From: Oryzias latipes
Lineage: Eukaryota > Chordata > Actinopteri > Beloniformes > Adrianichthyidae
Length of the DNA stretch: 64,000 nt
Reading direction: 5' to 3'
NCBI RefSeq assembly: GCF_002234675.1
Contig: NC_019876.2
Span: 27,015,750-27,079,749, forward strand
The notes under the pieces are model-generated. The model saw only the letters and a list, made by a program, of their open reading frames with translations, searched no databases and was not told the origin of the DNA. The position numbers were made by a program, and so were the translations under genes. Below, in pieces: positions 1-64,000 of the stretch (the stretch's first letter is position 1; every line of letters begins with the position of its first letter).

Positions 1-149
1 CACACACCAAGCTCTTATTTTGTCCGTTTAAAGTTTGATTTTTTCTTTCTAATTTTGAAAGGTTCTGTACTTTAAGGCATAAACTCGTTTACATCTGGAG
101 CCCCCTACAAAGCACCACAATCCATGTTTTTATATGATACCAGCAATTA

Positions 150-1436
150 AAGAAACTTTTTATTGATCTGTCAAAAGAATTTGATACTGTCGATCATGGT
201 GTTTTAAAGATAAGACTTCTTCGGTCAGGATTGTCAGAGCAAGCAGTTGATTGGTTCTCTAATTATCTAAGTAATAAAACCCAGTGCATTAAATATGAAG
301 GTCTATGTTCTGAATGTGTTGCTGTCCACAGGGGGGTTCCACAGGGTTCTATATTAGGCCCCCTCCTATTCATTATTTATATCAATAATTTGGGACTAAA
401 TGTATCTGATGCTAATATGCATTTTTATGCTGATGATACAGTTATTTATTGCTGTGAATCAACTCTTGATCAGACCATTGAATCCCTGCAGAAAGCCTTT
501 GGTGCTGTCCAGAAATCCTTACTTAAACTCAAATTAGTTCTCAATTCTGATAAAACCAAGCTTATGTTGTTTTCTATTTGTAAGAAGATGCCTCAAACAA
601 TTCCCACAGTGTCCACTCTTGAAGGAAACAACATAGAGGTAGTTCATGAGTATAAATACCTCAGCGTATTGATTGATGACTCCCTCACTTTCAAACCTCA
701 TGTGGAGAATCTTGTCAAGAATCTGAGACTAAAATTGGGTTTTTATTTTCGAAATAAGCTGTGTTTTTCGTTTGAAGTAAAGAAGCGACTTGTAGCTGCG
801 ACTTTCCTCTCTGTGTTGGATTATGGAGACCTGTTTGACATGAATGCTTCAGCTCAATGTCTTTGAGTGATTGACACGGTTTATCATTCTTCTCTGAGGT
901 TCATTACTAACTGTAAAACAATGACACATCACTGTGAGTTGTATTCTCGAGTGGGTTGGCCTGCCCAGGCCATACGGAGAACGATTCATTGGTACACTTT
1001 CATTTATAAGGCACTGCTTGGACTATTGCTGACCTACATCTGTTCCTTACTGTCACAGAGGAGCGCTGATTCTTATTCTCTTCGTTCACGTGATCATGTG
1101 TTGCTCTCTGTTCCATTTGCTCGCACCGAACTGGGCAAAAAGGCTTTTTTTCACTCTGCACCTTATGCATGGAACATGTTGCAGAAGGACTGGAAGTTGA
1201 CAGTTGATTTCCTTGAATGTTTTAAAGTTAAACTGAGAGGTCTTGAGGCTGACTCCTTAACATGCACTTGTTTTTTATAATCGGTTTGTTACTTCCTGTT
1301 ATTTTTCTCTTTGTAATTATGTAACTGTATTTTAGTCGCTGCTGCCGCTTGGCCAGGACTCCCTTGAAAAAGAGGTTTTTAATCTCAACGGGACTTTCCT
1401 GGTTAAATAAAGGTTAAATAAAATAAAATAAAAATT
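150..1436 (+). mobile_element. L2-type LINE, 5'-truncated, reverse transcriptase pseudogene
   Basis: An open frame from about 159 to 866, continued in the same frame from 867 to 1280 after one TGA, encodes the palm and thumb of a non-LTR retrotransposon reverse transcriptase. Visible motifs are FIDLSKEFDTVDH (motif A, from 159), GVPQGSILGPLLF (motif B) and FYADDT (motif C, catalytic Asp pair kept). The 3' end has the teleost L2-type signature: a CTTGGCCAGGACTCCCTTG segment, a run on 'aatctcaacgggactttcctgg', and a TTAAATAAA-type repeat tail at 1405-1436. There is no endonuclease region, so the copy is 5'-truncated near 150. The stop at 864-866 makes it a dead copy. Family placement (L2/CR1-like) is by motif and tail recognition only. 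Confidence 0.85.
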
Positions 1437-1439
1437 GAA

Positions 1440-1697
1440 TGCAAAAACATTCTAGCAGCTCCAAGTGTTATGAATGGTCGTATTTGTTTAAAATTATTCA
1501 TACTGAATTGTACTGTGTTCGATATTTTTTTATTATGGCTCTTGAAGCTCACAGTTGAATCAAGTGTCACACCAAGATACTTAAATTTAGATACAATTTC
1601 TAGTTCCTGTCCTTCCAAAAATATACCTGAATGCTTGATGTCCAATGGTTGCTTAGTGAACATCATACAAACAGTTTTTGTTGTATTTAACAACTAA
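1440..1697 (-). pseudogene. LINE reverse transcriptase fragment (second copy, opposite strand)
   Basis: On the minus strand a 96-residue open stretch begins LNTTKTVCMMF, has the FKYLGVTLDSTVSFKSH block and NNFKQIRPFITLGAARMF. This order is characteristic of the region just after the catalytic palm in L2/CR1-type reverse transcriptases. Both ends are truncated. The plus-strand L2-type LINE ends directly beside it, so the two copies meet 3' end to internal fragment. Confidence 0.7.
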
Positions 1698-1699
1698 AT

Positions 1700-2459
1700 G
1701 TTGAACTTTGGGCTGAAAATGTCCTGAATCCATAATAGTTCAGTGAATCGAATCGTTTAAAACAAACCAAACATCGAAAGTGAACTGGAAACCACAAATA
1801 TCAAATCAAATCGTTGTTCAAAATGAAACTCTACACCCCTAGAAAAAACACATCACGCCTCTATCAAGTCTGAAACAAAACCAACCTTTTGAAAAACAAT
1901 GGACTATGAAATGCCTTAAAATGAAATCCATCAATTAAAACCATGGAGCATCTGTCTTTGTTTCAACAGACCTTGAATTTAAGTCATGTGACCGCAGCAT
2001 TGGGGGTATGTCTGTACTTCGACTGATCTCCAGCTCTGCATCCGTTTGAACAATAATTCCTCATGCTCCCCATTACTGACAAAAGGAATTAAATTAAAGT
2101 AACTCTTTAGTTTGTAATACATGTAACAAAACAAATTAAAAATGCCTCACTGTAAATTGAATATAGACTGCTAACCAGAAAAAGATAAAAAGCAGAAAAT
2201 TTCCGTTTTGTTTTACAAAAACCTTCAAAGTGGTGAGTTTTTCCAGCTCTATGGCGCCCTCTTCTGGCCTATTAACTCGCTTTGTCGCTGCATCCTTCAC
2301 ATGCAAGGATGCAATCAAAGAGATGATCACCTGAGAAACAGAGAACAGTCTCCCTCATCCTCTTTCTCTAAAACCCACAAGTCAAATTTGGAGTTCAGGC
2401 ATATCTGTGAGCTCAGACTTGAACTTTAACCAACATTTTAAATGTGTAAAACTGACTGA
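1700..2459. other. AT-rich spacer, no gene recognised
   Basis: Only short frames without recognisable domains, no splice-plus-coding pattern, and no terminal inverted repeats that I could see. Confidence 0.5.
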
Positions 2460-2700
2460 AACAACAATATAAGCGGCTGAAATGAGCTTCCACATCCAGA
2501 ATATCCAGTTGAGGTGGCTCGTGCATCTGATCCGGATCCATTCTGGACTGGGAAGGTGTACCAGGCATGTCCCACCTCGGGGTCCCCCCAGAGGAGCTGG
2601 AGGAAGTGACCAGGGAGAGGGAAGTCTGGGCATCTCTGTTTAGACTGTCTGAACGCAGAGGGTCAGGAGGTTTGCCGTAACACTGAAGCCAAATCATGTT
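2460..2700 (+). repeat. 3' segment of a teleost LINE (degenerate)
   Basis: The stretch reads 'gctgaaatgagcttcc', then a 'ttgaggtggctcgtgcatctg' block, 'ccaggcatgtcccacc', and 'ggaggaagtgaccagg' followed by 'gggaagtctgggcatctctg'. This order is a very common 3' end of fish LINE copies, coding for the last part of the reverse-transcriptase ORF (SQLRWLGHLIR-like). No intact frame remains. RTE/Rex3-like versus L2-like origin cannot be decided here. Confidence 0.55.
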
Positions 2701-3180
2701 TGCTAATCCTGGAGAGATTCCTGAAGAGATAGTTACCAAGAATAACGGGTCTGGCTCTATAAACGACATGAAGGAATAACAGGAAGGTGCCGGTCTACAC
2801 AAACAAAACATTTCAATTTTATTAAAAAACAGTAAAAATGAGGACCATCATCACCAGGGCTGCTACCGAAATAAGAACAAGTTTTATTGTCATTACAGTG
2901 AAATGCAGCAGCTCAAAGCTGGGAGGTACAAGAAAAGACATCTGTGTGCAAAACAAAAGATATTGACTGTGCAAAGATGCAATAAAAAGACTGAGTAAAT
3001 TACTAAACCAATAAAAATGAATAAAAATAAGTAAAACGAGATAAACACTGGCTGATGATAAACTTTAATGAATAAAAGTGTTTTTGATGATCATGTCATT
3101 TGATTCAACCACTGATTTACAAATTATTTGATGACATGTCAAAGTGTTCAGTCATTCAACATTTGAAATAGCATAAAGAG
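2701..3180. other. Spacer, no gene recognised
   Basis: AT-rich sequence with no coding or repeat structure that I can name. Confidence 0.45.
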
Positions 3181-3182
3181 CT

Positions 3183-3512
3183 GCAGGGTGGTGTAGTGGT
3201 TAGCGCTCTAACCACTACACCACTCTAATCCCGGCTAGGTCTTTTCTATTTTGAGTTTGCATGTTCTCCTTGTCCATGTTTGGGTTTTCCCTGGAAACTC
3301 TAGCTGCCTCCCACAGACTAAAAACAGGCTTTAGAAGTTACTTGTGTGTATTCTAAATTGTGTGCGTGTTTGTAGGCCTGCAACAGACTGCTGACCTGTC
3401 CTGGATGCTCTCTGCCTTTGCCTGACAGGAATATGGTTGATTCCAGCAACCCTGTGAGCCCAAAATGGACTCAGAGGGTTCTGAAAAGGGATGGCTGAAG
3501 AGGCCCAACAAG
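3183..3512 (+). mobile_element. tRNA-derived SINE of the V-SINE type, degenerate
   Basis: The head 'ggtggtgtagtggttagcgc' has the A-box-like start of fish tRNA-derived SINEs, though the head is disturbed by a short inverted copy ('gctctaaccactacacca'). It is followed by the conserved central block 'gtttgcatgttctccttgt', 'tgggttttccctgg' and 'ctgcctcccacagac', then 'ctgacctgtcctgg' and a 'gattccagcaaccctgtgag' tail segment. Order and content match V-SINE central domains. It is diverged and has no clear target-site duplication. Confidence 0.7.
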
Positions 3513-3559
3513 GAAGTGCGATATTTGTTATTATTAATTGACGATATTGTTATTTGCAT

Positions 3560-5095
3560 CTGTTGAAATTCAATTCCTAAGACATAATCACAGAAATTCT
3601 AATTTTTTAAATGAAACTTTTTATTTAAAAGGTTGAAAGAAACTTATCCTAACCCCAACCAAAGTTGAAAAAAACTTTCATTAAGCTCAAAGCGGGATAA
3701 CTGTTGGGGTCACCGGTTAAACGTTTTTTAAAGTAATATGGAGACGATGGAGTCTGCAGCCAGGTCCTCCTGCTGTTCCTGTTGGTTCTTAACTATTTTC
3801 ACTTGTAATGTCTGAGCTCCTACCAGCAGAGGGCAGCGGTGAAGGTTCGATGAGGTTTTCAACTGCATGAAAGAAGAGATGATCTGCAGGAGATGAGACG
3901 TTTTCTGAGAGGACCCCACGTCCTTCAGATGTGGTCGTGGCAGTAGATGACACATCTGGAGCGTACAAAGAGAAGCAGAGAAGAGCTGAACGTCTATTGT
4001 TTTTGGAAATGAGCGGCTGTGGTTGAATGAAAAAGCTTTGAAGTGCGTTCCAACTCTTTGTTGTTTTGCTGCAGCATGAAAATAAAAAGAATTGCACAAA
4101 TTATTTACCAGAGCAGAAAAAGTTGTAGAGAGCTAAAATCTCAAAAATGTTGCATTAAAGTTTTGCTTTTCAGGGACAGTTGAGTTCTTTGAGATGCTGC
4201 TGGATGGTCTTGGAGTCTTGGGTTTCTACCTGGACTGGTTGGTCCACGCTGACGTCAGCCGTGGTGGTTTGGTAATCCCCGCCTCTCCTGCGTCGTGCAG
4301 GATGCTGATGCGGTTGTATTTGTGATGCACTTTGTTTGTTCTGCTCACTCACACACACAGTCTTCAGCTTTGCAGCAAACACGACGTCATCAGCAGCAAC
4401 AACAAGCAAACCACACAGTCTGACCCTTAGTTCAGCAGGGTCAAGGGGTATATAACTTACTTAAGTATAAAAAGAGGAATTATAAATAAAGTTTGATTGA
4501 ATGTATTTTTAATCCTAAGTACAACTTCCATACAATATAAAATATATAAATCACCGATGAGAGTGTCAGATCTCAACATAACCCATAGTAAAAAAAAAAA
4601 AAAATGTGTTGAATAGAAACGATTAAAATCTTAAAAAGACAGAGAAAACTCTGCACATGACATAAGAATGAGGCAAAACGTGTTTTTTAAACTCGTCACA
4701 TGTTGGGATGCACTGCAGCATCTTGAACAACACTGAAGACAGAAGCTGCGGCTTTGCCACCCCCCCCCGCCGGCTCTAAACTGTTTTTCCCTTCATCAGG
4801 TTTCTTCTCAAAGGCTGAAGTGGACTCTCTCTTCATGCTTCAGTCCTGTGGTGAAGGTGGTGAGATGTACGCTGCAGAAGTTTCCACTGGTGGAAACTTG
4901 ACTCTGAGAACTTTCTCACACCAAAACTGAGGCTGCATGCTAACTGCAGGTGAAGCAGCTCTAAGGGAGACGAGGGAGAAGTGGTGACAGTCCACATCTC
5001 TGAGGCACAGTAATCCAAAGCTTGATTTAAAAAATTGCTGCACAATAAGATGCAACCAAGATGCAAGAGTCAGCTTCTGGAGCCAACAGGGGCGT
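3560..5095. other. Unassigned region with a few open frames
   Basis: No recognised gene. Two minus-strand frames look less random than the rest: 3789-4097 ends in a Ser/Thr-rich stretch containing APDVSSTATTTSEGRG, and 4170-4409 (79 residues) contains QTTTADVSVDQPVQVET and ends KELNCP before a stop. Neither has a domain I can name and no splice chain joining them is convincing. They could be stalk and tail exons of a decayed receptor, or chance. Confidence 0.3.
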
Positions 5096-5097
5096 AA

Positions 5098-5335
5098 CCC
5101 GGGGGTGGGCAAACATTACGACTTATGGGCCACAAAGGGCAGAGGCGTGGAGTGTCTTGGTAATCCACCTTATAAAAGAAAAAAATAACACTGGATCTGG
5201 ACAAAAACATTTTGATTAAAAATTAATGCTATTTTAAAAAAAGAAAATGTTTGAGTTTTTATTTCGAAACAGTGGCTTTTGTTCTCATTTTAGAGCCATT
5301 TGCACCATTTGATGTAGCTTTTGTAAAACTCAAAC
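5098..5335. repeat. hAT-like terminal fragment, degenerate
   Basis: The sequence 'gggggtgggcaaacattacg' followed by 'cttatgggccacaaagg' resembles the left end of fish hAT elements (CAGGGGTGGGCAAACTACG-type, with a 'gggccaca' block). No matching right end is visible because a PIF/Harbinger-type element begins at 5339. Confidence 0.35.
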
Positions 5336-5338
5336 TTA

Positions 5339-6428
5339 GGCTACGTTCACACTGCAGGCTGAAACGACCCAATTCCGAATTTTTTGCCCCTAAGCGGCCC
5401 AATTCCGATCTTTTCATGACAGTCTGAATGACACAGATCCGATCTTTTCAATTGCGACCCAGGCCCCGTGGGTTTGCCGGCCTGATTCCGAATTGTAGCC
5501 GTTCTTTTCAATTGCGACCGCCGTCTGACCGGCCAGGCGACTTGATTCCGAACCGTACGTCATCGACACGCAACAAACGTCATCATTTTGCGTTGAAGTA
5601 GGCGGGAACGAGAACGTAAACATCAACCATGGTGGACGATGCTGCTGAGACCAGACAGTGGAAGGGAAGGGAGATCCCCGATTGGATTAATATTTGGGCT
5701 GATCGCTCTTTTCAGGCCAAACTCCAGGGCTCTTATCGCAACTGGGCGGTTTTTGAAAAAGATTCCACCTAAATGGCAGAGCGTGGTGTTGAACCTTTCC
5801 CGCGATAACTTTTTTTTCTTTCTCCCCTTTGACCGTGCTCAAGCGCGGGGGACCCGAGGCGATCCTCCTCCTCCTCCCTGTTCTGATCCTTAGATTCTCC
5901 AGAACGGGTTGATAAAGAGTCCATAGCATTTATTCTGGGGGAAACCTTCTTTTATTACCGTCCTCCGTAACACACAACATGAATGCGCGCCCACACTGCC
6001 CCCCCACCTATTCTCTATCGCGGCACGCGCTTGCACACACGCGGGCGCGCGGTCCCAACACATACACATTCCTCTTCCACTACAGTGGGTACAGACGATC
6101 CCGACTCCATTGCCTTCTTAAAATGAGAAGATTGTAATTGTGCTGCTCCTTCGTGAAAATAAATTTAATATTACAAAAAGAGCTCCGCTTTTGACAACAC
6201 TGTTGTTGACATCCATTGTTAACGTTTGCTCCGCAAACAAGTGACGTCGTTCACCGTTGAGTATTCTTCTGTCTTCTGCGCATGCGGGTCTCGTTTGGGT
6301 CGTGTCACGGTCACACTGGAGATCACAAAAGTTCGGATTTACTTGGAAATGTGAACGGTCTAGCAAACAATTCGGATTTTTTGAAAAAATCCGAATTGAG
6401 CATTAAGCCCTGCAGTGTGAACGTAGCC
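5339..6428. mobile_element. PIF/Harbinger-type non-autonomous DNA transposon
   Basis: Terminal inverted repeats are GGCTACGTTCACACTGCAGG at the left (5339) and its complement CCCTGCAGTGTGAACGTAGCC at the right (ending 6428). A perfect 3-bp target-site duplication TTA flanks it (5336-5338 and 6429-6431), the usual PIF/Harbinger signature. Subterminal 'aattccgatcttttc' and 'aattcggatttttt' blocks repeat near both ends. The 1.09-kb body carries a relic of a Myb/SANT-like gene and a GC-rich segment (5820-6060), but no transposase, so it could move only in trans. Confidence 0.75.
5629..5772 (+). pseudogene. Myb/SANT-like DNA-binding protein relic
   Basis: An ATG at 5629 opens 47 codons ending in TAA at 5770. 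The frame starts MVDDAAETRQWKGREIPDWI and goes on with NIWADRSFQAKLQGSYRN and AVFEK. Spaced tryptophans, 'IW-D-x-x-Q-x-x-L' and 'G-x-x-RN' are typical of the Myb/SANT-like (MADF-related) proteins encoded by Harbinger elements and of domesticated MSANTD genes. The next expected residues (MAERGVE) appear in another frame at about 5773, so a frameshift lies near 5755-5770. It sits inside the 5339-6428 transposon. Confidence 0.55.
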
Positions 6429-6660
6429 TTAGAGAAATGTTGCACTCATGTGGTGTTCGAATGATCGGAAGAAGGAAAAACAACAAATCTTCCAACACCA
6501 CATGGATGCTAGAGTGGGGTCCCCAAACGTTTTCTTGTTAGTGCCACATAACTTTTTTCTTCTCTGATGAGTCTGATTTTAAACTTCTTTTGTCTTTCTT
6601 TTATTGTGAAGCACTCTGGTTCCCCTGAAGAAGTTGTAAAGTGCTACATGAATAAAGTGT
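6429..6660. other. Short spacer between transposons
   Basis: Contains 'gaagttgtaaagtgctacatgaataaagt' near 6627-6655, which resembles a retroelement 3' tail. No coding content. Confidence 0.4.
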
Positions 6661-6954
6661 CATGGTGCACCTGGGAGTCCTCTCCTTCCCCCTTCCTTGT
6701 CTGCTCTGGCGGTTGTCTGCTCTGGGTCCAGGTGCTGGAGGACTGGGGCTGTGGTGAAGTGGTTCTTCAGGGATGAGAAAGCAATGGCAGCTTCCTATTA
6801 CCAGAGAAAGGGAACAGAGGAGGAAGTTAACCGGGTTTAGGGTGCAGCAATACGGCTGTAGTTCCATTTAAAGCGGTGATAAAAGTTGGCAAATCCCAAG
6901 AAGCGCTGGAGCTGCTTTACAGAGGTGGGGGTTGGCCCCTTTAACATCTGCTCA
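6660..6954 (-). pseudogene. Ty3/Gypsy pol fragment, 3' part (after the insertion)
   Basis: On the minus strand, downstream of the Harbinger-type element, the frame reads [20 protein letters not shown] followed by [11 protein letters not shown], a stop, TRLTSS and SLKNHFTTAPVLQHLDPEQ. This is the block linking reverse transcriptase to RNase H in Ty3/Gypsy polyproteins. It continues the fragment at 8587-8985. Several stops show it is long dead. Confidence 0.75.
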
Positions 6955-7764
6955 GGGGCCTCATTTATAAACGTTGCGTACGCACAAAAGAAGGCGTACG
7001 CCACTCTCTACGCAATAGTTGAGATTTATAAAAAGCAAACTTGACGGGAAAATGTGCGGTCCTCCACGCAAGCTCTGACCCAGGCGTACGCACAAAAACG
7101 GGTGAAATGAGAAACGGCGACACCGTCGGCAGATGGAAGAAACACGTGTAAGTGAAAATGACAATACTGCCTCTCATAAATAACATGAAGACTTCACAAA
7201 GCAAGTCTTACAATCAACAGCCAACACGAACACCCGTTTGATCGATCAGCAGTGAAACAAACAAAAAAAATCAAAAGAAAATTACAACAGAAATTCAAAT
7301 GAACACTTATTTGAAGAAAGAAAAGTGAAATATGTTCTGCAATATTGGCATGTTGTGCAATTCATCCTCATAAATAATATAGTTAACAGAACGAAATAAT
7401 GTACAAAACTGATATTCCCGTCAATGTGTGCGTCTGGCGGAGCAGATATAGGTGCAATCAGACAGACAGATGGATAGATAGAGAGAGATGCATTAATTGT
7501 CCACTGGGGAAAGTTGTTTACATAGTTAAACATTTCTTCGTAAGCTACGGACTTATGGTATTAATGCATATGCCTTTAGTTTGTTTTATTTTTGATAAAA
7601 CAATGTATGGCGTATGTCTCAACCATTCAGAAAGCAACAAGAAATTACATTTGCGCTGATCAATTTCCCATTTCCACGTGGATTATTACCGACATCTGTA
7701 GCTTGTCAGATGTAATTAAATGGAGGGAAATAAAATGCCCCATCACAATGCGTAATGACGCACA

Positions 7765-7916
7765 ATGGCTGATTTTGCGCTCTTAGAAGATGTGGGAAAT
7801 GGAAGAATTCGGAGTGAACGCATCTTTAGACAGCAAGAAGACGTGCTGGCAAACAAGGACGAGTGGCTTATGAGCCGGTTCAGACTTCCTCGAGCCGTCC
7901 TGTTGGACCTCTGCGG
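7765..7916 (+). pseudogene. HARBI1-like transposase, N-terminal remnant
   Basis: ATG at 7765 begins MADFALLEDVGNGRIRSERI, continues with a FRQQEDVLANKDEWLMSRF stretch and RLPRAVLLDLCGLLG. This is the conserved N-terminus of PIF/Harbinger nucleases (the DEWLxSRFRLPR and LLDLC core). The catalytic DDE domain is absent: after about 50 codons the frame runs into a G-run and then sequence antisense to the Myb-like gene. The remaining open frame to 8145 is therefore a deletion-junction artefact. Confidence 0.7.
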
Positions 7917-8312
7917 GCTTTTGGGGGGGGTGTCACCCGGTGCATCTGGCGCGTCGGTGTCCCCCTGCGCCTCAGTCACCACTCCACTAAGGCAATCCCC
8001 CAATTCTTGCCGCCAGTCTGTCTTCAAGAGGGGTCAGCTCCGGTGTCCCGTCCCCCCCTCCGTGGCAGACACACTCTGCTGGCGATGCAGCGCCAGACGT
8101 TTTTTTGCCTCTACTTTGATGTCCGACCATTTCTTTTTTATTTAACCACGGTCCGAGGTTGTGAGGCTACAGCATTACGGCGTCTGCCACTCACGTGGTT
8201 TTTTGGCATTAGTAATGCCCACACTGTGCCCTCCAAACAACACTTTTCTCCCCTTTTCCACCTCGCCAACGATAACATCTACTTCATATTGAGTGAAGTT
8301 ACGTTTTTTTCA
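7917..8312 (-). pseudogene. Myb/SANT-like protein of the Harbinger element, decayed
   Basis: Reading minus from about 8310: NFTQYEVDVIVGEVEKGRKV, then LFGGHSVGITNAKKPREWQ, then after a stop KKKWSDIKVEAKKRLALHRQ, and near 8027-7930 a tail containing ELGDCLSGVVTEAQGDTDAP. The order fits the companion DNA-binding protein of fish Harbinger elements, which helps transposase enter the nucleus and bind the ends. Stops and frameshifts are present. Confidence 0.6.
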
Positions 8313-8586
8313 TTTCCTCTCGGTGTGTTCCATGGTTTCGCAATCAATGAATATTCATTTGTGGGCGTTTCACGGACTATTTATGGGCAACTATGGGCGT
8401 GTCACGAGGCCGCAAAAGCTGCGCTGCATTTAGAATCGGTTGTGATTTATTAAGGGAAAGATGCGTAGGATGTGCGTGCGCACGGTTTTATAAATCCGAA
8501 TATTTCTGTGCGTACGCACGGCCTATGTTTCATCCGTACGCCACCTCTGACGCAAATCCTACGCAAAGTTTTATAAATGAAGCCCC

Positions 8587-8985
8587 TGATCTTTTCTGGG
8601 TCTTCTCTGACTTGTTTGCTCTAAAAGATGTAGCCTAGGAAAGCAACAGATGTTTTGTGGAACTCACATTTCTCTGCCTTAACGAACAACTGGTAGACGT
8701 AGTCCAGTAGATGTTGTAGTACCTGCCGCACATGTATTACATGTTCATCGATGGTGGGGAAGTTAATAAGGATGTCATCCAGGTACACAAAAACAAAACG
8801 GTTGAGGAAATCTCTCAAGACATCATTCACCAGGGCCTGGAACACAGCAAGAGCATTGCAGAGGCCAAACAGCATCACCAAGTATTCAAAATGGCCGAGT
8901 GGGGTGTTAAATCCAGTCCACTCATCTCTACAGGGATGGGGATCGTTAAAGTTTTAACGATAGGGACTGGGTTTTAACACGGACT
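8587..8985 (-). pseudogene. Ty3/Gypsy pol fragment, reverse-transcriptase part
   Basis: The minus-strand frame reads [40 protein letters not shown], then [11 protein letters not shown] (catalytic YLDD) and [16 protein letters not shown], then a stop and REDPEKI where the transposon begins. This is the reverse-transcriptase palm of a Ty3/Gypsy element, truncated at about 8985. The reading resumes across the 6955-8586 insertion. Confidence 0.8.
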
Positions 8986-9039
8986 GGAGGAGAGCACGCC
9001 CACAGGATCAAAACACAAAGATCTGATCATGTTTAAAGT

Positions 9040-9450
9040 TTGCTGTAGATGTGAAGAGTTCCGCGTTTCTGTACAGGAGAAACTGCACAGAGGAGATTTA
9101 TTGACAAGGTCTCCAGCCAATCAGGACACAGAACAGAGTGCGCTGTCAAAAAAAAAGCAGCATGATCAGCATGATGATAAAAGTAGGAGCTAAACCGCGA
9201 ACGATGAACTGCGACGTAGAAAGGTGAGACTGAATTCTGTCATATTTGATAGGGATTTTTAGAGGGTTTCAGGTTGGGGCACAGACTGCAGAACAGTGGA
9301 ATAAAAGGTCATGTTCTATGTGGGTCTCGATCGCATGGCAGATTGTAAAAAAAATCATGTGTCTCTGATATTGTTTAGTGGGCCAAACCAAGCACAGAGG
9401 GGGACTGTATGTGGCGTGCGGGCCAGAGCTTTCCCACTGCTGGGCGTAAC
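9040..9450. repeat. hAT-type element fragment
   Basis: The 'ccagccaatcaggacacag' block, 'gatcgcatggcagattgtaaaaa', 'ctgatattgtttagtgggcc' and 'gcgtgcgggccagagctttcccactgctgg' occur in the order seen at the right end of common fish hAT elements. The left end is not clear. Confidence 0.4.
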
Positions 9451-10518
9451 TCGTGACATCCCTGATCAGAGCAAGAGCCGTGAAGCTGTTCTGTCAGATT
9501 CACGTCGATTTCCTCTTTGAATTCACTGCTGGATGCTTGTCTAAAAATGTGTTCGTAATCTTTGTAATCTCTTAGCCTCATTGTGATATGAAGCAGTGTC
9601 TTTGTATATCTCATTTAAAATGCATGCACGACGTTGGGAGATCAGGTTTATCATAAACATGTTTCCATGTCTGAGTTCATGACATCATTCAGACACTCTC
9701 CCGGTACGGTGAGCTTCATCATCTACTGCAGGAGCTGCGTCTGAACGAAGCACGTTTTCGACTTGCTGTCCCGCATCAGTCCAAAGTGGGAAAAAGAAAA
9801 AAATAAGAGTAAAATTAAACAACCTTTTAATGTTTTGTCTTTATGCAAATAAAAAATAAATAACAATCGAAATCTCCTCCATGTTGGTTTTGGACTCCAC
9901 CCACTGCTCACATCTCAACACGCCACTGGCCAAAGCTGATATGCTGATTGATTGACACACATGAACTCTTCACCAAAGTTCAGATATTTGAACTCATCTG
10001 TTGGTTACAGCTCTGCAGTCCGTCAGAAACTCACTGTGGCTGCAGAGAAGAAAAGCTGGAATTACATTAAGCTCCAACGCTCCTGCAGATGTGGTGCAGA
10101 GCAGTTGACCTCTGTAAGATTGCAGGTTTGATTTCCGCTATGCCTGCCCAAGGGAAGACGTTGAACATTGGGTGTTTCAATTAAAATTGGGGGCATTCTG
10201 TAAAAAAAGGGGTGTTGTAAAACAAGAGAGCTTTTATGTTAGAACCAGAACCCTACACGTCCAGCTTTTATAGAAGTATTTTCTGATTCAACCAAACCAA
10301 TCATTGGGAGGACGGGGTTCTAACTAAAGATCATGTTTGGTTCCAATTCAGGAGCTGGTTGATTATCTCCTATAGTACATATGTCTAACATATTCACTAA
10401 TTTATCTTCCATACCAAACACACACAAATACAAACATACTTTACTACTATTCTGCTCTACTCATTTGCTGTCTCTTAATAATTCTGTATTTTTCACTATT
10501 TGAATAAAATTGTTACAT
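9451..10518. other. Spacer, no gene recognised
   Basis: No coding region or clear element. A short segment around 10005-10030 ('ttacagctctgcagtccgtcag') recurs near 20860-20885, so part of this is a dispersed local repeat. Confidence 0.4.
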
Positions 10519-11080
10519 TTTAGCTCCATGCTGTAATACTTTTGCAGACAGTTTTTCCACAGACAAAAAATACAAAAAAAAAGATCATCATTAAAGCTTT
10601 ATTTTGGCCAACTTCCTGTTGGTTTGTTTTTAACAAAACAAGATTGAGATTCAAGATTGAGATTATTTAGATCAGATTAGAGACGTTCAAACTGGGTTAA
10701 ACTGTTCTATTTTTGGTCTGCCTTCGGGACACTTTGTACCACAAAAGACTTCAAAAAGATTCATTTCAGTCATGTGTCACATTCACTCGTCGTTTTTACA
10801 GCTACAACTATATTTACCAAACTCCAAAGTCCATCTGGATGAACAAAAATACCATTATTCCTCATTAAAACAGGGTTTGAGGTGTGCAGGTCAGTACAGC
10901 TAGGAGGACATTAAGAGGGTTTATTATGGTCTGACATAAATAAGTAATCTCTCCTCTCCAGAACATGCTGTAAGTAAAACAGTTGCATTGCTGTAGAACA
11001 CCTGTTTCTTTAAGAAAAAAAAGGTTCTTCTTGTATTTTGAGATATGAAATGCTGCAGAAGACTTTTTTTCTGACAGATT
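10519..11080 (+). repeat. Inverted orphan copy of the NITR-upstream block
   Basis: This block is the reverse complement of the sequence found upstream of each of the three receptor genes (17395-17945, 25235-25775, 35425-35930). Shared landmarks are 'ctccatgctgtaatacttttgca', 'agtccatctggatgaacaaaaa', 'caggtcagtacagctaggaggacatt' and 'agtaatctctcctctccagaacatgctgt'. No Ig exon follows where one would be expected, so it is a flank without its gene, in inverted orientation. Confidence 0.8.
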
Positions 11081-11500
11081 TGGTGAGATGAAAATGATTG
11101 AGGGCCAACCATTTGGCCTGACATTCTTTGAAGTATTTTAATAACATTAAAAGCAAGTTAATTATTTATTGAATGCTTTATTGTTTTGTAATGCCCGTTT
11201 TTTTCTTTACATAGAAAACAAATGAATACTTTTTAGGCAAAATGAATGTCTATTTGACTATTTTTAGCTCTGTTCATTCCCAGTTAGCTTGTCCTGGATA
11301 GCATGTCTTGTCTGATAGTCCTACTTGTACTGAACTCATTGAAAACAGCCACAGTCTCTTGACAAAAACAGCAGATAATTGTTTCATGTCATATTGAAAA
11401 AATATACTTATTTCCACTTGTAAATAGGGGTGTGTATTGGTAAGAGTTTGGCGATACACTACATATCCTGATAGAAATTATCCAGAAATAATTAAAGAAA
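11081..11500. other. AT-rich spacer
   Basis: No recognisable gene or element. Confidence 0.4.
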
Positions 11501-11910
11501 TATCGCCTCTGGGTTGGGGGTGGGACTGTGTCACAGAAGTTAGCTAATTCCCCATCATCTCTGTTTACACTCTCTCCTGTTAGCTTATAGCAGCTCATAA
11601 GCCCAAGCTAACATTTGCGTAGCAAAAAAAACAGCAAACAGATGTCAGTTCGGATGTGGACAACAAGATGTCAATGGATCTGTTTGTCTGCAAGAGGATG
11701 CATAAGAATTGGAGCGGAAAAGGGAGACTTTTGCCCGCTCATGTAAGTTTCTGCATCACAAACCTGTGCTTTTTTGGTTTTTGGATTTAACACAATTTGA
11801 ATAAAGAAATACTCATAAATATACAGTTTTGATTTTAAAAGTTACAATAAAATGTTACAATAACATGTCAAAAGTAAAAAAAAATGATTGACATTGGAGT
11901 GGGTCTTTAA
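11500..11910 (+). repeat. Relic of a dispersed DNA element (PYRFEP-type family)
   Basis: It shares with 49880-50310 and the inverted 50780-51300 copy the sequence around 'agctaacatt', a 'gtcaatggatctgttt' block and an 'attggagtgggtctttaa' end. The tail 'cctgtgcttttttggttttt... aataaagaaatactcata' recurs at 20895-20950. In the better preserved copies a short ORF begins with IQPYRFEP. This copy has lost the frame. Confidence 0.45.
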
Positions 11911-12001
11911 TGCAAAGTGTCAAGCAGTTAGCATTTGGGTTCCATTTTTGAGTCTTCGATATGATTCAGGCATAGAATCGGACTCGTAGCCTTCTAGTCT
12001 A

Positions 12002-12961
12002 AAGGTGCATTCACACCAGATGCGATTAGTGCATCAGGGGTGTTGAGTTTCAATGTAAAAGCGCATATCCAGCATGTCAGTCCGGCAGCAAAATGATTTA
12101 ATCGTTGAGGCTGGACTTGGGCGGCAGACACAACAATCACGTACTCAGCTTTGGGAAAGTGACGTTTTCAGTGCCTCTAACAGCTTTGCTGATGGGCTGC
12201 CTGGGCGGCTGGCAGGCCGGCAGACAGAGAGTCACTGGGGGATGGGGAGGCAGTCTGCTCGGGTCACCTAAACTTAGTGACCTTTTCTTTTTTATCAATA
12301 CAATATTATGATTGTCTGAATCTTATTTTTATTTTCCCCTCTCGAACTAATGTGGGATGGAAAGTCATCAAACTGGGTCACAGAAACATGGAAGTAGTGG
12401 CGGAATCAGACCCAGCTCCGGCCCCTGGAGTGAAGCTAACTGTACCAGCAGAGACTGAATGATGCCACAAAGCCAGACGCGGAAACATGTTTACTTATAC
12501 CTTTGTAGAGCTTTGTAACCCCTGTGCTATTCTAGGCACTTTGACATTGGGAGTGATGTCATCTGGACCCCACAAGATGCTGAGTGCGCTGAACCTTTTT
12601 TCTTCAAACATTTGTGATCTTCACTGGTGTCCATGGATTACATGAAATCCTCTTCACCTTTATCCGCCTTTGTCATGGTAAGGATAACACGTCAATGTAA
12701 GGGTGGGGTCATAGGATAGCACAAGGGTAAAACAAATAAATCTGATCTTTTGACATCCTCCGTGTCTTCCATATGATATACACAGACACCATTTCATGTA
12801 GCAAAACCATTTGGTGGAAGCCCCTCCCATTGGTCTCTGGGGCGTCGAGGCATCAAGCACATTTTTGGTCAGGGGTTCGAGCAGTAAATTTGACATTCGT
12901 GAAAAGAGAGGCATCCGACGCAAATGTGATGCCTGAATTGCCTCCAGTGTGAGTGCAGCTT
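12002..12961. mobile_element. DNA transposon/MITE with 'ctaaaggtgcattcacac' ends
   Basis: The left end 'ctaaaggtgcattcacaccag' is matched at the right by 'ctccagtgtgagtgcagctttag', its imperfect inverted copy. A second left arm of the same family lies at 21083-21240. No transposase is present. A second, different MITE is inserted inside at 12519-12727. Confidence 0.6.
12519..12727. mobile_element. piggyBac-like MITE, copy 1 (nested)
   Basis: Begins CCCCTGTGCTATTCTAGGCA and ends GGATAGCACAAGGG, an inverted repeat. It is near-identical to the copy at 49103-49298, including 'ttcactggtgtccatggattacatgaaatcctc'. Flanks are GTAA and TAAA here, and GTAA/TTAA at the second copy, consistent with a TTAA target. 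It lies inside the 12002-12961 element and is therefore younger. Confidence 0.65.
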
Positions 12962-14742
12962 TAGGGCGGACAGTCCACCACAGGACCACTGAGCTGGTAC
13001 ATTCGTGTTTGTTCATATTTGGTGATCCTAAAAGAAAAATGAAGTCTTGTAAGTTGATAATGAATAATATTGTCAAATTCTTAAATCAGGTTTGACACCC
13101 TGAAACACTACAACACTCATAACTCAGTATTAAGCCTAAAAGCTCCACAGCAGCAGTTTTTGATTGCTCTGGAGCCTCAGTTCAGCCATCAGCCTGCTAA
13201 TCTTTTCAAATAGAGGAAGGCATCAATGAAGTAAGACAGTTCTTTGTGTTTAGGAAAGGGCCCATTGTGCTAATCTGTCGATTGCAGCAAATACTACTGT
13301 TGGATGTACATACTTTATTCAAAATATTTTCATTCTAACTGCTGTTTCTCAAGACAGCTTGGTTCTTTGTTGACATACACTGAAGGCTGCTGTGTCTGGG
13401 AAATCTTTCCCTTTTACACGTTCTCCACATGCCAACTTGAGAAAGGAGATGTCTGAGAAAGTGGACGCAGCTTGGAATACAGACTGATAAAGAACTGTGA
13501 ACCAAGACTTCCTGTTTGCATCAAAGTGTTTTAAACGAATGTATTGTTGACTGCTGACCTTGCATCCGACATCTAGGTGAGCTGTTGGAGACAGAGGTGT
13601 TGGATGCTTATGATTCAAAGAGGTTCATTGTGTCTATAAGATTATACTGCGTGTTTAATTTATTTTTTATTGGATGCTTGTCTGTGTTTCCTCTTCTTGC
13701 GAGAAATCATACTGGGCTCTTGGTGTCTGTTTTTCAGTACTGTCATGTGTTTTCAGAAATAACCTTGACAAATTGGTCCTTCGAGCCGGATTCCAATATT
13801 GAAGGGAGGTCTGATTGGGGAGAGGACCTCGTAAAGACCGTGGTCACAACCGGTGCGTTTAGCAATCAGCCGCTTGAGAAATAACCTTGATAACTACTGT
13901 TCCACTTTTCAAAATATATGAAGAGATTGTTTCAAAGAGATGCATTCAAATACAACAGGGTCAATGTATATCAGAATATTACACTGCTGCCCCCCGCATG
14001 GCTGAATAAGGCTGCCACTCTCCACCAATCACCCGGCTGGGATGAAATTTAAAAGTTCCCAGGAGCCTCTGCTCCAGTGATTTTTCAGCCTGCTCCTGCC
14101 GTCTTCCTGGCCCTAGCCCATGAAAGCCTCTTTCTCCTTGGTTTTATTATGGTTATTATTATGGTTGCACTTTTGTTAAAGTTAAACTTGTTATTTTTGG
14201 TTGCATTTTGAGTAGCTGTTGTGTTTTCGTGAATGCATTTCTGTTAATAGTTTTCTTGCTATAAAGCCTAAGAATCTAAGTAACTCATTTCAAACAAAAG
14301 TCAGCCGTTAATGATTTGTTTATTAGTTTCTGTGGTTTTTATGTAGTGACACCTGCCACCCTGATAAACGGCTGTGTGGCCAATTTTAATCCCCTGGTTT
14401 CTTTCTTTCTCTATGTTACCTATTTTCTCCCTCCTCCCTGAAAAGGGACGTGACAATTTGAATAAAGAAATAGTCAGAAATTCAATTTTAAGCTTCAAAT
14501 TCTTTATTATTGTCGTCCATTGTGAGAAAAAAAGCTATAAGAGCATGTTAAAAACACCAACAACAAAAAAAACTTTAATCTAAGTGGATCTTTTAACTGT
14601 TTTGAAATACAAAATAATAAATCTGGATCCGCAGAACACTGACATTTATTATAAATCTTACAATGAATCCCACGGAAACGCGATCAAATCCAGCTCTAGG
14701 GGTTTTGAGTACATAGATTCATTGGCGGCGTCTTCCTTCTCT
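12962..14742. other. Spacer downstream of NITR gene 1
   Basis: No gene recognised. 14450-14510 resembles the tail of the PYRFEP-type element ('aatttgaataaagaaatagtcagaaattc'). A minus-strand AATAAA at 14503-14508, about 240 bases past the stop of gene 1, is a possible polyadenylation signal. Confidence 0.4.
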
Positions 14743-17091
14743 TCATGATTTGTTGAGCTTACTGTGTCTTAAAGCAGCGTAATGGAGATCCTCTGTCCCC
14801 TGATAGACATGAACACACAACATATGAATGGCATCAATGTCAAAGTCAGGAAAAGTATCTACCTCTATGAATCCCAGTAAAAACAAAGATGATTATAATG
14901 TAACCTGCACATTGACACTGAACATTAATTTTTCTACCATGGACTCTGTTGCTGTGAACTGAACTCTTACCTCTGCATCCGGTCCTGAATCAACAGCAGA
15001 TCTGTCCTGAGGATTTCTTGCTGTAAATATTAACAAAAAAATGTTCAACCACCCCTTTCCCTTGGAAATAGATCTAACAATTCTTAAAATTTGAAATCAA
15101 TTCTTAAGATAAGCTAACAAAATGTGCTATTGGGTAAGAAAAATAATTTTCTGGTCACTAAGACATGTTTTCTCAAACTTGATTAGATTATTTTTCTTGC
15201 ATAAGAGAAAATAAGACCTTAATTTCTTGCAATAAGAGTCTTTAAACTCTCCTATGGTTCTCTTTTTGCAGTTTTGAGAAATTATTAAAATCATTATCAC
15301 CAATATTTTGTAGGTACTTCCAAAAGAATAACTAAAGTAAAGCTGTCTGACCGGCTGCATCGACTCGCGTTCAGAGGCCCTTTCTCATTGAAAAGTCTAA
15401 GCGAATGGGCGTAGACCAAAATTTATCTGGATCCCTATCTGAAACCCCTGTGATCACGCCTTGCTATACAAGTTTGTAGGTCCGGTTGTGGGCTCTATTC
15501 ACAATCATTGATCGCATGCTGAATGTTCAACCGATTGAATTTTTTTTTTTTTTTACTTTTTCACGCTTAATCTTGGTAACACAGACTTTGACCAATCGGG
15601 GACTCAGATCTTAAAGGAAATGAGCTGTGAAAACAAAAAAGCCTGGAGAAGAATTCATGGAATTTGCACCACCCTGACTTTTCACATAGAGATTCATCCC
15701 ACTGTAGGTAGTGGACAAGCACTAATAAACAGTAAAAAGAACAAAAGAAGAATTCACCTCCCTGCCTCAACCTGCGTGTCTGGTGTAAACACCACCTGCT
15801 GAATTTGTGCTCATGGAACCACGTTCTTGAACACAATACATGCGGCCGGTTTGAATTCATCATAAGAATGAAGATCATTTGGGGCCTCAGTTTGGTTAGA
15901 GTTCCAAAGCAGAAGACAAAATTTCCACAATATAACAAAATATTCAAGTTCTGCCAAATGCATCAGATAAAACCTTTTATGCTATAATTTATACTCATAA
16001 TGTGTAGAGAGTTAAAGCTCACCTACCCCTGCATTTGTGGTTCCTTATCTTGTGTATTGCGTACGATGTGAGGAAGATCAGCGAAGCTGCCAGAGCTCCA
16101 CTCAGGAAATACACAAATGGAGGAAAACTCCCTTGTTGCATTAAGATAAACATAAGAGAACATCATTGAAACAACAAGAAACTAACAAGAAATACAAACT
16201 GAAGTCAAATACATCATTTTATATGAGGTTCTCACCTGTGAGGTCCAGCTTGGTCCCGTTTCCAAACAGTATGTGTCCACATGAGACAACAGCACAGTAG
16301 TAGATCCCAGCATGAGACTCAGTCAGCCTCTCCATGTGCAGCTCGTAGACACAGCTGTGTGTTTGTGTGTTGTTCTTTCTCCCACACGGATCATTCCTGC
16401 CTCCATGAGTGTAAATGAGTCCTGGATGAGAGTCTCCAGAGTCTTTGAACCAGTAAACTTGCCGTTCTCCATCACAGCTCCCAGTGTGTACTGTACAGTT
16501 CAGAGTCACAGAGTGTCCAGCATGGAAGTTCTCAGAGGACGACTGATCCACTGAAGCATGAATGTCAGAAGTAGAGTCCTTCACATGGACAGTATAGCCC
16601 TCCAGATGTTTTACCCCATAAAAATCAGAACTGATGCAGTAGTAGGTGGCGGAGTCTGACATTTTCAAATTTGAGATCTTCAGGTGGTGTTTGTTTTTGT
16701 CTGTTTCCAGTTTAAGCCGTGGATCGTTCTTGAAAGCATCTATAAAATATCCATTTTTCTTGATATCTAAATACTCAGACATGAGTTGTGGTTTCATTCC
16801 TAGAGGTTGTTTATACCAATAAATATTCTCTATCCCAGTACCTTGACGAATGCATTTTAAAGTCACTTCATCACCAACATGAACAGATTGAAACTGTAAA
16901 GATGCAGACGGTTTCTGAGCCCAAGAAAGAGCTGAGGAACATGTGAACAAAAACAAAAGTATGCGTTCAATTTTTCCGCTTTTAGGATGAAATCTTAGAA
17001 GAATTTAGCAAAACCATTGAAATAGACTGAACTCACCCACTGTTCCCAGCAGCAGACATGTCAGACAGCCAGAAAACACCAGAAGAGTCAT
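14743..17091 (-). CDS. NITR-like inhibitory Ig receptor, gene 1 (five exons)
   Basis: Exons by GT-AG rule and frame: 17037-17091, 16236-16931, 16027-16131, 14971-15020, 14743-14799; 320 residues, type I membrane protein. Residues 1-19 are a signal peptide (MTLLVFSGCLTCLLLGTVA). A V-type Ig domain follows (C45, W57, C117) and a second Ig domain (C164, W179, C231) with extra cysteines C171, C201, C212 and C236 and a joining-segment-like FGNGTKLDL at 241-249. Both domains are in one exon. A transmembrane helix (about 256-276) has no charged residue. The tail has the ITIM LHYAAL at Y309, so signalling through SHP-type phosphatases is expected from the family. NITR is the best fit; databases may call such genes signal-regulatory protein beta-2-like. 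It stops 8 residues earlier than gene 2. No disabling change seen. Confidence 0.85.
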
Positions 17092-17200
17092 GTTCTAAAA
17101 CGGCTGAGGTTCACCAAGAGAAGACAGTTAGATCTGTACTTTTAACTGCCAGGCGAAGATGTGATCGGCCAATCAGAAGTGACTGAATGATTCCATGCTC
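17092..17200 (-). promoter_or_regulatory. Putative promoter-proximal region of NITR gene 1
   Basis: Directly upstream of the start codon lies a segment conserved at all three receptor genes: 'ttctaaaacggctgaggttcaccaa', 'cagttagatctgtacttttaactgcc' and an inverted CCAAT box ('gatcggccaatcagaagtgac' on the plus strand, ATTGG on the coding strand) about 80 bases upstream. No clear TATA box. Conservation may reflect recent duplication rather than selection. Confidence 0.4.
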
Positions 17201-17394
17201 ATTATTGTCTGCATTCATCAATTTACTGTAAAATATCAGAGAAAAACTAAAGAGTGAATAATTAATCCATAAAAATATAAAAAGAAATTCCACATGTACT
17301 TAAAATATTAAGAGATTTGACTATACAGGAAATATTAACCTTTTTAAAGAGGTTTTAAAGAAAATCAATGATACCAGTGGCAGAACAAGAAAGT

Positions 17395-17945
17395 CTTCTG
17401 CAGCATTTCACATCTTAAAATACTAAAATAAGTTTTTTTTAAGAAACAGGTGTTATACAGCAATTCAACAGTTTAACTTAAAGCATGTTCTGGAGAGGAG
17501 AGATTATTTATTTATGTCAGACCATAATAAAAACTCTTAATGTCCTCCTAGCTGTACTGACCTGCACACCTCAAAGCCTGTTTTAATGAGGAATAATGGC
17601 CTTTTTGTTCATCCAGATGGACTTTGGAGTTTGGTAAATATAGATGTAGCTGTAAAAACGACGAGTGACTGTGACACATGACAGAAATGAATCTTTTTGA
17701 AGTCTTCTGTGGTACAAAGTGTCCCGGAGGCAGACCCAAAAAAAGGACAGTTTAACCCAGTTTGAACGTCCCTAATCTGATCTAAATAATCTCAATCTTG
17801 AATCTAAACCTTGTTGTTTTAAAAGTTTTTTTAAGCGAGCAGGAAGTTGGCCAAAATAAATTTCAAAGATGATCTGTTTTGGTTTTGGGGTGACTTTTCT
17901 TTCTTTAAAAACTGCCTGCAAAAGTATTACAGCATGGAGCTTGTG
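17395..17945 (-). repeat. NITR-upstream duplicated block, copy at gene 1
   Basis: About 550 bases with near-identical counterparts at 25235-25775 and 35425-35930 and an inverted one at 10519-11080. It moves with the receptor genes and so belongs to the duplication unit. No coding content is apparent. Confidence 0.8.
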
Positions 17946-17996
17946 ATTTTCAGTCTATGCAAAAAAGAGGTCAATTACTACCAGAGTAACTCATTA

Positions 17997-18690
17997 CTAC
18001 GGTGCCTTAATAAAGTATTGGGTCCCCTTGAACTTTTGAAAATTTTACCACATTTCAGGCTGCTAACATAAAGATATAAAACTGTAATGTTTTGTGAAGA
18101 ATCAACAACAAGTGGGACACAATCATGAAGTGGAAGAAAATTTATTAGATATTTCAAAAAAAATTTAACAAATGAAAAATAGAAATATTAGGCATGCAAA
18201 ATTATTCATCCCCCTTAAGTTATTACTTTGTAGTGCCACCTTTTGCAGTGATCACAGCTGTAAGTCCCTTGGGGTTTGTCTCCATCAGTTTTGCACATCG
18301 AGAGACTGAAATTTGGTGCATTTGCGAACAGCAGTTTTCAGTTCTTTCCACAGTTTCTCCATTGGATTCAGTTCTAGACTTTGACTTTCCCATTCCAACA
18401 CCTGGATATATTTATTTGTGAAACACTCCATTGTAGATTCTGCTTTATGTTTTGGATCATTGTCTTGTTGGAAGACAAGTCTCCATCCCAGTCTTCAGGT
18501 CTTTTGCAGACTCCATCAGGTTTTCTTCCAGAATGGTCCTGTATTTGGCTCCATCCATTTTCCCATCAATTCTAACCATCCTACCTGTCCCTGCTAAAGA
18601 AAAGCAGGCCCAAACCATGATGCTGCCACCACCATGTTTGACCATGGGGATGGTGTGTTCAGGGTGGTAAGCTGTGTTGCTTTTAGTAAA
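17997..18690 (-). mobile_element. Tc1/mariner-type transposon, truncated
   Basis: The left end TACGGTGCCTTAATAAAGTA resembles the terminal repeat of common fish Tc1-like elements. Minus-strand coding from about 18660 gives MVKHGGGSIMVWACFSLAGT, then KMDGAKYRTILEENL and, after a frame change, DNDPKHKAESTMECF and WESQSLELNPMEKLWKELK, the C-terminal half of a Tc1 transposase (SxDLNPIE-like motif). The N-terminal half and right end are missing. The right break near 18690 is abrupt. Confidence 0.8.
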
Positions 18691-20330
18691 TCAAAGGTAA
18701 TTCACTGATCTTTGCCTGAACTATCCTGCATTTGAGTCATCATGGTTAACTGTAATGGTCATCTCTGTTGTCCATGATATTACAAGGGCATTCCTCCCTA
18801 TCTTCATCTGGGGGTGGATGTGAGATCTGTGGTCAGAGCTGACCTGTGGTTTGTCACGTTAGGTATGTGGGGTTTCAAAAAATTCACAAAAAAATAAGGA
18901 ACTCCTTTCAGAAATAGTGATGCTCTTTTAATATATTTGTCTGGGTGCAAAGTAACATCAACACGTCGTTTTATCAATCTATGATGCTGAAAAGGCTGTT
19001 GTAGAATTTGTAGCTTCATATCTACAATGCAATAGGGATGGACCGCAGACAGACCAGTGTAATTTAGGGTTAGTCACAACTACACCTACGGGTGGATATG
19101 GGCTGTCCGTAGAGAACAAATGGGCCCAGGTGAAATTTTAAGACTGTGGACCACCTGGTGAACTTGTAAGGCCAAAATGTTCATCCACATTCTTTTGTAC
19201 ATGCATGCTGTGGGAGACAAGTAGCAGTGAACGCTAAAGCAACACGCAAGGGTAAGTCAGGGTGAAGTAGTACAGATTTTAGTTTTATTCAACCTCCCCA
19301 AACCCTGCGCACTGCACAAGAAGCCTGTTAGCGCCATTTAAGTGAAAAAGGTGAGTGCTCCCAGTGTGCAGCCTCACCATTAGAAATGAGGAAATTAGAC
19401 AATAAGAGTTCAGTTTGTGTGGACATCCAGGCTTCCTACAGGCACTTAAGTATGTGGGAGCGATTGGACCGCTGGGATCAGCAGATCTGCAGTGCGATCT
19501 ACACGTAGTGGCAGGGTAAATGGCATTTTCACTTCAGGTTGATTCTTCATCTGTCAACTGAACCCCTGACGTTTGATTGCAACTCTTTGTTTCTAACTGT
19601 CATTTCTTTTTGTGAGCAACGCAACGCTGTTCAAGCAAAGCAACGCTGCAGATTGGTTGAGGTAAACCAGAAGGCTGGTGGCAGTCTGCATTTTTGAGTG
19701 CCTTTGGTGCTGCTGCTTGCTTTTCAACGCAGGAGTCCCAGCGCGTCGGAGGAAGGCCAACCGGAAGGAGTGTGTGACGCTGGATACACGCAGAGGCGGA
19801 GGGGGACTCTGCCTGCCGTGTAAGTAAATACAAGTGTGGCCACATTCCATCAGGATAGCCCAGGGCAGCCGTGGTCGCTTCTGGTACTGGCAGATGCTTT
19901 TTCCTGTTGGTCCTAGTCTGTGTGACCGGAGGTATCCCTGACCATTAACTGGAGGAGCCGGCTCGGGGGACAAAGTCTGGCTTGGCAAGGTCGCTCCTTG
20001 GTTCTAGATTTGTGACTCTTTTAATGGAAGCTGCTTTTAATCTTGTGTTTTAAAACATTTCCCAGGACTTTTAGAATTTTATATGTCTTTTAGGAGCTTT
20101 TAATCCCGCATCTCGAGACTGTTGGTATGTTTCATTTTCTATTTTTGTAAATAAGGTGTTTGTATTGGCCAAGGGTCTGGTCCTCTTTGGTAGCATCACG
20201 TGTGCTCTCAGTCCGTTCTCCTAGCTCAGAGTAATAATCAAATATTTCCTTTCCTCACCCTCCCCATTCGTAACTGATCTACACCCATCGTAAGTAAGGC
20301 AGTGTATTCATTGCTGCAGAATCAGTCAAC
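18691..20330. other. Spacer, no gene recognised
   Basis: A 131-residue minus-strand frame at 19593-19988 has low-complexity content and no domain I recognise. The region is GC-richer than its surroundings between 19640 and 19990. I see no terminal repeats that would define an element. Confidence 0.35.
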
Positions 20331-20334
20331 TCTG

Positions 20335-20456
20335 AACTGTGTATGTGTATTTGTTGAATGTTTGATCTTGTTCAGGTTGTACTGGAAATAATTTCGTATG
20401 TCAGTGCAAAAGCTGTGCACATGACAATAAATGACTTCTGGTTCTGATTCTGATAA
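20335..20456 (+). repeat. LINE 3' tail, Rex1-type
   Basis: Ends with 'gacaataaatgacttctggttctgattctgat', the kind of tail with TTCTGAT repeats that also ends the Rex1-type LINE near 46990-47005. Only the tail remains. Confidence 0.5.
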
Positions 20457-20639
20457 CCAAACCAACAGTCCTTACATAAGGTTAAGGACTCGATCCAGAT
20501 CAAATTGAGCAGACTTGGTCTGGACCAGCAGACTTTTCCTTTCAGAATGCACCACAAGCTCAATGGAACATGCACTACATGTTGAATCCATTGTAATGCA
20601 TGTAAGGATAATTCTTGACCCAACTACCTCTGTGCTTTT

Positions 20640-21070
20640 TAGTGTTAAGGGAATAATCAAATTCTGACTTTGTTACCATTTTGCTATTGTACCACTATGA
20701 TATCCTCTGATCTTTTTATTTTTCAAACCTGGAGAAGTCAAGGAAGAACTGAGTTCACTACAGTTATGATGTTTTCCAAGAACCAGACCTTCTCCAGCCA
20801 CAAAAACCTCCTTGAAGATTTTATCAACACCTCTATGGATCAGGCTTCACATCGGTTGGTTCCAGTTTTGCAGTCCGTCAGAGCTACAACCAACCTGTGC
20901 TTTTTTGGTTTTGGGATTTAACATTATTGGAATAAAGAAATACTCATAACTAAAAACTCATAACCGGTTTTGATCGTAGATTCATTTATTTATGTCCTGC
21001 AGCATGAAAAAAAAATGTTACAAAAACATGTCATGATTCATGATTCGGCCATGGATTTGACTCTGTGGAT
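20640..21070. repeat. Degenerate dispersed repeat
   Basis: 20855-20990 shares 'gcagtccgtcag' with 10010-10030 and 'acctgtgcttttttggttttgggatttaac' with 11765-11800. The remainder is unassigned. Confidence 0.35.
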
Positions 21071-21082
21071 GGACTCGTGACC

Positions 21083-21240
21083 TTCTAGTCTAAAGGTGCA
21101 TTCACACCAGACGTGATTCGTACATCAGGGCGTTGAGTTTCAATGTAAATATCAGTCCGGCAGCGGCCTCATTTGAGCGTTAAGGCGTGCCTTTTGCGGC
21201 AGACGCAGCAATCAGGTACTCAGCTTTGGGCATGTGACGT
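21083..21240 (+). repeat. Left arm of the 'ctaaaggtgcattcacac' MITE family
   Basis: 'ctagtctaaaggtgcattcacaccagacg', 'catcaggg' and 'gttgagtttcaatgtaaat' match 11995-12100 closely. No right arm follows; the copy is truncated close to the 3' side of receptor gene 2. Confidence 0.65.
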
Positions 21241-21401
21241 TTTCAGTGACTCCATCATCTTTGTTGAATGGATCTTTAAGTTTTTTTAAATATAAATTTA
21301 TTTATTTAGTTCTGCATAGCACTGTAATTTGGAGTAAATCTTACTGTGAATCACATGTAAACACAAACAAATCCAGCTCTAGGGCTTTGGAGTTCATAGA
21401 A

Positions 21402-24400
21402 TTATTGGCGGCATCTTCCTTCTCTTCTTGATTTGTAGACCTTACTGTGTCTTAAAGCAGCATAATGGAGATCCTCTGTTCCCTGATAGACATAAACACA
21501 CAACATATGAATGGCATCAATGTCAAAGTCAGGAAAAGTATTTACCTCTATGAATCCCAGTAAAAACAAAGATGATTATAATGTAACCTGCACATTGACA
21601 CCGAACATTCATTTTTCTACCATGGACTCTGTTGCTGTGAACTGAACTCTTACCTCTGCATCCGGTCCTGAATCAACAGCAGATCTGTCCTGAGGATTTC
21701 TTGCTGTAAATATTAACAAAACATTTTTTTTGAATCTCAAATGTTGAAGATGCACTGCAAAAACACCCCTACCCCGGAAATAGATCTAAAATTCTTAATA
21801 TTCAAAATCATTTTTTTAATCGATTTTTTTAAATCAATAAAATTAAGAATTTGAAATCAATTCTTTACATAAGCAAACAAAATGTGCCAATGGGGTGAGA
21901 AAAATAATTTCTAGTCACTAAGACATGTTTTAAGATTATTTTGCAATCAGAAAACTTTCTTGATAAGATTATTTTTCTTGCAAAACAGAAAATAAGACCT
22001 TCATTCCTTGAAATAAGAGTCTTTATCCTTTCCCACGGTTCTGTTTTTGCAGTGTAGAGAATTCTTTAAATTAGAATCACCAATTATTTGTTGGTGCCCG
22101 TTCTCATTGAAAAGTCTAAGCCAGGGGTGTCAAACTCATTTTCACCGAAAGCCACATCAGCATAGCGGCTGTCCTCAAAGGGCCAGATATAACTTATACA
22201 TGTAACTAAATGTAATGAAAAGTAAATGTAACTACTCCTTAATGTTAATTAACTCATTTTTTATTTATTATAACTTTTTAAAGTGACAATTCCAGTTGCA
22301 TAGAAAACATATGTTTGCTTGTTACTCTAGCATAAATCCTTTTACATTTGATTCTGTCAGGTTAGGTTATATGGACAGTGTTTAAGTCCTAATGTATAGT
22401 AGCCCAATCTGATATTTCAAGTCTGATTCCCCCTAGATATGAATAAATACACACCAATTTTTATTTTAAGAAATTAAAAACTTTGATGCTTTCGCGGGCC
22501 ACATTAAATGACATTGAGGGCCACATTTGGCCCCAGGGCCTTGAGTTTGACACATGTGGTCTAAGCAAACGGGCGTAGACCAGAATTCATATGTGTCCGT
22601 ATGTGGAATGCTTGTGATCGTGCCTCGCAATGCAAGTTAGGTCAGGTCGTGGGCTCTATTCACAATCATTGATTACACGCTGAAAGTTCAACCAATTTAA
22701 TATATTTTATTTTACTTTTTCACGCTTTATCTTGGCAACAAAGACTTTGACCAATCGGGGACTCAGATCTTTAAGGGAGAGAAATATGAAAATAAAAGCC
22801 CTGGTGAAAAATGTGTGGAATTTGCACCGCTTTGACTTTTCACATAGAGATTCATCCCTCTGTAGGTACACTCCAAAAAGAAAAAAGTTGATCCAACTTA
22901 ATTCTTCAATATGAAACACCTAATTGAATTAACCTTATTCAACTTTATCTTTTATGGCTATCCAACTCAATTTGATGAATTGATATGACTAAAACAAATC
23001 TTTTTGAAATTTTGTTTATACAATTATAATTGACACATTTTCTTTAAGGTTCAACCCATGGGCCTTGAAATTGCCATATCAAAGACATTAATGACACAGC
23101 AATGTTTCGCATTACAAGGCAGGGGCTCACATGTTGTGAACTCTGTCTTTAAAACTGAAACATGTAATTTTCATCGCACAAGGGGGTTTGTCATCATCCT
23201 CTACATAACTCTAATTCATGGTGCAGAAAAAAATAAAAATAAAAGTTTAAATTACTAGTTAAAACAGAGTAAAAAAGCTAGACAACAAAACACACGGACA
23301 AAAACTCACACTTAAACCCCAATCTGCCGAGATAGGCAAAAAAATGGGATCCCGTAAATCCTTGCGCTGCCTTACGTTATGACGTCATGACTCACACCAA
23401 AGTTACACCAACTTAATTGAATTAAGTTGATTGAAAGTAAAATAACTATGTCAGACCACGTGTTATTTTAAGGTTGAATAAACTAAAAAAATGATTTATT
23501 TTCAGCAAACTAAATAATTAAGTTAGAACGATGTAAAAAAGTTCATCTTTTCAACTACAGCACAAATACTCTTTTTAGAGTGTATAGTGGACAAGCACTA
23601 AGAAACATTCAAAAAACAAAAGCCCCCTTCCGGTCTCAACCTGCGTGTCTGGTGTGAACCAAGTTCATTCACACCTTACAAGTAGCAGGTGTGAATACAG
23701 CATAAGAATAAAGATCATTTGGGGCCTCAGTTTGGTTAGAGTTCCAAAGCAGAAGACAACATTTCCACAATATAACAAAATGTTCCAGTTCTGCTAAATG
23801 CATCAGATAAATTCCTTTTATGCTATAATTTATACTCATGATGTGTAGAGAATTAAAGCTCACCTACCCCTGCATTTGTGGGTCCTTATCTTATGTATTG
23901 CGTACGATGTGAGGAAGATCAGCGAAGCTGCCAGAGCTCCACTCAGGAAATACACAAATGGACGAAAACTCCCTTCTTGTGTTGAGACAAACATAAGAGA
24001 ACATTATTGAATCAACATGAAACTTACAACAAATACAAACTAAGGTCAAATACATAATTTTATTTGAGGTTCTCACCTGTGAGGTCCAGCTTGGTCCCGT
24101 TTCCAAACAGTATGTGTCCACATGAGACAACAGCACAGTAGTAGATCCCAGCATGAGACTCAGTCAGCCTCTCCATGTGCAGCTCGTAGACACAGCTGTG
24201 TGTTTGTGTGTTGTTCTTTCTCCCACACTGATCATTCCTGCCTCCATGAGTGGAAATGAGTCCTGGATGAGAGTCTCCAGAGTCTTTGAACCAGTAAACT
24301 CTGTGTTCTCCATCACAGCTCCCAGTGTGTACTGTACAGTTCAGAGTCACAGAGTGTCCAGCATGGAAGTTCTCAGAGGACGACTGATCCACTGAAGCAT

Positions 24401-24932
24401 GAATGTCAGAAGTAGAGTCCTTCACATGGACAGTGTAGCCCTCCAGATGTTTTACCCCATAATAATCAGAACTGATGCAGTAGTAGGTGGCTGAGTCTGA
24501 CATTTTCAAATTCGAGATCTTCAAGTGGAGTTGGTCTTTGTCTGTTTCAAGTTTAAGCCGTGGATCGTTCTTGAAAGCATCTACAAAAGATCCATTTTTC
24601 CTAAAATCTAAATACTCAGACATGAGTTGTGGTTTCAGTCCTATAGGTTGTTTATACCAATAAATTATATCTGTCCCAGTGCCTTGACGATTGCATTTTA
24701 AAGTCACTTCCTCACCAACAAGAACGGATTGAAACTGTAAAGATGCAGACGGTTTCTGAGCCCAAGAAAGAGCTGAGGAACATGTGAACAAAAACAAAAG
24801 TATGTGTTCAATTTTTCAGCTTTTAGAATAAAATCTGAGAAGAATTTAGCAAAACCATTGAAATAGACTGAACTCACCCACTGTTCCCAGGAGCAGACAT
24901 GTCACACAGCCAGAAAACACCAGAAGAGTCAT
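21402..24932 (-). CDS. NITR-like inhibitory Ig receptor, gene 2 (five exons)
   Basis: Exons 24878-24932, 24077-24772, 23868-23972, 21654-21703, 21402-21482; 328 residues. Architecture equals gene 1: signal peptide, V-type and second Ig domain in a single 696-base exon with FGNGTKLDL, an uncharged transmembrane exon, and ITIM LHYAAL at Y309. Against gene 1, changes cluster in the V domain: residues 46-55 read NRQGTGTDII here and IRQGTGIENI there, and the GYFID segment is GSFVD here. The second Ig domain is almost unchanged. The tail runs 8 residues further (RREGRCRQ) because gene 1 has a stop where this gene has AGA. The intron between the last two-tail exons and the membrane exon carries two transposons missing from gene 1. 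Confidence 0.85.
22122..22558. mobile_element. hAT MITE in an intron of NITR gene 2
   Basis: Starts CAGGGGTGTCAAACTCATTT and ends GAGTTTGACACATGTG (inverted repeat), with 'gggccacat' blocks near the right end. A perfect 8-bp target-site duplication GTCTAAGC flanks it (22114-22121 and 22559-22566), the hAT standard. The matching site in gene 1 (near 15397) has a single GTCTAAGC and no insert, an empty site. Confidence 0.9.
22867..23584. mobile_element. TA-target DNA transposon (MITE) in an intron of NITR gene 2
   Basis: Ends are TACACTCCAAAAAG and CTTTTTAGAGTGTA, inverted copies, with AAGTTGATCCAACTTAA-like repeats inside both ends. It interrupts 'ctgtaggtagtggacaagcac', which is uninterrupted in gene 1 at about 15701-15721. 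A TA target points to a Tc1/mariner-type element. No transposase is encoded in its 0.7 kb. Confidence 0.8.
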
Positions 24933-25234
24933 GTTCTAAAACGGCTGAGGTTCACCAACAGAAGACAGTTAGATCTGTACTTTTAACTGCCAGGCGAAGA
25001 TGTGATCGGCCAATCAGAAGTGACTGAAGGATTCCATGCTCAATATCGTCAGCAGTCATTAATTTACTGTAAAATATCAGAGAGAAACTAAAGAGTGAGT
25101 AATAAATACATGAAAATATAAAAGAAAATCCCACATGTACATAAAATATTAAGAGATTTGACTATAAAGGAAATCTTAACCTTTTTAAAGAGGTTTTAAA
25201 GAAAAACAATGATACCAGTGGCAGAAAAAAAGTG

Positions 25235-25790
25235 TTCTGTAGCACTTCACATCTTGAATACCAGAATAACTTTTTATTAAATAAACAGGTTTTCTACAGC
25301 AATGCAACAGGTTAACTAACAGCATGTTCTGGAGAGGAGAGATTATTTATTTATGTCAGACCATAATAAACCCTCTTAATGTCCTCCTAGCTGTACTGAC
25401 CTGCACACCTCAAACCCTGTTTTAATGAGGAATAATGGCCTTTTTGTTCATCCAGATGGACTTTGGGGTATGGAAAATATACTTTTAGATGTAAGAACGA
25501 CGAATGACTGTGACACATGACAGAAATGAATCTTTTTGAAGTCTTTTGTGGTACAAAGTGTCCCAGAGGCAGACCAAGAATAGAACAGTTTAACCCAGTT
25601 TGAACGTCTCTAATCTGATCTAAATAATCTCAATCTTGAATCTGAAATCTTGTTTTGTTAAAAACAAACCAACAGGAAATTGGCCAAAATAAACTTCAAA
25701 GAAGATCTTTATTGGTTTTGGGGTCTTTTTTCTGTTGAAAAACTGCCTGCAAAAGTATTACAGCATGGAGCTTAAGATGGAACAAACCTT
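25235..25790 (-). repeat. NITR-upstream duplicated block, copy at gene 2
   Basis: Same block as at 17395-17945, in the same position and orientation relative to its receptor gene. Ends near 'aaactgcctgcaaaagtattacagcatggagctt'. Confidence 0.8.
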
Positions 25791-26935
25791 TTTATTTGGC
25801 TTGGAATTTAATGTTAACAGGTTAAAATATTTTGTTGACTTCAATGGGTTAAATTACGCAACAATTAATTTGATCACAAAAATATTAGTCACTGGCTGCA
25901 TTTCAGTCATACATATGCAGAAAAATCACAAACTAACTTAGTGGTTAAGTTGTATAAAAACATGGCGACGGATGTGAACAAAACTTTCATTTACAGCAGA
26001 GACATTTAAATATCTGCCATGGCACAAATGGTTGTTGGATAATTTCCAGAGGAGGTGAGGATCACAAAATTCGACATGACATGTTCAACTTTTGATGAGC
26101 TGTGTGATGCTGTGGGACCTGTAGTGGCGCCCCAATGTGCAGCACCTAAGGCAGACAGTTCCTACCTAGAAGCGCATCGCCATTCGGTTGTTGGTCACAT
26201 GACTCATTTCATTCAAAAAAAGTCTTTCCATTGCAGTTTTGCCAAATTTGTCCATTGCAATACCTCAAAAAAACACCTGTTTTTGATAAATGTGAGTTTT
26301 TTAAACTGTCATGTTTCCATTACGGGAATTTATTATCGCAAATCCAATTTGCTTAATTTCATAGTCAATGCAAACACAACTACTGACAGCAATTCAGGGC
26401 ACGCATGCCAGTGGGACACAAATTCACCACTAGTGTAGAAAAAGACACATTTCCATTTCCTGTGGACAACAACTGTGCAACAAGCAAACACGCCAAAAGA
26501 GTCACCACTCTGAAGCTGAAAGTACTGCAGGATTTGAAGCAAGTGGCTACTGGTAATGCAACGTACAATCTACCCAGAAAGTAAAATTTAACATTTACAG
26601 TTCACAAATCTCCGGAGCATCACTTTACAGAGGCACGTGCATCGGTTGTGCAGGACAAGGAACATTGAGGAAAACGTTACATGTTAGTACTGACAGTACT
26701 CGTAACACGATGGTAGCTGTCAAACTACTTCCAATACATGCCCTGCACAGCCAACACCATACAGAGGCTCTTTATGCGATAGTGGCTTTGAGACTTTTAG
26801 CCAAATGTCGAAAAGTAGTTGGCCACTTCAAGCACAGCCAGTCATGTAAATTGTTGCTAAACCAGCAACATCACACTGTATGAATAAGCTTTAACCAGCT
26901 GTGGGTGGAGCTACTTGCTTGAGAGTCTGAGAGTG
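25791..26935. other. Spacer, possible transposon relic
   Basis: A minus-strand stretch at 26333-26542 contains LQILQYFQLQSGDSFGVF, faintly like the 'LATGDSF' block of Harbinger transposases. No other motif supports it. The rest is unassigned. Confidence 0.25.
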
Positions 26936-27307
26936 CTACGTTCACACCAGGCATGTAACATTCAGCATTTAGCCCATGATGTTCTCATGGGACTGCACTG
27001 GATTATTAATTTCTTCTCTATGATCATGTTTACAACCAGTTGGCACTTTTTTATAAAGGATGCTTCCCACTTCCAAATCTGAGTCCCTGATTGGTCAGAG
27101 TTTGACCTGGCTTAACTTCCAACATGCATTCATGTATGCAGGTTTAGTACATACATTTCACAAAACGGTCTTAAAATTGTGCATAGCTACAACTGAACGT
27201 AAGAGTTTTGAACATGGAATCCTGGAGTGGGCTTTTACTCATGTTCGCAGAGGCTTTTCATGTAGCTGTGGCTTAGATGCGTGTTGGCGAGGGCGGTGTG
27301 AACGTAG
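26936..27307. mobile_element. MITE with CTACGTTCACACC ends
   Basis: CTACGTTCACACCAGGC at 26936 is matched by GGCGGTGTGAACGTAG ending 27307, a 13-bp perfect inverted repeat. The terminal motif is close to that of the 5339-6428 element, so a PIF/Harbinger relation is possible. No coding content. Confidence 0.55.
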
Positions 27308-27476
27308 TCTCAGAGGAAGAGAAGGCGGCAGCAGTCTGGGCTTCATTGAGGTCTATCACAGGAACATCCTGAGGCTCCAGTGATCTGAGGGTTTTCATGA
27401 CGTCTGAGACTTTTGTCCAAGCAAACATCTTCATGCAGAAACCATTGATAGCCATGGCCAACACTTTTTCTATAAA
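27308..27476 (-). pseudogene. Orphan exon-like open stretch, function unknown
   Basis: After a possible splice acceptor ('gatttacaggctttgtag'), about 56 codons are open: FIEKVLAMAINGFCMKMFAW, TKVSDVMKTLRSLEPQDVPV, IDLNEAQTAAAFSSSE. The composition looks like a real protein, but I do not recognise the family. The open stretch ends exactly where the MITE at 26936-27307 begins, so it may be an exon cut by that insertion. No partner exon was found. Confidence 0.3.
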
Positions 27477-27479
27477 CTA

Positions 27480-28090
27480 CAAAGCCTGTAAATCAGAAGA
27501 TATATGTAAGAAGATATTGATAGTTAAAGACCTGATGATATGAGGTTATTTGGGATTTATTTTTAATTTAGCCAATTTAATTAATTTAATATTGATGAGA
27601 AGAATACCGATTCTGTAATGTTTGGTAGAAAATTTAAAATGTTTCATCATTTATTTTAAGCATCAGTTGAGCACACAATAAGGACACAAACAGGTTACAG
27701 TGACTGGAAAACAAATTCAAACCAAGAATCTGGTGGTCTGCAGAGGCTTTGGGGGGGGGGGGGGGTGAGACTTTACAAGAATAGACAGCACAGTGTGGTT
27801 AGAGTCTAACTGAGGACTGGCTCCACATTGCATCAGATTCTGATATGCTTGTTTTAGTATCAGCTACTGTCCACTGTCTCAACTGTAACAAACACTGCTA
27901 CAGCTCTAGAGTTCTATTTAATCACTGTTCTCTTTTGAAATTGCAATTGCAGCTTGATTGTCGGAGCTGACACCCTCCTTTTTCCACTGTGGTGACACCA
28001 ATGCAGCAGACATGCAGTAACCTTTCAGTCTTTGCAGCAGCATCACATCTGTGGTCCTACTTTCCAACCAAAGCCCTTTTCTTAGCTTTT
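27480..28090. other. AT-rich spacer with a poly-G run
   Basis: A run of about 17 G near 27751-27767 is the only notable structure. No gene seen. Confidence 0.5.
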
Positions 28091-28094
28091 CTTT

Positions 28095-30190
28095 CTTTTT
28101 AAAATTAATTTAAAGTTTGGAGTTTTATAGTACAAGACAGTACAATAAACAAAATCTGACTTTGCATAGAATTTCCTAATACACAATCATTAAATTTTTT
28201 TTTTTTTTTTTTACAAAATATAAGAACATTGAACCATTGGGAGTGACCAGTGTTTATCCATTTATTTGTATTTTTGTAATAATATGTGACATTTTGTAAA
28301 TTAGCATATTGGATTGGATTGAAAATCTTTTGCAGTGTTTTATGAACATCAGTCCCACATGATGTGAACATGATTTGCTCTTTGGTTTCCAGATTTTCTT
28401 CAACATAACGGAGGGTTTCCATCATAATGAGTCTTTTGAAGTGGTGTGATAAAGAATCCGATCAAACTTTCTATCCATATTCTCTCCATCTTTGTGACGC
28501 CATATTTTTACATTGTTTTTTCCATATTGATGTCCATTCACCCGGTGTTATGTTCACCCTCTTTCTCCCCTAATGACTTCACATATTCAGTTGAGTGAGG
28601 AATCTTGCTTGTCAATAATACAGAGCAGAAATATGTTTTCTAATAACATCAACTTTATATGCCTTTGTAATTATGTCAATCAGATCTCCTTTAGTTCCAA
28701 CCTTTTCTCCAATCTTTGTGTCTATATAATGCCTTATTTGCAGGTGTCTATAGAAATCCTGCTTTTTGAAACTTTATTTTTCTTTCAACGTTTCAAAACT
28801 AGTTACTTTGCCATCCTTAATCAAGCTTCCAAATATTGGTAACCCTTTGGTGGACCAATATTTAAAATGTGAATCCAATTTTTTTGGAGCAAAATTAGAG
28901 TCGTATGCATACCATTTGAATATTGAGAGGTCGTTTTTCTAGTTTTAATTCTTTAACCAAGTTTTTCCATATAGAGAGTGTACACTTAACCCACGGATTA
29001 CAAATATTGTCAATATGTTTTTGGATATTTGAGTCCACCAGGACTGCTTGTATGGGAATAGCGAGTAAATTCTCCTCCACGTCTTTCCATTTTGGAAATC
29101 AGCGTCTTCATTTGAGCTGCCCAAAAATAATCCTTTAGAAAAGGCAGGCCCCACCCTCCTTTATTTTTATGTAATTGAAGGGTTTGATAGAATATTCAAT
29201 TTGATGGATTCAATTGTTGAATATGAAGAAAGAAAAGGGATCAAGTTCCAACGTTTAACATCCTCCACTATCTTCTTATGTAATGAGATGTAATCTTCCT
29301 CATATAATTTAGTCAGGTTTTTAGGTATGTTTACACCTAAATATTTTATGGATTTTGTCTGCCATCTCATTGGGTATTGCACGGCCAAAACTGCTGGTGG
29401 GTTGTAGTTGTAAGCAAATATTTGAGTTTCATCCATATTAATTTTATACCCAGATAGGTTTACAAATCTTTTGCACAAATTCATCAGTACAGGTAAAGTT
29501 TTTGTAGGTTGTTCTAAATATATTAAGATATCTTCTGCGTAACATGAAAGTTTGTGTTCCCTTCCTTGAATATTTATTCCTTTAATATCTTTGTTTTGTC
29601 TAATTGATTGTGGCAGCGGATCTAAATATAAGGCAAATAAAAGTGGAGACCAGGCACAACCTTGTTTATTTCCTCTCTGGATTGTAAAGCTGTTTGAGAG
29701 GTAACCATTAACTTTAACTCTTGCCGTGGGATTGGCATACAGAGCCTTCACTGTCTTAATAACTGTGTTATGAAACCTAAATTTAGTCAGTACTTTATAC
29801 AGAAAGTCCCAATCTACTGAGTCAAATGCTTTTTCTGCGTCTATACTCGTGAGCATGGCTTTATTTTTAGATGTTTGTATCTGCTCTATTATATGCAGGG
29901 TTCTGCGTATATTATCTTGTGTCTGCATGTTTCTTATGAATCCAGTCTGTTCATTACTTATCATACTGGGTAAGAATTCCTTCATTTCGCCTGGCCATAA
30001 TTGAGCTAAAAAGTCTGTAGTCTATATTAAGGACAGATATCGGTCGATAAGAGCCACACTCGGATTTATCTTTACCTTTTTTTGGAATGGTGGAAATAAT
30101 GGCTTCATTCCAACTTCCAAAAGTATTTCCAAACTTCTCAAGGAACCCACAAAGAAGAGAAAAATTTTACCCTTTACCCTTCAAAATAAA
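28095..30190 (-). mobile_element. L1/Tx1-type LINE, 5'-truncated, dead
   Basis: Minus-strand reverse transcriptase: around 30150-29990 in broken frames ISTIPKKGKDK and YRPISVLNIDY; then a 272-residue frame (29167-29985) with NEQTGFIRNMQTQDNIRR, SIDAEKAFDSVDW, GNKQGCAWSPLLFALYLDPL and CYAEDILIYL. The remaining 3' third (28100-29160) is recognisable but full of stops, including ENLLAIPIQAVLVDSN and NPWVKCTLSIWKNL. The catalytic pair reads AED rather than ADD. A 'tttctttcttttt' run at 28089-28101 may be the poly-A tail on the other strand. Confidence 0.85.
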
Positions 30191-30371
30191 AGAGGCACAT
30201 TAGCAGATCTGTCACCTAATTTGCTTAGTGTAACAACGTAACAACACTTTTCTTCAAATGATCCACTCGTAAGAGGCTCAATGAAAACAGGTAGTGAGTA
30301 TGCTGTTATAGAAGCTCTAAAGCAGCGGTATTCACACTTTTTTGACATGTGAACTACTTTTAAAACAACAT
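30191..30371. other. Short spacer
   Basis: Junction between the L1-type LINE and a transposon end; 'gcagcggtattcacacttttttgacatgtgaactac' near 30322 looks like a hAT-type terminal fragment. Confidence 0.3.
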
Positions 30372-30433
30372 TAGCCGCGGTTACATGCGCAAAATATCTT
30401 GATCTGATCATCAGTCGGATTAAAGGGTCCTGC
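30372..30433. repeat. Single end of the 'ttagccccggttacatg' transposon family
   Basis: 'ttagccgcggttacatgcgcaaaatatcttgatctgatca' is the same terminal segment as the right end of the element at 45125-45915. Only one end is present, so this is a truncated copy. Confidence 0.6.
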
Positions 30434-30439
30434 GCAGTA

Positions 30440-32140
30440 TCTTAGCTGTTCCTAGCACTGCGCTTTTCTAGACTGAGAGGTCTGAGGTCTTTCCAGGTAT
30501 CTGTTGTAGCCACTCCTCCAGCTTGGAGGTTACTGCCCAAGTGCTCCAGTTACCACAGGCACCACTGTCACCTTCACTTTCAAGGCTTTCTCCAGTTCTT
30601 CTCTGAGTCCCTGGTATTTCTCCAGTTTCTCATGTCCCTTCTTCCTGAGTTTCCCATCTCTTGGCACTGCCAGATCCACCACAACGGCTTTCCTGTTCTT
30701 TGTCCACCACTACAATGTCTGGTTGGCTTGCCATTACCATTCTGTCGGTCTGGATCTGGAAGTCCCACAGGATCTTTGCCCTCTCATTCTCTACCACCTT
30801 CGGAGGTGTTTCCCATTTTGACCTTGGGGTTTCCAGTTCATATTCTGCACACATGTTCCTGTATATTATTCCAGCCACTTGATTGTGGCGCTCCATGTAT
30901 GCTTTACCTGCCAGCATCTTACACCCTGCAGTTATGTGCTGGATTGTTTGCACAGCCTACACCTTGGGTCTTGTCTGGTGTGGTAGCCATTGTTAGGACT
31001 TTTTGATATCAGCCACTTCAGTTATGGTCCGGTGGTACATCCCATGCAGCGGTTTGTCCTCCCATGAGGATCTGTCCTCCACCACTTCATCCTCTGCTCT
31101 CCATTGCCTGAGACATTCACTGAGCACACTGTCAGTTGGGGCCTTGAGCTTGATGTACTCATGCATCTTGGATGTTTCATCCTGGATAGTGGCTTCCACT
31201 CTCACTAGTTCTCGGCCTTCTTCCTTGCGGCTAGCATACAGTCTCAGGGTGCTGGATTTGGGATGGAACCTTCCATGCATGGTGAAGAGCTGTTGTGTTT
31301 TAACATCCGTGGTCTGCATCTCTTCCTTTGGCCATCTTATTATTCCTGCAGGGTATCTGATGACTGGCAGTGCGTAGCTGTTTATTGCCCGGGTCTTATT
31401 TTTGCCATTGAGCTGGCTTCTCAGGACTTGCTTTACTTGTTGAAGATATTCAGCTGTTACAGTTTTCCTTGTTGCCTGCTCCAGGTTGCCATTTGCCTGT
31501 AGAATTGCAACGTACTTGTAACTGTCCTCAATGTCTACTATTGTTAATTCTGGGAGTGAGACCCCTCCTGTGTGGACTACCTTGCCTCTCTTTGTCGCCA
31601 TCCGAATGCATTTCTCGAGCCCAAGTTACAACCCAATGCCAGTACTTTAGATCCTGGTGGTGTGGATGAGGGAGTCAATGTCACGCTCGCTCTTAGCATA
31701 TAGCTTGATATTATCCATGTAAAGGAGGTGATTGATGTTGACCCCATTTCTGAGTCGGTATCCATAGCCAGTCTTGTTGATTATTTGGCTGAGGGGGTTC
31801 AGACCTATGCAGAATAGCAGTGGGGACAGAGCATCACCTTGGTATGTCCCACATTTGATGGACACTTGTTGAGTGTGGTGAGCTTCTTTAGCCAGTAGGC
31901 ATGTATCATGTCAGGGCCCGGTGCTGTCCAGTTCTTCATACGTGAAACTTTTTCTTGGATGCCACTGTGATGGTTACTGGATTCTGTTCAGGTCCGTTTG
32001 TTTGGTCTTGCTGTCACAGGTGTGACTGCTGCAGGTATTTTGGGAACATTGGGAAATCTTTTGTAAGTTTCATGTTGTGCTTCATTGGGTTGGATGTTAA
32101 ATCCACTTTGTGGAAACTGACCCTCCAGCATCTGGGTCCT
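30440..32140 (-). mobile_element. R4-type LINE with restriction-like endonuclease, dead and internally deleted
   Basis: Minus strand, 5' to 3': MKNWTAPGPDMIHAYWLKKL (about 31910), then CGTYQGDALSPLLFC and YMDNIKLYAKSERDIDSL (reverse transcriptase), then a 202-residue frame 30993-31601 with NSYALPVIRYPAGIIRW and KPLHGMYHRTITEVADI, then TIQHITAGCKMLAG (zinc knuckle region), WDFQIQTDRMVMASQPDIVV and VDK, a restriction-like endonuclease PD...D core. C-terminal endonuclease placement indicates the R2/R4 group (R4/Rex6-like in fish). The catalytic YMDD reads YMDN, and the region before CGTYQGD is deleted. Confidence 0.8.
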
Positions 32141-32149
32141 TAATATTTA

Positions 32150-33760
32150 GCAGCTCACTCATCTCACTTGTTTGGAGGCAAACACATTTACCTGTGAAAA
32201 AATGGACCCCATGGCATTCTCTTGTTAGTTATATTGATCTGACATTTGACCTGAACTCAACGTATTACTGTAAAAGAACTTCTTAGTCTGTGACAGTTTG
32301 ATTTATTTTGGTGTGTTTAGAGTTTATCTCACGTATATTCAGCATAAAACCACATCAGAGTAAAATGGATTTGACACAAGTACATTTAAGCACTAACAGA
32401 TACTGAATAAGAGAAATAGAATCAGTTTATCTGTAAATGCTTTCATTTTCAATCATATCTAATTTGCTTTATGTACTCAAGTTATTGTACTTTTACTGTC
32501 AGGCAGTCTGCTTTTTACTAATAATTTTGTGTGCATGAGCGTTAATGATTATGCTGTCACAATAAGTATTTGAAGTATCTATCTATCTATCTATTTTAAT
32601 TTTAATTTACTCATTTTTTTAGTCTACAACTAACTTAATAAAACACTGAAATGTAAAGTCTATTAAACTAATGTATTGACGTAAATATAGGCTTTAAAAT
32701 CATGAGCTGTGGTCGGATGCTGACCAGCTTCTGTTCCAAATTCACTTTTGGACACTGCACAATGTTGGTTTTAACATTTTATTAATTTCTTTTTCGCATC
32801 ATATTTTTTGTTAACCCCTCAATGCTTTTTGATGTAAATAACCATCAAAATTGCCTTAATTTAGCATTGACAGGTGAAATATTTTGGCTCAGTTTTCTTC
32901 TTTTTGTTCTAAATGTGAGAGACTGCCAAATTGGTCAACCAGATAAAAGCCCTAGTGAGCAGTACGAAGTTTCAACCATCTTTATTTATAAACTTTGAGC
33001 TTGTCTCAAATTGCTGCACAAAAAGCAAAAAATGTTTGACAAAAAATGTTTTGAATGTAGAAATCCATTTCAGTCCAGATCTTACCAAAAAGACTAGATT
33101 ATCCTGATCATAAAATAACAGAACATAAATGAAATTAATACATGACAGAGTTTTCCATCAAATCACTCTATAGTCAGAAAAAGGTAATAGTGGAGAAGAA
33201 AATTCCTCCTAGATGGACGGTTAGAAATAAACCCAGCAGAATCAGAGGACGACCATCTAAAGACAAGACATGAAAGAGTCACAGACGTGAAACACTGGAA
33301 AATCCGGTAAACATGCAGGTTAGTAACTGTTGGAAATGATAGAACAGAAAGTGAACTCCTAAAGCTGTTTATTTTGCTAAAAAAACCAAAAATAAAGCCT
33401 TTATTTAAAGAAAAACACAAAATAATACAATTTACAGCATGAGGGTGTTTTAAGTCAAACATGTTGTTCAGTTAAAACTTTTTTATGGTTATTCCATGTT
33501 TAAATTTTCATTAAAAAACATATAATCCCTTCCTGCTGCTTTCTGCCTCATATTGTTGATTTCTGACCTCATCTGGAGTTAAGGAGCCCAGATTATATAT
33601 AAAAATGAAAAGGAAAATACAAAACATAAGAACATGTTTCAAACTATCAAACAAAATTACATTCTCTCAAAATATTAAATGTCTCCGTTTAAGTAAAACC
33701 CAAAGAAAAGTCTTTTACTTTTCATTCTGTTTACAAAATAAAGAAACTTCCTTGACCTAA
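32150..33760. other. Spacer between LINE and NITR gene 3
   Basis: AT-rich, no gene recognised. A (CTAT)n microsatellite lies at 32574-32596. Confidence 0.5.
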
Positions 33761-33764
33761 AGGT

Positions 33765-35132
33765 TCAGTTCTGTTGTCTCACAATCACATAAACACAGAC
33801 TGTGTTTAAGTCGTTTTCCTGTCTTCTTGTTTTTTTTGACTTTTTCACATTTAAAGCAGCGTAATGGAGGTTTTCTGCATCTTCGCTCTCAGCCTGAAAC
33901 CAAATTGACAGAAAAGGATCAGAGTGTGAATCTTGTGGGAATAACAGATCAGAACTGAAGAGAGTTGAGACTCACCTCTGTGCTTCTTAAGGGGGCAGCT
34001 GATCTTTCCTCTGGTTATTAAAGACAGAAAGGTTGGATTTCAAGAACACATTTGTTGAACAGTGAAATAACTTTGTGTACCTGTGGAGGTGCAGGCGTTG
34101 CTCTTCTTAATCTTCCACAGCAGAAAGGCGACGAGGACGCTCATGATGGTCAATAATCCAACAAAAGTGTTCAGAATCACAGAGTTCAGAGGAGCTGCAG
34201 AGTCTGGCACCAGATCAAAATGGATTTAACTTGATTCTTTCACCAACAAACTGGATTCTACTGAGGTAAAACTCACCTGTGAGGTCCAGCTTGGTCCCGT
34301 TTCCAAACAGTATGTGTCCACATGAGACAACAGCACAGTAGTAGATCCCAGCATGAGACTCAGTCAGCCTCTCCATGTGCAGCTCATAGACACAGCTGTG
34401 TGTTTGTGTGTTGTTCTTTCTCCCACACTGATCATTCCTGCCTCCATGAGTGGAAATGAGTCCTGGATGAGAGTCTGCAGAGTCTTTGAACCAGTAAACT
34501 CGCTGTTCTCCATCACAGCTCCCAGTGTGTACTGTACAGTTCAGAGTCACAGAGTCTCCAGCATGGATGTTCTCAGAGGACGACTGATCCACTGAAGCAT
34601 GAATGTCAGAAGTAGAGTCCTTCACATGGACAGTATAGCCCCCCAGATGTTTTACCCCATAAAAATCAGAACTGATGCAGTAGTAGGTGGCGGAGTCTGA
34701 CATTTTCAAATTTGAGATCTTTATGTGGTGTTTGTCTTTGTCTGTTTCCAGTTTGAGTCGTGGATCGTTCTTGAAAGCATCTATAAAATATCCATTTTTC
34801 CTAAAATCTAAATACTCAGACATGAGTTGTGGTTTGAGTCCTAGAGGTTGTTTATACCAATAAATTATATCTGCCCCAGTGCCTTGATGATTACATTTTA
34901 AAGTCACTTCCTCACCAACAAGAACAGATTGAAACTGTAAAGATGCAGACGGTTTCTGAGCCCAAGAAAGAGCTGAGGAACATGTGAACAAAAACAAAAG
35001 TATGTGTTCAATTTTTCAGCTTTTAGAATAAAATCTGAGAAGAATTTAACAAAACCATTGAAATAGACTGAACTCACCCACTGTTCCCAAGAGCAGACAT
35101 GTCACACAGCCAGAAAACACCAGAAGAGTCAT
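33765..35132 (-). CDS. NITR-like inhibitory Ig receptor, gene 3 (five exons, different membrane/tail exons)
   Basis: Exons 35078-35132, 34277-34972, 34081-34203, 33976-34010, 33765-33893; 345 residues. The leader, first intron and Ig exon are near-identical to genes 1 and 2 (C45, C117, C164, C231, FGNGTKLDL). From the exon 2 splice donor onward the sequence is unrelated: the transmembrane exon reads NSVILNTFVGLLTIMSVLVA and FLLW, followed by basic KIKKS, and the introns are short (about 70 bases). The last exon still encodes an ITIM, NLHYAAL at Y314, then a longer basic tail ending RQQN. Intact by inspection. Most likely inhibitory, as for genes 1 and 2. Confidence 0.85.
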
Positions 35133-35424
35133 GTTCTAAAACGGCTGAGGTTCACCAACAGAAGACAGTTAGATCTGTACTTTTAACTGCCAGGCGTAGA
35201 TGTGATCGGCCAATCAGAAGTGACTGAATGATTCCTTGCTCAATATTGTCTGCAGTCATCGATTTACTGTAAAATATCAGAGAGAAACTAAATAGTTAAT
35301 AATAAATACATGAAAATACATATTTAAAAAAACGTACTTAAATTGTCAAAAAATTTGACTATAAAGGAAATCTTAACCTTTTTAAAGAGGTTTTAAAGAA
35401 AATCAATGATACCAGTGGCAGAAA

Positions 35425-35930
35425 AGTCTTTTGCAGCATTTCACATTTTAAAATACCAGAATAACTTCTTCTTCTTAAATAATCAGGGGTTCTACAGCAA
35501 TGCAACAGTTTTACTTACAGCATGTTGTGGAGAGGAGAGATTATTTATTTATATCAGACCATAATAAAAACTCTTAATGTCCTCCTAGCTGTACTGACCT
35601 GCACACCTCAAACCCTGTTTTAATGAGGAATAATGGTATTTTTGTTCATCCAGATGGACTTTGGAGTTTGGAGTTTTGTAAATATAGATGTAGCTGTAAA
35701 AATGATGAGTGACTGTGACACATGACAGAAATGAATCTTTTTGAAGTCTTTTGTGGTACAAAGTGTCCCGGAGGCAGACCCCAAAAATAGAACAGTTTAA
35801 CCCAGTTTGAACGTCTCTAATATGATCTAAATAATCTCAATCTTGAATCTACACTCTGTTGTGTTAAAAACAAACGCGCAGGAAGTTGGCCAAAACAAAC
35901 TTCAAAGATGATCTTTTGTAGTTTTGGTAT
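35425..35930 (-). repeat. NITR-upstream duplicated block, copy at gene 3
   Basis: Third direct copy of the block described at 17395-17945. It ends at the start of the GGGCCCGAGCACGG repeat at 35935. Confidence 0.8.
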
Positions 35931-35934
35931 TTTT

Positions 35935-36031
35935 AGGGCCCGAGCACGGAGTGCAAGGACCCTATTGTAATTCGAATGTTTATTATTAGGGCCCGAGCAC
36001 GGAGTGCAAGGACCCTATTGTATCTGTTAGG

Positions 36032-36065
<34 letters not shown>

Positions 36066-36946
36066 TTCCGACTTTTCCGTCGCCTTTTTGAGGCCTTTAA
36101 CATACCCCAAAACTCACCAAATTTTGTATACACATCAGGAGTCGCGAAAAATTTCATATTTTATAGGAGAACGGCATAGGTAAACAAAAATGGCTCGATA
36201 GCGCCACCTGCAAAATTTGTTTTCGCGAGCACCTCCATATGCTTTATAGTACAAACCTGATTTTAACAGGGCATGTTCATCGGATAGAAACCTACAAAAA
36301 AGTCTCTTGGGACCAAGCTGTCAGTCGCACAGGAAGTCTGATATTTTGATGACAATATGTCATTTTTGCTGTATTTTGGTCATTTGCAGGCCTCGCTCTA
36401 GAACGAACTCCTCCTAGAGATTTGAGAGTAATGACTCCAAACTTTGGTTTTGTAAACTAGACACATGTCCGATGTTAAATTGCAAAGCTTTTAAGTTTTT
36501 ATGGATGTTTGTGACCATGGCGGCGCGTCAAAATTGGAGGTCGTTTCGAAAACACGCCATGAAAAGAAAAATGGCCATTACTCAGCCATGCATAATCCAA
36601 TCTGATCCAAAATTGATGTGCATGATTGTAGTCTGACTCTGAACACATCTGCAGTGAAAAAATCTGGAAAAAGTGTAGCGCCACCTGCTGGCAAGAGGAA
36701 ATGACATGTTTTACTTGGAGCATCACTGCTCCGAGTAGGATGAGCCGACACACCTGAAAATGACGTCCACCTGTTGAAAAGCCATTGAAGTTTACTCTGA
36801 CAAAAAAACATAACTTTCAATGCGGGGGTGTGGTCGTGACAGAGCGGCAAAGTTGGGCATCTCGCTATGCACACAAAAGTTGCTCTCACGTGCACATTCC
36901 TTGTCCAATCTCACTGAAATTCAATGGATATGATGAAGCTTCTATT
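35935..36946 (+). repeat. GGGCCCGAGCACGG-type teleost repeat, left end doubled
   Basis: The element begins 'agggcccgagcacggagtgcaaggaccctattgta'. This 35-base start occurs twice, at 35935 and 35988. A (TTA)n run follows at 36030-36064, then 'tcttccgacttttccgtcgcc' and 'atagcgccacctgc' motifs. I recognise it as a high-copy fish repeat but cannot assign a class from sequence. It runs into the assembly gap. Confidence 0.6.
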
Positions 36947-37946
36947 NNNNNNNNNNNNNNNNNNNNNNNNNNNNNNNNNNNNNNNNNNNNNNNNNNNNNN
37001 NNNNNNNNNNNNNNNNNNNNNNNNNNNNNNNNNNNNNNNNNNNNNNNNNNNNNNNNNNNNNNNNNNNNNNNNNNNNNNNNNNNNNNNNNNNNNNNNNNNN
37101 NNNNNNNNNNNNNNNNNNNNNNNNNNNNNNNNNNNNNNNNNNNNNNNNNNNNNNNNNNNNNNNNNNNNNNNNNNNNNNNNNNNNNNNNNNNNNNNNNNNN
37201 NNNNNNNNNNNNNNNNNNNNNNNNNNNNNNNNNNNNNNNNNNNNNNNNNNNNNNNNNNNNNNNNNNNNNNNNNNNNNNNNNNNNNNNNNNNNNNNNNNNN
37301 NNNNNNNNNNNNNNNNNNNNNNNNNNNNNNNNNNNNNNNNNNNNNNNNNNNNNNNNNNNNNNNNNNNNNNNNNNNNNNNNNNNNNNNNNNNNNNNNNNNN
37401 NNNNNNNNNNNNNNNNNNNNNNNNNNNNNNNNNNNNNNNNNNNNNNNNNNNNNNNNNNNNNNNNNNNNNNNNNNNNNNNNNNNNNNNNNNNNNNNNNNNN
37501 NNNNNNNNNNNNNNNNNNNNNNNNNNNNNNNNNNNNNNNNNNNNNNNNNNNNNNNNNNNNNNNNNNNNNNNNNNNNNNNNNNNNNNNNNNNNNNNNNNNN
37601 NNNNNNNNNNNNNNNNNNNNNNNNNNNNNNNNNNNNNNNNNNNNNNNNNNNNNNNNNNNNNNNNNNNNNNNNNNNNNNNNNNNNNNNNNNNNNNNNNNNN
37701 NNNNNNNNNNNNNNNNNNNNNNNNNNNNNNNNNNNNNNNNNNNNNNNNNNNNNNNNNNNNNNNNNNNNNNNNNNNNNNNNNNNNNNNNNNNNNNNNNNNN
37801 NNNNNNNNNNNNNNNNNNNNNNNNNNNNNNNNNNNNNNNNNNNNNNNNNNNNNNNNNNNNNNNNNNNNNNNNNNNNNNNNNNNNNNNNNNNNNNNNNNNN
37901 NNNNNNNNNNNNNNNNNNNNNNNNNNNNNNNNNNNNNNNNNNNNNN
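36947..37946. other. Assembly gap, exactly 1000 N
   Basis: A run of exactly 1000 Ns, a typical fixed-size placeholder, so real distance and content are unknown. Open frames drawn through it are artefacts. Confidence 1.
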
Positions 37947-38059
37947 TCACTTTGATGCAGACTCCTTTCTATTTATTTTCTTTAAATCCAGTAAACCCAA
38001 TAAATTATATTAATTTTATGGATGACAACTATTTTTTATTATGAAGCAGCTGTAAGTTT

Positions 38060-38583
38060 GTTACGGGTCTGGAATCATAAGCGGTGAGTCTAAGCCCCGC
38101 CCTCTTCTCTCTACCTGTTCGTTGTTTTCCCCCGCGTGCAACCCCCCCCCTCCAGCGTGTTCTACACAGACCACGAAACATAGCAGACAGGTGACAGGAT
38201 AGTAAGCGCGTCCTAACGCAAATTTAATTAATTTTACGCGGAAATGGGTGGCTTTAATCTAGGAAAAAATAGGCTTTTTTTGGGGGGCGCTCATGTGTCC
38301 CCTACGAGATTACCACTGACTGTCTTTTTAGAAGAACTTTCCATCCCATAACATACTCTGGTCGGCATTCACAGCTGCAGACACGCCCCATCAGCACATT
38401 CACGCTGTTTTCTTCCTTCTGCCCGACGGTGTTAAAGGCACCACGACAATCTGAGAACATGATAGTTATTTTATTAAAACACAGAGAGCCGCAGCAAAGG
38501 GAGGAAAGAGCCGCGTGCGGCTCTGGAGCCGCACGCGGCTCCAGAGCCGCGTGCGGCTCTGGAGCCGCCGGTTGCCGACCCCT
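38060..38583. repeat. hAT-type element, right part with palindromic subterminal repeats
   Basis: Ends 'ggttgccgacccctg' at 38583, the complement of a hAT end of CAGGGGTCGGCAACC type. Just inside lie three consecutive 18-bp hairpin units at 38507-38524, 38525-38542 and 38543-38560 (arms AGAGCCGC or GGAGCCGC around a 2-base centre). The left end is not clear, perhaps lost in the gap. Confidence 0.6.
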
Positions 38584-38637
38584 GCCCTAATCCAACCCAG
38601 TTACCCAGCCTCCTGTTGGAGTTACCACACTCTAGGA

Positions 38638-38808
38638 CAGGGGTCCCCAAATCCAAGCCTGGAGGGCCGGTGTCCCACATGTTTTCCAACCAAGCTGCCA
38701 TTGAAGATCCTTATTGGCTAAACACACCTGATCCAGGTAATCAGCAGCAGATAAGGCAGGAAAACCAGCAGGAGGCCGGCCCTCCAGGCCTGGAGTTGGA
38801 CACCCCTG
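38638..38808. mobile_element. Short hAT MITE with 8-bp duplication
   Basis: 171 bases from CAGGGGTCCCCAAATCCAAG to TGGAGTTGGACACCCCTG. Inner arms 'ggagggccgg' and 'ccggccctcc' are complementary. A perfect 8-bp duplication CTCTAGGA flanks it (38630-38637 and 38809-38816). Confidence 0.9.
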
Positions 38809-38819
38809 CTCTAGGACAA

Positions 38820-40145
38820 TGAATCACTTTTTTTCTTTCCTTTATTCTGTAAAACTGTAACTTCACATATTCTGTAAAACCTTTGTTACGCCCCCATTCC
38901 CCCCCGTCTAGCGGCCCAGAGAGGACGCTACACAAAAACCTTTATTAGATTTGTGAAAATGTGAAATAAGATGATTTTATCACATTTCACACACTGACAC
39001 CACCTCAGACCAGGTGTAAAGATTTTTTTTTTCTGAAAACAAGGTTTCACAAATCAGAAACTGTGTTTAGTGTAATCTTTACTATCTAAATCCTAATTTA
39101 ATCCAGGTTTGAGCAGTCCAGGTCCTGTGGTTTCTGAACAGGACCCGGTTCTATGTGGTCTTAGTGTGAAAAATGCAGTGGAATGTTCCTTTAGTGTCCT
39201 CACCAATCAGAAGCCAACTTCAGCGTCGTACCAAGATGCACATTGTGGCATTGCCAGCATGAATTTTCAGAGCATCCTAAGCTAAATGTTGAGATGACAG
39301 CCCCTAAACCTACTACTATGATGGAATCAACCTGGATGAATGAGAGTCTTCATAGACAGAAGCTAAATGTTGTTGTTGGCACGGATTAGCCTAATCCTAA
39401 CCCTTCTTCTGGGTCTGTTCAACCAGGAATAAAGCTCTGGCCAACATATTTAGAAACTCATGAGCTGATAATAATCCTACCAATAATGAAGCTAAAAGGA
39501 CTCAGACTGACTGACAGATGTTTCTGCTCTAAACATGAACTCTGTCATTTCTGGAGTTCCAGGAAAACTGCCTCAGTTCTTCCCTCATATTATTCCCACT
39601 TTTCTTCATCACATTTCACTCAAACTCTGGAATGAAGACAAAAGAATCAGGAGGTTTTTATTGTCACATGATCAGAAACAACTTTTCTCTGAAGAACAGA
39701 GACATGAAAACACAAATCTTTAATCCAAAGTTGTCAAATGAAGCAGAAAGAAAACAAAGTTTTAATGTTCTTCTTTCCACAAACACAATCTTCTCCTTCA
39801 GCTTCTTCTCTTGTCGTTTCTGTGGAGAACAAACCAGAGAAAGTCTGGGATTGTGACCTCACTGATTCCATTTGTGCTGCAGCTTCCTTCAGTTCCCATG
39901 ACAACAACACAAAAACATGTGTGTGAAATTTGAATTCAAAGAAACCAAAAGAAAACAGATTTGACTCCCAAAAGTTTGACATTCATGTTCCAAAATGTCT
40001 CCAATCCACATTCTAGAGATTTTCATTTCTCTCTATTTCTGACTACAAACATTTCTCCACAGAATCTGAACAGTTCAAACGTTTAGTTCTAAATGATCCA
40101 AAGCAGAGAAATCACTGAAAACAAACATTTCACTTCTTTCAGGAA
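38820..40145. other. Spacer and 3' flank of TRIM gene A
   Basis: No other gene. From about 39687 the sequence is duplicated at 51619 (see TRIM duplication). A minus-strand AATAAA lies near 39656. Confidence 0.5.
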
Positions 40146-42016
40146 CTATTTCACTTTACACAACTCTGCTGTGTCTCCAACATAACCACACAACCTCAGT
40201 CCAGCATGGAGCGGCTGAGTGAAAGTGGTCTGGACTCTGTGGAGGAGAGTCCTGCTTTCAGAGACGCTGTAGAAGGACAGAACACCTGCTCTGTGATCCA
40301 GGTACACTCCTACTCTGGAGGAAACAGGAGCTGAGATGGAGGTTTCTATGCTGTTGTGGACAAATGAGAAACTGTTTGGAGAACAATCTAATGCCCAAGA
40401 TTTATCATTTAAACCAAAAAGACTTTTACTTCCAGATCTGCTGATGTTCTTGTATGCGACTGCTATATAAACAGAGTATCCTCTCCTCTCCACCTCCCAG
40501 TAACAACGTCCAGTCAGACTCTCTCTACTCAGAACCTGAAGAAAAGTAAATCTGTCTGGATGATCAAAATCAGACTGAGGTTGTCTAATATATGTCACCT
40601 TTCTGTTCTCCTCTGACAGTAACAGTTGTCTGTGTGCTGTGTTTGGATCCAGTGTGATTTGACATGAATATCTGAGGAAGTCAGCTCTGCTCTTTGGTTC
40701 TGGTTCTGGTTCTGACAGTAAAACGTCCACATGAGAGACTGTCAGTGAGATGTTTGTCCATTCCTCTCTCAGAATGTCCTGCAGTTTGTCTCTGAGCTCT
40801 GACACAGCTGCTGTCACATCCTCAAAGTATGTCAGAGGACGGACATGGATGCTGGCTGAGGGGGTGGACTCACTGAGTGGTGGCAGTGAGGGGTAGTTGA
40901 GCAGAAAGTGGCTGTGATCCTCTGTGAGCCAGAGCTGCTTCAGCTCAGCGTCTCTCCTCTTCAGCTCAGCCATGTCCTGCTCCAGCTCCTCCTGAAGACC
41001 TTTGACTCGCCTCACTTCAGTTTGCTGCTGGGATCTGATCTGCTGCTCCACATCACGGCTTCTTTTCTGGAGGAGACGGATCATCTCAGTGAAGATCTTC
41101 TCACTGTCCTCCACGCTTTGATCAGCAGAGTGATTGATGGCCTCCACCTCCTGTTGAAGCAGCTTCACCTCTTTCTCTCTGTCCTGGATTCTCTGCTGGA
41201 TTTGTTGCTGACTCTCCTCCAGCTCTCTCTGCTTCTCAGTCCTTTCTGCTGCAGCTGAGACTGTGTCGTGGCCTCTATGTTCATCCACAGAGCAGAGATA
41301 ACAGATGCTCTTCTGATCAGTGCGACAGAACATCTTCATCACCTCATCATGACGGGAGCAGATGTTCTCCTGCAGGTTCTTGGAGGGTTCCACCAGCTTG
41401 TGTTTCTTCAATGCAGCTGCTTTCAAATGAGGCTGAAGGTGTTCCTCACAGTAAGAGGCCGGACAGCTCAAGCAGGACTTGATGGCTTTCAGTTTTCTTC
41501 CAGTGCAGACGTCACAGACCACATCTTCAGGTCCAGCATAGCAGAGACCAGCAGGAGCAGCTTGGAGTCCGGTCTTCTTCAGCTGCTCCACTAAAGCTGC
41601 TAACATGACATTTTTCCCCAGAACAGGCCTCGGTGTGAAGGTCTTCCTGCACTGAGGACAGCTGTGGACTTTCTCCTCTGCATCCCACAATCCTTGGAGA
41701 CACTTCATGCAGTAGCTGTGTCCACAGGGAATAGTCACCGGATCCTTCAGCAGATCCAGACAGATGGAACAGCTGAAGCTTTGTTCATCCAGATCCACTC
41801 CTTTCTGCGCCATTTCTCCTCTCAGACACACAGACTGTGAGAGTTTCACTTCCTCAGAAACCGGTTTGACTCTGATCCTCCAATCAGATGGTTTCACTGT
41901 GAGTTCAGCCAATCAGCTTCTTTCTTCTTTTCCTGTTGGTGACGCCCATCATGACAGAGGAGGAGCTGCAGATGAGGAAGAGGAGTCCTGATCTGTTAAC
42001 CCTTTCAGAAAGAGAA
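39687..42016 (-). repeat. TRIM segmental duplication, copy A
   Basis: Covers 3' flank, gene and about 200 bases of 5' flank, near-identical to 51619-54404 apart from an insertion in copy B and divergence in the SPRY-coding part. The right border is at 'ccctttcagaaagagaaaac', where an L1-type fragment begins in copy A. Confidence 0.85.
40146..41813 (-). CDS. TRIM E3 ubiquitin ligase A, RING/B-box/coiled-coil/PRY-SPRY, single exon
   Basis: 555 residues from the ATG at 41813 (MAQKGVDLDEQSF), chosen because it lies just before the RING as in related fish TRIMs; the frame is open further upstream. RING C3HC4: C15, C18, C30, H32, C35, C38, C52, C55. Two B-box-type zinc modules follow (CDVCTGRKLKAIKSC region; CSRHDEVMKMFC to DEHRGHDTV), a coiled coil (about 210-330) and a PRY-SPRY domain (about 380-555, with LDPNTAHRQLLLSE, GRCYWEVE and VGVYLDHRAGVLSFY). 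The protein should act in the cytoplasm as an E3 ligase, with the SPRY domain choosing targets. Best match is the fish-expanded finTRIM/TRIM16-like/TRIM25-like group; exact orthology is unclear. No intron and no break seen. Confidence 0.9.
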   Translation of the reverse strand: MAQKGVDLDEQSFSCSICLDLLKDPVTIPCGHSYCMKCLQGLWDAEEKVHSCPQCRKTFTPRPVLGKNVMLAALVEQLKKTGLQAAPAGLCYAGPEDVVCDVCTGRKLKAIKSCLSCPASYCEEHLQPHLKAAALKKHKLVEPSKNLQENICSRHDEVMKMFCRTDQKSICYLCSVDEHRGHDTVSAAAERTEKQRELEESQQQIQQRIQDREKEVKLLQQEVEAINHSADQSVEDSEKIFTEMIRLLQKRSRDVEQQIRSQQQTEVRRVKGLQEELEQDMAELKRRDAELKQLWLTEDHSHFLLNYPSLPPLSESTPSASIHVRPLTYFEDVTAAVSELRDKLQDILREEWTNISLTVSHVDVLLSEPEPEPKSRADFLRYSCQITLDPNTAHRQLLLSEENRKVTYIRQPQSDFDHPDRFTFLQVLSRESLTGRCYWEVERRGYSVYIAVAYKNISRSGSKSLFGLNDKSWALDCSPNSFSFVHNSIETSISAPVSSRVGVYLDHRAGVLSFYSVSESRTLLHRVQTTFTQPLHAGLRLCGYVGDTAELCKVK

Positions 42017-42780
42017 AACTTTTTTATTAATTGAAAAAACACTTGAAGTTAACAATTTGTGACAGTTACATACAATTATGACAAGTAAAATAGGAATAAA
42101 AGACATGTACAAACTACAAATGCAATATAAAATAAAATTCAATTATAAAAATATTACAGAAAAAAGACTTAAATAAAAGATATTAAAATAAACAAATAAA
42201 ATAAAAAGGGGGTTACATAGGCATTTGAATGATTCTTAACTTATCAAAAAGCTGCAAGTTACATTTGATACTTTAAAGTTCCAAAGCAAGTTTGTTTTCC
42301 ATGATGTTTACAGATGAAAAAAAAGAGCAGAATTCTTTATGAAATGTAAGATAATATGGTTTGATATTAAGGAATCAACATTTATGTATATAGAATTTAC
42401 CCAAAATAATTACAACATTCAGAATAAGTTCTGTGTTTTTGTTTTCTAAAATAAACCCAAATATGATATCCTTAATAGAAAAGTCTGCTAAACGTGAAAT
42501 CTTGGGGAAAGGCCAATAATGTAAATTATTCCAAAAGACATTAAAATAAAAACATTCAAAGAAAAGATGCTCAGTTGTTTCATCCACATGACAAAAAGAA
42601 CAACAATTTTCAGGAATTCCAACCATTTTCTTAGTAATTCCTTGGAAGGGTAAACACCTGAAAAGGTTTTAAAGTGGATTCCTTGGCTTTAGAAGGAATG
42701 GGGGGTTTAAAATATTTAGTTCGTATTTGTTTCTTTTCTGAATAATTAAAATAGTGGGTTATATAATTTGGATTTAAGAA
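42017..42780 (-). mobile_element. L1-type LINE 3' fragment upstream of TRIM A
   Basis: Minus-strand frame 42375-42626 starts MVGIPENCCSFCHVDETTEH and goes on LFFECFYFNVFWNNL, the cysteine-histidine C-terminal motif (CxxC...H...C) of L1-type ORF2. A T-rich left edge at 42020-42030 is the expected tail on this strand. It lies about 200 bases upstream of the TRIM A start codon and is absent at TRIM B. Confidence 0.75.
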
Positions 42781-42836
42781 CTAGGGAAAGGACGTTTGAT
42801 TAAAATATTTTCTGATTTGATGGTTGGGGATTTTGG

Positions 42837-44295
42837 CAGTGGCTGTGCATTAATCACGCCACGGCCACCCCACAGCCACCCCACTAGCCACTATAAACTG
42901 TGGTAGCAACAGTTGTGCATTTCATCCCAAATGCACAGCCAGCAAGCGGGCAAGTCGCTCTGATCACCTAACTAGGTCCACACCCCTTCCCCTCCCTGCT
43001 GCCTTTGAGTGCGCAGACATCTAAAGACGAGCTGCTAGACGCAGAACACGAATAAGACGCGGGTTTCACTTCCGCGTTCGAACCCTCAGAGCCTCCAGGC
43101 TGGTTAAACAAAAGAACCAGTCTCAGTTCCTTAAGATTAACTGTCTTAAATGACCGAGCGTGTGTGCTCCTCACACGCGCTCTCCCCCCTCTCTTCCTGC
43201 ATCGCACTAGCACCAGTTTCAGCACACACACAATCACACATCCCAAAAAACTACATTTGTTTTCATGCCTGTTAAATATTTTCTGTGGGGTATTTTAACA
43301 ATCTGTCTACTGTACTTTAGATCAGTGTTTGTCAACCAGTGTGCGGAGATGGTCAAGTGTGCCGTGGGAAATTGCCCTCATTAAATGATCTAAAAACATT
43401 TACCATCTCCAGGAAATCAGCTCTGTGTTCATCTAAACAGGCCCTGATAAAACACTGAGTATTTAGGAATATGAAAGATCATAAAATACAATTTTTCTTT
43501 GTGTTTATTTGATTCTATTGAAGACATTTTAATAAGAATGACGGTACCGCGATTTAGCCTTTGCGTCAGCTGTTTTAGGAGAAGTCCCACCCCTTTAACT
43601 GTCTCCACCAATCATTCTTGGAGGCTTAATCACATGTCATCAATTGCTTAAAGTCCTCACTTCCTTGTTCTAGCTAGCGGGGCAGCTTTCCACAGAATCC
43701 GGTATCAGACCGTGGAACGAGTGAACAAAACAATGAAGCTCGGAGATGCTAGTCTTTCTGTGTTCTTTTTGTACTACATCTCCCATGATGCATTGGGTGA
43801 CAGCGTCTCAGCGCACAATGAATCTCTCCTCTTAACGTCTTGAAACAACAACGAACACACATCAAACAGTTTTTAAATCTTCTAACTTAACTTTTATTAC
43901 ATCTTTTAGGAAAAACAGCTGCAGCTTCCAGCTTTTTCTGCCACAATTATCACAAAAATGCATGTGAGATTGTGGAGGGACTGTAGATCAATACAGACTA
44001 TGATTTTATCCTTTTTTCTTTTCTTTTTTGGATGTTGTTGTGCCGTGGCTCAAAAAAGGTTGAAAAACACTGTACTAATGATATCTACTAGTATCTATAG
44101 TGGTATCTACTATAAGTTAATGTTCTACAAAATATCAGTAGGCATTTAACTTTCTGATGGTTTTCTAAAGGTTGTTTTACTACTTTTAGTAGAATTAATT
44201 TTAAAGATAGAGCTCATGGTTTTTGTGTGCCACCCCAAGATTTAATGTGGCCCCCTACCAGCCACCTCCATGAAAAATTTCTTGAGGCGCCACTG
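42837..44295. repeat. hAT-type element, degenerate, with nested hAT MITE
   Basis: Left CAGTGGCTGTGC... and right ...GAGGCGCCACTG are inverted. Subterminal 'ccacggccaccccac' at the left and 'gtggccccctaccagccacc' at the right support a hAT of the CAGTGGCG type. No transposase frame. No clear 8-bp duplication. Confidence 0.4.
43323..44072. mobile_element. hAT MITE with CAGTGTTT ends (nested)
   Basis: Starts CAGTGTTTGTCAACCAGTGT and ends GGTTGAAAAACACTG, inverted copies, with 'gtgtgccgtggg' and 'ttgtgccgtggc' subterminal blocks. It lies inside the 42837-44295 repeat. No coding content. Confidence 0.65.
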
Positions 44296-44611
44296 TTCTT
44301 GACGCAATAGCTTGAAATTCAGGTTGACGTGCGTTTACCGACACTTTTCATTGAAGATGACCAGTCGATGCAGCCGTGTGAAGGTAGCTTCAGGCCTATT
44401 TTAGGGGGTCTGAAGCCTTCTTAAAATATTATATTGGAGGGAGAAGCAGACCCATCACAGGCAGCAAAGAGAGAGTTGATGAGTTTAACACCCTTTTCAA
44501 TAGGTTTAGCTCTCTGAATGCCTCTGCCTCCTCCCCCCACCTCCACCACACCACCCCCCTGCTCCTGCTGCCTCTCAGCTATCTGAACTCCCCACACCTC
44601 CTCACCTTTCT

Positions 44612-44759
44612 TTTTTGTACGTTTCTCTTTCGGCTTTTCCCATCAGGGGTCGCCACAGCGAACAAGTCACATGGTAAACTTGGCAATGTTTTACGCCGGA
44701 TGCCCTTCCTGACGCAACCCTCTCAAAGCAACCGGGCTTGTGACCGGCACAGAAGGGAA
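44612..44759 (-). mobile_element. SINE fragment inside the Rex1-type LINE
   Basis: Reading on the minus strand it contains 'gcgacccctgatgggaaaagccgaaagag' and a short A-rich tail, matching the 3' part of the SINE at 47052-47307. A perfect 16-bp duplication ACCTCCTCACCTTTCT flanks it (44596-44611 and 44760-44775). The tRNA-like head is missing, so it is 5'-truncated. Confidence 0.85.
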
Positions 44760-45124
44760 ACCTCCTCACCTTTCTCCCCCCTCTAATACACCACACCTAC
44801 TGGGCCCACAGTCCATCACCCCTCCCCCCAGTCCAACCCCCCCCCTCCCTCCCTGTTTGACTGTAACAGCCTGCCAGGTGAAGAAACAGCTGGAGAAACT
44901 TAACCAGCACTAAGCAGCCGGCCCGGATGGCGTCAGCCCTCGTACCCTGAGGACCTGTGCCCAACAGTTGCAGCGAGCGAGCTCACACCTGGATGGTGGT
45001 GGAGGCATGGGGAGAATCACCTTCTTTGACATCTCCAGTGCCTTTAACACCATCCGGCCTTCTTCACTGGGTGATATGCTGCGGCTGATGGGTGCTGGTG
45101 CGTCCACCCTCTCCTGGAACACTA

Positions 45125-45915
45125 GTCGCGTTTACATGGGCAAAAGTAATCGGAAAGAACGCCTGATCGGAAAGAAAATGCGTCATGTAAACGCGCCGTT
45201 CGGAATACTCTGCCCCCATCAGACTCGTTCGGATCAGAATTTCTTTCCGATCGAGATAGATGGATTATACCGATCGTTAATCCGATCGTGGAGCATGTAA
45301 ACGGTTATTCCGATCGTGTGTCACTTCTCCTCTCGGTTACGTCACGCATAGCTGGTATTTCGCTGAGAGAAAGCTTTGGAGCGCAAACGGGACCGACCAG
45401 CTGCTCTGCGGACGCCCCGTGAAAAGCGCCGCTCCGCTCTCGCCCCGCTGGCTTTTCGCCTCTCTTACACCCCTCACGAGGGGGATGTGGGGGAGGAGCG
45501 CTTTGTGCGCCTCGTGCCCCCCGACACTCACTCAGTCCACTGAGTGAGCAGAGCAGCTGGATCATTAATAACTTTGTGTTTGAGGGGAGGGAGGAGGATG
45601 CTTTGTTAGTGTGCGTTTTGTTGTTTTGTTATGTGTGGGAGACTTCGGACTGCGAGCCGTCCCGCCGCTCTGGGTTAGCGGCTGCAGGACTCAGGAGAGC
45701 CGCCAGCTCACGCTGCGAGTTTGGGGAAGCAGAAATAAATATCGCTCAGTCCTTTTCAACACTACTGCACATGCCCAAATGATTCATTCCGACCGAAAGT
45801 GTGAGCCATGGGAACGTTTGTTCTAATCGGAAAAAGGTTTTCTGATCCCATGTGCACGGGTGAATTTTAACCCGACCATTGATCCGATCAAGATATTCTG
45901 CCCATGTAACCGGGG
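45125..45915. mobile_element. PIF/Harbinger-like MITE inside the Rex1-type LINE
   Basis: Left GTCGCGTTTACATGGGCA and right TGCCCATGTAACCGGGG are imperfect inverted repeats; subterminal 'atcggaaag' and 'ccgatc' motifs recur. The trinucleotide CTA is duplicated at 45122-45124 and 45916-45918. It separates the Rex1 residues TLSWN and DYLTDRP, which are adjacent in uninterrupted copies. A GC-rich core (45390-45730) encodes nothing I recognise. A lone end of the same family is at 30372-30433. Confidence 0.75.
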
Positions 45916-47017
45916 CTAATGACTACCTGACAGACAGGCCACAGATTGTCCGACTGGGCAGCGTCCTGTCTGACGTGGTGCTGAGTGGTGTGGGAGCCCC
46001 ACAGGGCACTGTACTCTCTCCATTTCTGTTCACCTTGTACACCTCTGATTTTCAGCACAACTCGGAGTCATGTCACCTACAGAAATTCTCTGATGACTCT
46101 GTGGTTGTGGGGTGTATACGCGGTGGACGGGAGGAGGAGTACAGGAGGCTGGTGATTTGTGGAGTGGGCTGGAGAGAATCACCTGCTGCTCAACATGGAC
46201 AAGACCAGGGAGATGGTGATCGACTTCCGGAGGAAAGGGACTGTCTTACAGCCCCTCTGCACCCTGGGCAAGGATGTGGAAGTGGTGGAGGAGTATAAAT
46301 ATCTGGGTGTGACTGGTGTGACTGGTGACTGAGCTGGAGGAGCCACAGTACTGCCGTGTACAGAAAAAGGCCTGCAGCAGACTCTACTTCCTAAGGAAGC
46401 TGAAGTCTTTCAATGTGTGCAGCAAGATGCTGGGGATCTTCTACCAGTCTGTGGTGGACAGCACCTTGTTCTCCTCTGTGGTCTGCTGGGGAAGCAGCAT
46501 TGCAGTCAGTGACGCCAACAGACTGAACAAGCTCATCAGGAAGGCGGGTTCTGTAATTGGCTGCAAAAAGGAAACATTTGAAGCAGTGATGGAGAGGAGG
46601 TCACTGAACAGACTCCTTTCAATCATGGACAACCCAGACCATCCTGTCCACCCTGTCCTGGACAAACAGAGGAGCTCCTTTTCTAAGAGGCTCAGACAGC
46701 TCTGCTCCAAAACTGCCCAGTACCGGAAATCCTTCCTACCCAATACAATAACCCTGTACAACAACTCACAATGCAACAGATAACCTTTTCACATTTTTTT
46801 CTTCTTCTCTTTTTTGTACATTTCTTTTGCACATCTCTTTACCTGCACTGTTTTGTAAATAGCTTTTTAAATTATACCACATTTTCCTTGTTCTTGTTTT
46901 TTATTTTTATTTTATATTATTCTTAGTCTTTTTTTCCCCTGTCAGTTGCTATGGTAACGAACAAATTTCCCACGTGTGGGATCAATAGTATTTCTGATTC
47001 TGAAAAGGAGTGTTTAT

Positions 47018-47020
47018 ATG

Positions 47021-47051
<31 letters not shown>
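47018..47051. repeat. (TA)n microsatellite
   Basis: 'atgtatgtatatatat...' directly before the SINE at 47052, with a second short TA run after it at 47308-47320. Confidence 0.9.
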
Positions 47052-47307
47052 GGGAGCCGGTTTAGCTCATGCTGGGTTACGGTTCCTTCTGTCCATGGAT
47101 CCAGGGTTCGACTCCAGGCTACTCCGTATTCCCTTCTGTACTTCTGTGTCAGTCCCAAGTCCGGCTAAATTGAGAGTGTTGCATCAGGAAGGGCATCCAG
47201 CATAAAAACATTGCTGTGATAACCATGCGAATCTTCCACAAAAACTGAAGGATGTTTCATTGTGGCGACCCCTGGTGGGAAAAGCCGAAAGAGAAAGAAA
47301 AAGAACA
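47052..47307 (+). mobile_element. tRNA-derived SINE, nearly full length
   Basis: Head GGGAGCCGGTTTAGCTCATG contains a pol III A-box-like motif, and GGTTCGACTCC at 47105-47115 is a good B box. The body has 'gcatcaggaagggcatccagc' and 'gtggcgacccctggtggg', then 'aagccgaaagagaaagaaaaag'. It sits between (TA) runs that probably are, or hide, its target-site duplication. Confidence 0.8.
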
Positions 47308-47419
47308 TATATATATATATTTGCAATTTGGAAGCATGGACATTGACTAAGAAAGACCAAATTCCAAACATATCAAACAAAAATACTGTTAAAAACAACA
47401 TGTAACAAAAAGTGAGCAG

Positions 47420-49095
47420 TTTCCTTTAAATCCCCCAGCCAGGGAGATGTCTGATTCAATAGCCCCCTTTAAACAAGTGGAAACTGGCTTTAAATATTTA
47501 GGTAAATTTATATCTTCTTCCACTTCTGAAATGAAAAAACGCAACTTTGAATCCCTCCTGGAGAGCATTGTTGGAGACTTTGATTGTTGGTCAGTTTTAC
47601 CTCTTTCACTGATTGGGCGGGTGAATCTCATCAAAATGACCGTCCTTCCTAAATTCTTGTATCTCTTCCAGCACATCCCTATACTTATTAATAAAGATTT
47701 TTTCGACAAACTGGAAAAACGAATTTCTCACTTCCTATGGAGCGGGAAAACACCTAGAGTCCGCAAATCCATATTACAGTCACCTAAGAACAAAGGGGGT
47801 CTTGGCCTCCCCAACTTTAGACAATATTACTGGGCAGCAAATATACAGAAGCTCCTATACTGGATGCATGATAATGATACTTCCCTGCCTGTCTGGGTGC
47901 AAATGGAGAAGGGATGTGGTCCCTACTCACTCCCCTCAGTCCTTGCCCACAATTTCCATTGACACTATCTCTTGTTAGAGACAATATCATTGTAAAGGAA
48001 ACAGTATCCATCTGGAGACAATTCAGAAAACATTTTGGTCTGCATGGCCCTTCAATACTATCCCCCCCTACTAAAGAAGTATAATTTCGCTCCCTCCGTC
48101 ACTGATGCGGTTTTTAAAATTTGGCATAGCAAAGGACTTAAAAAAGTCAAGGACCTATACACCAACAATATCTTCTCAACCTTTGCTAATCTTTCAGCCA
48201 GATATAACTTGCCTAATTCACATTTCTTCCGTTTCCTCCAGGCAAGAGATTTCGTGAAGAAACAATTGCAACCGCTGTGAACACTCGCCAGCAAACCCTA
48301 CCCACACGTTTTGGGCCTGTTCCAAATTAAGACCTTTCTGGACACATGTTTTTAACACTCTCAGCCAGGCATATGGAACAACGCTACTGCCTAATCCAGT
48401 GTCCGCTATTTTTGGTTTTGCGGTTGATATGAATCTCTCTGGACCTTGCACATGTGCTCTAGCATTCACTACCTTGTTGGCCAGACGATTGATTCTGCTT
48501 AGGTGGAAGCTCTCTGACCCCCCTCACATGACTCTTGGGTAAAAGAGGTGCTATACAACCTGAAACTTAAAAAGCTGATGTTCTCACTTAAAGGATCTCT
48601 AAGTAAGTTTAAAGAGACATGGCATCCATTTTTATCACTGGCAGATACACTTACATTACTCCCAGAGGCAAAAACTGACCAACCCCCCCCCCCTCCTTTT
48701 TTTCTTCTCATCTTATCTTATCATCAATATCTTACCTTGTCTTTTTGTTCTGTCTTCCGTTCCGATGTAAGCATTTCAATTCAATAATCATACAAATAAC
48801 TCCCCACCCCCCCTCTCCTTTTTTTTTCTCTTCTTTTTTTGTTGTTGTGTGTGCATGTGTTTTGTATAGGTGCACATAAGTAAAGACTGGATCTCTATTA
48901 TGTCTTGTGTGTATGTGTATGTGTGCGGAATGTGTGTATGCATGACCTGGATATGGGAATGTTCTGTGTTCGGGGTGGGAGGGATATGGGGAAACAGAGC
49001 TGTATAGTCGTTTGAACACGTTTACCTTTTGAAGACATGCTCTGTATGTTAATATGTTCTAAAAACTCAATGAAAAACAGTTGAAATAAAAACTA
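47420..49095 (+). mobile_element. L1/Tx1-type LINE 3' half, dead
   Basis: Plus-strand frame 47447-47962 contains GFKYLGKFISSSTSEMKKRN, GRVNLIKMTVLPKFLYLFQH and KGGLGLPNFRQYYWAANIQK, the post-palm region of L1-type ORF2. It continues in broken frames (NLPNSHFFRFLQARDFVKK; LSKFKETWHPFL) to a 3' UTR ending in 'gttgaaataaaaact' near 49093. The palm domain and endonuclease are absent. Confidence 0.8.
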
Positions 49096-49102
49096 CATGT
49101 AA

Positions 49103-49298
49103 CCCTTGTGCGATCCTAGGCACTTTACCATTGGGAGTTGGGTCATCTAGACCCACTAGACAGTGCTCTGAACCTTTTTTCTTCAATGATTTGTGATCTT
49201 CACTGGTGTCCATGGATTACATGAAATCCTCTCCACCTTTGTCATGGTAGGGAGAACACGTCAATGGAAGGGTGGGGTCATTTAACATAGCACAAGGG
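49103..49298. mobile_element. piggyBac-like MITE, copy 2
   Basis: CCCTTGTGCGATCCTAGGCA to ATAGCACAAGGG, flanked by GTAA and TTAA, near-identical to 12519-12727. It is inserted just after the end of the L1-type LINE. Confidence 0.7.
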
Positions 49299-49302
49299 TT
49301 AA

Positions 49303-49880
49303 TTGACATATAGGTATGGCTTTGAAATAGTGCCTGTATATTCTGTCAATATTGATGTTTAAACTGTAAATACACACATTTTAAATGACACTTTAAAATG
49401 ACACTATCTACTTTTCTGCAAAAGAAAAAGTTTGGTAATTTAAAGAAAATGAAGTTTGCATTTTTGTTTTTTTTAAAAGAAGTAACGTTGTTCCAAACTG
49501 CATATTAGACTCTTTGAACAAACTAGTTCTTGTGGAAATAACTCAACTTTTTAGTAAGATAAAAATCTATTGTAATATAAACTGAACTTACGGTGTTTTA
49601 TGACGTGTTTGGAATAACTGATTCAGTTTATAAAGCACCTAGGGGACATCTGATCATGGGATCAAGACGAGTAGAGAAGGAAACTGCAAAGCATGTACGC
49701 CGTTATTACCGTTAAAAGTAAGTATTATATTCACGCAAAAACTAGGTGTGGCATATAATATACATAGAGCGCTATGTAGTGGAATACACACACATTTGAT
49801 AGAGACTGGGTTGATCTTTTCCTTCTAGTAAATGAAATGAAAGACGTCAAATGAAGGAACAGAGATCTTCTTTCACTTTC
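49303..49880. other. AT-rich spacer
   Basis: No gene or element recognised. Confidence 0.4.
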
Positions 49881-50312
49881 TTCCTGCAGATGGCACAGAG
49901 TAACTCTGCCTTCATTTCCCATCATGCCTTTGTGAATGCTCTCTCCCACTAGCTTACAGTCCCTCACATCCCCAAGCTAACATTAGCAGTGGAACAAAAT
50001 GTAACTATCCAGCCGTACAGGTTTGAGCCAGATGGCAGCTCAGACAAGGAAAACGGGGACGTCAATGGATCTATTTATCTTCAAGTTGTGGATTTAGAGT
50101 TGGAGCGGAGCAGGGAGACTATGGCCCCACCCACAAATCTGAGCTTTTTCAAACCATGGCTTTTTGGCTGCTCCTGATTCATCATGTTTTGAATAAAGAA
50201 ATAAGCAGTTTTAGTCTTAAATTATTTTATGTCTGTCCTCAGATTTTGTCATCAGAAAATGCCACAAGAACATTTTCAAAACACCGTTTTTATTGGAGTG
50301 GGACTTCAAAGT
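49880..50312 (+). repeat. PYRFEP-type DNA element relic, plus orientation
   Basis: A short open stretch from about 49993 reads EQNVTIQPYRFEPDGSSDKE and NGDVNGSIYL. IQPYRFEP followed by an acidic/serine stretch is the start of proteins found in fish transposons with a P2RX7-like C-terminal domain. That assignment is from memory of the motif and is tentative. The end 'attggagtgggacttcaaag' near 50295 matches the right end of the copy at 11500-11910. Confidence 0.4.
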
Positions 50313-50779
50313 AAAACAGTTGAATTAAGTTGATTTTTTGGATTTATTTCAAGCATTGTAGTCAAAGCAATAAATAATTTACACATATTTATCAAACTCA
50401 TTACAGAAATGATGAAATGCATATATTAAAAAGACAAACACAACAAACAGTTCAATGATGGCTGAAGATGTTTGCTTATATTTCTGAGTGCTGACTCCAT
50501 TGACCAATAAAATTTCCAAAAAAGCATGAAAAATCTTTAAAAAGTAACAGGTTTGATTTGTGTGGGATTCTATTAGTGCCACAAATACGTTTTTGTGTTC
50601 ACTGTCCACGTTTTCGGTTCGTTGTCTCTGTGGTCTACTGTCTACATCTACTGATCAAGTTTTTGAACATTTGTTTATGTATAAATATTACCAAGCAGTA
50701 TCTTAAAATCCCAATAAAAATGTGTAAAGAATAAGTAAAGAAAATTAAGATTAAAACCACATTTCAAGGCATGTCTTTA

Positions 50780-51300
50780 GTCACATCGTTGTGAATGAGG
50801 AGCTGCAAAAAATACAGTTTGAAAAAGCTTTTAGTTGTGACATAGAAACTACAACATATATCATACTACAACATACTAGCTTCCTGCTCTGCTCCATTCT
50901 GATGCATCCACTTACAGATAAATAGATCCATGAACGTCTTTGTTTTCCTCCTCTGAGCTGGAATCTGGATCTAAACTGTACAGCTGGATAGCTCCAATGT
51001 TGCTCGCCATTTTTGATGCACAACTAATGTTAGGTTGGGGGTGTGAGGGGCAGTAAGCTAACAGGAGTGCGTGTGAACAAAGGGATGACGGGAAATTAAA
51101 GCAGGCTCACTCCACACCAACGTTCCTGCCCACAACTCAGAGGTGAATCTCTGATAAACTCCTGTCGCTTTGCAGAAACTTTGTCCTAAAAATGATCAAG
51201 GTTTGTTGATTTTGGCAAAAAAAAACAGCATCATCATAACTGAAAGACCACAGGAAATGTTTCTATAATAGATTAGAAGATGATTGGAGTTGGACTTTAA
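50780..51300 (-). repeat. PYRFEP-type DNA element relic, minus orientation
   Basis: On the minus strand an ATG at 51011 opens MASNIGAIQLYSLDPDSSSE and ENKDVHGSIYL, then a stop. It aligns with the plus-strand copy at 49990-50090. The outer end, read on the minus strand, is CTTTAAAGTCCAACTCCAAT at 51300-51281. The pair 49880-50312 and 50780-51300 forms an inverted arrangement. Confidence 0.4.
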
Positions 51301-51618
51301 AGATCACAATATTTTTAAAAAAAGCAGAATAATTTTAAAAAACAACATTATATTTTAGGAATTAGAACAAAAATCCAGAAACCAAAACACAATTCCCAAA
51401 AAATGAAAGAAAATAAAACTGAAACATTTTAGGAAGTAAAAGTCATTTCCAGAAATCTAAAGGAAATGTTAAAAAACCAAACAAAAGAAGAAACTAGAAA
51501 CGGTAGGAAGTGTTGGACATCACTGATTGGACGATGGTGTTTGACGAACATTTCAAGTGAATTGTATTTGTCATAAAGTGATTCTAAATCTGCTTCGTAC
51601 TGATCCTAAAACTTTCAT
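51301..51618. other. AT-rich spacer before TRIM copy B
   Basis: No gene recognised. Confidence 0.4.
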
Positions 51619-52063
51619 GTCTCTGAAGAACAGAGACATGAAAACACAAATCTTCAATCCAAAGTTGTCAAATGAAGCAGAAAGAAAACAAAGTTGTAAA
51701 TGTTCTTCTTTCCACAAACACAATCTTCTCCTTCAGCTTCTTCTCTTGTCGATTCTGTGGAGAACAAACCAGAGAAAGTCTGGGATTGTGACCTCACTGC
51801 TTCCATTTGTGTTGCAGCTTCCTTCAGTTCCCATGACAACAACACAAAAACATGTGTGTGAAATTTGAATTCAAAGAAACCAAAAGAAAACAGATTTGAC
51901 TCCCAAAAGTTTGACATTCATGTTCAAAAATGTCTCCAATCCACATTCTAGAGATTTTCATTTCTCTCTATTTCTGACTACAAACATTTCTCCACAGAAT
52001 CTGAACAGTTCAAACGTTTAGTTCTAAATGATCCAAAGCAGAGAAATCACTGAAAACAAACAT

Positions 52064-52528
52064 GGTTTTCCGGTTCCGGGTTACACGGCAGGATGCGTGG
52101 CGTGCCTCTCTGCGAATACAACTATCTTCAAACTATCTTCAAATTACTTGAAAGGTTGATTTTCCCCAAAAAAGAGAGCTGACCATACCCCGAAGAAACC
52201 CCAGGAATACGAAGACCTCCTTAATCGAAAGTGTTACAGAAATCAAATTCTTAGGGGTTTATGATTTTTAATTCTGTCCGATAAAAACTAGGAACCGGAT
52301 ATTGATAAATCATGTAATAAAATGGTTACAGTATAACGGGGTGGGATTATATAAGTTCGCTTCCTTCCACTCCCTTTCAAGCAATATTTATTAATATGTC
52401 TAATTAGCCTAAGTTTGATTAGTTACTGTATTAATGTATAACTGATTTTTATATTGCTGTTGTGTATTATTTCTACTTAATTGCTTGAAATAAACCATTT
52501 CAAATCAAAAGATTCAAATCAAAATCAA
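52064..52528 (+). mobile_element. Internally deleted LINE copy in the 3' UTR of TRIM B
   Basis: Copy A reads 'gaaaacaaacat|ttcacttctttcagg' without interruption; copy B carries 465 extra bases at the bar. The insert contains EIKFLGVYDF-like coding, 'tataagttcgcttccttccactccctttc' and a tail 'gaaataaaccatttcaaatcaaaagattcaaatc'. It therefore looks like a LINE copy keeping both termini but lacking most of the ORF. Flanks share CAT/AACAT. It ends 20 bases beyond the TRIM B stop codon. Confidence 0.7.
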
Positions 52529-52548
52529 CATTTCACTTCTTTCAGGAA

Positions 52549-54213
52549 CTATTTCACTTTGCACAACTCTGCTGTGGATCCCTTAGCCCAACCCACCCAC
52601 AGTCCAGCATGGAGCGGCTGAGTGAAAGTGGTCTGGACTCTGTGGAGGAGAGTCCTGCTTTCAGAGACGCTGTAGAAGGACAGAACACCTGCTCTGTGAT
52701 CCAGGTACACTCCTACTCTGGAGGAAACAGGAGCTGAGATGGAGGTTTTTATGCTGTTGTGGACAAATGAGAACCTGTCTGGAAAACAAACTAATGACCA
52801 AGATTTATCATTATAACCAAATCCACTTTCTCTTCCAGATCTGCTGATGTTCTTGTATGCGACTGCTACACTAACATATTTTCTTCTCCGCTCCACCTCC
52901 CAGTAACAACGTCCAGTCAGACTCTCTCTACTCAGAACCTGAAATGAATCAGTAAATCTGTCTGGATGATCAGAAACAGACTGAGGTTTTTCCATCCCTG
53001 TCACCTTTCTGTTCTCCTCTGACAGTAACAGATCTCTGTGTGCTGTGTTTGGATCCAGTGTGATTTGACATGAATATCTGAGGAAGTCAGCTCTGCTCTT
53101 TGGTTCTGGTTCTGACAGTAAAACGTCCAGATGAGAGACTGTCAGTGAGATGTTTGTCCATTCCTCTCTCAGAATGTCCTGCAGTTTGTCTCTGAGCTCT
53201 GACACAGCTGCTGTCACATCCTCAAAGTATGTCAGAGGACGGACATGGATGCTGGCTGAGGGGGTGGACTCACTGAGTGGTGGCAGTGAGGGGTAGTTGA
53301 GCAGAAAGTGGCTGTGATCCTCTGTTAGGCAGAGCTGCTTCAGCTCAGCGTCTCTCCTCTTCAGCTCAGCCATGTCCTGCTCCAGCTCCTCCTGAAGACC
53401 TTTGACTCTCCTCACTTCAGTTTGCTGCTGGGATCTGATCTGCTGCTCCACATCACGGCTTCTTTTCTGGAGGAGACGGATCATCTCAGTGAAGATCTTC
53501 TCACTGTCCTCCACGCTTTGATCAGCAGAGTGATTGATGGCCTCCACCTCCTGTTGAAGCAGCTTCACCTCTTTCTCTCTGTCCTGGATTCTCTGCTGGA
53601 TTTGTTGCTGACTCTCCTCCAGCTCTCTCTGCTTCTCAGTCCTTTCTGCTGCAGCTGAGACTGTGTCGTGGCCTCTATGTTCATCCACAGAGCAGAGATA
53701 ACAGATGCTCTTCTGATCAGTGCGACAGAACATCTTCATCACCTCATCATGACGGGAGCAGATGTTCTCCTGCAGGTTCTTGGAGGGTTCCACCAGCTTG
53801 TGTTTCTTCAATGCAGCTGCTTTCAAATGAGGCTGAAGGTGTTCCTCACAGTAAGAGGCCGGACAGCTCAAGCAGGACTTGATGGCTTTCAGTTTTCTTC
53901 CAGTGCAGACGTCACAGACCACATCTTCAGGTCCAGCATAGCAGAGACCAGCAGGAGCAGCTTGGAGTCCGGTCTTCTTCAGCTGCTCCACTAAAGCTGC
54001 TAACATGACATTTTTCCCCAGAACAGGCCTCTGTGTGAAGGTCTTCCTGCACTGAGGACAGCTGTGGACTTTCTCCTCTGCATCCCACAATCCTTGAAGA
54101 CACTTCATGCAGTAGCTGTGTCCACAGGGAATAGTCACCGGATCCTTCAGCAGATCCAGACAGATGGAACAGCAGAAGCTTTCTTCATCCAGATCCACTC
54201 CTTTCTGCGCCAT
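52549..54213 (-). CDS. TRIM E3 ubiquitin ligase B, paralogue of TRIM A
   Basis: 554 residues from ATG at 54213. RING, B-boxes and coiled coil are nearly the same as in TRIM A: I count about five substitutions over the first 375 residues (for example S14C and P61Q, outside the zinc ligands). The PRY-SPRY part differs at about 30 positions in 180, in clusters: TGMEKPQSVSDHPDRFTDSF against TYIRQPQSDFDHPDRFTFL, RRRKYVSVAV against RRGYSVYIAV, GRESGFGYNDKSWSLVCFPD against GSKSLFGLNDKSWALDCSPN, and LWVGWAKGSTAEL against LRLCGYVGDTAEL. One EP dipeptide of a repeat is missing. Intact, single exon, likely functional with a changed recognition surface. Confidence 0.9.
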   Translation of the reverse strand: MAQKGVDLDEESFCCSICLDLLKDPVTIPCGHSYCMKCLQGLWDAEEKVHSCPQCRKTFTQRPVLGKNVMLAALVEQLKKTGLQAAPAGLCYAGPEDVVCDVCTGRKLKAIKSCLSCPASYCEEHLQPHLKAAALKKHKLVEPSKNLQENICSRHDEVMKMFCRTDQKSICYLCSVDEHRGHDTVSAAAERTEKQRELEESQQQIQQRIQDREKEVKLLQQEVEAINHSADQSVEDSEKIFTEMIRLLQKRSRDVEQQIRSQQQTEVRRVKGLQEELEQDMAELKRRDAELKQLCLTEDHSHFLLNYPSLPPLSESTPSASIHVRPLTYFEDVTAAVSELRDKLQDILREEWTNISLTVSHLDVLLSEPEPKSRADFLRYSCQITLDPNTAHRDLLLSEENRKVTGMEKPQSVSDHPDRFTDSFQVLSRESLTGRCYWEVERRRKYVSVAVAYKNISRSGRESGFGYNDKSWSLVCFPDRFSFVHNSIKTSISAPVSSRVGVYLDHRAGVLSFYSVSESRTLLHRVQTTFTQPLHAGLWVGWAKGSTAELCKVK

Positions 54214-54404
54214 TTCTCCTCTCAGACACACAGACTGTGAGAGTTTCACTTCCTCAGAAACCAGTTTGACTGTGATCCTCCAATCAGATGGTTTCACTGT
54301 GAGTTCAGCCAATCAGCTTCTTTCTTCTCTTCCTGTTGGTGACGCCCATCATGACAGAGGAGGAGCTGCAGAGGAGTCCTGATCTGTTAACCCTTTCAGA
54401 GAGA

Positions 54405-54640
54405 GAAAACTACAGACAACAGATAAAGGGACTCTTTAGGAACAACAACACCCCACCCCCCCAGCATCTGGAGGGGAATCAGTACTCTGACTCCAACAGA
54501 ACCACCACACAGTCACTTGGGGGTCAGTATTCAGGGGTGTGGTTGTCACTTGGGGGCATGACTTTCATTTTTCAGAGCCGGGGGGCTAACAGGCAGCCCT
54601 TGACAGGCAGACCTTGAGCTGCAGGCTCTCTGCCTTTTAT
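54405..54640. other. 5' flank of TRIM B, no gene
   Basis: The TRIM A-like similarity stops at about 54404. No element recognised, apart from a CAGAGCCGGGGGGC motif near 54575 that might be a hAT end. Confidence 0.35.
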
Positions 54641-54689
54641 CACATTTTCTTTCACAACCATAGCGTGAAAGTCTTACATTTTCTCCAAA

Positions 54690-54905
54690 ATGTTCAGAGC
54701 GGCCCTAATGTGTTGTTGTGAGACTTTAGTAAAGAGGATCTAGGAGACAACAGCATGAGGACGGTACGGAGAGAGATGAGGACGTGAAAGAAGCCACTCC
54801 ATTTGATCCTCTAATGTCAGCAAAGCCGTGCAGATATCGCTGAAATATGTCATCTCCCTGACTGGAACATTGCTGAGCGGGTATCGAGGAGTATGAGTCA
54901 TTTCC
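54690..54905 (-). pseudogene. TRIM linker/SPRY-start relic
   Basis: The minus frame reads THTPRYPLSNVPVREMTYFS, DICTALLTLEDQMEWLLSRP and HLSPYRPHAVVS, then a stop. Position by position it resembles the region before the SPRY domain of the adjacent TRIMs (YPSLPPLSE, HVRPLTYFEDVTAAVSELRD). It is probably a fragment of a more distant TRIM gene. No RING or SPRY core accompanies it. Confidence 0.35.
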
Positions 54906-54919
54906 ATGGATCAGCCAAT

Positions 54920-55380
54920 GAGCGTTTAGATCCCGCCCACTTTCACTGATTGACAGACAGAGACATTCTCCTGAAAAAGCTCTTCATGAAGTAAATAAGT
55001 CATTTTGAAAAACAGCAACATGAAATAAAAACAAATAGAGAAAAAAAAAAAGACCCAAATCTGGCAACCCATTTCATAGCACTACCGTACCAACGTGCGC
55101 TCAAAATGTGGTGCAAAAGAATGTTGCCTGCACTTAAATGCCCCCCCACCCCACCCCAACACACCTGAACCAATCTGGCAATCCAAAAAATGACGTTACA
55201 CCACCCTTAGCAACGATTTGTCAACATCATTGGGTCTGAGCCTGACACTGTGCATTTACGAGCGCATTTTGTTTCAATAAAGTTGGGGAGAAAAAAAAAC
55301 AAGCGCATTTTGTCACATTGATCAAAGCGACAACAAGAGAACTTCATGCCACAGAGACTTTATCCATCAGGAGCTGAAAA
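54920..55380. other. Spacer, no gene recognised
   Basis: Only low-complexity and AT-rich sequence. Confidence 0.4.
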
Positions 55381-55382
55381 AA

Positions 55383-57202
55383 GATGAAGCACTTCAACAC
55401 CAATCACAAGGTAAGTTATTTTAACATTATCCAGTATTTCGGTGCAGCTGCGCAATTTACGTAAAATACTAATCGATTTGAGGTAAAGTTTGCACATAAA
55501 CGACGAAGTTTGTCGTAATTAATTTCCAATGGAAAACTCGAAAATAATTCTGATACCCAAGTATCTAAGATGAGGTCAGACATGACCTTCCAAAACGGCG
55601 GAGAGCAGAGAAAAGTAAATAATAATGATGATGGTATGATGGCTGATAAATGTTTGAACTCACATTATGGTTTTGTTATGCCAACACATATTAGTGCGTT
55701 CTGCATTTTCCGGTTTATGTCAGTAAAAAAACTGCTGTTACTCTGTACAGCAGGTCAGGAAGTCTGACTTTTTCAACAATGAATGTGTCTTAAAATCTTG
55801 TATTGGCAGGAAATATGGAAAATGAAAACTGCCAAATACAAAAAGGAAATTAAGCTTTTCATTAATAAATGACAAACAAGATAAATGTATTAGTTTTAAA
55901 ATTATGACAATACAAAATAACAGAGAAGTGTATAAATGCTTATATTTCCATTTATACTCAAATTAGTGTTCACATTTATTATTTATAAACGAGTACATTT
56001 ATTTGTATTTAGCAGCTTTGGTTTTACATAATGATGATGTTTTTCCACAGTTTCTTCTGCTCTCAAAAAGTATCAAAAAGTGCTGGAGGTGGTGCAGCGT
56101 CCACATCCCAAGATGTTCCTGACATCACTGAAGATGTGATTTCAGGTCATTTTAATGGCTTGTAAATTAATTTAAAAAAAAAAACAGTGTCTGCATAACC
56201 CCTTTTTTATAAACAGCAACTGAAGAGAATGGAGTCCCAAACTGTTCATATAAATAAATAAATAAATAAATATGACCTTGGGCAAATATACAATCAACCA
56301 ATAAATCTCTCAAATATATAAAAAAATTACGAAATTGTGAAAAACCTGCACACAGATTTTAAATGAGCCACTATATTATTAGTATTCTGCTATAGTTATG
56401 GTATTAGCTTTATCAGTGATTATTGTATAATTATAATTCTTGTTTTCAAGTTCAAATCTACCCAATATGGAAACCAAATCAAACTTATTGTGTCATTATT
56501 ACTTCACACCCACAGCCACACACCCCCCCCCCACACACACACACACACCTTTCCAACATTCTGCTTCCAGCATCACAGCAACTGTTCTGTAGATTTGATT
56601 GGACTGTTTGACTTTTCCCTGTTTGCTGTTGAAGTTCTGTTTCTGATGTTCCAGAGGCTCCAAGAGAGGCGTGTACGGAAGAGGAACCAACTGGATCCAA
56701 AATTCCTCCAACCTCAAATCCAATTGGTCCAGCTGAATGACCAACCACACTCTCTGATCCAGTAAGAATGGATTTGGTGCAAAGAGGTCCTTCTCAGACG
56801 GATAAAGACTCTGACTTTCCAAACTCCCCCTCATTGAGCTGTTGTGTTCTTTATTTTGAATTGTTCTATTAATATTTGATTTTCTATTAAGTTTTAATAA
56901 GTTGGAGTTTTGTGAATTTCATTTGTTGAGTGCCTAATGTAACATTAAAATATATATCTATTTACATTTGTAATTCATGTTTTTTTCTTTTCACTTTTAA
57001 AATTGGTTTTCCACCACTAAATGTGCATCCAACATGCAGTCAATATACTGTGTTCAATTCTTCAGCAGCAACAATAATACATTCACAAAATGTATTAATA
57101 AAGAAATCTCAGTTATATTATGTTGGTGCTGCTGATAAGTTAGAGGGCCCACAAATTATATTTCGCTTAGGGCCCCCGGAAGACCAGGGGCCGGCCCTGC
57201 AT
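55383..57202 (+). mobile_element. hAT element with ZMYM-like coding remnants
   Basis: The right end 'ttagggcccccggaagaccaggggccggccctg' (to 57202) is the complement of a CAGGGCCGGC-type hAT end. Upstream are exon-like pieces: MKHFNTNHK followed by 'gtaagt' (55383-55412); SKSAGGGAASTSQDVPDITE and DVISG after 'tttttccacag' and before 'gtcatt' (56052-56145); and DPVRMDLVQRGPSQTDKDSD, FPNSP (about 56758-56835), the segment that precedes the TTF-type zinc finger of ZMYM5/ZMYM1-like hAT proteins. The transposase proper is missing and phases between pieces do not fit, so it is a remnant. The left end was not found. Confidence 0.5.
56250..56271. repeat. (AAAT)n microsatellite
   Basis: About five AAAT units. 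A CA/C-rich run (56519-56549) lies nearby. Confidence 0.9.
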
Positions 57203-57498
57203 CTTTTAACCCAACCCAACAATGTGACATATTCAAAAAGGAGTCCAGCATTGAGTTTACCAGCAGCTCTTTAAAGTCCAAGTCTCACTCACTCAGTGGT
57301 TTGAGTTCAGCATCCAGGTTGATAGAGAAGCTGCCGTCTTCCAGCTCAGATCTTACACATGGCTTCTTCTTCTTCTTCTTGTGATTTTATTGGCGGGAGG
57401 CACTAACGTGAAGGTGCATTACCGCCACCTACTGTGTTGGAGTGTGGGTCAGAGTGGGGATTACCTAACCAAATTTGACTATTAAAAAAAAAAAAAAA

Positions 57499-60400
57499 CT
57501 AAATTCTCCTCAATAACCTAGTTATTTTCAAAAAACCTATAATTGCACCATTTAAATTCTCCTCCCCTCCCAAAAGCTTCTTTAAAGTCATTTGCTCACC
57601 CTCTATCATTCGTACCCTACTTTCCAGTTGTCGTCTTTCCTCCCTATACAGTTCACACTGACATAGAACATGCTCCACAGACTCTTCCCCTTTCCCGCAC
57701 TCACACAAACCAGTTGGATGTTTCCCTATCAGATGCAATGTATTATTTAAACCAGTGTGTCCCATCCTCAACCGTGATATTATGCAGCTATCTCTGGTGT
57801 TTACTCTGACATTCATACCTCTCCCTACTCTGTCCTGAATACTAAATAGATGTCTTCCTTTCCTCTCCCTTTCCCATTGTGTCTGCCATTCTTCCATAAT
57901 ACGCCTCCTAATAATTGCCCTAAATTCTGTCCTACCTAATGGAATTTCTATCTCTATTCCCCGTTTCAATGCCCTTTTTGCCAGGAAGTCAGCCATTTCA
58001 TTTCCCTCCACCCCCCTATGTGCTGGTACCCACATGAATCTAATGTTTATTTTTAAGTTTGCCAACCTGATCAAACTCTCATAAATTTCATATAATATAT
58101 CTGATCTGCTCTCAGAATAGTATGACTTCAGAGATATCAAAGCTGACAATGAATCTGAACAAATTATACCATCCCCAATTCTGTTCTGTTCTAGCCAGTG
58201 TAAACTATATGATATTGCCAACGTTTCAACTGCAAAAACTGAAAGATCCTTTGACGTCTTAACTCCAACAGATTTGTCCAATGTAGGGATACAGAAAGAA
58301 AAACCAGTTCTCATTGTTTCTGGGTCTTTAGATCCATCTGTATATATGGGTATAAATGAAGCATGGACTGTGTCTAATCTGTCTGCTGTTATCTCATCCC
58401 AGTTTCCCTTCCCTTTTCTATCCTCCATTGTTCTATGGAGATACAAATCCACTTGTGCAGTTGGAAAAATCCAGAAAGGAGTGGTCGGGTACAGAAACGT
58501 CTTAACTAGGGTTTTGCCATGAATATTTGCTTTTCTCGCTAACCTAGCTAATTTCCAAGCAGCACTTTCATTTGTCCCATTATCACTTTCCCAACAAGGC
58601 TCAATAGCCCTCCTAACCATGTTCTCTACACCTACACAACCCTGTATTTTCACCCAATAGTTAAGCATCAGCTGTTTAATTCTTAGTTTCAATGGTAGTT
58701 CCCCCATTTCAACTTGTAATGACACAGCAGGAGTTGACCTCATAGCCCCAGTGCATATTTTCAAAGCCTGATTTTGGATGACTTTTATTTTATGTAATAA
58801 CGTTTTACACGCTGTATTGTAAACAATAATTCCATAATCTGTGACTGACCTAATCATTGTAATATATATTTGTTTTAAAGCCTGTGAACTAGCTCCCCAC
58901 CCAGTACCTTTCAAGCATCTCATTATATTTATGACTTTCTTACATCTCCCTACTATACTATCAATGTTCTCTCTCCATTTCAATTTTGTATCCAATATAA
59001 CACCCAGGTACCTAAAACTATGTACTTGCTCAATTGCTTTTCCATATAACCTTAAGTTCAAAACAGTTCCACGTTTCCTAGTAAAAACCATGCATTTTGT
59101 TTTAGTTACTGAAAATTTGAATCCCCAGTCATAAGACCAGTTTTCCACCTCCGTAATGGCGTCTTGTATTTTTCTCTCCACATAACGAATATTCCTTCCC
59201 CTCTTCCACAAGGCTCCATCATCTGCAAATAATGCTTTCCCAAATTCACATCCAATTGAATTAAATATATCATTAATCATAATTGAAAACAGCACAGGGC
59301 TAATCACACTACCTTGTGGGGTTCCATTATCCACTACGTACCTAGTAGAAAAGGACTTTCCTATCCTGACTTGAACATATCTATCAAACAAAAACCCCTT
59401 AATCCAATTATAGATTCTTCCATTAAGTCCCAACGTACCTAATTTTATCAATAAACCCTCTTTCCAGACCATATCATAAGCCTTTTCAATATCAAAGAAT
59501 ACTGCCACCAAATATTCTTTATTTACTTGGGCTTTCCTAATGTCTGCTTCTAGACAGATTACAGGATCCATTGTCCCTCAACCTTTCCTAAAACCATTCT
59601 GATATGGGGACAGCAAATTTTTACTTTCCAGGTAATACTGCAATCTCTCATTTATCATTCTTTCCATCACTTTACCAACATGTGATGTGAGTGCTATGGG
59701 CCTGTAATTTTCTGGGCAGCTCGGATCTTTCCCAGGTTTTAATATAGGAATAACCACAGCCTCTTTCCAATTGGTCGGCAATTTACCTTCACACCAGACC
59801 CTATTATACATGTCCAATAATTTCAATTTCATTTTCCTACCTAAATGTTTTAACATAACATAACTTATACCATCCCTACCGGGTGATGTAATTTTAGATT
59901 TATGTAGTGCTAAATCCAATTCAAAGCAGGTAAACGGAGCATCCATGGTTGTCAAATAAGTGTTATCATCAAATTCCTTGTAGTGCCGTTCCCTAATTTC
60001 ATCTCTCCTCCCTTTCCTATACCCTGACAAATTCTCATTACTTTGACTTCTCACAAAGGTTTTAGCCAACATTTCTGCTTTACCCATATCCGATATCGCC
60101 AGGTCATCACCCATTTTCAATACTGGATATTGTAACTCCCTCCTTATACCCTTCATTTTTCTAATGATTCCCCAAACCGTATTAACTGGAGTTGTTTGAC
60201 CAATTTTATCACAAAAAGCCCTCCAGTACTCCCTTTTCTCCTTTTTAATAGTCCTTCTTGCCTGTGCACAAAGTCTCTTATAATTCAACAGATTTTCATA
60301 TGTGTGAGTCCGTTTTAAGAGTTTCAAACCCTTATTCCTATTCTTAACTGCTATCTTGCAGTCTTCAGTCCACCATGGAACATTTTTCCTCGTCATAGTT

Positions 60401-61242
60401 GCTTTACTTCTCGGAATTGTTTTTTGCGCCGCTGAAATTATTAAATTTCGAATTTTCTTTTCAATTTCTTCAGCTGTACTCTCCATACTAATGTTTGAAC
60501 ATTCCTCCTCACACATAAAAGTAAATTCATCCCATTTTGCTTTATGAAAAAGCCATCTTCCTTCCTTTCCATTACATGGTGGTTCTCTATCACCACCAAC
60601 CCTATAGAACACAGGATAATGGTCACTCCCCATTGTGCTGTTGTGTACATTCCACTCACTACCCCCTGCCAAAACATTTGAAACAAAAGTAAGATCTAGT
60701 GCTGACATATTCCCTGTTCGAACATCAATTCTTGTTCCTCTCCCATCATTGAGACACACCAAGTGTAATTCATCCATCAAATCCTCCAATACCTCACCAT
60801 TAACATCTGTCACCTTCCCCCCCCATACTGTGCTATGTGCATTAAAATCCCCACAAACAATGACATGCCCATTGTCTAGATGAATAATTGATTTAAGAAG
60901 ACTGAGATCTAACTTTTTGCATGGATTATAGTAATTAACAACGTATATTCTCCCCAAACCAATATAAATTTCAATGCCAATAAATTCTTCTTGTGTTCCT
61001 ATCTTAATCACCCTGTAATTGAAATTATTTTTTATAAAGGTGGCACAACCACCCCCACCTCCCTCTGCTCTATCACACCGGATTCCCGTATATTGGGAAA
61101 TTCTAAAATCTAAATTTGGCCTTAACCACGTCTCTTGAATACATATAATATCCGGTTTTTGATCCAAGTCATCTATACACTTTTTCAATTCCTGTCCATT
61201 TGCCAATAAGCTCCTTGCATTCCATTGAAGTATAAGAACCAT
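57499..61242 (-). pseudogene. I/Nimb-type LINE ORF2, endonuclease/RT/RNase H, interrupted by one TGA
   Basis: One reading frame of 1248 codons from ATG at 61242 to the stop at 57499, with a TGA at 59578-59580. Endonuclease (1-about 220): QWNARSL, IQETWL, GDFNAHSTVWG, GSDHYPV. Reverse transcriptase (about 450-800): SPGRDGISYVMLKHLG, YRPIALTSHVGKVMERM, FFDIEKAYDMVW, GTPQGSVISPVLFSIMIND, LFADDGAL. RNase H (about 960-1090): IYTDGSKD, VETLAISYSL, CSDSLSALISL, VPAHRGVEGNEMAD, so all catalytic acids are present. C-terminus: CECGKGEESVEHVLCQC. The stop falls inside QNGFRKG*GTMDP between two conserved RT blocks and could be a CGA-to-TGA change. The product would lose polymerase activity. Confidence 0.9.
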
Positions 61243-61245
61243 TTA

Positions 61246-62445
61246 CTATCCCACACTTCCCACTTCCTGACTAGACTGGGCACTAAGGTTATTCCGAACC
61301 TCTTCCCATGTCAACTCATTGATGTCCAAATGGTTCGCTGCTGCTTTTACAATGATTTGTATTCTTTCTGTTTTTGATTTAGTTTCCATCGTTGCATTTA
61401 TAACTCCAGCCACAAACGTGACCAGTTTCTTCAAATCTATCAAAACTCTCCCCTCAACATTCCTGCCCTGTATACTGTTTGGCACTTCGTGTATGACTCC
61501 TGCCTGTCTATCAGAACTTTTACCAACCATTTTAACTGCATCTGCATATGAGATTCTATGTAGTACTCTGTTTTTTTGAATATGGACTTCTCTCCTCATA
61601 ACCTCACAGCCTGCATATGCAGCACTATGGTCCCCCCCACAGTTACAACACTTTGGTTTCATCTTGTTTCCACAGGACTCATAGCCATGATCTTCTCCAC
61701 ACCTGGGACACCTCTGCTTGCCTTTACATACAGCAGCAGTGTGTCCAAATCTCTGGCAGTGAAAGCATCTAATGGGTTTAGGAACATATTCCCTCACAGT
61801 ATAAGACATGTATCCCAGGGACACTCTGTCCGGCAGGCTCCTTCCCATAAATTCCAACAATATTCCCTCAGACTCCCTCCTCACACCATCCCGAAAAACA
61901 CTTAATCTCCTTGCTTCTCTTATTTCTGCCCCTAGGTTAGCTTTAAATTCCGTAATAGACATTTCCACAGGTATGCCCCAAATCACTCCCCTCCGCCCCT
62001 GACCTCCCAATCCTACCTTGCTCAAACTAACAACTTTATGTTTCCCCACTTCTCTCATTTTACAGGCCCTGTCCCTCTGCTCCTCACTTCTACAAACAAT
62101 CAACAGGTTCCCATCTCTCAGGACTTTAGCAACTTTAATGTCCCCCACTTGATTCTTCAATATAGTCGTCAATTTTATCGGACTCAAAGTACTTAACCCT
62201 CGTCCTTCAGAAAATCTCAAAATGACTTTATAGCCATCCCTTCCTTCTTCATCACTGTCAGTTGACATCACTCGTCTTTGTTTTCTAGGATCAGCTCCAT
62301 CAAAACTATTTCCCCTCTTTTCCCTTCCTGTTTCAATCCCAAAGCTCATCTCCATACTATCCTCACTTTCACATCCCCCGTCATCTCCCCACTCCTTCCC
62401 AGTCACAACACAGCTGTGCCTACCCGCCACCGCCTTAGCGTCCAT
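61246..62445 (-). CDS. I/Nimb-type LINE ORF1, gag-like RNA-binding protein
   Basis: 399 residues from ATG at 62445 (MDAKAVAGRHSCVVTGKEWG). An earlier in-frame start would have to be GTG at 62490, so the ATG is preferred. The N-terminal third is acidic and low complexity (KQRRVMSTDSDEEGRDGYKV). A central RNA-recognition-like region follows (LSTLSPIKLTTILKN; VGKHKVVSLSKVGLG). The C-terminal third has three zinc knuckles: CFHCQRFGHTAAVC, CPRCGEDHGYESC and CCNCGGDHSAAYAGC, as in I- and Jockey-type ORF1 proteins. It should bind the element's RNA in ribonucleoprotein particles. Open from end to end. It stops with TAG-TAA immediately before the ORF2 ATG. Confidence 0.85.
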   Translation of the reverse strand: MDAKAVAGRHSCVVTGKEWGDDGGCESEDSMEMSFGIETGREKRGNSFDGADPRKQRRVMSTDSDEEGRDGYKVILRFSEGRGLSTLSPIKLTTILKNQVGDIKVAKVLRDGNLLIVCRSEEQRDRACKMREVGKHKVVSLSKVGLGGQGRRGVIWGIPVEMSITEFKANLGAEIREARRLSVFRDGVRRESEGILLEFMGRSLPDRVSLGYMSYTVREYVPKPIRCFHCQRFGHTAAVCKGKQRCPRCGEDHGYESCGNKMKPKCCNCGGDHSAAYAGCEVMRREVHIQKNRVLHRISYADAVKMVGKSSDRQAGVIHEVPNSIQGRNVEGRVLIDLKKLVTFVAGVINATMETKSKTERIQIIVKAAANHLDINELTWEEVRNNLSAQSSQEVGSVG

Positions 62446-62548
62446 CCTGGATTTAGCCCTGTTTTTTCCACTGTCGCTCACCGATCTCACAGCCGCAGTT
62501 TGAGCTCTGTAAACACGGAAGCTTGCCTGAGACCCCCTTACACATGGC

Positions 62549-62990
62549 AGTGAAGCGCCAAGTGTTTAAAGTGTTCCCAGCTCACGCGCTGATTGCCTTC
62601 ATGGAGATCAGCTGGTAACGGCGCGCGTGCATCGTCCTCCGTGCTGAGCGCACGCAGGCTGCTGCGCGCTCATGTGAGAGGCGCTGCACGCTCCAGGACA
62701 CAGCGAGGCTATGGAGAGATATTTCTGCCACCATGTTGCACACAAAACTTTCTAAGTTGCAAATTAAAATGATAAATATTGGCTTTTCAATTATCTTTTA
62801 GTTTGCTTTCAATTCTTTTTTTTCTTTCAAAAACTCTTTTTTTCGTTTGCAAAACATTTTTTCGCATGCGTTGTGTTTAATCTCCCTTTTTTTCTATCTT
62901 TGATTTCGCTAAATTAAGTTTCAGTTTGAAGTGACACAGCCGCCTAACAAAATAAGACCCATTACATCAGAAAATCTCAACTAATTAAGG
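62549..62990. other. GC-rich then AT-rich spacer
   Basis: 62565-62710 is GC-rich with many CpG, but I see no gene. Joining across the LINE insertion, the minus strand has ELEDGSFSINLDAELKPLSE followed by a stop (57290-57350), possibly the end of an exon, without support from other exons. Confidence 0.3.
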
Positions 62991-62994
62991 AATA

Positions 62995-64000
62995 TAATAT
63001 GGGAGGTATAAAGACGACTGATTTTTAATCAATGGTTGGAACCTTTAGAATAAAATGGTTAAAAGACTTTCTGGCTAATCCTGACTCAATATGGTTTCAT
63101 TTTCCCAAAAACATCTTCAATAAAGTTGGTGGATTAGATTTTTTGCTGAGATGTAACTTTAAAATTTCCAAACTTCCTATAAAGATTTCCGAATTTCACA
63201 AACAAGTACTTTTCCACTGAAAAATGTTAGTCACAATTTCACCCCTCAGTGCGCCCCCCTGTGGAACAACAGAGTAACTACCACCATCGGGGAGACAATG
63301 TTTCATCAGAATTGGTTTGACCACAAGATCATTTTTGTAAGTGATATTCTTGATTCAAATGGAGAAATTCTTCAGTTAAGAGACTCGAAAAGTAAATATG
63401 ATATTAAATGATCAACCAAGGAATTTCAGAAAACCTGCAGAGAAATTCCAGTTGCTTTAATACATTTAATAAAAAATACAATATGTTCAAATTAAACTAC
63501 CAAATTTAGTAGTAGGAGAAATACAACTTAGTGAAATGTGATAATTAATGCCTAAACAAATCCTTTTAAGATAAATTATACCATGACTTTAATAGAAAAG
63601 TGAAATATAAAATAACTGACACACCTGTCACATCAACTATGGAAATTCATTAAATGGCCAGTGGTCACCAAAATTAAAGAAATACAGTTCAAAATTATAA
63701 ACAGTAATTACCCATCGGCAGAGACATTGAGAAGTAGATTTGGCTTTGAGGTTGATCCGTGTGATTTCTGTCATGTAGCCCCAGAAACAACCAGACAGCT
63801 GTTGTTTTCATGTCCAGTGATCCAAAGATTCAGGCAAGATTTTCATAACTGGCTTAGTCAACAAATGAACAATATACAATTTACAGAGAAAGATATTTTG
63901 TTTTCTAACAGTAAGTTACCAAAAGAGACAACAAAATGAGAGAACATCCTCCTGATTTGGGGAAAATATCATATTCATAATTCATTATTCATTATTATTC
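62995..64000 (+). mobile_element. L1-type LINE ORF2 C-terminal fragment, runs off the edge
   Basis: Broken plus-strand frames: GTFRIKWLKDFLANPDSIWF and HFPKNIFNKVGGLDFLLRCN (63035-63180), a decayed middle, then 63661-63939 with INSNYPSAETLRSRFGFEVD, PCDFCHVAPETTRQLLFSC, the CxxC...C motif at the end of L1-type ORF2. It resembles the fragment at 42017-42780 in content, in the opposite orientation. Confidence 0.75.

Follow-up and report, generated by a model that had tools for sequence, protein, structure and literature searches.

The three receptor genes

The window, the whole 64,000-nucleotide stretch of Oryzias latipes DNA analyzed here, was placed by a search of the species' own genome at C18:27015750-27079749. 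It contains three receptor genes, all on the minus strand and together spanning exactly 14743-35132, with five exons each and a single exon of 696 bases carrying both immunoglobulin domains, as an earlier reading made from the letters of the sequence only had described. Gene 1 (17091-14743) has exons at 17037-17091, 16236-16931, 16027-16131, 14971-15020 and 14743-14799, and encodes 320 residues with one ITIM in a tail that stops early. Gene 2 (24932-21402; exons 24878-24932, 24077-24772, 23868-23972, 21654-21703 and 21402-21482) encodes 328 residues, likewise with one ITIM. Gene 3 (35132-33765; exons 35078-35132, 34277-34972, 34081-34203, 33976-34010 and 33765-33893) encodes 345 residues and carries, besides the ITIM LHYAAL, the ITIM-like sequence CVYVIV. 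The exons encode, in order, a leader (55 bases), the V and I domains, a membrane segment, and the cytoplasmic parts C1 and C2. All twelve introns start with GT and end with AG, exons 1 to 3 end in phase 1, and the reading frames join.

The V domains match the Pfam V-set model with E-values of 1.5e-25, 9e-24 and 2.6e-24 for the three ectodomains, matches too strong to be due to chance. All three proteins have six cysteines in the I domain (residues 164, 171, 201, 212, 231 and 236), followed by FGNGTKLDL at its end, and all three have LHYAAL in the tail and a most hydrophobic 21-residue window free of charge; on each of these points the sequence-only reading was accurate. The full J motif is absent from the end of the V domain and occurs at the end of the I domain only.

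Family membership and genomic place

The description of NITR genes by Desai et al. 2008 (PMC2442602) gives the six-cysteine I domain as a NITR feature, a J motif of the form FGXGTXLX(V/L) at the end of V, of I, or of both, and an exon plan of leader, V+I, membrane, C1 and C2; inhibitory members have an ITIM, (S/I/V/L)xYxx(I/V/L), and a membrane helix without charge. Every published feature that was checked is present in the three window genes, and, the agreement extends over the six-cysteine I domain, the J motif, the ITIM, the uncharged helix, the structure of the genes and their genomic place. The sequence thus supports their assignment to the NITRs and to the inhibitory class, as had been proposed. 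The one-exon arrangement of V and I, which the sequence-only reading gave correctly, is not new, as it was published for pufferfish (Spheroides and Tetraodon) and for chromosomes 18 and 21 of medaka (PMC2442602). The medaka single-exon NITRs described there resemble the trio in lying on chromosome 18, in the V+I exon and in the six-cysteine I domain, as well as in the J motif, the ITIM-bearing tail and the separate leader, membrane, C1 and C2 exons, and the trio very probably belongs to that published gene set. Mammalian KIR, as compared with NITRs in the same source, are also type I immunoglobulin receptors with inhibitory and activating forms and a gene content that varies between species, although the two are separate families and the likeness is functional only.

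Among the Pfam matches to the trio ectodomains there was no SIRP-specific model. Sequence searches of the PDB were set aside as evidence of membership, since antibodies make up most of the best 60 matches, alongside a few T-cell receptors and no NITR chain. An AlphaFold model built from three sequences had a mean pLDDT of 65, and the 50 Foldseek matches listed for it were almost all antibody fragments, with TM scores of 0.35-0.48; the predicted structure indicates two V-type immunoglobulin folds and nothing further.

The own-genome search covered 734,051,031 bases in 25 contigs, with 150 of 284 candidates scored and 80 matches listed. Among those 80, strong NITR-like matches fell on C18, which held the closest, and then on C10; published medaka NITR clusters lie on chromosomes 18 and 10 (PMC2442602). 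Near 27 Mb no matches other than the trio (27.03-27.05 Mb) were listed, and about 2.7 Mb separates it from the main C18 cluster at 23.92-24.35 Mb. The 80 matches, listed after 150 of 284 candidates had been scored, include none on C21, the contig of the published NITR24 site (PMC2442602). The trio was considered as a possible candidate for NITR24; a genome search for olfactory receptors, a cluster of which is present on C21, placed none of 95 matches on C18. On C17, at 11.67-12.36 Mb, weak matches of 27-33 bits cover only the V part and form a cluster that probably represents another V-domain family, and a single weak V-only match was listed on C22.

Elsewhere in the window, an inverted orphan copy of the stretch upstream of the trio genes lies at 10510-11076 on the plus strand, with 88-90% identity. 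Genome-wide, four copies of this stretch were listed, this one and one upstream of each of genes 1 to 3; a transposon was rejected as its explanation on that count, and the orphan is perhaps, by its sequence, what remains of a fourth unit. Two single-exon TRIM genes on the minus strand (40149-41912 and 52552-54312), about 96% identical in DNA and each with RING, B-box, coiled coil and PRY/SPRY, form a tandem duplicate beside the trio. A nearly whole non-LTR retrotransposon occupies 57499-62565 (minus strand); it has two open reading frames with one stop between them, encoding an endonuclease and a reverse transcriptase with RNase H, and its leading frame has no Pfam match but contains cysteine repeats that by eye resemble zinc knuckles. 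A viral-contig scan found nothing, and neither Rfam at gathering thresholds nor ARAGORN reported anything within the 64-kb window.

Divergence of V and I among the three genes

Exons 1 and 2 of the three genes differ at 27 residues, of which V accounts for 19, I for 7 and the leader for 1, and residues 46-55 or 75-101 hold 12 of the 19 changes in V, in agreement with the claim that substitutions fall mostly in the V domain and in those segments. Silent changes follow the same division. A three-way count gave 12.25 silent changes at 70.6 sites in V vs 2 at 77.2 sites in I (Fisher p 0.004), and pairwise dS was 0.10-0.15 in V vs 0.013-0.026 in I, or roughly 0.11 vs 0.02 overall. Since silent changes drop in I too, its near fixity reflects alike DNA and not protein constraint alone. 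The ratio of replacement to silent changes in V was not raised over that in I (Fisher p 0.46). V has dN/dS of 0.27-0.60, with dN below dS (p 0.02); I has 0.59-2.09, a range that comes from one or two silent changes per pair. Within residues 46-55 and 75-101, pN was 0.152 and pS 0.245, a difference that is not significant (p 0.36). The I domain is not the sole quiet stretch in the trio, since the region of the start codon also diverges little and intron 1 is less variable than V.

Gene 3 and the tail types

The leader, V and I regions of the three genes are close copies, but intron 2, the membrane helix and the tail of gene 3 are not, and the sequence-only reading missed its different tail. Gene 3 shares 92-93% identity with genes 1 and 2 from 35927 to 34272 (minus strand), a stretch that ends 5 bases into intron 2. 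Beyond 34272, blastn at E 1e-3 found 19 bases in common with gene 1 and none with gene 2. The block at 34271-33765 (minus strand), with intron 2, membrane segment and tail, is instead about 85% identical to a type of block found in the main cluster (type B, below) over some 390 aligned bases. Identity profiles, from which the breakpoints were taken, gave 91-100% between genes 3 and 2 through exon 2 and 40-51% thereafter; against the main-cluster locus L019, gene 3 had 47-62% before the I domain, 94-98% inside it and 77-90% after it. On these profiles gene 3 is a mosaic, with the head of genes 1 and 2 and the intron 2, membrane helix and tail of another type. Its last exon is distantly like theirs (50% protein identity over 24 residues, E 0.026).

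Blocks 3' of exon 2 with unrelated introns and helices define tail types. Type A comprises genes 1 and 2, L009, L023 and L026; type B comprises gene 3, L013, L014, L016, L018-L022, L024 and L028; type C comprises L010-L012 and L025; the assignments of L023, L025 and L026 are based on intron 2 and the helix alone, and L015, L017 and L027 fall outside all three types. A pattern search for the last ITIM exon located it in 17 of 23 genes, trio included, and did not find it in L015, L017, L023, L025, L026 and L027. Among type-B genes of the main cluster, the 450 bases 3' of exon 2 are about 90-96% identical while the V domains differ, and their tails have LHYAAV and, in most, C-V/L-YASV, to which the tail of gene 3 is similar. 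The tails of genes 1 and 2 are short and lack a second tyrosine motif; because their type-A relative L009 runs on to AVYSSI, the shortening is probably a loss, as judged from this comparison, which is better evidence than a possible trace of the motif noted by eye 3' of the stop of gene 2. Within the trio, blocks of type A and of type B alike differ by about 15-18% from their best main-cluster partners in the aligned parts, which suggests that both tail types were already present in this satellite at its separation, with the copying of the head a later event, a dating drawn from divergence. Types B and C have unrelated introns and helices, yet nearly the same last exon (LHYAAV...), which hints that exchange may also take place at another point, downstream of the first.

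A tree of V from 20 genes (17 intact main-cluster genes plus the trio, with the three broken genes L026-L028 left out) has two clades, with support of 100/100 and 100/99, and each clade includes genes of all three tail types. The V data reject a single clade of the ten intact type-B genes, with a log-likelihood difference of 411. Tail type changes 7 times on the tree, where the minimum possible is 4 and shuffled labels average 9.3, reaching 7 in 5 of 200 shuffles. Since 7 changes is below the shuffled mean, tails still follow V in part, and re-pairing of heads with tails would not be free.

The I domain across the chromosome-18 family

Twenty main-cluster loci (L009-L028) were fetched, and the 17 that are intact give 136 pairs, in which mean dS is 1.13 in V vs 0.054 in I. 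The shift from one level to the other spans about 15 codons, up to SSSENIHAGD, and lies within one exon. With the trio added, silent divergence is lower in I than in V in all 190 pairs; where V pS exceeds 0.4, as it does in 150 pairs, I pS has a median of 0.055 and a maximum of 0.131. In none of the 190 pairs does pN exceed pS in V. The likeness of I is uneven, as its 5' half differs by about 1.1%, whether or not the genes have a V clade or tail type in common, vs 4.6-6.9% between pairs in its 3' half. At the broken locus L027, stops interrupt the V half, yet over 293 ungapped bases the I half keeps 97.6% identity to the majority sequence of the family. The corresponding, homogenised halves of exon 2 in the window, all on the minus strand, are 16237-16575 (gene 1), 24078-24416 (gene 2) and 34278-34616 (gene 3).

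The NITR genes on contig 10 served as a control. They belong to the same family as the trio, and most of their I domains end in a FGNGTKL-like motif, but in 15 of 18 the two domains occupy different reading frames; the other three, L044, L045 and L046, have both in one frame. Nineteen loci were fetched, and 18 with both V and I were scored, for 153 pairs. V pS exceeds 0.3 in 131 of these, and in those pairs I pS has a median of 0.58 and a minimum of 0.0; unlike in the chromosome-18 family, silent divergence of I mostly tracks that of V. Homogenisation of I is, as far as these sequences go, characteristic of the single-exon family on chromosome 18. The contrast, though strong, is not complete, because some contig-10 pairs have identical I domains.

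Discussion

The gene models, the NITR features, the likeness of I at silent sites and the mosaic of V heads with tail types are observations, and we interpret them as follows. These are NITR genes in which exchange of DNA within the I half of exon 2 homogenises that half across the chromosome-18 family and joins V heads to differing tails, a reading to which, from the sequence comparisons, we give a probability of about four in five. Each of the three proteins would sit on the lymphocyte surface, where its V domain would bind a ligand and its phosphorylated ITIM would recruit phosphatases that damp activation; by analogy with established NITR biology, all three receptors should be inhibitory. 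Repeated exchange, by gene conversion or unequal crossing-over, would keep the I domains alike and would also place V heads in front of different membrane and tail blocks. Gene 3 would be one such product, combining the V head of the satellite with a type-B tail that has two motifs; the shortened type-A tail of genes 1 and 2 has one. It is probable, at a lower level of confidence than the reading as a whole, that the I half of exon 2 acts as a germline recombination hinge, with exchange ongoing and one head given several signaling outputs in a combinatorial manner.

The sequence-only reading attributed the same contrast to ligand-driven positive selection diversifying V, with protein constraint holding I fixed. 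Replacement changes among the three genes are indeed more frequent in V (about 21 at 271 sites vs 8 at 262 in I, p 0.02) and are concentrated in the named segments, and the title of a sea bass NITR paper reportedly claims positive selection. But the silent changes fall away in I along with the replacements, V shows no excess of replacement over silent changes relative to I, V dN lies below dS among the three genes, no pair of the wider set has V pN above pS, and even the named segments have pN short of pS, albeit not significantly. Nor is constraint apparent in the I dN/dS of the trio, few as the silent changes behind it are, and constraint on a protein could hold neither silent sites nor the I half of the dead gene L027. 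We therefore do not find support for ligand-driven change and consider it unlikely. Long runs nearly devoid of silent changes might also be expected if the I half were frozen at the nucleotide level by another function, for example because it contains splicing signals or overlaps an RNA, with no exchange at all. This is very unlikely, as the I domains of contig 10 have only about 32-48% protein identity to that of gene 3 (among matches listed) and are silently divergent among themselves, L027 keeps its I half although broken, the introns that follow the I half in different genes are unrelated, and no Rfam family reached threshold in the window to suggest an overlapping RNA.

Recent mass duplication of one 3' half-gene, capturing old V halves with little conversion afterward, overlaps with our interpretation and is possible, if doubtful. 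It would account well for main-cluster type-B genes that stay so similar beyond exon 2 despite their differing V domains; it does not account for the likeness of I halves between genes of tail types A, B and C, with their unrelated introns and helices, so that exchange inside the I half would still be required. The 5' half of I, moreover, seems not to track tail type, which also speaks against it. That the assembly polished or collapsed repeats onto each other is the sort of artefact that near-repeat genes invite, and a 1-kb gap at 36947-37946 lies about 1.8 kb upstream of gene 3. However, this gap contains all 1000 N of the window and the genes none, and the pattern recurs at many loci with differing flanks while being mostly missing from the contig-10 cluster; an artefact is highly improbable. 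Exchange within the I half thus stays our preferred interpretation.

Concerted evolution was judged less likely to be primary for NITRs by Desai et al. 2008 (PMC2442602), in whose main text a word search found none of recombin-, shuffl-, conversion or synonymous. We found no earlier report of conversion or shuffling in NITRs among open-licence papers, the range of the search. The genes belong to a known family, and the pattern bears on an open point of NITR diversification, as silent sites within one exon show two modes together, V diverging and I homogenised. Trees or selection tests built on whole NITR exons mix these two histories. If it is true that heads and tails are re-paired at such a hinge, this would explain how a receptor may keep its target while changing its signal.
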